Positions 1 to 64,000 of a stretch of 64,000 bases of DNA are shown here, piece after piece. The notes under the pieces are model-generated. The model was not told where the DNA came from. It was given only the letters and a program-made list of their open reading frames with translations, and made no database searches. The DNA lies in contig OX485803.1 in assembly GCA_950295325.1 (NCBI GenBank), positions 60,775,554-60,839,553 of the forward strand, in the 5' to 3' direction. The DNA comes from Polytrichum commune (taxonomy: Eukaryota > Streptophyta > Polytrichopsida > Polytrichales > Polytrichaceae). The position numbers and the translations under genes are program-made. How positions within the stretch are numbered: position 1 is the first letter of the stretch; every line of letters begins with the position of its first letter.

Positions 1-860
1 CCCATTGTGAGGATAAGAGCGAAGATGTTGTGTTTCCACCTTTCTCGAGGGAGGATTCGGTTTCCGCGTGTGGTATAGTGGAAACTGTGTCATCACGGAA
101 ACCGGGTCAAGCTGGTTTTGTAGACCCAAAACTTCCTCCACCTTTCCCCCCGTCAAAGGGGGTGGTATGCATCGGATACTTGAGTGGGACACCTTCTCGA
201 GGGAGGGCTGCCCCCATCCTAACACTAGTTTAAGGGAGTAGTAGTTAGAAGGAGGAAGTGGAGATAAGGAGACAACCCTAAGAAATCAATCCAAAGGGTG
301 AAATCCTGATGAACAACTACCAAGTCTCTCTGAGCATTCTAGCCTAAAAGACTAGAATTATTGTCCTTGGGACACGGTCGAAAATCTAGCGGATAGTGGA
401 AATACAGGTCAGATCCGCTACCTCTATCGTGGAAACCTTATCCCGGAAGTCATTACCCGTAATAAGGAATCTTAGAATGAGGTGTATATAGTTGTTATAC
501 TATGGATTCGGGACGCTGAGTCTATTGTGGTTACTACTCTAAGGTGGGAGCTTGTCCATATTTTGTGTTGTGTTCCCTACCTCGGTCCACTACCGGAAAG
601 GCGGAAATATCCGTGCCATACTTTCCGTAATATCCCGGATTTCTTAATCCGATTTGTGTTGTCTTAGTTTATGGTGTTTCTTGTGTGTGTGTTAGTGAAA
701 GATTTCCTCCCTCTGTGTTGTGAACGACCGCAGGTTCTTCGTAGGAACGAACTTGGCGCGGCTGTGACGTTTTACGCGTTTATCAGGTTAATTTAATGAA
801 TACGTCATCACCGTGCTACGACAAAACCCTCAACATGGGCCGGATTGTGCTTATCTACTG
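1..860. other. Unclassified non-coding segment, possibly retroelement-derived
   Basis: No protein of recognisable family is encoded here. The stretch is richer in GC and CpG than the AT-rich DNA that follows and contains short internal repeats, for example TTCTCGAGGGAGG near 44 and again near 194. That composition and lack of coding potential resemble a long terminal repeat or internal non-coding part of an LTR retrotransposon. I see no convincing TG...CA ends or primer-binding site, so this stays a guess. Confidence 0.2.
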
Positions 861-2055
861 GATAATGAACAACTCCAATTAGTGTGTGTTTATTATTTGG
901 AATTGCCCGGTGAACTATCATCTTACTCAAGATTTTAGTTTTTTACTAACAAGCTTTCACTAGGTTGTTCAGTCACTATAGAACATAAACAAATTTTCTT
1001 GGTAAATATCACATTCTCATCAAATAATTATGCCCTTGCATACCTCCATATACTAACACACATTGATTGGGATAATCAGTGCAATGACTTCTTAAAATCT
1101 ATATAACATGTAAATTATGGTGTAATCGTCATATTGATTTCAGTTTGGGACTCTTGTGATGAGTCATGACCAAAATTGCAATCGTGGTGCCCATCATCAC
1201 AAGAATTCATGAAATTGGCGTCAATCCATGAAAGGCTAATTCTCTTCACTAAACTTTCCCCTTGGGAACATCAGGACCTAAAATTGGGCCTTGTCACTCT
1301 AAATGTGACAAGATTGGGTCCTAAAAAAGTTGATAACGTTGAACCCGACTAAAGGCTTAATGCTTAAGAATCAGTCTGGTGCTCAAGCCGGCCCAAGGCC
1401 ATGTATAAAGTTGCCCTACTTTGGGGCTTCTAATGCTCATTCCAAGGTCAAATCAATGTAAGAAAAAAAAGTACGAGCAATTATATAAGTGACTACCTTT
1501 TCCCTTTTGGTAATGTTGGTGGGGGACTGGCTCAAACATATGAATGTTTTGTCTATTTAGTGTGGGTTACCATTAGGAGTTACATGATGCTATAACATTT
1601 TATTGAGAGTATCGTGTTTTAACCCATACAACACAAGTAGTTAGTATACACACCAAAAAATATGACATAACTTAGTTGGTAAAAAGTTATATTTTATGTA
1701 AAAAGTTATAGCAACACGTAACTCCAAATGGTAACCCATACTAATTAGACAAAATAGTGTAGTACTTGCCCCAAAGCTCAATAGGTACATTAAGCTTCAT
1801 CGAGGTCTTGTAAGTTCTTGATTCTCAATTTGGTTAGCCCCGGGTTACAATGACGAAGTGTCTTCTTCCAAGTTTTGGGTTGGTCTTGGTTCCCAAGCAC
1901 AAGAGGGAATTGATGTACCCAAGTATAATTCTCATCCATCCAAATTAAGAACATGTCATGTGTAGGGTTGTGGTTCACCTTATTCTAATGTCAAGATGAT
2001 TAAAAATAGATTTATTCATAATATACAATAAGGTAAAAGAAAAAGAAAAGAAAAA
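861..2055. other. AT-rich intergenic DNA, nothing recognised
   Basis: Only short ORFs with no family resemblance. No paired terminal repeats or RNA gene noticed. Confidence 0.3.
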
Positions 2056-2168
2056 CTAACGTCGGGTAATCCAACGTAAATTTGAGTCCATTGGCCCTAC
2101 CATGCTCCAGAGTCTCCTTGATGTAGGGTGGGGTTTACTACCTACCTTGCTGTGGGTATGCTCTTGTT
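2056..2168 (-). repeat. SINE-A type 3' tail, lying directly 3' of a LINE remnant
   Basis: Read on the - strand this matches the last ~110 bp of the SINE-A copies at 23308-23574 and 34085-34338: the GTAGTAAACCCCACC core, then GGGCCAATGGACTCAAATTTACG and the terminal AACGT/GACGTT segment. The tRNA-like head is absent. It starts about 55 bp downstream of the end of the LINE protein remnant on the same strand, separated by a TACG/TGTG simple repeat. It could be a 5'-truncated SINE, or the LINE's own 3' UTR tail, from which the SINE family would have acquired its end. Confidence 0.6.
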
Positions 2169-2199
2169 TGTGTGTGTGTATGTATGTACGTATGTACAT

Positions 2200-3085
2200 A
2201 TTTTGGTATATGTTTACTATGTGGGGGGGCAATATTGGTTCTTGTTTATTGTTGAGTTTTCTCTTATTCAATACTAGGTATATGAGATATTTGATGGCTA
2301 TTTGGTGGATGGTTTTCATTTTATTCTATTTTATTAGTGATGTGGGGATATGTAGGTTCTCAAGGAGTCCTATGCTTCTTGTGTGAATGGCTCCCCTTAC
2401 TCTTGCGATGATAACTATGAGGGGTCTAATATTTTAGCCTTGTGCTCTTATTGCATCTACTAGCGGGTTGTATTTGTCTTCTTTTGTTTGTATGGCTTGG
2501 TCAAGGAATATATCATGCACAAAGGTGAATTCAATGAGTTGGATGGTGAGGACCAGTGTAGGTATTAGTTGACCATTTTGTTCATATGCAGTGCCTTGTA
2601 TGTAAACATTATATGGTCTTTGTTTTGCGAGGCATTCACATCGTGCAGTGCTGCATATGTTAGTATCCAAGGTGAGATGGTGTTGTCTTTGTGGTTGCCA
2701 TGTTGGTCACTGTCATTAATGAGTGTGAGGTGCTTAGTGCATACATTTGATTTTAGTAGGTTGGTGAGTTGGTGGGCATCGGCTTTGTGACTTGCAATTC
2801 TTAGGCCTTTAAGAATTTATTTGTTGCATAGAGAGAGTAAGTGCGGCCAAGTATCTATGTCATTAATTTGGCATAATGTGCAATTGGGGTTGGTGTGTGT
2901 GGGTGTGGGGAAAATAGTTTTTTTCTATGATTGCCCATGTATTGGGCGAATTGGAACTTGAGGAGTTGTGTTTTTTGAACAATAAGGTCATTTGTAAAGT
3001 GCATGACATTATTTAACAAGTTGTAGAGGGTGAGTGGGGCCAAGACTCTGTTAGGTAGTATTCAGGATCTATTTCATGGTTATTA
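2200..3085 (-). mobile_element. LINE (non-LTR retrotransposon) C-terminal remnant, LINE-1 type
   Basis: Broken - strand coding pieces read in order across stops and frame changes. First comes a stretch with PLTLYNLLNNVMHFTNDLI and FAQYMGNH (3043-2855). Next is a segment with LLSLCNK and KGLRIASHKADAHQ. Then comes IEFTFVHDIFLDQAIQ followed by KEDKYNPLVDAI (about 2560-2440). The last piece is MKTIHQIAIKYLIYLVLNKR (from 2319). The same order of blocks is found at 22.0-22.7 kb. The E-F-T...K-x-x-K-Y block followed by a glycine-rich strand is reminiscent of a PD-(D/E)XK-type nuclease placed after a reverse transcriptase, but that is inference. All frames carry stops, so the copy is dead. Confidence 0.6.
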
Positions 3086-3583
3086 TTTGAGCAGAGCATT
3101 TGCAACTTGATAAACTCGGGTGAAGCATTGTCATTGATATTATTTTAATGGAATGGTTGATAGCAACAACATAATGTTATGTGGCAAAAGAGAGGATTGA
3201 AATCACGAGTTTTGGAAGAATCTTCATAAAAATTTGTTTTTAATTTTTGGACTGAGGGTGGCATCACCCTCCTTTGTTAGGATAAGTTATTAACACTTTC
3301 TTTTATTTGAAGATTCAAAGAAGATCCATGATTTAGGCCAAGGTGGCATCCTCCACGTTCATTATGATGAGTTGGTGTCACCTCTTGCTATTCACAATCT
3401 AAAAGAAGGCCCATGATTTAAGCTATACTTATTAAATATGGAAACCCCTAAAATGCCTTTACTATACAAATACATTCATATACACCCTACTTAGAGGGTA
3501 AAGATTCCCTTAAATCACAAAGTTACATCATTGATGAGTATATTGTTTAAAATTAATAATTGGAAGAACAAGAAATACGCACA

Positions 3584-3591
3584 TATGCAAT
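3584..3591. repeat. hAT target-site duplication, left copy
   Basis: TATGCAAT, an 8-bp direct repeat identical to 5447-5454, immediately outside the hAT terminus. Confidence 0.9.
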
Positions 3592-5446
3592 CAGTGTATA
3601 TGTTTGACAAAGTTTTTGCAAGTTTTTCTCTTTTCACACGCAAAAACTTGCACAAAATAAAAATGCACGTCAATTGGCACGCACAATTTAGAAATTGACA
3701 CGTATTGTGACTTGTGAAGAAAAAAACCACACGTCAATTGACACACTAGAAATTGAAATGACACATATTACTTGAGTACTATAAAGTGCAGCTCAAGTAT
3801 CTGGAAAACATAACCCATAACAATAGGAGAACTTCCTACACTCACTCACATACTTAAGTTCAACTTTGCTCTTGCAATTTCCTTTGTAACCGGGAGCTAA
3901 GACGATGATTGGAGAGCGAGACTAACTAGGAACATGGCGAGGCAAATGTTTGTATCACCGTGGTGCTTGCACATCCTCCACTGCATATGAGTTTTTTCTT
4001 GCTTCCAACCAATGTGAGTTTTTCTTGCTTTCAACCAAAGTTGTTTTGAGCAATTCCCTTTGAATCGCAAATCTCCATTGTTGAAAGCATTCGAATCCCT
4101 TTGAGCTTTCTTGGAGCTGGAGAGGCTTCTTATTGCAAAAATGACGCAGAAGTGGCACAAAGATCAGCGCCTGCTTTCGGTTAGGATTGATTGTAGTATA
4201 CTTTGTTCCATAGTGAATTGTTTTGTTGGGATAATTAACCTGTAATTATGAAATTGTGATTGTGTGGTTGCTTTCCACTTCCCCTGCCTCTTTGGAAACA
4301 CCTGGAACCAATTAATTCCCAACGATATTGGAATTATTCAGAGATGAAGAACCACATTGGTATGAGATTATGTGTTCTTTCAAATTTCATTCTTATTTGA
4401 ACTTGCTTGTGGATGTTTTACAAGAGTTAAAAAATTTGAATATCAAATTTTAGTATGATATGGTTGATATCACAACTATTAGTGCAACCATCGATATCAC
4501 TATTTCAATTTTATCACGTCATTTTTATCCAGGAATGGACCTATGTTTGGTCGTACAAGCAAGAATTTGGGAAAATTCTTAAGGGAATCTGCAGAAAATC
4601 TTCAATTGAGTTATGAAAATAATACAAGAGATCGTATTATTCATGCATTGGCAACTGATGGGCCCAATGAACTACAACAATGCGTATTGTTGGGTGCATC
4701 TTATGTGCAAAGAGTTGTTCATGCTTTGAACGATCGTTTCCTAGACCTTCCAATATTCAATGCGGCCAAACTTTTCAGCCTTCGTAATTATCCAAGCGAT
4801 GATAGTGACCGAATCACAAATACCGAATTGTGGCTCGAAAGGATATTGTTGAAGTTTCAATACACTGAAGAAGAGAGTGACATGTGTAAGGGAGAACTCT
4901 TGGAATTTACGGAAACACTTTCACATGAGTGTGAGAACAAAACGATATTTGAGGCTTGGCGCATATGTGGTAGCAATTTGGAATGGCATACAACTTGGCC
5001 TAAACTTATGCAACTTTGGCAAAAAATTATGCTCATTCCATCAAGTATAGCTATCTGTGAGAGAGGATTTTCCAAACAAAATGCAATCAAAAGCCACTTG
5101 CGCAATAAGTTGAACTTGAAGACCCTTGATGCTCTTATGCGGGTTTCTCTTTGTGGGCTTGAAGTGGATGCAATGGATTGGGCTACCATCTTCAACATTT
5201 GGAGAAACATGCGAGACCGAAGGATACTTACGCTCGATTGATAGTTTTTTTTTGTTACAAATCAAGTTTGTTTTTTATTATTCAAAATATTAGTTTTCTA
5301 AAATATTGTGTAAGTCAAAAATTGAGGTGACATTTTGGAATAAAATGTAGATGTCAATTGACATTCATTTTTGTTTTTGAAAACGTCACGTGACACTTTG
5401 GATTTGAGGTTGAACGTCACATGAAATTTGTCAAACATACACACTG
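3592..5446 (+). mobile_element. Internally deleted hAT DNA transposon
   Basis: The element is bounded by terminal inverted repeats beginning CAGTGTATATGTTTGACAAA on the left and, as reverse complement, CAGTGTGTATGTTTGACAAA on the right. It is flanked by a perfect 8-bp target duplication, which is diagnostic of the hAT superfamily. Subterminal DNA is rich in short repeats of the TGTCAATTGACGTG type, as expected for transposase-binding subterminal arrays. At 1,855 bp it is shorter than an autonomous hAT element, and the interior encodes only the C-terminal part of a transposase. The MITE at 14555-14877 is its deletion derivative. Confidence 0.92.
4335..5241 (+). pseudogene. hAT transposase, C-terminal part, frame-broken
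   Basis: The longest open stretch (4543-5241, 232 aa) carries the hAT C-terminal dimerisation domain: WPKLMQLWQKIMLIPSSIA, ERGFSKQN, then LRNKLNLKTLDALMRVSL. It resembles plant hAT transposases related to ZNF862-like proteins. Coding similarity continues upstream in another frame with HSYLNLLVDVLQELKNLN, an in-frame TAG at about 4452, then DMVDITTISATIDITISIL. A frameshift is needed near 4535 to join GMD/GPMFGR. The amino-terminal BED finger and most of the RNase H-like core are missing, so it cannot be an active transposase. The start at 4543 is simply the first ATG after the break. Confidence 0.85.
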
Positions 5447-5454
5447 TATGCAAT
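5447..5454. repeat. hAT target-site duplication, right copy
   Basis: TATGCAAT, identical to 3584-3591. Confidence 0.9.
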
Positions 5455-7842
5455 AACTCACTCCAACCAAGGATTTGTGGTGTCTACATAAACTCATCGT
5501 TAGATAGTCCAAAAAATCAATGCACTATTTAACTTATTGTAACATAGGCTTCTAACCGATTTGGACTAGACTAGTGTAGGGATTTTGAAAATGATTTCGG
5601 TATCATGTCAACTGAATGTACTGACCTCTAGAAGCATACTTATTTTAGGACTTTTATGTTGGATGAATGTGCACTCGTATGTAATAATTCCCTCTCTCCT
5701 TCAACCATGATGAACGGGTTTACATTGATGCCATTCCCTCTCTCCCTTTCCAAGACATTCATAAGTACTACAAGGCCTTGTAATACTCACGTCTTGGTTT
5801 CCAACATCCATTGTAACTTACAAGAATGGGGGTTAATTAGGTCTCACTTCTCTTTCTCCGTATTGAAAAGCGGGGAAGATGTCGCAATCTCAATCGGTCC
5901 TTATGGTGTCGCTATGTTGTCGTTGGGAGGGAGGAAATTTTATCGTATACAAGCGTACCGCTTGTCCATTCAACATTAATAATAAAAATAAACTGGATCC
6001 TTATAGGTTTGTTGCTAATTCATTTCAAATGACCTCGAGTACACTAATGCATGGTCTTTAAAGCTTACTTCAATGACAAAGTAACTAAAAATTGTAAACA
6101 CATGAGCTACATTCTAGTTTAGGACATAAGGTTGCAACATCCATAGTCAACGGGTTCATTTAATTGCTCACTAGGGTCATGTAATGCTAACATGGATGAG
6201 ATCTTTATTTTTTAGGCAAACGAAGTTAAGGTTTATGTGATGGCAGCTTGTGATTGATTAGCCATAACTGCTCATCTAAATGCTAATGCTCAGCTACAAT
6301 AATAGGGTAACATATAATTGAAATCTCTATCAATTTTGATTATGTGTTGCCGTATTTGTAGCAAAGAAATCAAATTTATATATTTATTAATTATTATACA
6401 TGAAAAAATACCTTCTTCTTTTTTGCATTCTCCTTAAAATTAATTTCTCGTTGCAAGAAAAAAAAAATCCCGCTAATACTCTTCTTAAACATATGCAAAC
6501 TCTCTTGTTTTATTGGTTACAGATTTCTCAACCTTATTATGTTGAGAGAGAGAGAGTGTGTGTGGAGTGTCTAGTCATTCCTTGTCAATGTTTTACAATT
6601 CAACATTGGAATTAATCTTCCATAGCTTTCTAGGGATTTCGTTCATGACAACTCCCCCCCCCCTTCCTCCATAAAAAGAAAGGAGAAGAACGAGTACACG
6701 CTAATAACAAAGTATGGGGTACATCGTCGGTTGGGAAATAATGATCTATAGCCATGTGAAACAAGATTTGATTGCACACCTACGTTGTGAATTTTGTGTC
6801 CTCTTGTGATGAGGGAGCTACAAGGGTTTCGGTCCATCACACCTACCATGAGGGTTGCGGTAAAAACTTGGTCCCCCCTCAAACAATGTTGTCAATCCCT
6901 AAGCGTTTTATCATGAAAAGTTGTAAGTGAAAGTACATGTTTTGGTTAGTATCCCCCCCCCCCTTGGTGGACGTTTAGGGGTAAATTAATTCATTTCAGT
7001 TCGGTTCGACTAGACTAGATCATGGTTCTAACCCAATATAGCGGTTGAATTCAACTTCGAATAGAAATGAGTGGTTATACAATGGTTATCTAGGGTTTCA
7101 CTCCCCCCCCCCCCCCCCCCCGTGGTAAGTTAGATGTTGCAAAACATTATCCCTTCTATGATCGACACATGCTAGTAAGGTGACCCTCAAAAGGGTTCAA
7201 GCTACTATGGTCCGTTGCATTGTCCACGCACCATTTTGTTCAAGCCCTCAACAAGTATTAATATTGATTTTCACATGGTCTATGACATTGAGATTTTATT
7301 CAATGCAACTTGTTACCCAAAGAAAAGTGAGAATATGGTTATATGTGAGAATGGTGACCCAACATATACATGATATATGCTTCAAATGGCAAGTCATATG
7401 TACGAGTCTAAAAGCACAAGATGCCACTAAAAGCCAAGAGCAATATTCTATAAATCATATGAAAGTATGAAATCCTTTGGGCAGTTAGGGGTTAAGGATT
7501 AACAATTTGTGTGGGTTGGTTGTGACCAAGTTATTATTTGTCAATTGCATGAAATGGTTGCTTGCCTATTCAACATATTCGGTGTAACCTTCTAGGAGCT
7601 TATGTACTTTCAAAATCACACAAAGAAACCCTCCCTTAGTGGTCCCCAAGTGGGTCATTGCCATTCTCGGGGAAAGGGGCTTGAAGCCTAACTTAGTACT
7701 TGTAAGTTACTAGGTTTGGCTAATGGTGTCCCGGCATGTTGCACCCGTGCAAGTGAATCCAAAATCTTGAATGAACCCAACCCCATATATGCATGCACCC
7801 ACATGCCTCCCATGTCTATGTGTACCCATCATATGTATGTAT
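5455..7842. other. Intergenic DNA with decayed repeat pieces
   Basis: No gene recognised. 5620-5690 and 5985-6065 carry scrambled fragments of the Mutator-like MITE family seen intact at 39156-39391 and 26916-27155. C-runs of 10, 11 and 19 bases lie at 6654, 6953 and 7103. Confidence 0.35.
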
Positions 7843-7850
7843 GTCCACGC

Positions 7851-8075
7851 CACTGTCCGGGGAGAATTGACAGTTAGTTACAGATGAACCAGTTGAGTTT
7901 GAGAAATAACCAGTTGAAGTTGGAGATTTCATGAGAATTAGCGATCATTCTAGAGGAATCTATGGAATATGCCTCAAGTGAATAAAGCAAAGCCGGAAGA
8001 TGTCAACATGTAACCGGTGGGGTTTAGAATCACTAGGATCTTGACCGACTATGCCCAAAAACTTCCCGGGCACTG
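7851..8075. mobile_element. 225-bp hAT-like MITE, empty-site copy
   Basis: The ends are CACTGTCCGGGGAG and, reverse complemented, CAGTGCCCGGGAAG. They are flanked by GTCCACGC (7843-7850) and GTGCACGC (8076-8083), an 8-bp duplication with one mismatch. The interior is shared with 14390-14935 and, inverted, with 18589-18770. At the position where the 14-kb copy holds the 323-bp hAT MITE, this copy runs straight through (ACTAGGATCTTGACC near 8029-8043), so it serves as the pre-insertion sequence. Confidence 0.7.
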
Positions 8076-8083
8076 GTGCACGC

Positions 8084-10025
8084 CCTTGTTCATTAGCCCA
8101 AATGAGTTGTCACCACACTCCCATGGAACTTTTATGAAGTTGTCTTACGTTGTCCTATTGTTCTGCCATGTCGTCACCTTAGCTCCATGCCCGCCACCTC
8201 CACGGGTGTCCCCCACCTTACTCGCCTTTTGCATTTGTAGTCCATCCACCTGTCCACACTTTATTTATTTATATATTTTTGGTCACATGCTTGTTTTAGG
8301 ACGGAAACTTAGCATGTGGCCCTTTTTCTTTGGATTCAGTTTTGTTTCTATTTTATAAAGTAAGAACGCTAGAGAACAATGAGGCGATCACCTTGCCACC
8401 ACTACCACTACCACAACTTCATTGTATATGTGGTATGAGCAATATCTTATTTTCACAACATAGCTTTACCTTTAACTTTCTAAGCAATCTTTTTCAGTTG
8501 ATTGGTAATTTATGCCCTACATCAACCCCACTAAACTCATTCATCCACAATCAAAAATATTATAAACAAAGCCAACATGTGCAATTTGGAGATGATTAGA
8601 ATGTGCGAAAAAATGTTTCAAATGGGAACTAGTTATGTTTTCATCGTGTTGGGGGCTCATGTGATGGTGTTGACTCTGATCAATGGTTGTCATTTCAACA
8701 CAAACTTTCCTTGAACATCAATGGTGCTTATTTTGGTAGAAGTTTTGTCTAATAATTTAATGTTCATTTAAACACGGCCTTCATGGTCACATCATCCATT
8801 CAGTATAACATTTGGACTCTGTGTGATTTTTAAAGAGTCCTTTGCATATATGTAGTTGATAGTATGGGACGAATCATATATATACACCAAGGGCAAGGTG
8901 GCTAGCCCATAGTGGGTTGCACATTTTGGCCTAAGAATTTGTGGAGGTGCTCAAATATTGAGTTGTTCCCTCTAGTAGATCACAAAAGCATTCCACTTAT
9001 TTTCCAAGTGAATTCGATGAGTCAAATGTCCTTTTTTTGGGGGGGGGGGGTATAGCATTTGTGTGTGCATTGCTTCCTTCAAGTGTTATAATTCAAAAAT
9101 CAAAATGATTTTCATGGCCATTTCCCCCTCAAAATGGCTTATCTCAAATATTTCAAGATCCTACCGATACATCTCACTTTAACCTCAAAACTTGTTCATG
9201 AAAATTTCTATAACCATCATTGAGTGAAATACACTCAAAACAACCCTTTCACAGGCTTGGGAAGTTAGAGAAGTTAGGGGTTATTGATCAAACTTGAGGG
9301 AAAGACGGGGAGCTTGGGGTACTCTTACATTTCTCCCATATTTCATATTACCATGTTTATTTCTACAAAACTATGTGGAACAATACCCATCCCATATGTG
9401 TATTTTGCAAGATGAATTATCAATAACTACCCTTTCACATTCTTTCCATGCATGCTTGTGGCTTGGCACTTTGTATAATTGGGGGGAGCATTGGATCATG
9501 GTGATGCTTGGCGGAAGAAACCCCTTCAAGTTGCGGACTCTCCGAGAGAGTCATGGGACCCCTCCCCTGGGGTTTTCACCCTTTCACTTCATTACATCAC
9601 TTCAATGTCCAAAGCACGACCTTATATCAGTTGCAATGGAAATAATAATTCACTTTGGGATCGAATTAGCGCATAACCCTATAGGGAGTAGGTTTTCACC
9701 ACACCCCCTAACATGGAAGCCACAAACCCTAAGCCCATCGTATGCCTAAAATGCAACTATTTTATATTTGATTTGTATGGTGATGTTGGACCCACCTAAC
9801 TTAGAAAGGAAGACTTCAAGCCTCTCTTTTTTCATTGAGATTTTGATCACAACGCATATGAGGGAGGGAGGGGGAAGAATTAAAACATGCCCATATTTAT
9901 TGTCAATGTATTAAAATTTTGCTTCACTATACTAAAATGGGGGTTTTGACCCCAAATTAGGGATCCGTAATGTTTAAAATAGGAATCATTAGGGTGTAAA
10001 GTGTTTCTCTGCATTTTGGAGAGGG
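8084..10025. other. Intergenic DNA, nothing recognised
   Basis: Open frames of 65-151 codons occur (for example 9294-9749) but none has a recognisable domain or a coding-like repeat copy. A run of 12 G lies at 9039-9050. Confidence 0.3.
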
Positions 10026-10030
10026 AATTG

Positions 10031-10397
10031 TAGTGGAGGTGCTTATCTCCGATCAAGACCCCATTGGCAATTTATAGGGTACGAGAATTTTGATCAGGTT
10101 GGGACTGGATTTCGATCATGCCAGAACCAATAATGTCATGGCACATGTCCTGGTTTTGAGTGCTAAAGTGAGGAGGAATGAGTGGTTATGACACACTCTA
10201 GACATTGGTAACATGTTTGGGCCAACTTTTGGCTTCAAAAGTTTGCAATATTTTCAATTAAAAGAAATAAAATTACCAACAAATTTGAAATCCTCCTAAT
10301 TTATATCATCCTACATGGGAAAACTTGCACCACCTGATACTTCTCCAAATTTGGCACAAAAATTGTTAAGCGATCAGTTATGGGCACCTCTACTCTA
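10031..10397. mobile_element. ~370-bp TIR element (copy 1), interrupted at its end by SINE-B
   Basis: The left end is TAGTGGAGGTGC and the right end GGGCACCTCTA, an imperfect inverted repeat. The interior, with the marker CACTCTAGACATTGGTAA, matches 56427-56785 along its whole length and 55668-55800 in part. I see no clean target duplication. The SINE-B insertion uses the last bases of this element (CCTCTACTCTA) as its own target duplication, so this element is older than the SINE. Confidence 0.65.
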
Positions 10398-10765
10398 GAT
10401 AGATAGAAACTCCGGTCCCTTTTTAGCAAGGGGCCAGCGTGAATAAAGTGTCCGTTCGTAATGTCAATGAACCGCGATGCCCACTGGACAAGGGGTCATT
10501 GGGGCAATACTACTCTCCCCTTTCGAGGATGGGCACTATAGTGACACACTATACTAGTTCCTAGCTAGCCACTAGTGCCTTGAAGATACCGGACATGGTA
10601 TCCCCCCAAAGGGCTTTGAGGTACCCATACAACAAGGTCCAAGGACCCCCCACCATAGTTGGGTGGACTAAGGTGGTGAGCACCACGCCGGCATGGGGAA
10701 TAGAACCCACAACCTCCTCATTGGGGGCCATGAGCCCTAACCACCAAGCCAAGGCCCGTGGTGCC
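10398..10765 (-). mobile_element. SINE-B, full length, tRNA-headed
   Basis: A 368-bp unit flanked by the 11-bp direct repeat CCTCTACTCTA (10387-10397 and 10766-10776). On the - strand it begins with a tRNA-like head: an A-box-like TTGGCTTGGTGGTTAGGG and a B-box GGTTCTATTCC (10707-10697; consensus GGTTCGANTCC). It then continues into a body starting near 10536 with TAGTGCCCATCCTCGAAAGG and ends in a (TATC)n tail at 10398. Head, body, simple-repeat tail and target duplication are the hallmarks of a SINE mobilised by a LINE. The body is found alone at 55117-55263, and in diverged form at the 3' end of LINE-2 at 21858-21985. Confidence 0.85.
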
Positions 10766-10784
10766 CCTCTACTCTAACCGTATA

Positions 10785-10914
10785 TAAGCGCACCTCTCAT
10801 CCATCCAACATAAAAAACTTAACCTCCTATAGCTTTATCACGGATTCATCTCAAATGGACCTCAAGAAAATTGATTCGAGGTCTTTAAAACTACTTCCGC
10901 AGTCAGATTTGGTT
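10785..10914. repeat. Left-half fragment of the Mutator-like MITE family
   Basis: Shares CACCTCTCATCCATCCAA..., ACCTCCTATAG and AGGTCTTTAAA with 39165-39285. The right half is missing and the sequence runs into the next element. Confidence 0.45.
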
Positions 10915-11335
10915 GAGGGCCTAAAAGAAAGTGTCCAAAGGCCATCCCAACACACCTTCAAATCATGCAAGTGCATTGTGAAGCCATATATGACCAGGCC
11001 CTCAACCAAATGCTATTTCAATGAAAATTTCTATTCACGCCGGTCCTCACACATGTTAAAATAGAATAAACCAACGGTTGTGAAACTATACGGAGTGCCA
11101 TGGTCTCCCGGTTTTGTGTTAGCTCTACCTCCAAGAGATGGTTTTTGAAAACAGTCCAAGTGACCATGAATCATGGTCCATTCGATGCCATGTAGGAATC
11201 CACGTAGACTTTTACATTCATCTTGCATTCACATACTCCGTTGGTCCCTCAAGCGGACCGTGAAGCTTGAACTTGGACTGGCTCTGCCGTTTCCACCAAT
11301 GAGAGTGCTTGAAATGTAATGGTCACGGGCTCTCA

Positions 11336-11924
11336 GGGCCACTTCACACATGAGCCAAGAGTTGTGACCTTGTAATGGTGAGGACCCTTGAATCTCATCC
11401 AAAAGCCGTACCATGGGTGTTGGGAGCCCGTTTATGTAGTCTTGGGCCGTCAAGCATAGTGTGAAGTGAGAATGAACCATGTTGCGGGACCATTGCATAT
11501 TTTGTTGGCGGAAAAAGAGGGGAGGATTTGGTTTAATATAATATGTCTCCAAGTTTATCAATTTAAGATAATTACTTGGTGGTGTTTGTCTGTCTTGGAA
11601 TCTATCCTGGAATCTGCCATGTAGTCTTTCCTGAAATCTGTCATGCTGGAAAAATATATTTAAAAAGTCATGGTCTCCCAGAATTTGCGTCAAGCCCACC
11701 TCTTGGAGGTGGGTCTGACGCAAATTCCGGTAGACCATGCACCCTTATCCACAACCAACCATGTAGGACTCCATGTAGACTTTTCATCCACGAACTTTTC
11801 GTTGGGCCTTTAGACCTTCACCTCCTAGTGTGAAGTGAACTTGGACGGTGTCCGCCTTTTTGACCAATGAGAGCTCTTACATTGCCATGGTCAAGGGCCT
11901 TCAGCCTTGTGTGTGAAGTGGCCC
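11336..11924. mobile_element. Nested Tourist-like MITE with 3-bp TSD (TCA)
   Basis: The 589-bp element has terminal inverted repeats GGGCCACTTCACAC and GTGTGAAGTGGCCC and is flanked by TCA on both sides (11333-11335 and 11925-11927). A 3-bp duplication fits the PIF/Harbinger superfamily. It carries a central hairpin at 11681-11727. Related elements lie at 19583-20056 and 40191-40695. No transposase is encoded. Confidence 0.85.
11681..11727. repeat. Central hairpin in the nested MITE
   Basis: GAATTTGCGTCAAGCCCACC and its near-perfect inverse GGTGGGTCTGACGCAAATTC are separated by a few bases. Confidence 0.8.
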
Positions 11925-12044
11925 TCAGTCTCGTGTGTGAAGTGGCAACGGCGGTCATTATTATGAGCCTTGTGTAGGGAGATCTCCGTGCACCTTGTAC
12001 ATAGCCGGAGCTTGAATTGGAAGGGGTTTTGCAAGTGCCGTCGA

Positions 12045-12058
12045 GGGGGGGGGGGGGG
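12045..12058. repeat. G14 tract
   Basis: One of sixteen G/C runs of at least 10 bases in the first 45 kb; the full list is given in the findings. Confidence 0.95.
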
Positions 12059-12400
12059 TCCTTTTGCGGGCGGGCTGCCGTAATTTTGGTTTGACGGATG
12101 GAGGCTCGAGTAGAGTGTAGAGTATGTTGTTGGTACATTTTGTAAGTACCCGTCATCGATTGAGGCCAAAAGCTTACACCTATAGTTTACAATTTGGAGT
12201 TACATATTGGTTATGGCATTTTACCCCAACTTTTTCTACCTACGTAACATAAATAGATAGTGCATGCACATCAAGGAACATAATGTAAGTGGTTTCGTAG
12301 GATATGACGTTCTTAGTAAGAGTCTATAGCGATTTTTAACTCCCCCCATGTGGTAAACCACAGTAGTAGGTGTAAAACGTGTGACTTAGCCTTGCTTGAA

Positions 12401-12423
12401 CCCTAAACCCTAAACCCTAAACC
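12401..12423. repeat. Interstitial telomere-type repeat
   Basis: Three units of CCCTAAA followed by CC. This is the Arabidopsis-type plant telomere unit. At this length it is either a telo-box-like motif or a scar of double-strand break repair, not a chromosome end. Confidence 0.85.
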
Positions 12424-13664
12424 ATACTTAGCCTTGCCTTGCCTCTTGATCTCACATGAATAGTAATCCTAACCCCTTTATTATATAAGGGGTTCAAATT
12501 ACAGACTTGAAGTGCACTACATCTATGTAAACTCTTCCAATGTCAATGAAGAAATAGTTTGGAATTAGTAAATACTACCTCATAACTAGTATTTCTATTT
12601 CTTAAATTTTTTTTAGAAATTCCATTAAAACCTAATAGACGGGATTTTGAGCCCTTGGGAACCATATCTTAATATTGTACTTGCTCGTTCTTGTCATTTG
12701 CTTTTTTCCATTCCTATGCCTTTCGTTGATTCCTCTATACTAACGCATAAAACTTCGAGCACTTTCTATGTATTCATTTATCCTGAAAAGCACATTGGTA
12801 CAAGATTCCCAACAATTCATTACACATCCCTTTTGATGAAGAAACGAACATGATGTGTCATATCAAAATTTAAGGGTTCTCATAGCCAATAAACCAAGCA
12901 ACCTCTCAACCAACTTCTAGGAGATTTCTTGAACTCAAGATTGTCATCTAATCATGTGCCTTTCATTCACATGCAAATTCTTGTGCATGAAAGCATTGAA
13001 ACTAGAACAAGCATAGGGTTGTGATTGTGAATTCATGTAAAAATTGTATACGTGTAATTTTGAATTCATTTGTTTGCAATTTCATGGTATTAGAAGAAAA
13101 GGTTCGACAACTATCGAGGGTTGACAAGACAAGTGAACTCTCCTCTTGAAATGGTTAAGAGGTCTCTACAAAAGCATAACATTAGTCAACAATATCTTTT
13201 GGTTGGGTGGACCATGGAATCCTAGGAGTATAATCACAACATCTTGCAAATTTGTACAATATTAGCCTGATGATGTAGGAAGACTCTTACTTTGCCGACT
13301 AACGTTATGATGAGCCATGCTCCTCAAACATTCTAATGGTTTTGGACAAGATTGAAAAATCCTCCTTGAGAATACCTATAATCAATTGTGGATATGAATG
13401 AAATAGAGAAAATGTGCTAGGTTTTTCCAAGAGACACAAAGTTGACATATATATTACATTACTTTTGCATGCCAATGAAGCAAATATTGGGTTCCAAGTA
13501 TATGTTAGGACGTACATCTAAACTCTTTGATGGTTTCAACGAAATTGCAATCGATCAACCTAAAGGAACGAAATCTAGTCAAAGATTACCTCAACATTGT
13601 TGTAGAGACGAGGACTAGATGACACACACTGGTGTAATTGGTGTTGAGTGGTCTACCAATAACT
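12424..13664. other. Intergenic DNA, nothing recognised
   Basis: Only short, unconvincing ORFs; no paired terminal repeats seen. Confidence 0.3.
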
Positions 13665-13667
13665 TTA

Positions 13668-13870
13668 GGGCCGGTTTACACCATGGACCATGAAGTTGGA
13701 CCATGGAAGATGATAGAAGATGGCCTTTTTCCAGGGTCCGACTTAATGGTCCAACTTCCATTGTCCATTTGCTTATAAAAATCAATCTACAAAGGCTTTG
13801 GACCCCTCATTAGGTGTAAATTGAATGTGGACCAAGAGGAACGACCATGCACCAAAAAGTGAATGTGCAT
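13668..13870. mobile_element. Truncated copy of the 16.4-kb Tourist-like element
   Basis: Preceded by TTA (13665-13667) and starting GGGCCGGTTTACACCATGG. It shares TAGGTGTAAA, ATGTGGACCAAGAGGAA and CACCAAAAAGTGAA with 16356-16540. The right terminal repeat is not present before 14.1 kb, so the copy is 3'-truncated or diverged. Confidence 0.65.
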
Positions 13871-14389
13871 ATTTGAAGATACATAAACGAAGGTCCAATT
13901 TTCAATCCAATTTATACAATTCATGAAATTGATTTTGTGAGCTTGTGAATACGGGTACCAAATCATGAAAGTACTCACAACATGTAGTGAAATTAGTTGA
14001 AAGTTCAAGTTAAATTGGTTGTTTATATAGTGAACTTCGTTCAGGATTCAAATGAAATTGGCATAACCTATTGCTAAATTGATTTATAAAATCTTGAAAT
14101 AGAGTTTGCACTTTTGTGAATTCATCTTACCAAAGCAATTGTTTGAACGTTCAAAGGGAGGTGCACTCATTATGGGTTTTATGTACAAGACGGTCCTTCC
14201 AGAACACAATGACAATGTTTTTCAATCCGGGCAGGGATGGGCATCGTTTTCCAAAAATTAAAAAAGAACCAAAAAAAAAAAACCAACAAGAAATTTCAGG
14301 TGGGCTGCCCAGAGCTAGCTAGACGCGGGTCCCACCTGGATAGACCCCCTTACAAATGCTCGAATAGTTTAAGAGAACCGACCGCTAGT
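13871..14389. other. Intergenic DNA, nothing recognised
   Basis: No supportable gene or repeat boundary. Confidence 0.3.
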
Positions 14390-14935
14390 TCCACATGAAT
14401 GGATGAATGAGTTTGAGAAATAACCGGTTCAAGTTCAAAGTTGAGGAAAACTACCGATCATTTTTGAAAAAAAATTAAAATATACCTCAAATTCAATAAC
14501 GAAACCCAAAAGATGTTAACATGTAACGGGGTTGAATTTGGGAACACCAGGGATCAGTGTGTATGTTTGACTATTTTCATTTGGCGTTCAACTTCAAATC
14601 CAAAGTGTCATGTGGACTTTTTTTTAAAAAAGAATGAATGTCAATTAAAATCTACATTTCCTTCTAAATGTCACCTCAATGTCACATGCCCAATAATACG
14701 TGTCATTTCAATTTCTATAATGTCAATTGACGTGTGGTTTTTTTAATTCACAAGTCACACTACATGTCAAATTCTAAATCGTACGTGTCAATTGAGTGCA
14801 TTTTTATTGTTTTTGTGCAAGTTTTTGTGTGTCAAATGTAAAAAAACTTGCAAAAACCTTGTGAAAAATACACACTGCTAGGGATCTCGGCCGGTTATGC
14901 CCAAAGTTCTCCTTGGACATTGGAGCTTAAAGAGA
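14390..14935. mobile_element. Diverged copy of the 225-bp hAT-like MITE, carrying an inserted hAT MITE
   Basis: Flanking pieces 14390-14554 and 14878-14935 match 7870-8075: GAGTTTGAGAAATAACC, AAAGATGTTAACATGTAAC, then CGGCCGGTTATGCCCAAA. The outer termini are diverged. It is interrupted by the element at 14555-14877. Confidence 0.7.
14555..14877. mobile_element. 323-bp hAT MITE derived from the 3.6-kb hAT element
   Basis: The termini are CAGTGTGTATGTTTGAC and ...ATACACACTG. The flanks CCAGGGAT (14547-14554) and CTAGGGAT (14878-14885) match at 7 of 8 positions. Its left ~150 bp correspond to the reverse complement of the right end of the element at 3592-5446, and its right ~170 bp to the reverse complement of that element's left end. 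It is therefore a classic internal-deletion derivative in opposite orientation. It has no coding capacity and would need transposase in trans. Confidence 0.9.
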
Positions 14936-15129
14936 GCACTTCGCTGTTGATTTTAAAATAACACCAAATCAAGTTTAAAAACATCTCGTAATTCAACAAA
15001 ATCCTCTGAACTTCAAAGTGTACCCTAAACCTTAATTGTCCTTTTAGAATAATGCCTTATCCACCCGTATTGCCTATAAAATCCGCCCTATTGTGCCCAT
15101 CATTCCGCCTTATTATCCTATAAGTTGCA

Positions 15130-15630
15130 GTCGAAAGTGCGACCAAAGTGGGACAGATCACATGATGCTTTTGATAACTAATGTACATGATTTCAGGGCC
15201 AGATTGGTAGATCTCGGGGGGCATATTGGTAGATCTGAGGGGTAAATCTCCAGGATTATCTTGATATTTCGTAGACCTAGATTTAGGCTACGTACCATGG
15301 ATTCTAAAGCGGGCAAACCCTGTCTCTGTATCAGGCGCATACCCGGACCCGGTCAGGGTATCATTGACCAGCCCGGCGATTGCAGGCCAGGTGGGCCGTG
15401 ACAGGGACCCGGGATTTCCTCAGGGCCGGCCGCGGATATCACGGGCGTCTGCCAGGGTGGTGCGGATTGGATGCACTTGGCGGGCGGACCATGACTTTCA
15501 TCCATCCTCGCCTGCACGGTTGGATGAAACTACACCGTTTATCCCGATTATTAGCGCATGTGGTACTAATTCCCGAATCGCGCATTGTTTTCGCCAAGTC
15601 TTGGGATTAGTGAGGGAAGAATTCTCTTAT
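15130..15630. other. GC-rich island of unknown origin
   Basis: This stretch is much richer in GC and CpG than its neighbours (for example GGGCCGGCCGCGGATATCACG around 15421). A 130-codon frame at 15364-15756 has no recognised domain. Two near repeats of CATATTGGTAGATCT/CAGATTGGTAGATCT lie near 15200-15240. It may be an LTR fragment or a captured genic piece. Confidence 0.3.
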
Positions 15631-16352
15631 TTTACGAGTGAGACTAAATTTGTGAACACGTGCTCATTTACCATACATTTCAAGAAGAGTATTGAGGTTT
15701 TCATAACATATTTTGTAGGGGACATGCTTCTGAACCCTCGAGAGTTAGTATGCTAAGTTGGAGTTCACCTTCTTAGAGTTGTTGTGAGGTCCACGTACAA
15801 TTTATGGATATTTACTTCAGCCCATGGAGCCTGTTCCTCGCTTCTACACATTTAACTCGGATTTCTCGAGTGTCATGCACACTCATACTTTTGCTCTTTG
15901 ATATTCTCAATTCTTGGTTTTATTCTTCAGCGAACAAACCAAGATGGTTTTGTTTTGAATCTGGAAATGACGATCTTCGTGATTTGCAACTGCTGATTGG
16001 ATGAGATACCTTTCGGTCATATCAACACGCCACGTGGTTTGTGGAGTTGGAAGCGCCTACGATATAGGGCCACACGCATTGTATTAGATATTTCTCATAC
16101 TTCCACGTACTATGAGCATACCATTCTTCAACATTTGTACAACTCGATCTTTCATATCCTAATAAATAGGTTTAGAGTATGCATATCCATATCTTCATAA
16201 TAAAGATGGTATTTCCTCCTCTAGTTTCAATCCAAGTGGGACAATCTCCCCGTTCAAAGGAGACACTCGATAGTGGGGACAAAAAGAAAATTGTATGTGT
16301 ACTCTATATTAAGATGGATAATGGATGAAGAGGGCCATGCTTTTGAGCAATG
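15631..16352. other. Intergenic DNA, nothing recognised
   Basis: Short frames only, none with a recognised domain. Confidence 0.25.
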
Positions 16353-16355
16353 TTA

Positions 16356-16857
16356 GGGGCGGTTTACACTATGGACCATGAAGTCGTCCCACGTAAGAGG
16401 CCTATTTTGCGTGGGACGACTTCCATGGTTCGAGTTACTAAAATATTAGTTTTCATGGTTCATGGGCCCTTCACTAGGTGTAAACCGAATGTGGACCAAG
16501 AGGAATGACCACACACCAAAAAGTGAAGGTGCTGATTTTTTTAATACATGCCCAAAAAAAACCGGGAAAAAATATATTAAAAAAACAAATTCGGCCAATG
16601 GCTGATTTTCAGCCTTACGGCTCCCTTGATTTCCGTTGAGTCGAGCATTTTGCCTCGCCTCAACGGAAAACCCATTGGACCATGGCACATTATCCAAATG
16701 GCAGATTTTAGTAGTTTTTGGGGACCTCAAAGTTAGTGGTCATTCTCCTTTTTTCAAGGTAGTGTAAAGCCAAATGGGACCAAGAGCACTTTACTCTCCA
16801 ATCACAGATTTTAGAATTTCATGGTCATGGCTCTTGGTCCATAGTGTAAACCGCCCC
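16356..16857. mobile_element. 502-bp Tourist-like (PIF/Harbinger) MITE, TSD TTA
   Basis: Ends GGGGCGGTTTACACTATGG and CCATAGTGTAAACCGCCCC form a long perfect inverted repeat, flanked by TTA at 16353-16355 and 16858-16860. A perfect internal hairpin with arms AAGTCGTCCCACG/CGTGGGACGACTT lies at about 16380-16422. Non-coding. A truncated relative is at 13668. Confidence 0.9.
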
Positions 16858-16860
16858 TTA

Positions 16861-18415
16861 AGTTTAAATAGTGTGGGCTACAACGACTTTTGTTTATCTA
16901 TACTCACATGTAAGTACTGAAAGAAAATGTTCCAAGTTCCAACACCATCACTTGATACAACCTTTTTTTTTGTTGATGTAGTCCAACCTTTCACTTCGAG
17001 TGCTCTAAGAATTAGTGTGGGATTAGCATGAATTAGTGTGAGCCACATTAATGATCACAGCTATGAAATTTGGTGTAATTGTACATGTAATGTATTGTTA
17101 TTTTGAAGAACTCTAAGTGAATGAAACTGGAATATGGGTATTCAAACATTATTAGTATGAGTTGTCACTCTAATTCTCATGGTTTTGATAGTTAGAACAA
17201 CATCAAACCTACATGACCAAGTCATGGCTCCTTGGCCATCACCTTCATAAATTCCTATGAATTTATTGTGGGCTCCAAGATTCTTGTGAATGAACTCAGC
17301 TTTCTCATCTTATTTGTGGATCGACTCAAATTTAGGGCTTGCAAATCAAAGTTGTATTCTATAGGTGGAGGGAAAGTAACCATTTTAGACACTTCTACCT
17401 TGAACAACCGAATCCTTACACCACCATTTGTGTTGTTTAGGCCCCAAAAAATTGTCGACAATTCCATATTACTTAGTGTTTTTAACACATTTCTTGATGC
17501 ATGTGTGGGAAGTTGAAATGCCCATGCAAGGGTTGAGAAAATATGACATTTCTTATTTACTAAGCATGTATGATCATATCCTCAAAACTATGGAGAGGTC
17601 GGACTGTTCCAATGAGGTAGATGGGGGTTAACTTGGTTAGCTTCCTTAATTGGACACCTATTTTTGGTTCTTAATCAACAGTAAAATCATTTTAATTCAG
17701 CGGGTGTGTAATACATGGTGATTTAGCCGTCGCATTGATGATACTTGGGTTAGTCACCTTTGCAAAAGTGAAACTACACCCACCATCCTCCATAACGAGG
17801 AGTGCTATTCACCGAGTTATGACATGTTTGATTTTGTGCGCTTGAGGTGGGCAAATTAGGAGGCGCTATGTGGCTGTGAGGTGCCCACCAGCTTGTATTG
17901 TGGGCATTCTATAATGAAAAAACAATTCCGCAACATTTTATTTTACACGTGACCACTTTAGAGACATGACACAACCAATATTGGCTTTAAACTTGGTGTT
18001 TATTGACAAATGGCACGTGTAGAATCTGCTCACGATTTTGTCCACTTACAAAACATTGGATGATAAAAGAGTTCCCCCCCCCCCCCCCAAGAACACCACC
18101 ACATTGGGAAGTAGAGAATATTCGATTCAGGAGCCTAGATCGACACCTTCCTCAACTCCGATTTCAGCGATTTCAAATTCTTTGGTCATGTTTCGCAATT
18201 GCTAACCCGCTCACTCTTCTAATGCTCGAATCCATTGACTAAATGATTCCGCAAAGCTATAGGTGTCCACGCTAACCTCGTCTACCTCCTTACACCTACT
18301 CATCGAAAGTTCGATGGACTTGCAACTTCAAATTCTTATTCTCAAGGGTCAACCCACACACGTCCAAGACGCCTTGCGTCACGAGAGTAAGAGTTATGGG
18401 TGTCCTCCCTACTGC
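16861..18415. other. Intergenic DNA, nothing recognised
   Basis: Several ORFs under 100 codons without family resemblance. A run of 15 C at 18074-18088. Confidence 0.3.
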
Positions 18416-18498
18416 TATAAATGGCATTTCGTAGTTGACACATCTACATGTAGATGTCCCTATATATGTACATATATAACTACGAAATGCCATTTATA
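18416..18498. repeat. Perfect 21-bp-arm hairpin element
   Basis: The arms 18416-18436 and 18478-18498 are exact reverse complements over 21 bp. The arm core is AATGGCATTTCGTAGTT. The 41-bp loop itself holds two palindromes, ACATCTACATGTAGATGT and TATATATGTACATATATA. It has the form of a very small foldback MITE. I cannot assign a superfamily from the flanks. Confidence 0.85.
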
Positions 18499-18588
18499 AC
18501 ACACTTATTGACATTTCCTAGTCCTCCCTTAGGACATGGCGAGGAATTTCAAACGGTTGACAAACTAGCTAGCTAGGGCTCAACAAAA

Positions 18589-18770
18589 CAGTGTCCCGGA
18601 AGATTTTGGGTCAATACCCTAGCCAGTTGCTTCCATGGTCCAACCGATTACATGTTGACATCTTTTGGTTTTTCTTTATTAATTTGGAGGTATATCCATC
18701 CTCTAAATCCCTCTAGCTAGAACGATTTGGTTGTCTTCTCAACCGGTTCATGTGTATATATACTAGAAAG
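18589..18770 (-). mobile_element. Third copy of the 225-bp hAT-like MITE family (inverted)
   Basis: It begins CAGTGTCCCGGAAG. Read on the - strand it shares AAAGATGTCAACATGTAA and CCCAAAATCTTCCGGGACACTG with 7851-8075. It also lacks the 323-bp insert, giving a second empty site. The other end is diverged. Confidence 0.55.
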
Positions 18771-19582
18771 CGCTCGATTCTCTCCCTTCGTTGATGTCGG
18801 TTTTGATTGTGTTGACTTTCATGTGCAATCGGAGAGAACATAAGGGGCGGTGGCAAATGAGGAATGAGATCACATTCCTCCCGCCTCATGCTCTTCGTTG
18901 ACAAGAGGTGGCATCCGCATATTCTAAAGAGGAGGCCGGCCACACGCGTTCAAAAACGACGGTTTCAAGACGGGGTTTGGTAAGCCATGGTAAGAGAATT
19001 CAAGCCTTCACGTGTTCCTAACTTTGAGGAGCCTAATTTCAAGGTTGGTCCCTCTTCTTCTTTTCTGGCTAGAACCGTCCCGTTCTCAAATCCAACTGGA
19101 ATTGGAAGCCTTGCAAAACTGTCGTCTTGGATTGGAGTTGACAATGGATGTATACACCCAATAACAAGAGGCACCAACCTTGAAACCAAGTAATTGCTAT
19201 TAAAATTTCTAAATATGGTTTTTGCACCAATCCGTAGATGACAATTCGTAATAATCCACACATAAACAACTATATGATGGTATCTTTTCAAAGAAAGAGT
19301 TTGCAATCAAAGACTTTGATAGTTTATAGTTGCTTGTTGAAATGTTCACAGTAATAGTATGAGTGCTCCCCATAGATGGGGAATCCCGGAATTAAAGGAG
19401 AGTTATGCTCATGTGATACATGGTCCCATGGAACACAGCCAAGGCATTGTGTAACATTGTGTCATTTCGACCTAGGAATGCCTATCTTTGACACTTGTAA
19501 AACACCATTTTAAAGTATAAGGCGCCCTTCTAGCCATAACCACACTCTTGGGAAAATTTGAATCACCATTCCCGTGAGGCTA
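18771..19582. other. Intergenic DNA, nothing recognised
   Basis: No supportable gene. Frames at 18965-19306 and 18987-19193 overlap on opposite strands and neither has a recognised domain. Confidence 0.3.
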
Positions 19583-19588
19583 TAAGGG

Positions 19589-20054
19589 CCGCTTTATGCA
19601 CAAACCAAGAGCCATGACCATGAAAGTTTGAGGGTCCTTGAAAATCATCCAAATGCCATGTTCTAGGAGGTAGACATCCATCTTTGTAATTGATGGTCCC
19701 TCAAGTTTAGTATAAAGTGAAAGTGGACCATGTTGAGGGACTGCAACATATGTCCGGGTTCAAGTTCCACCCTGACAATGTAATATTTCCTAGAGGCCAA
19801 TGACAATCTACTTGATTTCCACGGCCCTCGGTTTTGTATTAGACCCACCTATTGTTGATGGGCCTAATGCAATATCCAACAGATCATGAAACATCATCCA
19901 CTTGCTTTCATGTAAGATGATATGTACATTTTTCATCCATTTGAGTTCTTTGGTGCCCTGTGCCTTTGAGATTTAGTGTCAAGTGACCAATCACATAATT
20001 TGTATATCATGGATCAAGGGCCCTCAAACTCTAGAGTAAAGCGACCCTTAAGGC
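19589..20054. mobile_element. Diverged Tourist-like element of the 40-kb family
   Basis: The ends GGGCCGCTTTATGC and AAAGCGACCC are inverted repeats, flanked by TAA and TTA. The interior shares AACCAAGAGCCATGACCATG and the order of blocks with 11336-11924 and 40191-40695. Non-coding. Confidence 0.7.
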
Positions 20055-20819
20055 CGTCCATAAGCTCTACCAAAAGGCAACCCAAGGTTTAGCATCCCTA
20101 TGGTATGTCGTGTTGAAATATATCACAAGGTTGTCTTAATCACAATAAAGGCTTGAGTGGCAAATAGTGGTCACACGGGTCCAATAAAGGTGTTTATGTA
20201 GTTTAGGGTTTAGGCATGCAACCCCTATTGTAGACGGTTTCAACTCCACAAAGAATTTGGGCCATTGAATTGGCTTTGAAATTGTGTCACCTGGTTAGCA
20301 ACTACAATTGACAAAAATCTCCACGTCAAGTTTTAAAATCATCACAAAGTTGCAAGAATTACAAGTGTCCAAGGTGAAAAATAAATTTTGACCTCAAAAC
20401 TATCACATAGGTCCTTCCAATTATGTTCATTATTGAGCCTTGATTCTTGAATGATTGATGTATGATGTGCTCAAGATATGTTAGCCACACCAATGACTAT
20501 GAAAAGACACATGTTCCATTTGGGAGCTCCACCTTCTCATTTAGTGCGAGGAGTTCAAAATTTGATTGATTTAAAAACAACTAGTGAAAGCAAGGGCCAT
20601 GGGAGCTAGGGATATGGCTAGGAGAATTGAGTTAGGGACTAGAAGAAACAGAGAAAGAAAAGAAAAAAGGAACATCCATGTTTTTACATCAATGTGTGAT
20701 GTTTGCTCACCATCTACTACACATGACCGTACGTATGATCATTCCGGGTGGGGGGGGGGGGGGGGGGGGGAGGGGAGGTGGCTTGATACATGTTCTCACA
20801 AGTGGACCTTTTGTGATTG
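20055..20819. other. Intergenic DNA with a G21 tract
   Basis: No gene recognised. The longest homopolymer in the window, 21 G, is at 20750-20770. Confidence 0.3.
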
Positions 20820-20822
20820 TTA

Positions 20823-21216
20823 GAGCATCCTCAATCGGTCTAGGTAAAGCTCACTGCAAACCAAAACCTATCTTTTGACTGACCTAAAATTAGAAACTGA
20901 AATTACCATCATTAGAAGCACACCTAAATAAACGTGAGATATTTCTCAAGAAAAAAGAATTGTAAAAATTTGACGTAGGTGAAATCCCTCATTGAAAACA
21001 CCACATTTTCAAAATTTAGAGGGAGTGCACCAAATCTTGCTTTAAAATGGAAAGATCCTCCCACACTCCCTCCAAATTTTTGACATTTAGAGGGAGTGTG
21101 GGAGGATCTGTCCATTTTAAGCAAGATTTGGTGCACTCCCTCTAAATTTTGAGCAATTTTAAGCAAGATAGGTCTTGGTTTGCAGTGAGCTTTACCTAGA
21201 CCGACTGAGGATACTC
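20823..21216. mobile_element. Foldback Tourist-like MITE, 394 bp, nearly a complete palindrome
   Basis: The ends GAGCATCCTCAATCGGTCTA and, reverse complemented, GAGTATCCTCAGTCGGTCTA are flanked by TTA (20820-20822 and 21217-21219). The inverted repeat continues inward. AAAATTTAGAGGGAGTGCAC on the left pairs with GTGCACTCCCTCTAAATTTT on the right, and GATCCTCCCACACTCCCT pairs with AGGGAGTGTGGGAGGATC at the centre. The termini of the GAGCAT(C)CTC type and the TWA duplication fit PIF/Harbinger. A transcript would form a hairpin close to 190 bp long. Confidence 0.9.
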
Positions 21217-21234
21217 TTAGTTATCTAGTATATG

Positions 21235-22006
21235 TTAGTTAATATAAACCACTAATAGACAATATAATCAATAAAGGATGGAAGGTAGACCCACTAATAG
21301 ACATCACGGCTGGTGCTAGGGCAACACACACACACACACCCCTTCTATGAAAAATACTTAAAATCCCCAAAATAAACATCAAACACACATTTGAGGAAAT
21401 CAATGTCATTGCCATACAACATGCCATGTCCATAATCCTACACAAAAGGAGAATAGAAAACCACGAACCACTACCAACATACACACAACCTACATAACAA
21501 CCCCAAATACCCACCAAAAAATAAATAATCAAGATTAAAAGAAAAATAATAAAATGCCAACAAGAGCCAAAGAATTGTTACAACTCACGGCAAGGGTTGA
21601 TGGCCATATGTTCCACCAAGTAAACTCACATAGCATATGCCAAATTACTTACATCACAATACAATGCTCGTAAGAGGCCATCAAGAACCGGTGTTAATAA
21701 CCCCCACATTTAAAGAACCACTAAGTAGCCCACTCGGAGACTACCACATGAAGAAACACAAAACACATACCCTTATAAACATCACAATCACATTAACATC
21801 ACCAATACAAAAATCATCCAATCACTAAGTTTCCATGGTCACCTTGGTTACCTTGGTTACTATAGTGCCCACCCCGAGAGGGGTTAGTAGTCTTGCACCA
21901 TTGTTATTATGCCCAATGGGCATAATACCAAGGGTGGGTCGAACGGGCATTTCAATCACGCTGATCCCATAAGGACGAGCTCTCTCTCTCTCTCTCTCTC
22001 TCTCGG
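21235..22006 (+). mobile_element. LINE-2 C-terminal remnant with 3' tail ending in (CT)n
   Basis: On the + strand, GWKVDPLIDITAGARAT (21276-21326) is followed, after a (CA)n slip and frame changes, by coding similarity to INIKHTFEEINVIAIQHAMS and IILHKRRIENHEPLP. This is the same final domain as LINE-1 but a distinct lineage. At 21858-21985 the non-coding tail (TATAGTGCCCACCCCGAGAG...AATCACGCTGATCCC) is a diverged version of the SINE-B body, and the element ends with about 12 CT units (21979-22004). The upstream part is missing or masked by the MITE at 20823-21216. Confidence 0.6.
21979..22004. repeat. (CT)n microsatellite
   Basis: About 12-13 CT repeats, probably the simple-repeat 3' tail of LINE-2, at the tail-to-tail junction with the - strand LINE-1 copy. 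Confidence 0.9.
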
Positions 22007-22007
22007 T

Positions 22008-23115
22008 TTAGTGTTTTATTTTTAGTCCAATGGGATCGGGGCTTGTTTCTTTTCTAGTTTTCTTTTGTTTAGAACAATGTGTGTTAGATTTTTTATGGCG
22101 ATCTACAAGAGTGTCTTCATTATTTTGTGGATTTTGAGGGTGGTATTTGGAGGTCTTGGAGGTGTTTGATGGTTGTTGTATGTATGCTCCACGTACGCCT
22201 GCTATGATGATGATGATGGGCAACAATGTTTCTCATCCAAGTTAGACTAGGATTGGGTGGAGGATAACATATTTACCTAATTTGCGGGTTGTGGTTTCTG
22301 CATGAAATCTATTGTTGCAATATGTGAATTCGAATATATGCACTTTGATATTTGGGCTAGGCGCAAAGGGTGGTTGGGTTGTAGGGGGGGCACCTATTAT
22401 GTGCAGTATGTCGAGCATGGCATATGCATCTTGGAGAATATCATGTGCATGGTAGTAGCCATGAGGGTACGGTGGTCTTAGGTATGTGGTCATTGAATTG
22501 TCGGTGTTTATGAGTGTGAAGCATTGTGTTGTAGGGTGGGCAAGTGGTGTGTTTGCAAGCATGTGTGCCGCTTTTATTATGTTTGCAGGTGCATAAATTG
22601 TTTATGTGCTTATTTGTGCAACATGATAGTATGTGGAGGCGGGTGTCATCTTGTTGGGTTGTACATAAGTTACATAGTGGTGAAATATCTTATTGAAATT
22701 TATTATTATTATTATTAATTTTGGGGGGTAAATTCCTAGGTATCTCCCATAGCATAATGTAAGGGTTTAGGTGATTTGCACATCAATTATCCCAAAGCTA
22801 TCCCAAAATAGGTTTGACTATTTGAGGTGGATGTCAGAGTTGGATAATTATTTGTTTATATAAGGGATAGTGTTTTTTACTTGAGAAATGGTGGCGTTTT
22901 CATTTTTGTTTTTTTTTGTTTTTTCATGTTTTTTTTTAATGCATCTTTTCAAGTTTCGGACTAATCCATCATGTTGTAGGGGGTTGGAGGGGTCGATGGG
23001 CAATATGGTGTTTGGTGTCCAATCATGTGAAATGCAGTGTCCAAGATATGTGGGGTTTTTGTTATTTTTCTGTCCAAGTATGTTTGTGTGTGCCCTAACT
23101 TTGCAAATGGTGATA
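22008..23115 (-). mobile_element. LINE-1 type remnant: end of reverse transcriptase plus C-terminal domain
   Basis: Reading on the - strand from about 23110, AKLGHTQTYLDRKITKTPHI and FHMIGHQTPYCP resemble the thumb region after a reverse transcriptase. Next come CFTLINTDNSMTTYLRPP (from 22530) and NIKVHIFEFTYCNNRF. The last piece contains IIAGVRGAYIQ (22226-22008) with a decayed NKRKL-type end. Block order is the same as at 2200-3085. Stops and frame changes throughout mark it as dead. Its 3' end abuts the (CT)n tail of LINE-2. Confidence 0.6.
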
Positions 23116-23307
23116 TTTATTTATTTATTTATTGGGGGGGGGGGGGAGGGGGTGGTAGAGACTTATTAGGTCATGTGCGCATTCCATGAACCATCACGAC
23201 CACTGAAACTAAATTAAAATTTGCACTGGATAGTGAAGGCCGTTGACGTAGAATTTTTTTGTGGAACCTAGTAGTTGCACATATTTTATGTTACATGGGT
23301 GCATGTC

Positions 23308-23574
23308 AAATCCAAGATGACCCTAAACTACCGGGTGATAGTGGAGAGGTACCCATTTCCGAGTGGAGTGGTTGGTGGTTCGAATCCTGCTATGAAATCT
23401 TCTCTCTACCTGACGAAAAAAACTAGCTAGGTAGGTAGGAAGCCAAGAGCCCAACCACTGGAAGGTAGGCAGTAAACCCTACCCTACACCAAAAGGATTT
23501 TTGAGAAGGGTAGGGCCAACATGCTCAAATTCACGTCGGATTGCCCAACGTTGATTATTTACTCTCTTTTTTAT
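23308..23574 (+). mobile_element. SINE-A, tRNA-headed, near full length
   Basis: On the + strand the head contains an A-box-like TAGTGGAGAGGTACC (23339) and a perfect B-box GGTTCGAATCC (23377-23387). The body has CTTCTCTCTACCTGACG, GTAGGAAGCCAAGAGCCC and GGCAGTAAACCCTACCC. It ends at CAACGTTGATTATTT with a T-rich tail. TGCATGTC flanks both sides (23300-23307 and 23575-23582), a short target duplication. The copy at 34085-34338 matches along its length. It is not a functional tRNA: there is no cloverleaf 3' half after the B-box. Confidence 0.85.
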
Positions 23575-23582
23575 TGCATGTC

Positions 23583-23950
23583 TAAGCTTTATTCAAAGAA
23601 CACACAATCACAATCTTGAAACTTACTCAAGCTCACAACAATTCATTGTAAAAGAGGGCATGGGAAGACCCAAGAAATGCATGTGTTGTGACCGAAAGGA
23701 GAGAGAAGCCTTTAAGAAAATAACAAGGAAGGGAGGACGGAAAGGAATGAGAGAAAGTGACCTCTAAGTATGTAGTTTTTTTTGCATTGATATGGGAATC
23801 TCCTTGGAAGCTTCTTTTTCAAAACAATTTTGGAGTATCGCTAAACCTTTTCACAAACAATGCACATTCTTCATCTACTATCAAATGAAGGTCTTGCGGC
23901 TTTAAAGTTAAAAACACGTGAAGTGTACTTATTGATGTTGATTCAACGAT

Positions 23951-23992
<42 letters not shown>

Positions 23993-24691
23993 CAATTGAT
24001 GTTCTTGAACGACTTGGTGAATCACATGTAAGCAATTTATTAGGTTCAAATTGGAAAAGATCATGATACATTAAAATTGCATAAGTATAAGTTGCGTATT
24101 TTGGTGTCTTTATTGCTTTCAACATGTGAAAAACATTGACCAATGGCACGCACCGCTTTACAACAAATTTGTGGTCAAGAAAAACACAAATCATAACCCC
24201 CTCTTAATTATTGAGTCTATTTTTTGGAGGGCCTCAAGTATATTTCACCTATTGCCACATAACATTATGAACAAAAATAATTTCATTTGGACATGGCTCA
24301 CTATTGATAGCAAATGTGATATAATAGAGGCAATACAACTTTATGTTAGACTTGATCTATGAATTTATAAATTTTGTGTAGGCAAGTGTGATTCCAATGT
24401 AGTTAAGATATTTAGACATGGACTATCGTAGTATCATAATGGACCCAACATTAATTATATTACCTGAGAATTTATAAATTTTTTTAACAATTAGTGTTGT
24501 AGACAAACCCCGTTTTTGTAAAAGAATTGTGAAAATGATGGAATATTTCATCTATCAAAATAGACACTTAAAAATAAATCAGTGACTAGCCTAAACTGCC
24601 ATGTGACTATAGTATTGAAATTTTTGTGAGCCCCGCAAAATTAACTTGAGAAGTGAACACAAAGTAGGGTAATAAAGTCAAGTTAGTCAAA
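23583..24691. other. Intergenic DNA with a compound microsatellite
   Basis: No gene seen. (CA)n followed by (TA)n lies at about 23950-23991. Confidence 0.35.
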
Positions 24692-26160
24692 CTAGAGCAT
24701 CCTCAAAAGCAACGTGAGGGGTGTATCAAGCCAATGGAAATGTGCATAGACTATACAAAAGAGCTTTCATTTTGAAGCGACTTTGGTAAAGCGAAGCCCC
24801 CGAAGTTGGACCATGTGGAAGGACTTGGGTATAAGGTCACGCATCTAGGTTAGGGCCAAATCCTTCCCTTAACTTATGGAAAATCATCCATCATGGATGA
24901 ACAAAGCTTGGGTGGGGTACCTCCGGTCATCTTTGAAACTACGTGGGAAAAAACGTAAGGTCCAACAAATGCATCAAGTACAAGTAGACCCCACAAAGCC
25001 ATTTGTCTCTTCTAGATAAGAATGTACATACCACTATCGGAGAACTTCCCCCTAGTTTGATATTGCGAGGTGAACATGCCAAAGTCATAGTCCACTTAAA
25101 GTTTGGGTTTCACAATACCTACCGCCGAAAGGCCAATAGTGAAAATAAGCGCCTTCATGGTTGGTTGCTCACTCGCCACGATTCAAGCTCGCCACATTAA
25201 CCTACAGTCTAAATATAGGTTAAGTTGACTCGAAATAATAATATCGGGCTATGTATTACAATGAGCATTTTGAACCTTCCCTCAGTAGGATCTATGAAGA
25301 CTTGCTCGTTAACTTACGTAGCCGCAATTAGTACAACCCAAAAAGTGATTATCCTAGTTCTTGCTAAACGCTACGGTAAGATTGGCAATCGTAGCCCTAT
25401 TTGAGGCAGGGAGTGCGTATCAAGTTGGTTAACCTAACCTTGACCACCTTGTTTTAGGGATGCCACCAAGAAGGGCAATCCCTTTGGCCTCCCCATTGAC
25501 CAACTGCTCGCAATTATAATGGATTATTGGCTCAAAATGCCACATTGGCCTCATGCACGTAGTACCTCAGAGGAGTCAACAATGAATTCTTCTTCAAGAT
25601 TTACATGGTTGTGCACTATGATTGATCAGTTGGTGAATCGTTGCAAGGAGCAATGAAGGGCTTGGGATATGAGGATAAGGCATATTAATTGAAGGTGTGT
25701 GTGGTGGGGGGGGGGGGGGGGAGGGGAGGGGGCCTTGTTGTTAGATCACATGCATCTCTCTTGTACAGTCATGTCTATTGAAACTACTTAAACTATATAG
25801 AATGCATTGGACAATCAAGGTTGTCAACACACTACAAATGTGTAGCTAGTAGTTGCATTTCTTATGTTCTCTTCGGTTATTATGCGGCTATTTGCATGTC
25901 TTTGTTGTTTCTCTTGAAACACGTACTCAAAATCTTGAAATTTAGTAGAGCGCATTTTACAAAATGTATACAATCTTGAGCAAGGGAAAACCCTATGGAT
26001 GTATAAGACATGTTGGAGAGCGAGATATAATCACAAGGAAGGAGGGAGGGTAACCTAGATTGTACTTGTTATTTCTCAACTTTATGCATGCATCTCTTCC
26101 AATGATGTGGGACCTGTGTATGTTTATAGATGCCGTTAAGAGGGGTCCACTATTGGAAGC
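24692..26160. other. Intergenic DNA, nothing recognised
   Basis: AGAGCATCCTCAAAAGCAA at 24692 resembles one end of the 20.8-kb MITE class, but I found no partner end. G16 at 25706-25721. Confidence 0.25.
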
Positions 26161-26170
26161 AAAGTGAGAT

Positions 26171-26875
26171 ACAACATCAATTATGGTATTTAGTGTCACC
26201 AACCCAATAGTGTCACTTATCACATCTAGAGGCCTTTGAATGTGTTACACAGATTGCCACACCTAGTGCCAAAACTAATATTAAAGTACGCCAAAATGAG
26301 AATGAGTTTGGAAATTTTATCAACTTGGTTGTATCAATGAAACTAGTTTTACATGTTTATCTCAATTGTAATTATCATAACATGACAATGACATATTTAA
26401 TCAATATGTCAGTTCAATGTATAAACTATAAATCTTTATATCTTCAAAAAAAATAGTACCTCAAGTATCATTCGTGTTAAAAAAAAATGGAGATGTCTCA
26501 CACATGTGGTAGTTTGACTTTAACTAGTCACCTCACTCCTTCACTCCTCGTCTCACACTATTTGCACCAAAGATTAACTTTGTCAAAAAATTCATCTATT
26601 TCAAATAATCATTTATCATGACAAATAATGGGCTTAACATTGTTCAAATTCATAACAATGTTTTGTGGGACTGACAATATTCCACATAATATTCAGATTG
26701 AATGTGGGAATATTCAAGAATATTATGTGGAATATTGTCAACCCACAAAACATTGTTATGGATAGGAATAATGCCATGTGACGTCAACAATTAATGAACA
26801 TGTTATTTGTAGAGTTATAGAAATTTAGTGTAATTGTTTATAAATAATGGACATGACACCAAATATCATATCAAT
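26171..26875. repeat. Possible TIR element containing a hairpin insertion
   Basis: TATGGTATTTAGTGTCAC near 26183 and the inverse ATGACACCAAATATCATA near 26853 resemble the terminal repeats of 28029-28510. The ends are weak and no target duplication is visible. Confidence 0.35.
26651..26760. repeat. 110-bp foldback with ~45-bp arms
   Basis: CATAACAATGTTTTGTGGG...ACAATATTCCACATAATATTC on the left is repeated in inverse on the right, ending CCCACAAAACATTGTTATG, with one or two mismatches. It is a short foldback MITE. Confidence 0.8.
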
Positions 26876-26915
26876 TTACTACTACTACTACCCATAGTAC
26901 ACGGCTCACTCACAT

Positions 26916-27155
26916 TGAGAGAGAGGGAATTGTTGAATGTAAGTGCACCTCTCGTTCATCCACACAAATAGCTATGACATAGTATGTGACTTGGACTTTA
27001 GCATTCTTAGTAGTTTTGACACTTAAATTAGATTAAAAGATTCCAAATTAATCCAATCCAAGTCATTTGAGATGAATTGGCCACAAACCTATAGAGGGTC
27101 AGGTTTCATGTTGTATGGATGAAAGGTATGCTTGTTGCAGTAATTCCCTCTCTCC
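26916..27155. mobile_element. Mutator-like MITE, 240 bp, 9-bp TSD
   Basis: Flanked by the perfect 9-bp repeat CACTCACAT (26907-26915 and 27156-27164). The ends TGAGAGAGAGGGAATTG and, reverse complemented, GGAGAGAGGGAATTACTG are inverted repeats, with inner blocks GCACCTCTCGTTCATCC and GGATGAAAGGTATGC also inverted. A 9-bp duplication suggests the Mutator superfamily. A relative lies at 39156-39391 and fragments at 5620, 5985 and 10785. Non-coding. Confidence 0.8.
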
Positions 27156-27164
27156 CACTCACAT

Positions 27165-28028
27165 AGCCGCATGACATTACTTTCTACAAGACAAAGTAGC
27201 ACATGCAAGTAAGAATACAAGTTTTAATGTCCTAAAGGTCATAGCGAGATCTCCCCAAAATTGTCTAAAACAATTCATCCCAATTCAACATCTTCTTAAA
27301 CAAAAAGAATTCTTCCTCAATGATGGATATGACAATATGGATGACATCTTTTGAACAATTGAGATTGTTCGTACATAATTTCAGCCATCCACGTGTCCCA
27401 CACCAGAGGATTAAAACGTAAATGTGTATGCTGATATGGTTGGGTAGAGATGCCTGCCCATGAAAAAAAAAATCCTCCTTGGCCTTTAGGGATTAAGTTG
27501 TAACTTGGTAGACTTGGTGCATGGCTTAGGGCCAAAGTAGCACGTGGTCGATCATTCACCAGTGTCAAAGAGAAGTTCCATGGAGTCTGCCCGAATAAAA
27601 GAAACTTATGTAGTTTCAGATTCAACTGCTGAGCTTGAGACTGCTACTGCCAACCCCAACAATGGCTAGAGCTTTTGTTGGTTTGGTTTCCTAATAGTTA
27701 AACTTTGTCCCTCTAGGTTGGTTGTTGGTTCATCCCAATGTAAGTTCATTAGACCGATTTGGGGTTTTTAACCTTGACATAAGGGTTAATATAGCCTTTA
27801 AAATTGTGGGCTTTACAATAGTTATCAATCCATGTTTCCGTTAATGCTCTCCCCCAGTCAGCCTACCCTCACGATAGGTGTTGTGAACATCCATCGGAGC
27901 ATTGTGGTGTCTAAGTAGGGTAAACTCATCCATTGGGAAGGTGGAAACACATCAAGTTGTTTTGTAACTTCAATTTTAATGTATGTAGCTCAGTCAATCC
28001 AAACTTACATCATGGACTTTAGATTAGT
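27165..28028. other. Intergenic DNA, nothing recognised
   Basis: A 102-codon - strand frame at 27317-27625 has no recognised domain. Confidence 0.3.
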
Positions 28029-28510
28029 CTACACCGTTTGTGGTATTTAGTGTCACGTACACTATTTGCAAGGGACGTGAAGTAGATACCTAGAGGCCTC
28101 AAAGTGTCATCTCCCTTAATTGCCAATGTGATACTATTTGTCAACATAAGTAACTTCTTAACATGAAAAACTATTTGCATTTTGACATATAGTTTAGCAC
28201 ATCGGGATAATTGAGATGATAGTTTTGCAAGTTTGTATGTAAGGGGACAATAGTAGCGAGCATACTAATGGCAAGTGTCGTATGTGTACACTTTTAGTCA
28301 ACTTGTAGACCATCGTGTAACATGGGCATACACCTCATAACACTACTGAACATACACATGCCAAGATATTAGTAAGGGGCTTGATCGCCAAGTGTCATGA
28401 GGTCGCACTAGTGATGAAGTTGTCAATGAATAGTACAACCTAGCATACTCCTCCAAATAGGGTAAGTGACACTATTACACATGTGACACCAAATACCATA
28501 AACGGTGTAG
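28029..28510. mobile_element. 482-bp TIR element, family uncertain
   Basis: CTACACCGTTTGTGGTATTT at the left is inverted at the right as AAATACCATAAACGGTGTAG, and AGTGTCAC/GTGACAC continue the pairing. The flanks show no obvious target duplication. Non-coding. Confidence 0.65.
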
Positions 28511-29705
28511 TGGGGTTAAATTTGAACGAATCAACTTTCAACCTCATAGAGTAGATGGTGCTAAAACTAACCCCCCCCCCCCCAACCAAAAATCACACAT
28601 TTCAAACTCTTGCATAATGAATACATCTTGGTTGTGAAAATATCCACCATCTTAACATCAGAGTTTCCATGCTTGTTTTTTTTTAATAATTCACCAAAAA
28701 ATTTTGTAGGGCAATGACAACCATAGAAACTAGTATGGGACACTTGTTGCTACAAGACAAGCCAAAAGGTCATTGTAGTGAACATGACACGTTAGTTACT
28801 CATGCCACACTAAATAGGACCTATATTGTCGTGTCAACGGTTTAATCACATACCAAACCCTCGTTCATCAACAATTGGTTCCATTTGTGTCACCGCCCCT
28901 CAACGTTAATATGCATTGGAAAAGTGGCCAATATGTCAAGGCCTCATGGCATGGATTTGTAGGCTATACTTGCTTAGCAACTTAGCAACTCTAGTCCCAT
29001 TCCGACTTGTATCGTGCCCTAAAACTAAGAAGAGTTTGGGTCCTAAATCGGGGGTGCAATAAACAATTGTCTGTATAAGTTTATTGCTAATTCATACTAG
29101 ATTGATCTTAGTACACTAATTTGGTAGTCTATGATCTTAATTAAGGTGCTCAATTGGCTTAGAATAGTAACGTTCATGCTCTATGTAAGAATTCACGCGG
29201 TTTTCACCCTCCCAATGGTAGGTGTTGCGAGCCTACACCCAATTTAAGAATGGGAACCTTAATAGGGAAGAGGTGCACCTAGTAAGTGAAAACCGATATC
29301 CTCGGGAAAACATTTTCACCGTCTAGCATGCGAAAGCACTATAGTAGAGATAGGGAAAATGACAATACAATCTTGAATAGTGTGTCATGTTAATTAGAGT
29401 GGTTGTCACTTGTCGTGTAGCATCAAGTGTCCCATGTTTCAACCTATAGTAGCCTCCTAGTGATTGCAAGATAATGAACGTGAATCGATGTTGAATAGTG
29501 TGGGTCACACTATATTAGGATAGTGTAGTTGATTACATATGTGGCAACTAGACAACATACTTTCCACCCACCAGGTCATCGGTAGGTCTTTTTGCAATCC
29601 CAACTTATCTTAGCTTGGCATTTGCAGATGGATTGGAACTTTCAAAGACATTGGAACTAATTTGTTAAGGTAGATGGGTCTTCAATGGTTAATTGTTTTT
29701 TTTAC
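28511..29705. other. Intergenic DNA, nothing recognised
   Basis: C13 at 28571-28583. A partial Mutator-like MITE fragment may lie near 29085-29140. No gene. Confidence 0.3.
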
Positions 29706-29707
29706 TA

Positions 29708-31284
29708 CAGTCCTACCTCTTCCATGCTCGATAATGCGACAACCTTAATATAATGACACAAATTTTGTAAGCCAAACTTTATTTTTTAAATCTATCTCTA
29801 TAATATGATTGTGACATTCTTAATACGACTCTCCTGAACCCCCAAAATGTCATATTAGAGAGGTAATAAATGCATACAATGCAGGTCCCACACATGTAGA
29901 AATACATAGTCAATGTTGATTTATATAGAATTCACATATGAAATGTGGATAAAATGACTTTCAATGTAAACTAGTGTTAAAACATGCGAACTAACGGAAT
30001 TAGTTTCTATATCTCAAAATCTGATCAAGAGACTCATTACCTTATGTCTCTTTTGCAATATTCATTTAAACCCTAAACCAAGGTGCTCAATTTGTTTTTG
30101 AGCATTTTGAACTCAATATTTATCATATTGTTCGAAAACTCTCAAATTTTCAATTCTTTTAGTGGTAGTCTTTTCCAATTCCGAGTTGTATTGGCAAAAT
30201 TTTGAGCATTTGAAGGGAGGGTAAGTTTCGCACTTGATTCTAGACCATAGTCTTTTCTTTCTTTTTTGCAAATTATGAGGTCAATTGTGATCATATCTCA
30301 TTTATCTAGACATTGTTTTTTTTTAATATTTTCTATTTTTGGTGGTGGATTTACTCAATTTGAGTTGTATTGGCAGAGTTATGATAGTTTGAAGGTTGGT
30401 TGAGTTATTGACTTCAAAACATCTATCCACATTTATACATTATGAGGTCAATTATGTTCCAATATTTTTTATTTACAGAGTGTTGGAAATCTATCAAAAT
30501 AACACATGATTTGGTGGTAATTTTACTCAATTTTTAGTTGTTCCAATAGGAATGGATGATGTACAAAATGTACATCATTTGGTGATTTTATTGTAGTTGG
30601 GGGTTGTGAATGTCAAGATGGAACTAGATGGAAAGAGAAAGATAACAAATGTGACTCTAGATGAGAAGACCGACCAAGGCGTCCGTAGATTTGGCACTCC
30701 TCGTATCAAAATTGCAATTTGGACAAGATGAGATGCCATTTAAAGATTATTTGATAATGGAAGGTGAAGACATCGTTGAAGTTGAATATTGCATGTTAGA
30801 GGTGGTTGATATGACATTGGGACATTAAATAAAGTCACCTCGTTTTGACCTTAATGCAAAGCCCTTGGACTCTTCAGATGTTGATGAAAGACCTCCGCTT
30901 GTTGTGAAACTAGCAGACGCTCAATTGTTAACTACGTTTTAGACAACTCATTAGATTTAATTAAATTATAGATGTAATGAAATTGCATACCACGTTGAAG
31001 AAGCTTAATGAGATTTATGTTGCTAATTTGAAGTGGCACCATCGGCGAACTATTGATTCCTTCTTCAATTCCACATAGATTTCATAAGAGAAATTTGCAT
31101 AGTCGTAGAGACATTTGAAAGAAAATTATTTTGTACATGTGGCAAAATATCTAATGTGTGTTTTTAGGAAGTACCTCGTTATTATGACAACGAGGTCCAA
31201 TTTGTCATATTATTGGATATGTGACACCTCGATATTATGACGGTTTTCTCGTTTCTCATATGTGTCATATCAAAGAGGTAGGAT
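29708..31284 (+). mobile_element. pogo-like Tc1/mariner element, internally deleted
   Basis: The ends are CAGTCCTACCTCTT and, reverse complemented, CAATCCTACCTCTT. They are flanked by the dinucleotide TA on both sides (29706-29707 and 31285-31286), as for pogo/Tigger/Lemi1-type elements, which insert at TA. Subterminal repeats of the ACCTCGNTATTATGAC kind lie at 31170-31250. The 1,577-bp length and a C-terminal-only coding remnant show it is a deletion derivative. Confidence 0.8.
30682..31000 (+). pseudogene. pogo/CENP-B-like transposase, C-terminal tail remnant
   Basis: In one + strand frame, DLALLVSKLQFGQDEMPFKD and EDIVEVEYCMLEVVDMTLGH lead to a TAA, then DVDERPPLVVKLADAQLLTT. The hydrophobic L-x-x-L-x-x-L repeat, an acidic stretch and the PP...A block match the tail that follows the DDE domain in pogo and CENP-B-type transposases. 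No helix-turn-helix or catalytic DDE residues remain inside the element. Confidence 0.65.
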
Positions 31285-31745
31285 TGTAGCCCACTTCGCC
31301 TAGGCTATGAAACACATGATGAATACAAGATGGATAGCATGTCCAAATCGAGGTTATAGCCACTTTCATCATATTCATATTTCCATAGCTCAAACGAATA
31401 CCTATTTCATTATCAAAGGGGAGATTCATAAGCTCGTTAAGGGGTAGTTTCCATGTAGGGCGCTCTGTGCTTGCCCACCATATTCTAGGGGAAATATAAA
31501 TTCCACTAGAATCTAGTGGGCGAGCAACCCACATGAAAACTAACCCTAAATGATCATATAGCCCCCCCCCCCCCTCCCTCCATTTATTTTGACTATCAAA
31601 CTTAGAACGGTTATCATATTTTGAGCAGGTTGTCCAACATGTTTGAAACACATGTCTTGGTGCCACACCATAACACACCACATACTTTCAAATGTAGGTG
31701 TCTGATCAAGACAAGTAACTGAATTAGGCACGTCTATCTAATAAC
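31262..31745 (-). repeat. Copy of a ~330-bp dispersed repeat, with a nested MITE
   Basis: On the - strand it matches 44395-44770 and 46815-47175: AGACGTGCCTAATTC, CACCTACATTTGA, GTGGCACCAAGAC, GGGGGGG, GATAATGAAATAGG, ATCCATCTTG and GTGTTTCATAGCCTAGG. A C13 run (G on this strand) sits where the other copies have short G runs. The MITE 31441-31546 interrupts it. The family has no assigned class. Confidence 0.7.
31441..31546. mobile_element. 106-bp Tourist-like MITE nested in the 330-bp repeat
   Basis: The ends GGGGTAGTTTCCATGTAGG and CCACATGAAAACTAACCC are inverted repeats, flanked by TAA (31438-31440 and 31547-31549). Inner palindromic CCACTAGAATCTAGTGG. Related sequence occurs near 51278-51375. 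Confidence 0.85.
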
Positions 31746-31746
31746 A

Positions 31747-32380
31747 AGGTAGGGGACTTAATATACAATTTATTTGTGCTTCCCTTTTCTATCTCCTCTT
31801 GCTCTCCATATTGCTCACACTATTTTAGAGTGCAAGCCACCGGAGCCTACCTTCCCATCTAATGCTCACCTTCAACTTAGGCTCATGGCCTCCTCTTTGA
31901 GGATGAGCCTTCAATTGGGTTGAAACTTGAGCCCTCACCCAAATTCTTAGGAGCACTTTCAAACATTAGACTCATTTGTGAAGTTCCTCAAAGAGGGACA
32001 AAAACCGTGGGTTTGGTCCTTCTTTGCGAAAAAAATCTATTAAGGGCTCGTTAGCTTGTCATGTATTGGAGCCTATTTTGAAGGTTGCGTGGAATTTTTG
32101 AGACGCTTCGTTCTATCTCCCAGATTTTGAGAAAGAAATTAGGATCTAAAATAGGGTACATGCAATGCGTGTGACAATTTGGAGTTACGCGGCGTTGTAA
32201 CTATTCAATCACAATGTAATATTTTACTATGCAAAGCCGTTTACGTTCCGATAATGTTTGAACAACCTGTTGAACTTTCGTCGATGAACATCAAACTCAC
32301 GAGGAAAACGTTATTGCCTAACTCTGAATAGTAACACACACTAATTGGGATAATCAATGTAGCGTTGCCCCATGAACGGC
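31747..32380. other. Intergenic DNA, nothing recognised
   Basis: No repeat ends or gene found. Confidence 0.25.
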
Positions 32381-32489
32381 TTCAATTGGTAGATGACTTG
32401 CCACAAACGCAACCCATCGTTGAATCCCTTCTCGCTAGTTGTGTGATCCGAGGTGAATGAGTTACATTGACATACTTGGTGGACTTAGG

Positions 32490-33080
32490 CCCACAAATGC
32501 CAAAATTTGATTTAGTCCTCGTCGTCTTCGTACGTTGTAGAAACTACCTTGATGTAGTTTCCATGCCTCTTCGTTTTTAGACGATCAAAGATTTTGTAAA
32601 CTTTCGGGTAACTAAACTCGTCCAAGAAAAGGCACGACTCGATGTACATTTGCATTAACAAAATCTCACCACCATATCCTATTTCCGTCAACCGAAATCG
32701 AATACAACACCTTCACACCTCAATACGATTACACTCGAGATGGGTGCTTTTTAGTTTGGACGTATAGAGATTGGCAAAATTATGGGCTATGAGGGCCTAT
32801 GGAATACAATGGCGTGACTATAGCTCAATAGTGCCAAGTGGAGGTAATGCCGAAGCCAAAGTGCGGCACCGAAACGATCTTCCTCGGCAAGGAGGCACAT
32901 CGTGAGCCACTTGTTTTGTCGGATGTGGACTTACAAGGGGGACTAAATACAATGTTTAGGTCAACCACAAAAGGTTAGGGTCACTATGGTATGACTCCGA
33001 GAGATTTATATCCCGACTCAACCGCCACGAGAAGAACGTGTGATAGGTTGGAACACATTTGTCGTCCATGTTTGTACTAC
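32490..33080 (-). pseudogene. Decayed coding sequence of unknown family
   Basis: On the - strand one frame reads NFANLYTSKLKSTHLECN, then a TGA, then CCIRFRLTEIGYGGEILLMQ, MYIESCLFLDEFSYPKVYKI and FDRLKTKRHGNYIKVVSTT, ending EDDED before a stop at about 32512. Another frame further upstream gives MDDKCVPTYHTFFSWRLSRD. The length, balanced composition and continuity across a single stop suggest a former protein, but I do not recognise it. It could be a captured host-gene fragment in a transposon or a decayed transposon protein. The GC content is higher than in the neighbours. Confidence 0.35.
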
Positions 33081-33129
33081 ATATGGGCCCCATACGACTC
33101 GAAACCCTCTTGCTTCCGAGTCTATGATT

Positions 33130-34068
33130 AGGCATGTATGTGATTAGGTCTAATTGGTCTGCATCGTAACAATGTTGTATTCAAGTAAATCTTACATTTC
33201 GGTTGCTTCATTTCTATGGGTGGATTGTTGATACACTTATGATATGCCTAAAGTTGATGCATGACGTGTGAATCCTCGGTGATTGCCTGAATGCTATCAT
33301 GTTAATAACCAAGGGAATTTTGTTTGATGTTCAATTGATATACAAACATGTTGAATAGTGAAAATACAATCAAAACAATAACTATCATATTATCATAATT
33401 AACTTTGCGTATTCTATCGGAGGATCTTACCGTACAATCCTATCGTAAGATCCTATCATAGCATTCAACATGTTATAGTTATGGACTTGGACTTAGTCAT
33501 GTTTTACTTAAACACGTGTTAACACAACCTTTGTTATCACGTATGCTGCATGTCGTGCAATCTAAACCCAATAGTTTCTAAATTCTACAAAATAATAGAT
33601 AGGTGATAAATTATATCAATTAAAACATTCTATCATATTTACACGGAGCGAACTATTTGTATGAAATTATGTCCCCTTTTATTTCCATGGGACCCACCAA
33701 AACTTTAAAGAATTAGCTTGTAATGTTGCAGCTGGCTACTACCCGACCCCCTTTTGGCCTACCACCCTCAAACAATGGCATACTTCATCCACATTATATC
33801 GTCCCCTGTTTTTTGTTTTTGGGTTCTTTTTCTTTTTCTTTTCTCTTCTTGCAATGAGACTACCATGCACAAACACAAAAACACAACAACCAAAAAAACT
33901 GAATATTCATTGTGTTCTTGATGTCGAGGTGCATCAAAATATTTGTAAGCCCATTTACACATCCACGCACTTCATCCAAGAGCTCCAATGGACACCGAAT
34001 AAGAACAAGGAGTCACCCAACATAAATATTCATCAGTTTGAAGATTTGTAATTGTTGTGTGAGCCACA
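33130..34068. other. AT-rich intergenic DNA, nothing recognised
   Basis: Short frames only. Confidence 0.3.
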
Positions 34069-34084
34069 ATGTTTTGCACTCATA

Positions 34085-34338
34085 AATAACCAACGTCGAG
34101 TACTCTAGCGTGAATTTGAGCCCGTTGGCTCTTACATGCTCAAGAATCCTCTTGGTGCATGGTGGGGTTTACTGCCTACCTTGCGGTGGGTGGGCTCTTG
34201 GCTTCCTACCTACCGTGCTAGTTTGTTTTTTCCGTCAAGTAGAGAGAAGATTTCACAGCGGGAATCGAACCGCCAACCACTCCGTTTGGAGATGGGTACC
34301 TCTCCACTATCACCCGGCAGTTTAGAATCATCTAGGAC
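34085..34338 (-). mobile_element. SINE-A, full length, 16-bp TSD
   Basis: Flanked by a perfect 16-bp repeat, ATGTTTTGCACTCATA, at 34069-34084 and 34339-34354. On the - strand the head carries an A-box-like GTGATAGTGGAGAGGTACC and a perfect B-box GGTTCGATTCC (34271-34261). The body matches 23308-23574 block for block and ends ...CGACGTTGGTTATTT. The length of about 254 bp, the RNA polymerase III promoter and the duplication establish it as a SINE. Confidence 0.93.
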
Positions 34339-34354
34339 ATGTTTTGCACTCATA

Positions 34355-37300
34355 TAAGTTGGAACTAAGTAAATTTGGAAACAAGCAAACTTTCGGATAT
34401 TGTCCCAAAATAATAATAATAATAATAATGGCGAAGTGGTATGGGATTGCCGCAAGTAAAATAATGTGAAAAAGGTTGATTTGCAATGGAGTGTTAAACT
34501 AGGAAGGCTGCTAACATATTACCATTACTATACTGAATGTTGTAATCAGTGTCACCAATTTTATTGATCTTGCTTGATACTAATTATAAACCGCCCTATG
34601 CAGTGTCACTTACACTAAAAATATACTTAACATTATTTGTCATTCCTTGTTAAAAATCAAATAAAAGTGGGCCTTACATATCTACAATATTGCGAACATT
34701 GTCACTTACAAAGTGGTTTTCATCCAAATTTTGATCATCCATGACAACATCTCATTATAGAAAAGTTAAGATGCACAATACACCTGAGTTTGTTTCAATA
34801 GTTGACATTTCGATGAACTAAAAAGTAAGTTCGTATGACGGTTTTTGTTGCCTTATTCATAAGAAGCGGCCATTAGAAAAGCTACCACAATGACATAAGA
34901 ATACCATATGGCACTAAATATAATATTTAGTGTATTCCCAATTGAACTTACCCCACATAACATTCGACAATACACTATAATGCTCAACCCCCGAATACAA
35001 TCTCTCATAGCATGTATCCACAAATTCATTAAAAGAATTCTATTTGGGCCTGCATTTCAACTACACATGGTTTGCTCCGAGGTCATTCCACGTGCATTTG
35101 TATGTCACACAAGGTTAACAAGAGAGCATATCGGAGTCACCCTATCTATGACCTCCATGTGTCTATTAACCCTTAAAAGGTGTAAGAGACCCGCTTGGAA
35201 GATGAGGCTTGTACATTGAATGTCATGGAATCAAATAAGGTAGATGGATCTCAAATGTCTTGTTTCTTAATCGGACCCTTATGTTTGAATTTTTGATGGG
35301 TATGTAGTTTGGCGAGGATCAAAGAGAAAACATCATAAAGACACATGTTTAAACAAGATTGGACTACATCTTTGAATATCAACGTTTGTTCTACGTTTAT
35401 TAATGAAAACAACTAGAAGGACATGTGTATCTAGTGAACAAATCAAAAAACGTGCATTTCTGATCACCATGATTGAATCAGGGGGGGAGGTTCAATTTTC
35501 ACTCCGATGTTTGCATATATTCATCGTAGATTTGCTAATGCAACTCAAGTTTTGATGTGTAAATATAATAAGTTGAAGTTGGAGAACATGAAACACGAAC
35601 CAAATAACACCCACGTACGTTAGATGTTGCATACGTATTATTGATATTGTTGCATATTATGAGTATATTTTAATGTAGTGAGTCATGCAAAAGATTGTTC
35701 ATGTCTTATAGACCAAGTAAGAAATTGGTTGTTTGGGGCTCCTACGGGGCTACCACTTGAGGTTAAGAATAGTATCAATGCCTCTAAAGGTAAAGCCTAT
35801 TAAACCTCTATAATGAATGCACGGTTTCCACAATGGCAAAGTGGACCATCTCAACAACTTGTTCGACTTGATGATCACCACTTGGAGTTCTACTGGACTA
35901 GCACCCATTCTTCTATCACAAATTTTTATGACTTGTGTCATCAAAGTGAGAAATCTTACCTTGGTTTCAAATGTTATATGTTGAAACATGTCCACCCGTC
36001 CCAAGCACGATCACTACACTAAATATCGGACTTTGTGTGACCATACTATTCATCATCAACCCTCGTTAATCAACTTATAATTACCGAGTAGCACCTGAAG
36101 AACTTGTCATATGACACTTGGTGCTACATAACATGTCACAAACAACCTTGCCTTCACCAAAATTTGCCCCTACTTTGCGTTGGAGACATTCAAACGATTT
36201 TAGATGTGATCTGGTCAAGCGGTCAAGAGGCGTGCATCAGGGGCAATTTTGGGAGGGGGTTAGAATTTACACCCTCTAGCTTAACATACCAATACTATTA
36301 TATTACAATTTGACACAAACACGATATAAGGAATGTGACCCTATTGTGGGCAGTTCCAGTTTTGCACATGTCTATGGTTGTTGGATCACTACGAAAATTG
36401 TTTCACTTGGTAAAAAATTGCGAATAATGAAAACTATCAATTCAAACTCAAGAGTCAAAATTGAAATGTAAAGTTACATGAGGGCACATAAAAGAAATTC
36501 TTTCTCTTTGAGTGATCACATAGGCCCTCCCAATTGTGTTCATTGTTGACTCTAGGAAGTTGTTTACATTATGAGGACATAGCCCAGTCTCATCACACCA
36601 TATGTTATTCTAGCATTCTTTTCTAAACAACATGCCTTGCTATATAGTGTCCAATTAGGAAGAATGACTCCATGAGGCATGGACATACCTTACTCCAATG
36701 CAACATGTATAATGATCATGTGTTGGTGATGCGGTCATACCAAGGCCACTACAACAAATCCCATCATAACTCCAATTTAAGTTGTCCTCTAGGACATGGC
36801 CAAAGATGTTCTACAAGCATATACTCTATTCACTCCAGTCTTCCAAAGACCAAAGTTCTTCTTCTAGTCATATGGTGGATTGACATTAGGCCATAGGCCA
36901 TAGTGGAAGGGGTATTTTATGTGTCGATCCCAACATGTTTGGGAGGATCCACCTCGGTAGGATTCATGTAGATTGATTGGTCTTATATTTATACAAAATA
37001 GAGCCTAGGAGTGTCACAACCAATTTCTTGTATTTTATTTTTTCCCACCGCAATTTTGCCCATGGATAGGCCCTCTAGAATATGTTGTTATGTGACAACA
37101 TTACATAATATTCTCCTCAGAGTGCGTTGGTTCTCTCGAGGTGGTTGTGTTTCTGGTTCTTTTTTGTAATTTATTTTTTTGTTTGTGCCCAAAAAAAATT
37201 ACACGATATTATTCAACCATGTGGTGGTAATTCCACTAACTTTGGAATATGTCAATTGTATTTTCTAGGGCATTCAAACAAAGTAGTATTATTCGTTTAC
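34355..37300. other. Intergenic DNA, nothing recognised
   Basis: Frames such as 34908-35219 (103 codons) and 35750-36004 have no recognised domain and no repeat copy. (AAT)n at about 34408-34428. Confidence 0.3.
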
Positions 37301-37369
37301 TATGCATACATTTAGGCATACACTTGAAAATATAGGTGGAGTTATATTCCATGCCTACTCACATGAATC

Positions 37370-37500
37370 ACCATTCATCTCAACACTATTCGCACGAAGC
37401 ATTGTTCATCTGGACATTAATCAATAAAAATATTATTCATAACAACATTATTCATTAACAATATTGACACTATTCACAATATTCATATTATTCATACCGG
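37370..37500. repeat. Degenerate short tandem repeats (ATTCAT-like)
   Basis: Repeated variants of ACTATTCACA / TTATTCATAAC / CATTGTTCA with variable spacing. Confidence 0.5.
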
Positions 37501-37809
37501 CATTGTTCACTTTCCCTACTGGAGCACCGTCAATTTTATCCTATTATCTAATTTTTCTCCCTAATGGTAAGACAGTGGAGGCCTTTGATAGATGCTAAAT
37601 ATAAAACAATACACAACCATGCAATTGAATAACAATGTGGTATTATTTAAGCCAAATTCTCAATTCTTGTATACTCACATTTGGCCTTATTCATGTTCTC
37701 GTAAAAAATAATCAGTGTTGGCCAAATTCACAAAGTTCATGACCATTGTCCTTCATATAAGGTAGTAGCCGACCATGCATAGAGACATAAGTTACCCTTT
37801 GTTTATTAG

Positions 37810-37985
37810 GGTCCACCCACACCACCTAGTTAAGATAATTAGCTAGCTTACAAGTTAGTGAATATAACTAATGAAAATGCTAGCTAATTAAAATCATGGT
37901 CATACCGCCTACACCACCCAGTTAAATGAATCAACTAATAATACAAGTTAGTGAAAATCGACTAACTTATATGCTAGTCAACTGA
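37810..37985. repeat. Imperfect tandem duplication, unit ~105 bp
   Basis: CCACACCACCTAGTTAA...TACAAGTTAGTGAATA is followed by CTACACCACCCAGTTAA...TACAAGTTAGTGAAAA. Confidence 0.6.
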
Positions 37986-39155
37986 TCTCAAATGTCATTA
38001 GAATTTCTTATGAATTTGAACATCGAAAATGGGAATATGATCATATTTTATAGTAGAATATTATTTATTACTTAAAATTTGATGTTAATTTAGGATGATG
38101 TGAGAAACAATGTCGCCCACCTCATAGCAAAATAAAGAACAAATGGGGAACATGAGAAGCAAGCATTTAAGAAAATAAATTAGGTTAATCAATGGTAAAA
38201 AGCTCGTTGGCATTAGGAATATGGATGAGTTAAGATTTCTTCACAAAAGAAGGTCAAGAATGGAAGCTAATTTCTAGTTTGATAACTTCTATTCAAGCCT
38301 TCATTTAAGTGGTGCAGGTGTGAGATTGATTATTGTAGGGTGATGATAGGTTGGGCAAAAAATGCCCAATAAGTAATCAATATAAAAAGGGCTTAGGCGG
38401 TCCGTAAAAACATTTATGAAAAAATTGTCAACATGTGTGTGTGTGGGGGGGGGGGGGGTCACATAACATATCCTACGTACAAATCCATCTACTGTAACTT
38501 ATTTTTCATTCATTCATGCCGGCTATGTACATGATGCTAACCTTTAGGATTTGGGTCAAGCCTTCTTAGTGTGCTAATTAGAGGTGTGAATAATCCTTTT
38601 TGTTCGTTTTGTGCTCATGTTTGGTAGAGATTGCTTGAGAATTTGCAAGCATGGCTAAGAGGCAAAGGTAAATTTGTCATATGTTTCATCCCATCGACAA
38701 GGATAAGAGATTATTGAGTGTTGCAAGTGATATTGAAGTTATTGAATGCCCAAGTTTTGAATGCACCAAATCTCTTAATATTTATACGTGTCAATGATTT
38801 TTTTCCTTTCTTTTAGGCCGTCTAGCCCAATAATTTAGGCTTGATAAATTTAAATTGTTTTTTGCTCAACCTTCTATCAACCTATGGTAGCTCTCATATA
38901 GGTTAGCTATCTCATATGCAAGCTAAGTCTCTTAATTGGGCAATGCAAGAACAATAAAACTAATGTTTATAGTTTTTTACTCTAAGCGATACCTTAAGCA
39001 AGAAGTGTGGGTGGACCCTGAGTTTCTTAAGTTACAAGGGACCACATACCTAACATGGGGATCCTGCTCCCACCCAATTGTCACCTTTGATTCATTTGTT
39101 CAAAAAAGTTAAATTGAAGTTGTTTTTGTGTGTGAGGGCTCTATCCATTTCTAAG
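37986..39155. other. Intergenic DNA, nothing recognised
   Basis: A (TG)n-G14 run lies at about 38435-38458. No gene. Confidence 0.3.
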
Positions 39156-39391
39156 TGAGAGGGAATGACTATATACGAGGCTACCTCTCATCCATCCAAT
39201 ATAAAAACTTGACCTCCTATAGATATGTTGTTGATTCATCTCCAATGACCTAGAGTACACTACTTCAAGGTCTTTAAAGCTAATTCTGGTGTCAAATAAA
39301 CTAAATAAGTAACCTTTGGGTTGCATACTATTTCAAGATTTTGATACTAGATGAATGAGAGGTATGCTTGTATATGGTATTTCCCTCTCTT
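39156..39391. mobile_element. Mutator-like MITE family member
   Basis: TGAGAGGGAATG...CGAGGCTACCTCTCATCCATCC on the left is inverted on the right as GATGAATGAGAGGTATGCTTG...TTCCCTCTCT. Size and ends match 26916-27155. I see no target duplication, so the insertion is old or its ends have decayed. Confidence 0.65.
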
Positions 39392-40187
39392 CCCCCTTTT
39401 CTACATTACACAAACTCATAAGATAGTTTTCTCCAACATGTCTCAAAGCTATTAACAACAAGACGTCAATATGTGTAACCCGCCCCCCCCCCCCCCCAAC
39501 TTATAGCAACGATGACAAAAGCTTTAAAACATTCTTGTGAAGCCACGACCCTCTTGGCCCTAAATTGAGGGCATTGATCTCATTCTTGGAGGCATTGAGC
39601 TATTCTCATAGACTCACACATCATAAAAGTAACTATTTGCGTATTGTAACAACGTATGATTGCACAACAAAACGCATTTAGAACTTGCAACAATAACAAA
39701 TGGAAACAATTTTGAAAACCCTAAAACCACAAATCAACAACAAAACTCTTAGGAATCCCTACTCCTTGATTTCCAATTGCCACTCAAATAGATGTCTCCA
39801 TGCATATCATTTCGTGTGATAGGGGGACCGATTTGTGGCTTTCGTACCACTCCCTCCGATTCTTTAAAAAAAATCATAATGATGTCATGTCTTGGGGATG
39901 TATACGTGACACAAATGTTGTGGTCACAACATGTTTGACGGTGAAAGCTCATTGTCTATCAAGATCATGATGTATAAATTACAATAAATTCAAATTCAAA
40001 TGTGTATCTATTTATCTATCTATCTATAGTATATAACTTAAGTAAGTCACAATAAATACCTTATTTACAAGAATTGGTGTGACCATAATGCACAACATAT
40101 ACCTTGCCATCACATTGAGAATGTCACACTGTATTGACAAAAATTTCAAATGATCACAATTGTTGAATGATCAAAATGTAACACATC
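39392..40187. other. Intergenic DNA, nothing recognised
   Basis: C15 at 39483-39497 and (TATC)n at about 40008-40027. Confidence 0.3.
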
Positions 40188-40190
40188 TAA

Positions 40191-40695
40191 GGGCCACTTC
40201 ACACAGGAGCCAAGAGCCGTGACCATGGGATCGTGACAACCCAAAAGAAAGTGTCCAAAAGTCGTCCCAACACACCTCCAAAATCATGTAGTGTGGTCAT
40301 GGACCCTCGAGTGTAGTGTGAAGTCATATGTGACTGGGCCCTCAACCAAATGTTATTTCAATGAATTTCTATTTATACGGGTCCTCACGCATGATAAAAT
40401 TGAATAAATTAACGGTTATGAGCATTCAGGGTGCCATGGTCTCCCGGTTTTGTGTTAGGCCTACCTCCAAGAGGTTGTTTTTGAAAATAGTCCAAGTGAC
40501 CATGAAACATGATCCATTGGATGCCATGTAAGAATCCATGTGAACTTTACATCCATCTTGCATTCACATACTCCGTTGGTCCCTCAAGCATACTAATGTG
40601 AAGCAGCGAACTTGGACCGGCTCTGCCTTTTCCACCAATGAGAGTGCTTGAAGTGTAAGGGTCATGGGCTCTCAGTCTCGTATGTGAAGTGGTCT
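40191..40695. mobile_element. Complete Tourist-like MITE, 505 bp, TSD TAA
   Basis: It starts GGGCCACTTCACACAGGAGC and ends GTATGTGAAGTGGTCT, flanked by TAA (40188-40190 and 40696-40698). This is the best-preserved uninterrupted member of the family at 10915, 11336 and 19589, and so defines the empty site for the nested insertion at 11.3 kb. Non-coding. Confidence 0.85.
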
Positions 40696-40698
40696 TAA

Positions 40699-43674
40699 GG
40701 TTGTAGATGATTTCTAGGTCAACGCTTCGAGTTGTTGGAACTTGACTTTCATGTGAGAGTTTGTGGGCTATCTACCAATTTCAAACATCAAACTTTCTTT
40801 CTTATTATATATATATATACTTGTTTTTTCTGTCAAACCAAATATAGGTAACTAAAGTATCAATTATAAACTTAAAATTTCAAGATGATCCCCATTATAC
40901 TTATAACTCCTATATTTACAGTCCACAACAAACAGTCATCCTCCATTCTAGCCACTCGACATCCTTTATCCTATAGAAACCACCCACCTCGATTAGATTT
41001 GAAATGAAAGTCAATGACTTGCAAGCACCTGGTTTGTGTGTGGCCTTCTTTAAATTCATGTCCAAATCTGCACATCGATCGGGCACGAGTTCAAATGCAT
41101 TAATTCTTGCATTCTAATGGAAATCCCAAATACTAGAACTTAATTTACATCCTTATTTTGCTCATACAACAAAAACAATTGAACTCTTCTCGGAGCATGT
41201 CAACCGTAGACTCGACTCCCTCACAAAAATAGACATGCTCGATTGCCTTGAATTTCGATGGTATAAGAGAGCACAAAATGAATAATCCGGAGCAAGCTAC
41301 TTGAGTGGTTGACTTTGCTCCAATTAGTCACCGGGCTACAATTTTGGTTCCCCATGAGCCACGATGTTTCTCTCGAGGGCCATGAAGAGTGTATATAAGA
41401 GAGGCATCATAGGGTCTTTGACTTCACTATGACTTCATTTATTTGAAGTCTTAATGTTGACAAATATGCTACATTACACTATTATTGAAGGACCTTGACC
41501 ATCTAACAATCGCCCACTGAGCATGATATGTTTGTAGGGAGGAATGCACATGATAGTGAAGGTGGGACACCATGCAGGTTTCTACATGTGATAATGCACT
41601 AGAGCCATGCATTGAACTGTGCAATGCAATGAAGTGATATAGGTGTACTGTGTGTGAGATTGAATTGTAAGTAGTCTTTGAAATTCTTACTGCATAAGTA
41701 AGGCAAAATAGTTGTAAGGTTTTCTCAAGGTTCTTTTAAATGAACAATGGATATATTCTCATCCTCATATGTCAACTGTTTGAAATGCACCAACAAACCA
41801 ATGCATATCATGAAAGGAGGAATACAAATAAACGTTGATATATTCAATGTTTGTTTAACTATGTCATTAATGTTTAAGGGAAGTTGGTGCATACAAACAT
41901 AGGTACCCATCATCCTCGCAAACAAAAATCGTATGTCAAGGGTTGTGATTAACTATCTAGACAAGTTCACACCATACCAATTCACAATCTAAAACTAAGG
42001 GGGCAATGTAGTGTACACCAAAAGGTTGTGCCAAATGATCATAAAACTCAATGGTGCCTCAGTTTGTTAGATTTGGCTATAGAAGACATAGGGCCGTCAC
42101 AAAAGTATGATGCTACTTTGCATGGTCTTTGTGTAAACCCAAGAGAGCCAAAACAATAGTTATTTGTTTATTTATTTGAAGACCCAACAATGCGAATCAT
42201 GCGATCATTTAAATTGAATAGCAACATTTTGTTGATGTGGTTTAGTGATTATGACTTACATTTATTTACTGGTGCGAAGGGGGTATTAAAAAAGGAAGGA
42301 GAGATCTAACACCATTGTAATATGTAAGGTGTCATTTGTTGCTTAAAATGTTGTTAGGTCTACCTCAACGAGGTGGTCAAGAAAAATGTTCATGAAGTTT
42401 ATGAATAGATAGTTCACTTTGGCAATGCAAGATGTTGTGTGGTCTTCTCATATGCGGATAATAGCACAACACTTGGCCTAAGTGTAAACCCAACTCGGAC
42501 TATGCCTATCATTTTGGCCAACTACAACTTGAAAAGTTAATGTGGTCCCTCACTTTGGTATTGGTGTAAATTATTCCTAATTCCAACTCCAAATTGGCTA
42601 ACCCATAAGCAAATGTGTAGATTACATGCGACGTCCATGTTTATGCAAGACAAAAAGAGGAAGGAAAGCAATACATTCAATGGAACATACATATTGTTTG
42701 TTTGGGTCACATTAAGCAAGTTTTTGCCTAATGTTCATTTTCTCGAGACCTAGGTGACTTGGGAACCTCGTTTGAAGTATATAAAGTTTAGACATGTGCA
42801 TTTGACTTGTTTATGTACTTTCACGATTTCAGACACTATTTGAAGACATTGAAACCTTGGACACGACGAACGAGTGCATTGGCAACGTGTGAATTATTTT
42901 AAAGGCAAGTTGGTACTATATGGCCATGTTTTACATACATTTAGATGCAAGATAGGATGTAGGGTTCATGGAAACCATGTTAGAAGACCCAGTAAAAACT
43001 TGCCGTATGTGAGTTTTAAGGCAGATTCATCCCGACCTATTCCCACTAAACTACTTTCAAGGTCTACAATCTTGATTATGCAACCAATACGATTATCCAA
43101 TAAGCTTACGAGCTATAAAAGAATTCCCCATATTATCGCCTTCAACTTACACAATTACCACACGTCCTTGCAAATAGGGAAGTGTCACATACGGATGTAC
43201 CTATAGTAGGTGATGAGTTTGTAGGTATGATGTCTATTCCACATTATAAATTTGGGCATCTCCAAGAGTTGAGGTTCGTATTGCATTTGCAAACTTCTAT
43301 AGGTCTAAGATCCTAGTTGCATTGTAGTCCACGTTTTTCCTATCAAAGTTTCATATTTAGATACTATAGCTAAATTCAATCTTATCATGGCACTCTTATA
43401 TACAGTTTCTGTGATTTTTGGACTCGATCTACATTTAATGTATTATTTAGTGTCGTACAATTATTGAAACTTGTAAAAAAATCTATAATGTTAGGATAAG
43501 TTAATTCTATGCTCATGTTACTATAAAAAAATAGCAACAAGAGGATTACGATAATTAGGTGGTGGAATGTTAGGTGCATGTTATCATTGACCATGTGAAG
43601 ATATGCTCATGCAAATAAAGGGGTAAGAGTGCCAAGTAAATGCAAAATAAACTGATCTAAATCTTAATAACAAT
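40699..43674. other. Intergenic DNA, nothing recognised
   Basis: A 110-codon frame at 42874-43206 has no recognised domain. No paired repeat ends noted. Confidence 0.3.
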
Positions 43675-43675
43675 C

Positions 43676-43985
43676 TTAATCAAATACCCATAATTTTAGT
43701 GGTATGCATTCATGTATGGCTCCAATAATGGATACAAAAAAATGCATGTACCTCAAAATATTATAAGCATCGACATAGTTTGTATGTGTGTGTGTGTGTG
43801 GGGGGGGGGGGGCGCACCTATATGACCATTTAATGAGTATGAGGATCTTCACTTCGATAATGATTAAGTTATTCATACGAACTTCAAAAACTATGAGGAA
43901 AGTGGCTACAAACATCAACATTGGATTCGTTGGGCATCTCGTACTATTCATGTGTTTCATATCCTAGTGAAGTGGGATAGTTGAA
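43676..43985 (+). repeat. 330-bp dispersed repeat copy
   Basis: Matches 44395-44770 from GTGGTATGCATTCATG onward: GGCTCCAATAATGGATAC, ATGACCATTTAATGAGTAT, GAAAGTGGCTAC and GTGTTTCATATCCTAG. (TG)n-G13 (43782-43812) sits at the family's internal G run. Confidence 0.7.
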
Positions 43986-44397
43986 GGAAGTAACCAAAAC
44001 CCTAAAGGCCAAAGAAAGTTCTCCAAAAATCACCTAAAACAATTCAATCCAGTCCATCAACTTATGAATAAAACATCAGTACCTTTTACGATTGATATGA
44101 ACGCACGGAGGACACCTTTGCATAGTTAGGTTTGTTCTCACAAATTTTTAGTTGTCCACGTGTTCAAAATTAGAATGTTACAACTTAAACATGGACAATG
44201 GTATTGTCAACCTACGATGATTGCCTGGACAAAAATTTTTGCCTCATTCTTTAAGGGTCAAGGCCCATCTACTTAAGGCAAGTTGATATACATTTAATCC
44301 AAATCTTGCAAGTTTAACAACTAAATAATTAACTACGCATTACCCCCCCCCCCCTTGTGCAGGGGCATAGAGTATTTGTTTTCTAGCCTTAGAGTAA

Positions 44398-44772
44398 GGT
44401 AGACGTGCCTGATTTAGGTATTGATCTTAGTCGAACACCTATGTTTGAGTGGTATGTGGGTAGATGTGACTCCAAGAACGGATACCAAAAAGACATTTGT
44501 GTAAAAGAGATTGGACTACGTGCTCATAATATGATGACCATTTTAAATCTTATAGTCAACATAATTGGAGGGACCTATTATAGCCATTTAATAAGCACGA
44601 GAATCTTTTAGTTTGATAATGAGTAATATTTTCATATGATCTCCAATTTTTTGATTAAAGGAAGTGGTGATGACCTCAACTTGGATTTGCTCACCATGTC
44701 GCACTAATCAAGAGTTTCATAATATATCCTTTGTTGGAGTAGGGCGTTAGACGGCGAGTTAGTAACCATTTA
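44398..44772 (+). repeat. 330-bp dispersed repeat copy
   Basis: Begins GGTAGACGTGCCTGATT and ends AGTAACCATTTAAGACCCAT. It lies directly upstream of the gene A promoter region. Confidence 0.7.
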
Positions 44773-44779
44773 AGACCCA

Positions 44780-45130
44780 TGCACCCTCAAGTCGGCACCA
44801 ACGCATCGCCCGCCGAACACAGCACGGGCCCGGTCCACCCTCCCCCCCCCCCCCGCCCGTCGTCCGACGCACACCCGGCCCGGGCTGACTCGCCAGCTTC
44901 CTCTGCCCTTCCCTTTCCCTTTCCCTTTCCTTTCCCTTCCCTTCTGGCCAAAGCAGCCTCCTGCTCTACTGCTTTCCTTCCTCCGCTACTTACTTACTCA
45001 CTCTCCCTCCCTCGCTCGCCCCTTTCCCTCCCTCCCTCCCTCCCTCCCTCCCTCCCTCCCTCCCTCGCCTGCCTCTCGCGGCTCTCCTCCTTGTGCTTCT
45101 TCTTCCTCCTCGACACTCGTCTGACAGGTG
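44780..45130 (+). promoter_or_regulatory. Pyrimidine- and GC-rich 5' region of TIFY8-like gene A
   Basis: An abrupt change from AT-rich repeat DNA to GC-rich DNA with (CCCTTT)n and about a dozen CTCC/CCTC units (45003-45066). Such CT-rich stretches are common in plant core promoters and 5' UTRs. No TATA box or start site can be fixed by eye. An open frame here (44779-45375) is low-complexity and I do not call it a gene. Confidence 0.5.
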
Positions 45131-45399
45131 ATTTCGCTCTACCTTCCCTTGCGGCTCTCCCCTCGCCCTGCCGACCCCACCTGGCTCCCTGCTTACCTCA
45201 TTACAACAAGCCTTGTGCCCGGAAAGCGGCCTCTCTCTCGCCCCCTCTGCACCCGCTTGGCTTTGGTCCGGTTTGGTTCTGTTCTCGTTCCAGGTTTGGT
45301 TTGGAGGAGCGAGCGAGCGATGCCCAACTGAGAATTGGAGCGCTGCGCTTAGGAGAGGGGAGCTTGGTGGCGTGAGGAGGAAGGGATGTTAGCGAGCAG

Positions 45400-46814
45400 G
45401 GGAAATGAAGATTTGGCGGTGTGGTTGCATTGCGGATGCAGTAGTAGCCTAGGCGTGGATCGGAAGGCAGTTGGCGCAGGTGAGGAGGATGGACAGCAGC
45501 ATTGCGCAAGATCGGAGGACGGAGGCGTTTAGGTGTGCAGGTTATTACTGTGTTTAGGAGAGATCGGGGAAGGAGGTGGAGGTGGGCGTGTTGTGTGAAA
45601 GGAAGAGTGAAAGAGCAGGTTATCGGCCGGCAGCAGAGAAGAGGAGAATTGAAGAAATTGTAGGTGTTCTGAGTGTGGTTTAGAGGCGCAGAGTGCAGGG
45701 GAGGAGGAGGTTATGTGGTGTGGTGAGTCTTTTTCTGTGACGACTTTGTTATGGAGGATGTTAATGAGGTAGTTTTCGCCAAGATAAACACATAGTTCTG
45801 GGGTGATTTACTAAGCTCGCTTCATCTGTTAAAAGTCTACATGGATGTTGTTTATGCAGTTTTCACTAAGACAATCACATAGTTTTGAGGTCATATGGTA
45901 AGCTTGTTTCATCTTAGAGGTCTACATGTATCTTGTTTGCTCAATAAGAATGCTCAAATTCAAGGTGAAAATGAATTGTTAGAGCTGTTCACAAGGCATG
46001 ACGACAATTTGATAACCGAGACGTAATTTTGTGTCTTGCTGGACGCGTAGTGTCAAGAGTTTCTTGAACATACGAACTGCAAAATTTTGTCTCGAGCGAT
46101 TTCTATCCGTCCCTCTGGTCTTTTCTTGGGTCCGGAGAAACTCTCTCTACCTCTCTTTAAGGCTATGGCAGTCTTTCTGAGAGGTTCAGTACTGCCGGGA
46201 CCGATTCTGAAATCGGCATGGAGCCTTAAGGACAGAGTGGGAGCACTTTTGAACTGGTGCGTACAGGAAAATCTGGTAGAAGCTCCTTTGAGCATCCTTC
46301 TGAATCAGGAGTGCATAACAATATAGATCTGAGTGTTTGGTAGGCTCTTGGGTAATATAGGAGGATGCTATTCGGAAGCATGATGATTTTCACGATATCT
46401 TAAGTTAGTACAAAATCCTAACACGGTTGTGGATCGTCGCTCGGAAAGGGCCCTCCTCCTTCCTCTTCCGATGTGTTTATATATCTCAAAGAGCCAACAA
46501 GTGGTGATATTGCGATATTTCTCTGACGTGTTGTAAATTGCTCATAAATGTTAGATCCATTTAAGAACGTTGCTGAAGAGACGAATTGCAATTATGGAGG
46601 GACGGAGATACTAAAGGTTTTTAGGGGATAGAAGACGTTCAGGTCCCTATAGGAGTGTGGACGGAGAGTTCATAATCTGTTGGGATCTAGCTGCCAAAGT
46701 CAACAGTGAATAAATATACTTACTGGAGTAATCTAACGAAACTTCACAGAAACGGGGTCGATGTTTGTGGATTGTTTGTGGCGTTCACATCGCAGTAAAT
46801 CAATCTGTCCACAT
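45400..46814 (+). other. Gene A 5' flank / 5' UTR region, duplicated upstream of gene B
   Basis: Shares blocks with 58610-59700: GCGGATG, GCATTGCGCAAGATCG, GGTGAGTCTTT, GAGTTTCTTGAAC, TAACAnnATAGATCT and GCCAAAGT. It probably contains the transcription start and non-coding exons or introns, which I cannot delimit. Confidence 0.5.
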
Positions 46815-47175
46815 GGTAGACATTCTTAATTCGGTTACTTATATTTATCGGATGCCATTATTGAGTGGTTTGTGGTCAGGTGTGGCTCCAAGAATGGATA
46901 GCAAAGAGACATGTGCTTGACTATGTGTTCAAAATACTAATACCATCTAGATGCAATAGTCAACATAATTGGGGGGCCCTGCATGGCTATTTAATGAGCG
47001 TGAGAATCTTCACTTTGATAATGAATAGCATATTCATATGGGCTCCAAGGATTATAAGGAAAGTGGATATGGCCTTGATTTGGATTTGCTATCCACCGTG
47101 TACTAATAATAGCATGTTTCATATCCTGGGAGAAATGGGCTAGTAAGGAAAAGTAACCATTTAAGACCCATATAC
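46815..47175 (+). repeat. 330-bp dispersed repeat inserted in gene A 5' region
   Basis: Matches the 44398-44772 copy from GGTAGACATTC to AGTAACCATTTAAGACCCAT. The corresponding part of gene B's flank (about 59700-59720) runs through without it, so it inserted after the gene duplication or was lost from B. Confidence 0.75.
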
Positions 47176-48026
47176 CTTAGCTTGCATCTGAGTTGACCAC
47201 TGAGAGCAATCTGAAAGTGAAGTCTCTTGTAGTTTTCGTCATAATAACAACAATAGAAACAGTTGATGATAGTGAGCTATCTTGCGCCACCTCACCATTC
47301 AGTTCTTTTCAGACTTTCCGTGGCTGCAAAGCTGAGCAGTATTGTTGCAGGAAATCGAAATAATATATAAAAGTTATAAGCATGAAATGCTACATTGCAA
47401 TCATAAGTTTGTATTTGTCCTGATGGCACAAGCGGGAGTTACTTTAGAAATTCCTTTATCAGCATTGGTTGTTATTGAGCTATTTTTGTGATGTCTGGAG
47501 TACATGAGTAGCTTAACATAGAACCTATTGAATACCAAACAATATATTGTACAAATTTAATAATATAGTTTTAATAGTTCTGGTGGGATACTTTCTGGAG
47601 TGATATAGGATTTTATAAATCTGGAACTGACCACTGACATGCATATATTGCCACTGGTGAGGGTTGCTATAGCTGCAAACCTTCTAAAATGAGAAGAACA
47701 TCAGGAATCTAACCTGAGTTATAATTCTGAGGGTTTTCTTTTTGTTGTTTTAGTGTCTTCATGATTGATGTTTGTGTACTTCATCCTATTTATGTCTTTG
47801 ATTCTTTGTCTTGGGTTAGCTTGTGCGTTTCCTTGGGGGATGCAAGAGTGTCATGTCTCATGTTTCATTTGGTCTCCAGGTGGGCATTACAGTGTGTTTT
47901 GAAGTTGTGGAAGGAACTACTAAGATCTGTATTCTGACAGTTTCTTTGTGGCATAGCAGGTGGCTGGTTGATCATTTGGGTGCAAGAGACACACATTGAG
48001 TTTGGCCTATTGCCATTGTGTCAAAA

Positions 48027-50386
48027 ATGATTCTAGTCATGGCAGAGAAGAATCAGCCTATGTTCCGGGACTTTCTGGGTCTGGGGCACACAGATGAAGT
48101 CAAGCAAGTTGGATACACATCTTCAGATGTTATCCTTGCGTCAAGAACTAGCCCTGAATTCGACTCTGAAGGAGATGGCGAAACCACTGCCACTCGAGCA
48201 TCATCAGGAACAAGTGGGCGCTTCAAAACTAGCTCTGTCCCTGGTGGTCTTGCCTCCCCTTCTTTCTGTCTTGCTCTGCCGAGCTCGTCTGACCCTGGCT
48301 CTGGTAAGTCGTCCTTTATATCAACTGTTTATCACTAGAGTTCTGTAGTGATGTCCCTGCCTTCTGTTGAGTGCTCTGGTGAGTTCTGTGGTGTTTAGTG
48401 TTTGTTGTGAACAGGAGGAGCTAGTATCTAGTTAGGCAAGATGTCTTTGATTATGACCAAGATGTTTATGGTAATGTTCACTGATACATAGTTATCATTC
48501 TATGTGCAGTTGGTTGGCAGCAGGCCCAAACAGCATCAATCCAGCATCATGGATATAGAAGTGAATTCTACAAGCTGGATGTGGAAGTCCCTAAAACTGC
48601 AAAGAAACGTGACTCTCCTCCAAATCGGGATACTTTGCAGGAACGTCTTGTGGAAGTCCTTGAATGTTCGCCACGGTCACAAAAGGTGACTACTCTTAGA
48701 GAATCCTTGTCTTGGTCAGCAATTGGAAATCTGGTTGTCAGTATTCTTGCTTAAACTTTGGTGTTTCGGTTAACTTCTCTAGGAGTTACCAGATTCTTCT
48801 TCTTTGAACTTCAATCTCCCAAGCATGCGGAAGTTACCATATCGTTCTTATTTGCATGTATGGAATTTCAGGTAGCTCGGCATGAGTACAGTAGGCCTGA
48901 GAAACGAATTGAGCCTGGTGAGCTGGTGCCAACAAGTGATGATCTTCGTCTTTCTATGCAACCTCCACGAGCATCAAACAAGAGTCCTCCATGGTTTCAA
49001 CAAACCACAAAACCCGAAACACCACGGAGACACACAAAGAAACTGGATCATGCAAGACCTACACAAATCAATGCTGGGGTGGCTATGCGTGGTCTTAGCC
49101 ATTTGGGTGCTTGTGCGGAGAGAGCAGAAAAGGCAGAAAAGGCTTCAGCTACTATCTCACGAGAAAATATAACCTCATGTAGTCCTCAACTGGCTCAACC
49201 AGCAGCTGATGAAGGTTCACGAACTGGACTAAAAAATTCCATTTTAGCGGGGTTGCTGGACAATGCAGGTCTTCTTCATGATCCGAGCAATCCAACTCCT
49301 GCTGGGTCCAGTGGTGGTCCCCCTCCTAGTGGACGGCAGCAAAAGATGCCTTCTTGGAATGCAGGGTCTGATTCTATTCCACCATCAAGGTACTTGCTGG
49401 ATCCAGCTGAGAAAACCTCTGGCAAACCTTTATTGATTGAAATTTGTCCTAATAGCTATTTTATGTGTCGTTGCAATGTCCATGTAAGTGGAGTTCTGGA
49501 GGCTATATATCAGCACTGGCATGCGGTATTTGCCGCAGTGCTGTGGTCAGTGCTGCACTGTCAAAATTGCAGCTGATGTATGGGAGCAGTCTAGTCATCA
49601 TTGTCGTAACTTGTTTGTACATGTGAACTTGACATATACCTTGTAAACCAGCCATGTGGGTTTTAACTTCATGGATTTGTTCAATGCAGTCGTGAAGCTC
49701 CTCCTGCTAGTAGACAGCTGACCATTTTCTACGGAGGTCAAGCTCATGTATTTGACGATGTTCCTCCTGACAGGGTGAGAATCATGATTTTTGATTATTT
49801 TCTGTCATTACACTTATCACATTGAAACCAACCCTATTTGACTGGAAACCTCATTACTATAGTATATGTATGCAAGTCGTGCAAAGGCAGCAAGGCTTAT
49901 GACAAGGAAGGTTCTCTATGTGCTTGAGGGTTTATCTAATTAGACTAATGATATACACTCAGGCTGTAATGATTATTTGATTGGGTTAGGGTGTCAATGT
50001 CAGTAAGACCTCACTGCAATGCATGTTTGAGGAGCATACAGTGCACAATGGGTGACAACAATGTTGTGTTATGTTGCCAAGGAACAGAAAGCTGAGGAGG
50101 TTCTTCTTATTGATTGTTTTTTTACTAATTTCTTCTCACATGTAAACAGGCAGATGCAATTATGGCATTGGCAGGCTCAAATGGGAGGTCCTGGTCAACA
50201 ACCTACTCACCTCGACCCAATGCAAGGGCCACAAATTCGTTTAGTGATGGCTCTTTGTCAGCACTAGAACGGGAGAAAGACAAGTCTGTACAAAGCCGAG
50301 GAGGGAGCCTAGCCGTATCATCTGAGGTACAAACATTGTTGTGTCGACAATCACAAAATGGTACCGGGTCAGGTCGCCCTACATGA
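48027..50386 (+). CDS. TIFY8: TIFY8-like transcriptional co-regulator, copy A
   Basis: Five coding exons: 48027-48303, 48510-48685, 48872-49389, 49690-49774 and 50150-50386. All introns are GT-AG and the phases join, giving 430 aa. The TIFY domain spans about residues 333-366 across exons 4 and 5: QLTIFYGGQAHVFDDVPPDR, then ADAIMALAGSNGRSWST, with the core TIFYGG at 335-340. The N-terminus carries PMFRDFLGLGH, like the FxDFLG motif I associate with TIFY8 proteins. No Jas motif, CCT domain or GATA finger follows, which argues against JAZ, PPD and ZML classes. TIFY proteins are nuclear; the domain mediates dimerisation and binding of adaptors such as NINJA (family knowledge). The start was chosen at ATG 48027, matching copy B; a second in-frame ATG four codons later is also plausible. 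The last exon stays open to TGA, ending TGSGRPT, conserved in copy B's displaced frame. Confidence 0.85.
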
Positions 50387-51110
50387 TGCCTCATCCTACC
50401 TCCACATTTTGCGCCACATATTGAGGAGAACAAATGAGGTATACCATCCTTTGGACTTGTGTTCTAAAAACCTTACCACTTCAACAATTTTCAAGATGAA
50501 GTCCACTTGAGTTTCCTGTAAGTTTCCCTATATTTGATTTGAATGGCATATGGGAATACTTATTGAATTTAATCATTTGTTTTGCAGATGTAAATGGTGT
50601 CCCTCCTGCTGATTTTCAGCAACTGCCTGCGGTGACAAAGTTATTCACTGCCCAGATCTGTAATGGAGAGGCAGCCTCAGGTCTGGAGGCCCTTCAGGAA
50701 AGTAGTCTGATCAGTCAACATACATCTTCAACTTTTTTGTTTGGCCAGATGTACTATAAGATAGGATACAGTGGTGTAGCACCCTCACCCCAGAAGCTCG
50801 TGGGAACTTATAGACCTATTCAATTGGAGGCTGCTTTTTTACTGTTTCATTAGAGTCCACTTCAGATGGAGGTCAGCATTGCCTCTGTTTTAAACTGCTC
50901 ATCTTCAGATTGCCCATCCAGCAACAATAGTTCAGGAGAGTATTCAGGAGGGCTCTAAGACGAGCAATAAAAGTTCAGCACAAGCAAAGTGTGCATTTTT
51001 TGACCATGAAGGTCAGCTGGACTCTTGTACATTTGTTAACTCAGGGCATGGAAGAATGAACTCTTCAAGTGATTATGCTCACAATATAGTTTGGTCAGAA
51101 GCTCACAATG
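50387..51110 (+). other. Gene A 3' UTR, with a probable 3'-UTR intron
   Basis: AACAAATGAG/GTATACC at about 50435 and TTTTGCAG/ATGTAAATGG at about 50587 are good splice sites, and copy B has the same pair (about 63050 and 63208). Sequence after the acceptor is similar in both copies but its reading frames are not conserved, so it is read as UTR. The donor is about 50 nt beyond the stop codon, near the usual threshold for nonsense-mediated decay. Similarity to copy B ends near 51100. Confidence 0.55.
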
Positions 51111-51204
51111 TGTAATTTTTGGAGATTTCTGTATATTGGTGTCTGGTACTTAGGAGGAGTAGGTTGATCGAGATATGTAACAACCATAAGCATCATTGAC
51201 CTTT

Positions 51205-51237
51205 TAACTATCCATCCATCCATCCATCCATCCATCG
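51205..51237. repeat. (CCAT)n microsatellite
   Basis: About seven CATC repeats, with a further short run at 51245-51258. Confidence 0.9.
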
Positions 51238-51277
51238 GCCCATTCATCCATCCATCCAACTTTGGCCACATCTTTAG

Positions 51278-51385
51278 GGTGAGTTTCCATTTAAGCCGTC
51301 GTCCACCAGATTCTAGTGGGAGTAAGAACAGACCTGCCCAAATGTAGATGGAATCTGGTGGGGTAGGGTTTGTGTGTGCCAACTA
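51278..51385. repeat. Relative of the 106-bp Tourist-like MITE
   Basis: TAGGGTGAGTTTCCATTTA, the palindromic CCAGATTCTAGTGG and GGAATCTGGTGGGGTAGGGTT resemble 31441-31546. The right end is diverged. Confidence 0.45.
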
Positions 51386-51679
51386 CCATAGCACCATAGC
51401 TCGTTGAAAATAAAGGTGTGTTAGCTAAAAATATAATTTCTAAAATATCGTCTGCCCTATGATTAAATTTTTTGAGCTTGTTTTTTTCTGGTAAGGTCCA
51501 GCAGTACTGCAAGTAGGTTGTTATTTTTCTCATTCATTCGTGGTGGCTTCTTGGCCTTAAACCTAAGTATCCACCTTAACCTTACTTAGTGCAACTCTTG
51601 TTTGTCTTTGCATAATGTATGTGTTAGGTTTTTTGTATGTATTTGCACTTTGACATGTGTGAGAAGAGTGTTAGAAATG

Positions 51680-53260
51680 CCATCAAAACAACGACAAGCT
51701 GATTTTGCTTTTATCCCTACTAGCAAGAAGGAGAGGGAGATGGACATAGAAAGGGAGTTTGTTGCTTGTAGTAAGAGATTGGAGGAGGAGTAGTCGAGGT
51801 CTAAAAAGAAGACAATCAAGTGGCTAGTGTGGAAACCAAGGGAAGACAAGCGGTGTTATTGAAGCCAAAGGTTGAGAGGATGAAGCCAACTATCAAGCCA
51901 AACAAGGTCAGAGGTTCATATCCCAATTGATTCATCCCTACTATTTGGCCTCATGTTTACAAGGTTGTAAAATAACATTGTAATATCATAGAGGTGTGGA
52001 GCTTTTTGAGGCCAATTTATAGAAAACTAAGAGATATTTTTTGTGTCTAGAACAATTGATCTAGAATCTTTATGCAGGTGCAGTTTCATCCGAATGAGAA
52101 TTTGGAAAAAACCTATAAATGTTGTGTTGATTTTGGCACTTACTTTGTTAAAATTGTATAATGTTGTCCAATCTTGGAATCTTATCCAAATCTGAAGGAT
52201 GAAATTTATACCATTTTTAGGAATCAAAGAAAGGCATGCCAATCTTTGTATACAATTTGTATTCAACCACTCATTAAGACAATAATCTAAGAGAAAACCC
52301 CAAAATTTCTAGAAGGCATACACAAGACCTTATTTAGTGTTTCCTATGCTTGGACTAAATTTTTTGTGAAGAATGAATTGAATTGGAGTTACCAAGCAGC
52401 AACCAGTGCAGTACGGAAACTACCAAAAGAATATGAGGAATAAAGGATGGCTATGCCTCTAAAATGTGTATACTTGGTAAATGTTCATAACATTCCTTCG
52501 AAATTAGTTGTGAAAACTTATCAAATCGGGATACATCTTGTTCTCACATGTGATAGTAGAACATGGAAAACCAAGGGTGCTAAGCATATTAAGATACATG
52601 GATAATATGATAAATGACAAATTATTATAGTGGTATTTTTTGTAGCCAGTGAAAAATGCCTTCCTTTCAGACAATTTTCCAAAGAACAATTAACAGAAAT
52701 CTACTGAAATTATATGAAGGGAGATATGATTGGTAACATATAAGATGAAATTTGACTTTCAATCATAATCATTGGTCTACTTTGAACATATGTAAAGAGT
52801 TCATGGAGAACATATTGTTACTATACAAGGGCTTACAAGTGAAACTATTGAAGCTTCTAGCAATGCAAGAGATGAATTGGCTCATTGATTGTTGGAGTGT
52901 TCACATCAACAAAGAATTTCGGGAGTAGATGAAGAATCATTACCCTGAAATTCACATTATTTACATTCGAGTAAATTGTTCAAGTATTTATTAACCTGCA
53001 GATATTATTCTTCAATGGTTGTTCAAACATGTGATTTGACAAGCATTTGATAAGCATATTATGAAGGCTATAACAAAACAATTAAAAGTAAGTGATGATA
53101 TACATACAAACCTCAAAATGAGCAAACTAAAGCCTCATATATGTGAGTGGTTTTATGTTGCATAGGCAAATGTCTCAAGTCGGATTATTGTGGTCCTTAA
53201 GAGTTGGAAGCAGACTAAATTCCTATGTGCGTTCGAGAAAGAATTTCATAAACAAACTAT
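51680..53260 (+). pseudogene. Decayed pogo/Tc1-like DDE transposase
   Basis: A long + strand frame with scattered stops reads SYAWTKFFVKNELNWSYQAA and RKLPKEYEE, then a stop, then VYLVNVHNIPSKLVVKTYQI and GIHLVLTCDSRTWKTKGAKH. Further on, after frame changes, come WLIDCWSVHINKEFRE, PADIILQWLFKHVI and MSKLKPHICEWFYVA. This order matches the DDE_1 superfamily endonuclease of pogo-like transposons. The first catalytic Asp, usually in an N-x-D-Q-T-G-I-H context, is replaced by Tyr (TAT, 52519-52521). The second Asp (GAT, 52887-52889, in WLIDCW) and the third (PADI) remain. Many stops make it inactive. The N-terminal frame at 51676-51793 (MPSKQRQADFAFIPTSKKER) may belong to it. Terminal repeats were not located. 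Confidence 0.75.
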
Positions 53261-54180
53261 GTTGGACAACATGAAAATACCATTATTCAAAACAATTGAA
53301 AAATAAAATTGAGATATACAACATAGAGTATAACAAAGAGATAAATATTGAAGTGTCTTTAGGTACTATTATGGAGGAGAGTTTGACAAAAATTGTTCAA
53401 TTGCCAAAGTTCATTTCTTTTAGCCATATGACTACTATTAAAGATCTAGCTAGAATAAGGTGACAACTTTCATTGTATAAGTATTTTATTTCAAACATTT
53501 TCATTTGCATATACATGTGTCCGGAATTTAGGCTTGAAGTTGAATGTTGTAACTACTTCAATTCAAAATTATTCAAAGTTATAATTACATAAAATATTTA
53601 TGGGTGGACACGGTACTTATGCTAGTGTTAGAAGTTTTTTTTTTAAAAAAAAAAACGCTAGGGTTGACACATTAGATAGAACGAAGTTGTCATAGAGTAA
53701 TGTCTCATACTGCAAATTAAACTATGATAGAAAAAAGAAAACCTCTCCATCACCGAAGAAACATCATGACGACAATAACAACATAGATCAAGGAGAATTT
53801 CTATCTTCTACCTTATACATTAGTGGCAACAAAAGATGTTTTAAAGCATCAAAAATATCAGACAATGATGCTATGTGTTAAAATGAATGAGCACAATTGT
53901 ATGTATGACATCAAATGATTGTTGTTGCTGGGAATGATATACTACCTCACTGGAGAGGCTACTTGCACTAATGACAAAACCTAAGCATTATATTACTTAC
54001 ACTAGGGTAAATACATTGTTCGGCACAAAATGCATAACACTTGCAAAACTAAGCTCCCATATATTTATAATTGCTTCTATTGCGGATAACATTGTAGTAT
54101 ATAAAAAAAAACATCGATCACCAATCATTTTACCTACACAATTAGTGGCGGCACTTCCAGGATCGATTTTGGTTTTGTAG
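53261..54180. other. AT-rich intergenic DNA, nothing recognised
   Basis: Possibly further decayed transposon sequence. No domain seen in the frames. Confidence 0.25.
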
Positions 54181-54184
54181 TGAG

Positions 54185-55092
54185 CAGGGTCGATCAGTAG
54201 AGTCGCCTCCCCATGTATAAGCCTTTGGGACTCCGTGCATGGCCCCTACCCCACCGTCAAATAACATTTTGTCTCTCTCCTAATAGTTGGGGCCATGTAG
54301 TTGTTGTCCCGAAGCCACTCAGGGATAGGAACGTTGTTGCTAGCATTGAAGTGGGTCGGGTTATCTCAAAAACTAGCAAGGTCGTTTGTGTCCCGGTGAT
54401 ACCCGGTCTTAATCCAATATTGAATCCGAATTAAGGGTTTTGAATCCTCTAAAGCATTCAACAGATTTCATTTGCCGAGCTAGCTCTACAAAACCCTCAT
54501 TGAAGAGGATAATGTCATGCTCCCCCCGATCCACATCCCATGCATCAACATTAGTTGATGCGGTTCCCTTGCATTCCGACCTAAATGCTCTTATTGTACA
54601 GTAAAAAGGCTAGCCACGGCCGGGCCACAAAGGCCCATTAGGCAACTTGCCTTCTTCCTGCACTCGGATCGATTATGGTCCCACGGTGGCCAGGTTCAGT
54701 TGGCATAGCCGCCTCCCCATGCATAAGCCCCTAGAACTCTGCGGTTGGCCCAACATAGGGACATGAGCATGTACATACGCTAAAGCGACTCGGATCAAGG
54801 TTTAGGGACTGATGGCAAGGGAAAACTTCATCGTCAACATGCTGGTGTTACCCGGCCTTTTAATCCGGAATTTAATCCGGGTATCATCGAAGATTTTGCT
54901 TATTGAGCTAGCCCCATTGAAGCATATATATTTCTCATTGAAGCGGGATGTTTTTGTGACACTTGCATTTCCCTCATTGAAGAGGGATTTGGTGCCCCGG
55001 CCCATTGGGAAGAGGCCGCAAAGTGTGAAGGTGCATAAGGAACGTTTGAGCGAGAGTAGGCCCATCAGGCACCCTGCCTTATTTCCGCACTA
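54185..55092. repeat. Direct repeat of two ~450-500-bp LTR-like units
   Basis: GCCTCCCCATGTATAAGCC (54207) and GCCTCCCCATGCATAAGCC (54711), GGTGATACCCGGTCTTAATC and GGTGTTACCCGGCCTTTTAA, and AGGCCCATTAGGCAACTTGCC and AGGCCCATCAGGCACCCTGCC recur in the same order. They could be two solo-LTR fragments or a tandemly duplicated LTR segment. No flanking duplication was identified. Confidence 0.5.
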
Positions 55093-55116
55093 TGATAGTT
55101 TTTTCTCACTATTCAA

Positions 55117-55263
55117 GATAGATAGATAGATAGAAACTCCGGTCCCTTTTTAGCAAGGGGCCGGCGTGAATAAAGTGTCCGTTCGTAATGCCAATGACCC
55201 GATGCCCACTGGACAAGGGGACATTGAGGCAATACTACTCTCCCCTTTCGAGGATGGGCACTA
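55117..55263 (-). mobile_element. 147-bp SINE-B/LINE-2 tail insertion, 14-bp TSD
   Basis: Flanked by the perfect 14-bp repeat TTCTCACTATTCAA (55103-55116 and 55264-55277). On the - strand it starts TAGTGCCCATCCTCGAAAGG and ends in (TATC)n, about 90% identical to the body of the full SINE-B at 10398-10536. The tRNA head is missing, so it is a 5'-truncated copy made by target-primed reverse transcription. Confidence 0.9.
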
Positions 55264-55277
55264 TTCTCACTATTCAA

Positions 55278-55667
55278 CATCATGTATCGGCACAAGACCT
55301 TCCACCTGCGGTGGGACACCCTTTGCAGTCACAAACCCCACCTCCATGCAAGGCACATTTTATGGGTATGGGTCGGGAAGTGTTCGACGTTTTTGGTCCT
55401 GTGACTTGAGCAATCTCATGAAGCTTGGTGGGCAAGGCACCGAGCCATGAATGCGTTAGCATGCACCCTCCCATGGCGCATTGACATGGTTGGACTCAAA
55501 AAAACCCAAATTGTCCATTAATCTGTTTTTTTAATTTTCCTAATATATTTTTTTTCGCTTGTTTGTTTGATTGGGCTCATAATTTCCAAAATTTACGGTT
55601 TTTTTTGGAATTATTTTTGCACGAACCAACTATGGTGCTATAGTACATTGTTTTTGTCTAATTATAA
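55278..55667. other. Intergenic DNA, nothing recognised
   Basis: Short overlapping frames at 55166-55450 are shadows without domains. Confidence 0.3.
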
Positions 55668-55800
55668 TAGAGGCGCCTAGTCTTGATCTACAACCCATTG
55701 TCAATGTATAGGATGCCAGAATTTTGATCAGGCTGGTACTAAATCTTGATCAGGGCGGAATAAATAGGCTATGACACATGTCTTACTTTTGAGTGTTCTT
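55668..55800. repeat. Partial copy (3) of the ~370-bp TIR element
   Basis: Starts TAGAGGCGCCTAG and shares TTTTGATCAGGCTGG and GACACATGTC...TTTTGAGTG with 10031-10200 and 56427-56560. Confidence 0.6.
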
Positions 55801-56426
55801 ATGAGTAAGTGAACAAAATTGTCATGGATGGTGGATTCATCCATTGGCCAAAACCTTGGCTTTGTCTTGTCAACAACTTGTGATGAAATATTGTCATGGA
55901 TGATTGAAATTTGGATGAAAAATCTTTTGGTAAGTGACTGCAATTGCAACACTGCAAATCTATAATCATCCAAAAAAGGTACAAGGATTGACAAATAATG
56001 TTGGGTTAACATTTAGTGTTGGTGACATTACACCACGGTTTACAATTAGTATTGAGCAAGACATTTAGAATTGGTGACACTCATTATCATATTTATTGTA
56101 CTAAATATCATATTTGGGTTAGAAATGATACTCTCAGTGAAAAATTATAGCAACACATAACTCCAGATGGTAATCAACACTAACTAGACAAATTAGTGTA
56201 GCTGCTCTCATCTTCTCAAATCCGGGTTCACCTACTAACCTCCTTCTCCTAAAATTAATCTTCATTCCTTCAGTGACCAACATTTGTAGCTTAAAAGGTG
56301 CTTTAGTGGGCGCATGGAAGTCTATCGTTCGTGGCCGTGACCATCCACATTCTAGGAGGCCACTAGAATGTGGTTGGTTGGCGGCTTATGCTTATTGACA
56401 TGCAAACACCTCCAACCCAACTATAG

Positions 56427-56785
56427 TAGAGGCGCCCTTTCCTGAGTAGGATCCCATCGGTAATTACAGGGTGCCGGTTTTTTGATAAAGTTGGGACTAA
56501 ATTTCGACTAGTCATGAACCAATAGTGCCATGACACATGTCATAGTTTTGAGTGCTACAGTGAGGAGGAATAAACGGCTATGTCACACTCTAGACATTGG
56601 TAATATGTTTGGACCACCTCGCGACTTTGAGAATTCACAATATTTTCTACTTAAGGAATAAAATTACCGAAAAATTTGCAATCCTCTCGATTTCTATCTT
56701 CCTACACGGTACTAATTTACACCGCCTTATGCTTCTCCAAATTTGGCATAAAATCTCTTTAAGTGATCGGTTATGGACGTCTCTA
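56427..56785. mobile_element. ~360-bp TIR element, copy 2
   Basis: Starts TAGAGGCGCCC, ends GGACGTCTCTA, and matches 10031-10397 throughout. No clear target duplication. It lies 12 bp from the Stowaway MITE. Confidence 0.65.
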
Positions 56786-56797
56786 CTCTACTATCTA

Positions 56798-57215
56798 CTC
56801 CCTCCATTTCAAAATAAAAGTTACGTTTGGACATAAATTGCGTTACAAAATTAAAAGTTACATTTGGTGAAATTCCTCTCAAACTTTGCCAAACGAACTG
56901 GAATATTGCCAGAAGCAATGTAAATGATGTTGCTGATGAACCACCAAGTCAAATAACAATTTACACATGTTTAATAATCGATAGTTGGACTCGACGGCGT
57001 CGACGCACATCAACGTGGTTTTATGTGCGAGATCAATCGGTGTCAATCGTCAATGGCGATGAACGGGTGTTACTATGGGCACCCCTAGCTCGCCGGAAAG
57101 AGCATAGTGAAGGCTATGCAACGCACGCAAGTTTCATACTAAAAGTGCGAAAAATAACGTTAAGCCCACGGATTTTCTAAAATGTAACTTTTATTCTTGA
57201 AACGGAGGGAGGGAG
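56798..57215. mobile_element. Stowaway (Tc1/mariner) MITE, 418 bp, TSD TA
   Basis: Terminal CTCCCTCCATTTCAAAATAA and, inverted, CTCCCTCCGTTTCAAGAATA, flanked by TA (56796-56797 and 57216-57217). These are the canonical Stowaway ends. The repeat extends to about 30 bp (AAAGTTAC/GTAACTTT). A 117-codon frame inside (56827-57180) has no recognised domain and is probably fortuitous. Confidence 0.92.
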
Positions 57216-57834
57216 TAGTTAGGTAGTGGGCGAGCCGCCTACATGGAAACGCACCCTTATCCCACCCCACAAAACCCCAAGAGTAGTTCTCGTGCACTTT
57301 GAAGATCGAGCTGCCCTTTTTTAGTAGTCAGCGAAGCCTACAACCTCCGAAACTCATTTACAATTGACAGCTAAGTTTATATATCATGCCTTTGGTTGGG
57401 CGAAGAGTTAGGTGGTGCCAGTAAGGTAGTTTATAATTATCCCAAAATAGAGAAGGAAGGCACCCTTTTCCACTTGATAGCAAGTCAACTCTCTCTGTCA
57501 GGCCTTGCAATAACTCCCCAACACTGAATGCCACCACGCCCTATCACCGTGCCCGGGCCATCTCGACCCGGCCCGTCCCGTCAACACCCGTCAACGCCCG
57601 TCAGATGCTCGGCTCCGGACCTGCTGGGCTCCGGTCTCGTCCAGGCTTGACAAGCACCAAAAACTGAGCTCCCAAAACCCGGTGATTCGGAGCTCGCAGA
57701 AGAGCCTCCGGTTTCTGGTCCGCTTGCATTTCGGATGCAAGTTAGCGAGGATGACTCACTTGGAGATGACCGAAGTCGTTCTGCGAAGTCTAGGATGAAC
57801 GACATTGTGTAGGATCGCACGAGAGCAAGATTGG

Positions 57835-58270
57835 GTCTCCGGAGTGAAGGAGAGTTGAGGAGCTTGTTTGGAGGATGTGTTTTGGGAAGGAAGTGCACAA
57901 GACCCGAGACGAGACAGAGGATTTGTGTGCGAGTGAGCAGTTTCTTTAGTAGTGAAGAGGAGGATTGGAATCTTGGGAAGCTAGCTTAGGTCTCCGGAGT
58001 GAAGAGGTAAGGAGCTTGTTATTTGGATGCGAGAACCGAGATGAGACAGAGAGGTCTTGTGTGCGAGTGAGCAGTTTTCTCCCAAGTTGAGGGGAGGATT
58101 GGAATCTCGGGGAGCAAGCTTAGGTGTCTGGAGTGAAGAAGAGTTGGAGCTTATTTGTTGGATTTGTTTTGTGGCGAAGGAAGAACACAAGACCAGAGAC
58201 GAGAGACAGAGGACTTGTGTGTGCGAGTGAGTGGTTTCTTCAAGAGTTGAGGAGGATTGGAAATCGGGTT
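57835..58270 (+). repeat. Three tandem ~140-bp units in the 5' region of gene B
   Basis: Units begin at 57835, 57990 and 58124 with GTCTCCGGAGTGAAG / GTCTCCGGAGTGAAG / GTGTCTGGAGTGAAG. Each continues with GAGCTTGTT, AGACAGAG, TGTGCGAGTGAG and GGATTGGAAT. Gene A's 5' region does not show the array. It may bear on promoter or 5'-UTR length of gene B. Confidence 0.8.
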
Positions 58271-58609
58271 GCAGTACCTGTGGTTTTAATTTAGCGCTCT
58301 TTTGAGGAGTCCCAGAAGTGGCAGAGTTGGCCGGCCCCGGTGGTTATGGGCTTAAGAACATTGGTTATTCTGCTTTCTTTGCTTTGCTCTCTTTGGTGCA
58401 ATCCCCTTGCCTTCTGTCATAGCCGAGGCTGGCAGGTTTTGCAGCAGGCCAGGAGGCTCCAGGTCTTCAGACGATGATGTCTTTTGATGTGTAGGCTATG
58501 TGTAATCGGGCACTGTGCGCCAGGTTTTTGCACTGTGCACTTTGTGTAGATGCTTGCGAGGTCGGGGGGGAGTAATTTGAGCCAGGGGGCAGCTCGGGAG
58601 GCAGGTTGT

Positions 58610-60584
58610 ATTGTGGAGTGGCCATACTGCGGATGTGGCTCAAGTGTTGACCAGGAGACGGTTGGCGTCATTCTGCGGCGGCCAGAATGAACGGCATTGC
58701 GCAAGATCGTCGGAGCAAGTTTAGGTGAAGGTTGGAGGACGGACTGTATGCAAACTGTTGCGGGCAAGTGAGCCTTGCATAGGCAGCAGAAGAGGCGAAT
58801 TGAAAATCTGGGGAAAAAGTGGAAACCTCTTGTTTCAGCTATAACCTGCTTGTTTTCGTGCAGTTTGAGACAGAGAGCGTCGGTGCTTATATATCTTGTG
58901 GTGAGTCTTTCTGTGCACATCAATTGGTACCTGTGAGATTTCATCTCTTGCTATACGCGTAGTTTCAAGAGTTTCTTGAACCTACAAACTCCATAAAACA
59001 GGTGCAGAGATATATTCCGTCCTTCTAGCCTTCACTTGAGTTGCGAAAATCTCTCTCTCTCTCTCCAGTATTGTTAAGCTAATTAACACCGTTTTCTTCG
59101 TTCTTGCTTTCTTCTCTTTCACGCGGGCACGGAGTTTAAGCGAAAGACTGGGAACTTTTGGTTATGACGTGTAAGGAAAAGCCTTGAAAGAAGCTCTTTG
59201 AGCATCCTTAAGGAGCAAGAGTACATAACATTATAGATCTAAGTATTCGTTAGGCTCTTGGCTGATATAAGAGGATGCTATGATCTTCGCAATATCTTAG
59301 TTAGTATGTATGGCTATATATTTGTGTACCGTCGCTAGAAAACTCCTCGCTCCTCTTCCGATGTGTTGCTATCTCTCAAATAGAAGCGAATGATGTCACT
59401 ATCTCCTCCGTCACATGCAGTAAGCAGTCATAAACGTCAATCCATGTAAAAACGTTTTTGAGGAGACGGATTGAGGTTTGGAGAATGGAGTAGAGTAGAA
59501 GACGTTTAGGTCTACATGTAAGTGGACGCAACGTCATGATTGGTGAGGATCTAGCTGAGTTTTTAGCTGCCAAAGTGTACACACTTGATGAATAACCATT
59601 CAAGTAACCTAACGAAGCGGACTTAGAAGCCCTGTGTCACTTAGCTGCAAGATTAATGTTTGTGGATTGTCTGTGGCCTTCACATCGTAGAGAGTCATTC
59701 TTTCTGTCCACAAGTATCTTGCGTCTGAGATTGACCACTGACAGCAATCTGAAAGTGCACTCTGCTTCAGTGATCATGATGATAACAACTATAGAAACAG
59801 CTGATAGGTAGTGGGCTCTCTTATCCTACCTCATATTGAGGTCCTTTTAGACTTTCCATGGCTGCAAATTTCAGCAGTTTTGTTGCAGGATCTAGAAATG
59901 ATAGAGAAATTATGAGCATAAATTGCATGAGATTGTTTTTGTGCTAAATTGCACAAGTTGGGGTCACATTGAGAAACCCACATTTTATCGGTTGTTATTG
60001 AGCTGTTTTTTGTGATGCTTGAAGATCATAAGCTGCACAAGGTAGAAACTCAATAGTACCAAGTGGACCAAACCAATTAATGCACATAAATAAATTAAAG
60101 AATATTACTGGGTAAGACTCTTGAGGAGTGCTATAGGACGTTGTCAATCGGGAACTGACCATTCACGTGCATCTCTTGTCACTGGCGAGGGCTGCTAGCG
60201 TTGAAAAACCTTCTAAATTTGGAAGACCACCAGGGCATCTTCCAGGAATTCTTGGATCAAATTTGGGCATCCAAACTTAGTTCCAGAGATTTTTTTAATA
60301 TTAATTTAATTTTTTTTTCGTTGCTGTTTGTGTACTCCATCTATTCATATCTTTGATCCTTTATCTTGGGTTACCTCATGCACGTTGTTACAGGAAGGAC
60401 AAGTGCATTTTCATCTGCATCTGGTCTCCTGGTGAGCATTACAGTGTGTCATGAGCTTGTTTAAGAAGCTCACATTAAGGGAACTTGGTCCTGTGCTGAC
60501 AATGTGGTTCTGGCATAGCAGTTGGCTTGTGGATCTGGTGCAATACACACTATTTGAGTTCGGTCTATTGCACTTTTTTGAAAG
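58610..60584 (+). other. Gene B 5' flank / 5' UTR region, paralogous to gene A
   Basis: Same block order as 45400-48026, without the 330-bp repeat insertion. A TATATA motif at 58888-58896 is a possible TATA box but is not conserved in gene A. A CT repeat lies at 59052-59066. Non-coding exons are likely but cannot be drawn. Confidence 0.45.
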
Positions 60585-62924
60585 ATGACTCTAGTCATGG
60601 CAGAGAAGAACCAACCTATGTTCCGGGACTTTCTGGGTCTGGGGCACACGGATGAAGTCAAGCAAGTTGGATACACTTCTTCAGATGCTGTCCACGCATC
60701 AAGAACTAGCCCTGAATTCGACTCTGAAGGAGATGGTGAAACCATGGCCACCCGAGCATCATCGGGAACAAGTGGTCGCTTCAAAACTAGCTCTGTCCCT
60801 GGTGGTCTTGTCTCCCCTTCTTTCTGCCTAGCTCTTCCAAGCTCATCTGACCCTGGTTCTGGTAAGTTGGGCTATATTTTTGTTGTGCATGAACTGTTTG
60901 GTACATGCATGCATTTGCATTTTACTGTTAGGGCTGTGTGGTGGTGTCCCTCCTTATGATGAACAAGATTAGTGTTCTCTTATCTGAATCACACATTGTT
61001 TGTTGCAAAGTGTATGGATCCCCTGTTTTTTAGGCAAGATTTCAAAAATATGATCAAGATTATCATGGTGGATGGTCACATGAATGCTAATCAAAATTGA
61101 TGCATCATTGCCATTCCATGTGCAGTTAATTGGCGGCAGTCCCTAACAACTCCGATCCAACATCATGGTAATAGAAGTGCATTTTACAAGCTGGATGTGG
61201 AAAGCCCCCAAACTGCGAAGAAACGGGACTCTCCACCCTGCAGGGAATCTTTACAGGATCGTCTTGTGGAGGTCCTAGAATGTTCTCGGCCACCAAAGGT
61301 AAATTCCTTGTAAGAGCCCCAAGACCCCTTCAGTAAGTTGCATGTAGTGCTTTCTGTACTTCATGTTCTTGGTCAAGCCTCTTTTGTTCAATGCTTCTAC
61401 AACTTTGCTCTGAACTTCACTTTGATTTGGCATGTTGCTCTTATGTGCATCCATGGGATTTCAGGTAGCTCGGAATGAACACACCAGGCCTGACAAACGA
61501 ATTGATCCTGGTGAGCTGGCGCCAACCAGTGATAATCTACATCTTTCTATGCAACCTCCAAGGGCGTCCAACAAGAGTCCTACATGGTTTCAGCAAACTA
61601 CCAAACATGAAACACCAGGAAGGCACACAAAGAAATTGGAGCATACAAGACCTTCACAAATCAATAATGGGGTGTCTATGCGTGGATTAAGCCACCTGGG
61701 TTCTTTTGCTGAGAGAGCAGAAAGAGCTATCCCACGAGAAAATATAACTTCAAGTGGTCCTCAACTGCCTCAACCAGCAGCTGATGAAGGTTCAAGATCT
61801 GGGCTAAAGGGTTCCCTCTTAGCAGGGTTACTCGACAGTGCAGGGCTTCTTCATGATCCAAGCAATCCAACTCCTGCTGGGTCCAGTGGTGGCCCTCCTC
61901 TTAGTGGGCGGCAGCCAAAGGTGCCTTCTGGGAATGGAGGGTCGGATCCCATACCACCATCAAGGTAATGACTCCAGTGCAGGAAACCTGTGAAAGGGAA
62001 GCTTGATTGATTGACAGGTTGTAAGTCTGGTGGCTATGCATCAGCACAGGTTGTGCTGCATTTGCTATGGTCCTGCACTTATGCTGTCAAAGTTGCACCT
62101 GATGCTTCGAAATAGTTCATTCATAATTGTTATAACCTGTTTGTATATTGTGAATTCTATGTGCCTTGTAAAACACGAATGTGGATTTTAATGTGAATGT
62201 GGATTTGTTTGATGCAGTCGCCAAGCCCCTCCTGCTAGTAAACAGCTGACCATTTTCTACGGAGGGCAAGCCCATGTATTTGATGATGTTCCTCAAGACA
62301 AGGTTGGAATGCATGGTTTCATTTATTGTGATTTTTACACTCATTACATTGAAGGACAGTGATCTGGAAATGTTGTTGGTACATCAATTTTGTGGATATA
62401 ACCTGTGTGGGAAATGTTGTGGGAATGAATTTAACCTGTCAAAGTGTGGTTTCCATATCGTGCAATGTATGCAACAAAGGTTCTATATGTGCTTGAGTAT
62501 ACTTCTCATCAAATCAAATAATTGGACGTAGAATGTCATGTTGTTTCATTTGTTAAGGTCTTTATCTAAGTAGGTTGTCACTGTCATGCATGTTCTGGGG
62601 AGCATACAGTGAAGCATGGACAACAACAATCCTTTCTTATATGTTGTCAAGGATTGGAATAGTGAAGAGATCTTTCTATTGATTTTTTCTTACTATCTCT
62701 TGTTATGTGAAGATCGTTTATTCACTAATCTCTTTTCACATGTAAAACAGGCGGATGCAATTATGGCATTGGCAGGCTCAAATGGGAGGTCCTGGTCAAC
62801 AACTTACTCACCTCAATCTAATCCGAAGGTCACAAACTCATTAAGTGATTGTTCCTTATCAGCATTAGAGAGGGAGAAAGGGGGGAGAAAGGCAAGTCTG
62901 TACAAAGCCGAGGAGGGAGCCTAG
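60585..62924 (+). CDS. TIFY8: TIFY8-like co-regulator, copy B, with frame-shifted C-terminus
   Basis: Exons 60585-60861, 61126-61298, 61465-61964, 62218-62302 and 62751-62924 give 402 aa; splice sites and phases match copy A. Exon 1 differs from copy A at about 6 of 93 residues. The TIFY domain is intact at about 326-360: QLTIFYGGQAHVFDDVPQDK, then ADAIMALAGSNGRSWST (TIFYGG at 328-333). In the last exon an 11-bp tandem duplication around 62873-62894 (GGGAGAAAGGG/GGGAGAAAGGC) shifts the frame after residue 388. Translation then runs through GGRKASLYKAEEGA to TAG at 62922-62924. The original frame continues beyond as SSEVQTLLWGLSQNGTGSGR to TGA at 62996-62998; removing 11 bp makes the exon length equal to copy A's 237 bp exactly. 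Copy B may be partly functional, since the TIFY domain survives, or on the way to being a pseudogene. Confidence 0.8.
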
Positions 62925-63740
62925 CCCTATCTTCTGAGGTACAAACATTGTTGTGGGGACTATCACAGAATGGTACTGGCTCAGGTCGTCCTACATGATG
63001 TTTCACAATCTCTTCTTATTGTGCGCCACCTATTGAGGAGAACAGATGAGGTGAACTATCTTTGCTTTATACTCACATCTTAGAAATACAGCACTCTTCA
63101 TCTTTTGAGACGAAGTTCACTGCTGAGTATATTCAGAGTTCAGTTCAGATTCTATTTGTGTAGCATGTATGGAATACTGGTTAAATTTGGTCATTATGTT
63201 GTGCAGAAGTTACAGTCTTCCTCCTGCCATTTTCCAGCAAGTGCCTGTGGTACAATGATATTCACTTCCCAGATTTGTGATGGAGAGGCAGCTTCAGGTC
63301 TGGAGACTCTTCAGAGAAAGCAGTCTGATTAGTCAACATACATCCAAGTTTTTGTTTGGCCAGATGTACCATAACATAGAGTACAGTGGCGTGGCACCCT
63401 CACCATAGAAATTCAAGGGAGCCTTATGACCTAGTGAATTGGAGGCTTCTTTTTTAATATTTCTTTAGAGTCTGCTTCAGATAGAGGTCACCATTGGTGC
63501 TGTTCTAAATTGCTCATCTTCAGAGTGCCCATCCAGCATCAATAGTTTAGGAAAGTGTTCATCAGGGCTCTGGGAAGAGTGATGTGAACTCAGCACAACC
63601 AAAATATGTATTTTTTTGACCATGAAGGTCACATGCACTTATGTACATTTGTTTAATCAGGGCAAGGAAAAATACTCTGGAAGTGAATCTGGTTATGCTT
63701 GCAACATGGTTTATGTTGCTGTTTGATCAAAGTCTTGAGT
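62925..63740 (+). other. Gene B 3' region: displaced C-terminal frame, 3' UTR and UTR intron
   Basis: 62925-62998 holds the out-of-frame former C-terminal codons. A donor after AACAGATGAG (63050) and an acceptor before AAGTTACAGTC (63208) mirror copy A's 3'-UTR intron. Similarity to copy A continues to about 63720. Confidence 0.6.
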
Positions 63741-64000
63741 TGTGAAGCATCCATCCATTGCTAACGGGTTGTAGAAATCTGGCGTGATTTGTCAGGGGCA
63801 CAGATAACTGGTCAAACAAGTCTTGAATGTGGTGTTGAAACAGGGGATGAGATAAGTTACGGAGCATGCAAAGTGAAGAGTAACTTTGTGGTTGTTGGAG
63901 GTCACAGGACTTGCCATATACCAGTGATAACTACCATGATGCATGGTGAGGTATTTTTAATTCTATATATGTATATATTGAAAACTGATGCCATAAACAA
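63741..64000. other. Sequence beyond the duplicated block, nothing recognised
   Basis: No gene or repeat recognised before the window ends. Confidence 0.3.

Follow-up and report, generated by a model that had tools for sequence, protein, structure and literature searches.

A 125-nt tail probably common to a decayed LINE and a tRNA-type SINE, and a probable sister LINE with a similar partner, within 64 kb

LINE and SINE remnants in the window

The window (the whole 64-kb stretch of DNA that was analysed) holds three decayed LINE bodies, copies of two SINE types and a short insertion that consists of a SINE tail. The features used below are as follows, with strand in parentheses.

2052-2169 (-): LINE-1 tail, common to SINE-A by alignment
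2233-2951 (-): LINE-1 body; CCHC at 2882-2826, EFT...KEDKY at 2532-2470, C-terminus to 2233
10387-10397 (no strand): left copy of the SINE-B target duplication, CCTCTACTCTA
10398-10765 (-): full SINE-B; A box 10751-10741, B box 10707-10697, tail 10543-10410, (TATC)n end
10766-10776 (no strand): right copy of the SINE-B target duplication
21243-21488 (+): LINE-2, decayed C-terminal ORF remnant, from the Y of KX2KY, with in-frame stops
21489-21858 (+): A+C-rich stretch of LINE-2 from ORF remnant to tail; 3' UTR or unrelated sequence
21859-21983 (+): tail common to LINE-2 and SINE-B, from alignment and nhmmer
21980-22004 (+): (CT)12.5 terminal repeat
22034-22704 (-): second LINE copy, tail to tail with LINE-2; CCHC at 22674-22618, EFT...KLGKY at 22331-22269
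22150-22034 (-): C-terminus of that second copy, frameshifted
23308-23574 (+): SINE-A copy 1; 8-bp exact duplication TGCATGTC, 10/11 when extended
34085-34338 (-): SINE-A copy 2; 16-bp exact duplication
55117-55263 (-): tail-only copy of SINE-B (147 bp); 14-bp duplication at 55103-55116 and 55264-55277

SINE-B and its tail-only copy are real insertions, flanked by exact target duplications of 11 and 14 bp, respectively; they are the one full and the one partial SINE-B copy in the window. The 5' head of SINE-B carries Pol III boxes (SINE strand: A, TGGCTTGGTGG; B, GGTTCTATTCC, the latter deviating from GTTCRA), and the combination of A/B boxes with a target-site duplication is that of a tRNA-derived SINE; structural criteria for SINEs are given in the available part of PMC8825457. 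The boxes and the two target duplications fix the polarity of SINE-B. The tail-only copy is 95% identical to the SINE-B tail. Its start, TAGTGCCC, lies 4 nt within the tail common to the two SINE copies and LINE-2; the copy keeps the repeat end without the other end, and the repeat end is thus the 3' end. The flank at 10057-10397 has a paralogue at 56450-56790 (78%), the similarity ending at the SINE-B insertion point, and beyond CTCTACTCTA, which both have, the paralogue goes on with other sequence.

Ranked by A+C skew, the top three 600-bp stretches of the window, 21244-21843 (+; the most skewed), 22012-22611 (-) and 2167-2766 (-), are the three LINE bodies. The LINE-1 frame 2706-2215 matches LINE-2 at 21243-21473 (+) with 39% over 80 aligned positions (tblastn, 43.9 bits; matched part 2472-2233 on the minus strand), a score reached by none of 500 shuffles (maximum 23.5 bits), and it matches 22361-22034 (-) in three pieces, the best of 40.0 bits (maximum of 500 shuffles 23.1 bits; 0/500). 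Mismatches by codon position number 31, 24 and 51 of 77 between LINE-1 and LINE-2 (p 3e-5), and 16, 8 and 34 of 61-62 each between LINE-1 and 22035-22220 (p 1e-6). Translated homology and codon-position periodicity together show that the three skewed stretches are homologous coding sequences. When the LINE-1 frame was searched against six frames of the whole window, only LINE-1 itself, LINE-2 and the 22034-22704 copy were recovered at E ≤0.5; with other LINE fragments as queries there were a small number of stray matches (E 0.02-0.4). At the DNA level, none of 300 shuffles was as good as the match between the LINE-1 and 22034-22704 bodies, and the LINE-2 body is weakly similar to the other two (32 and 16 of 300 shuffles as good). 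In-frame stops occur in all three copies, and the 22034-22704 copy is also frameshifted.

By its translated sequence, LINE-2 carries the C-terminal coding remnant of a LINE, a status that follows from the protein comparison and not from the tail alone. It retains neither CCHC nor EFT, the CCHC having been lost by truncation; its region has no open frame of 150 codons, and a PDB search of 21235-21858 returned four unrelated rows (best E 0.5). Reverse transcriptase was absent in Pfam six-frame scans of 1-5000 and 17101-26902 (about 14.8 of the 64 kb; sub-threshold rows were PRIMA1, E 0.067, and CR_prot_dom_plant, E 0.018). Over the whole window, a scan for reverse transcriptase motifs found isolated single motifs only, and a reverse transcriptase probe found matches of at most 20 bits (E 4.3 or worse). 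This is expected if LINE-2 is 5'-truncated, and a LINE fragment is not thereby excluded; a first reading, drawn from the missing reverse transcriptase, that LINE-2 is not a LINE was reversed by the composition and the translated comparisons. Several scans for a target duplication of LINE-2 found none. A MITE-like element (20822-21217) lies immediately left of LINE-2; its ends, 20822-20874 and 21165-21217, are inverted copies of each other (94%), and a further inverted repeat lies inside it.

A tail common to LINE-2, SINE-B and the tail-only copy

An earlier note on this DNA had proposed that the body of SINE-B resembles the tail of LINE-2 and that the 147-bp insertion at 55117 carries the same tail, and both proposals are borne out. 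Homology links the segment 21859-21983 (+) with the 147-bp insertion and with 10543-10410 (minus strand), the 3' part of SINE-B: with the CT run excluded, the local alignment scores are 80 against SINE-B (2000 dinucleotide shuffles: mean 21.1, maximum 47) and 75 against the 147-bp copy (mean 21.6, maximum 43). Pairwise alignments of 21858-21985, the interval named in that note, with the two SINE copies lie far above shuffled sequence; the interval was right, but the common part runs from 21859 to about 21983 and ends before the CT run. The note had also placed this tail at the end of a + strand LINE remnant, and this agrees with the protein match upstream on that strand (0/500 shuffles).

The full SINE-B as an nhmmer query over the whole window recovered 21855-21971 (+) with E 5.4e-10. 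Identity is about 75% over 62-69 nt in the 5' part of the LINE-2 tail. On its own, the 3' part reaches a score of 34 with SINE-B, aligned as CGAACGGGCATTTCAATCACGCTGATCCC versus CGAACGGACACTTTATTCACGCTGGCCCC (0/2000 shuffles as high), and of 30 with the 147-bp copy (4/2000). A simple pyrimidine repeat follows the tail in LINE-2, SINE-B and the 147-bp copy, with (CT)12.5 in the position that (TATC)n has in the SINE copies. Similarity is limited to the block starting at 21859; homology of LINE-2 and SINE-B outside the tail was considered and rejected, none of four tests of SINE-B against the LINE-2 surroundings having done better than chance (444-528 of 1000 shuffles scored as well), and the A+C-rich stretch 21489-21858 has no SINE-B homology. 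Only three tails of the SINE-B type are among the matches listed for the 64 kb (three of ten rows, E < 1e-35), the other seven rows having E 0.00038 or worse. Rfam and tRNA scans found nothing. A DNA pattern (one per set) had no match in viral_contigs and genome_contigs, nor had the LINE-1 domain in phages and viral_contigs.

Folded singly, all three tails show the same elements: a closing stem, two hairpins (the second of them long) and, right before the repeat, a 3' hairpin. The first hairpin has a GNRA-type loop, GAGA or GAAA. The consensus fold has 41 pairs, with 94.1% of cells paired and six two-sided compensated pairs, and it was equalled by 1/500 shuffles for pairing, 1/500 for two-sided changes and 5/500 for further pair types, in a test on three sequences, two of them nearly identical, from which the structure itself was derived. 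For a single hairpin derived from LINE-2, 13 of 18 pairs are kept (reached in 3746 and 712 of 20,000 trials under two null models) and its compensations were reached in 4725 and 450 of 20,000; sliding the hairpin partner by 1-6 columns kept at most 8 pairs. Covariation is hence weak for the single hairpin and stronger for the whole tail. Folding energy z-scores are -3.25 (LINE-2), -1.21 (SINE-B) and -3.20 (147-bp copy). The tails lack the feature of the stringent plant L1 ME1 tail (ZmSINE2/LINE1-1), a UCU loop with CGAG on the 3' flank of the hairpin: the LINE-2 tail has CGAG after the 3' hairpin stem but a CAUAA loop, and SINE-B reads CGGAG.

Two probable pairs and the likely endonuclease type of the LINE lineage

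LINE-1 consists of an A+C-rich coding body followed by a SINE-type tail, the same order as in LINE-2, with about 60 nt between ORF remnant and tail versus 370 nt in LINE-2. The earlier note had treated the LINE families as separate and unrelated, which did not hold: LINE-1 and LINE-2 share a C-terminal protein domain and so are sister families of one lineage. Judged by their sequences, LINE-1/SINE-A and LINE-2/SINE-B look like two pairs within that lineage. Among nine cross comparisons of SINE-A-type with SINE-B-type tails, four were matched by 5-27 of 1000 shuffles and five were at chance. The remnants 21243-22004 (+) and 22005-22704 (-), both of this lineage, meet with their tail ends at a single (CT)n/(GA)n repeat, and SINE-A copy 1 is near the far end of the latter; the arrangement may be accidental, or it may reflect a preference for repeats or for LINE tails.

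Two of the bodies carry a CCHC motif (LINE-1, CTLCQINDIDTWPHLLSLC; 22034-22704 copy, CNLCTTQQDDTRLHILSCC) with the spacing CX2CX9HX4C, followed at a distance of 294 nt and 287 nt, respectively, by EFT...KX2KY (EFTFVHDIFLDQAIQTKEDKY, KEDKY; EFTYCNNRFHAETTTRKLGKY, KLGKY). In six frames of the window, CX2CX9HX4C and EFT-then-KX2KY each occur at two places only, both in these bodies, the patterns having been fitted to the two motifs seen, so that the counts are not an independent test; a first CCHC pattern with a longer spacing, 7-9 residues before T, occurred nowhere in the window. The PD position of the putative PD-(D/E)XK core reads RPY and LDI. In the parts of PMC5678591 available to us, LINEs with a restriction-like endonuclease (RLE) have the order reverse transcriptase, CCHC knuckle (CX2-3CX7-8HX4C), RLE, and the catalytic lysine of the RLE is the first K of KX2KY. 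The lineage resembles the R2 group of RLE LINEs (R2, R4, NeSL, HERO, Utopia) and Dualen/RandI, as far as described there and in the accessible text of PMC4640811, which covers the RLE clades and Dualen, in that a putative CCHC knuckle precedes a domain with E and KX2KY. It differs in that CX2CX9HX4C is one residue longer than the spacing given in PMC5678591 and in that reverse transcriptase is not seen here.

The top Foldseek match of an AF2 model of the LINE-1 domain (pLDDT 40.7) is the R2 protein 9dou (E 0.028, probability 0.80); after R2 come mostly viral cap-snatching endonucleases, which share the PD-(D/E)XK fold, and at least three further R2 chains are among the best 50 of 172 matches. 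R2 as top match was not repeated with the model of the 22034-22704 copy (pLDDT 44.4), for which R2 is not among the matches listed and none is better than E 2.2 (best 40 rows). No Foldseek match reached 0.001 for either model. Pfam searches with nine fragments of the domain gave no family above the cut-off (best sub-threshold: Nodulin_late, E 0.0053; StbA_N, E 0.13), and PDB sequence searches gave unrelated proteins (best E 0.27, 0.46 and 0.27). Motif order, KX2KY and the low-confidence fold match make it likely that the LINE lineage is of the RLE class and R2-like, an old kind of LINE; with no match at 0.001, and with a second model that lacks R2, we grade this as likely only.

Origin of the tail and relation to known LINE/SINE pairs

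Going by order, strand and the parallel with LINE-1, the ORF remnant at 21243-21488 is the probable owner of the 125-nt tail. The account that we favour, with a probability of roughly 0.6, is that LINE-2 is a 5'-truncated, decayed LINE that owned this tail, that SINE-B was copied by the LINE-2 family through its homologous tail, that LINE-1 and SINE-A form an equivalent pair, and that the lineage has an R2-type layout. The last 125 nt of LINE-2 (about 21243-22004, +) and the pyrimidine repeat would be the RNA tail that its reverse transcriptase recognized. SINE-B, a tRNA-derived SINE, carries the homologous tail, and it was probably through this tail that the LINE-2 family, or a family closely related to it as a sister, copied SINE-B; SINE-B had probably taken over the tail to hijack the LINE copying enzyme. 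Target-primed reverse transcription would begin at the terminal repeat, and the 147-bp insertion would result from the same process, halted at the 5' edge of the tail. The simplest account, and one already known, would be that the LINE enzyme copies whatever RNA bears the tail.

The main rival is that 21859-22004 is a separate, tail-only insertion of a 5'-truncated SINE-B-like element or LINE that lies by chance beside an unrelated LINE fragment. The homology does set in abruptly at 21859, at most 4 nt from the start of the tail-only copy, which itself attests that such insertions occur; 370 nt upstream of the tail are unexplained, and a 9-nt tandem repeat (21836-21860) adjoins the tail edge. 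The 21859 edge, however, has no target duplication (best score 4, also the commonest score at 300 random places), strand and order are the same as in LINE-1, and just three tails of this type are among the matches listed for the 64 kb. We regard a separate insertion as unlikely, though as the most serious competitor of the tail's belonging to LINE-2.

SINE families can have 3' domains in common, and the tail might be that of a further SINE family with the same 3' domain as SINE-B, no LINE being involved. The Angio-domain is mentioned in the available part of PMC9033089. Against this, three A/B-box patterns had no match on the + strand of 20801-21858, and the sequence upstream includes a LINE ORF remnant that points the same way, which makes an origin from a second SINE improbable. 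An origin of the tail from the LINE at 22034-22704, on the opposite strand, is more improbable still. In that copy, and nearly so in LINE-1, coding homology stops 30 nt short of the repeat, and the two are also similar in how ORF end, dinucleotide repeat and 125-nt block are spaced. The polarity speaks against it: by the A/B boxes of SINE-B and by the repeat end of the 147-bp copy, which is fixed, the 3' end of the tail lies at (CT)n, so that the tail reads on the + strand, contrary to that LINE. Chance similarity or a low-complexity effect, for which nothing speaks beyond the common simple repeat, is refuted by the score of 80 with the repeat excluded.

If the tail is that of LINE-2, it may be set beside a small number of known cases. 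In the accessible portion of a 2013 review (PMC3747384), 58 SINEs have a partner LINE, and tail pairs on record in flowering plants are few, namely three. Pairs with stringent-type tails include tobacco TS with RTE-1_Stu and maize ZmSINE2/3 with LINE1-1_ZM (PMC3747384, PMC2774510; excerpts), ZmSINE2 and ZmSINE3 being paired with LINE1-1 in PMC2774510. As far as these sources describe them, LINE-2/SINE-B is like the stringent plant pairs in its tRNA-type head, LINE-homologous tail, tail hairpins and terminal simple repeat. It differs in its tail of about 125 nt, 75% alike in the better half, in its terminal repeats, (TATC)n and (CT)n instead of (A)n, (T)n or (TTG)n, and in a partner LINE that looks RLE-type, where the stringent plant pairs have L1 or RTE.

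EhLINE, the partner of EhSINE in Entamoeba, is RLE-type. Table 1 of PMC3747384, in the portion available, includes the Entamoeba EhLINE/EhSINE pair and the Chlamydomonas pairs of RandI with SINEX-1 and -2, which LINE-2/SINE-B would resemble in that a SINE tail derives from a LINE of a deep-branching endonuclease type. The promoter is listed there as unknown for EhSINE and SINEX, whereas SINE-B has a tRNA-type promoter, and, unlike in those systems as listed, two SINE/LINE pairs of one lineage would here lie within 64 kb. Among the literature matches listed, none of the titles or abstract beginnings names this LINE/SINE pair.

If the account is true, an R2-type lineage with parallel LINE-SINE pairs would represent a class absent from the land-plant LINEs given in the available part of a 2022 review, which are L1 and RTE only (PMC9033089). 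An R2-type enzyme would, if the lineage is RLE-type, join the machines that move tRNA-SINEs. Two pairs of one RLE-motif LINE lineage in 64 kb would also allow study of the co-divergence of LINE and parasite tails. The broader proposal, that an RLE LINE lineage in a plant-like genome split into at least two families with diverged, structured tails, each with its own tail-matched tRNA-SINE parasite, is tentative and less probable than the account favoured above. A plant-like host is suggested by the MITE-like elements, and the comparison with plants would hold only for such a host.

Elsewhere in the window, an open frame of 252 codons (4483-5241, +) includes a hAT C-terminal dimerisation domain, recognized with E 6.9e-5 and 23 bits (cut-off 21.4). 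A short AACCCTA repeat of 3.6 copies (12399-12423), internal to the window, has a telomere-type unit. A large local duplication links 47178-51092 with 59715-63712 (71-75% identity in two pieces) and includes matching open frames, without a Pfam domain, at 48755-49576 and 61426-61968.
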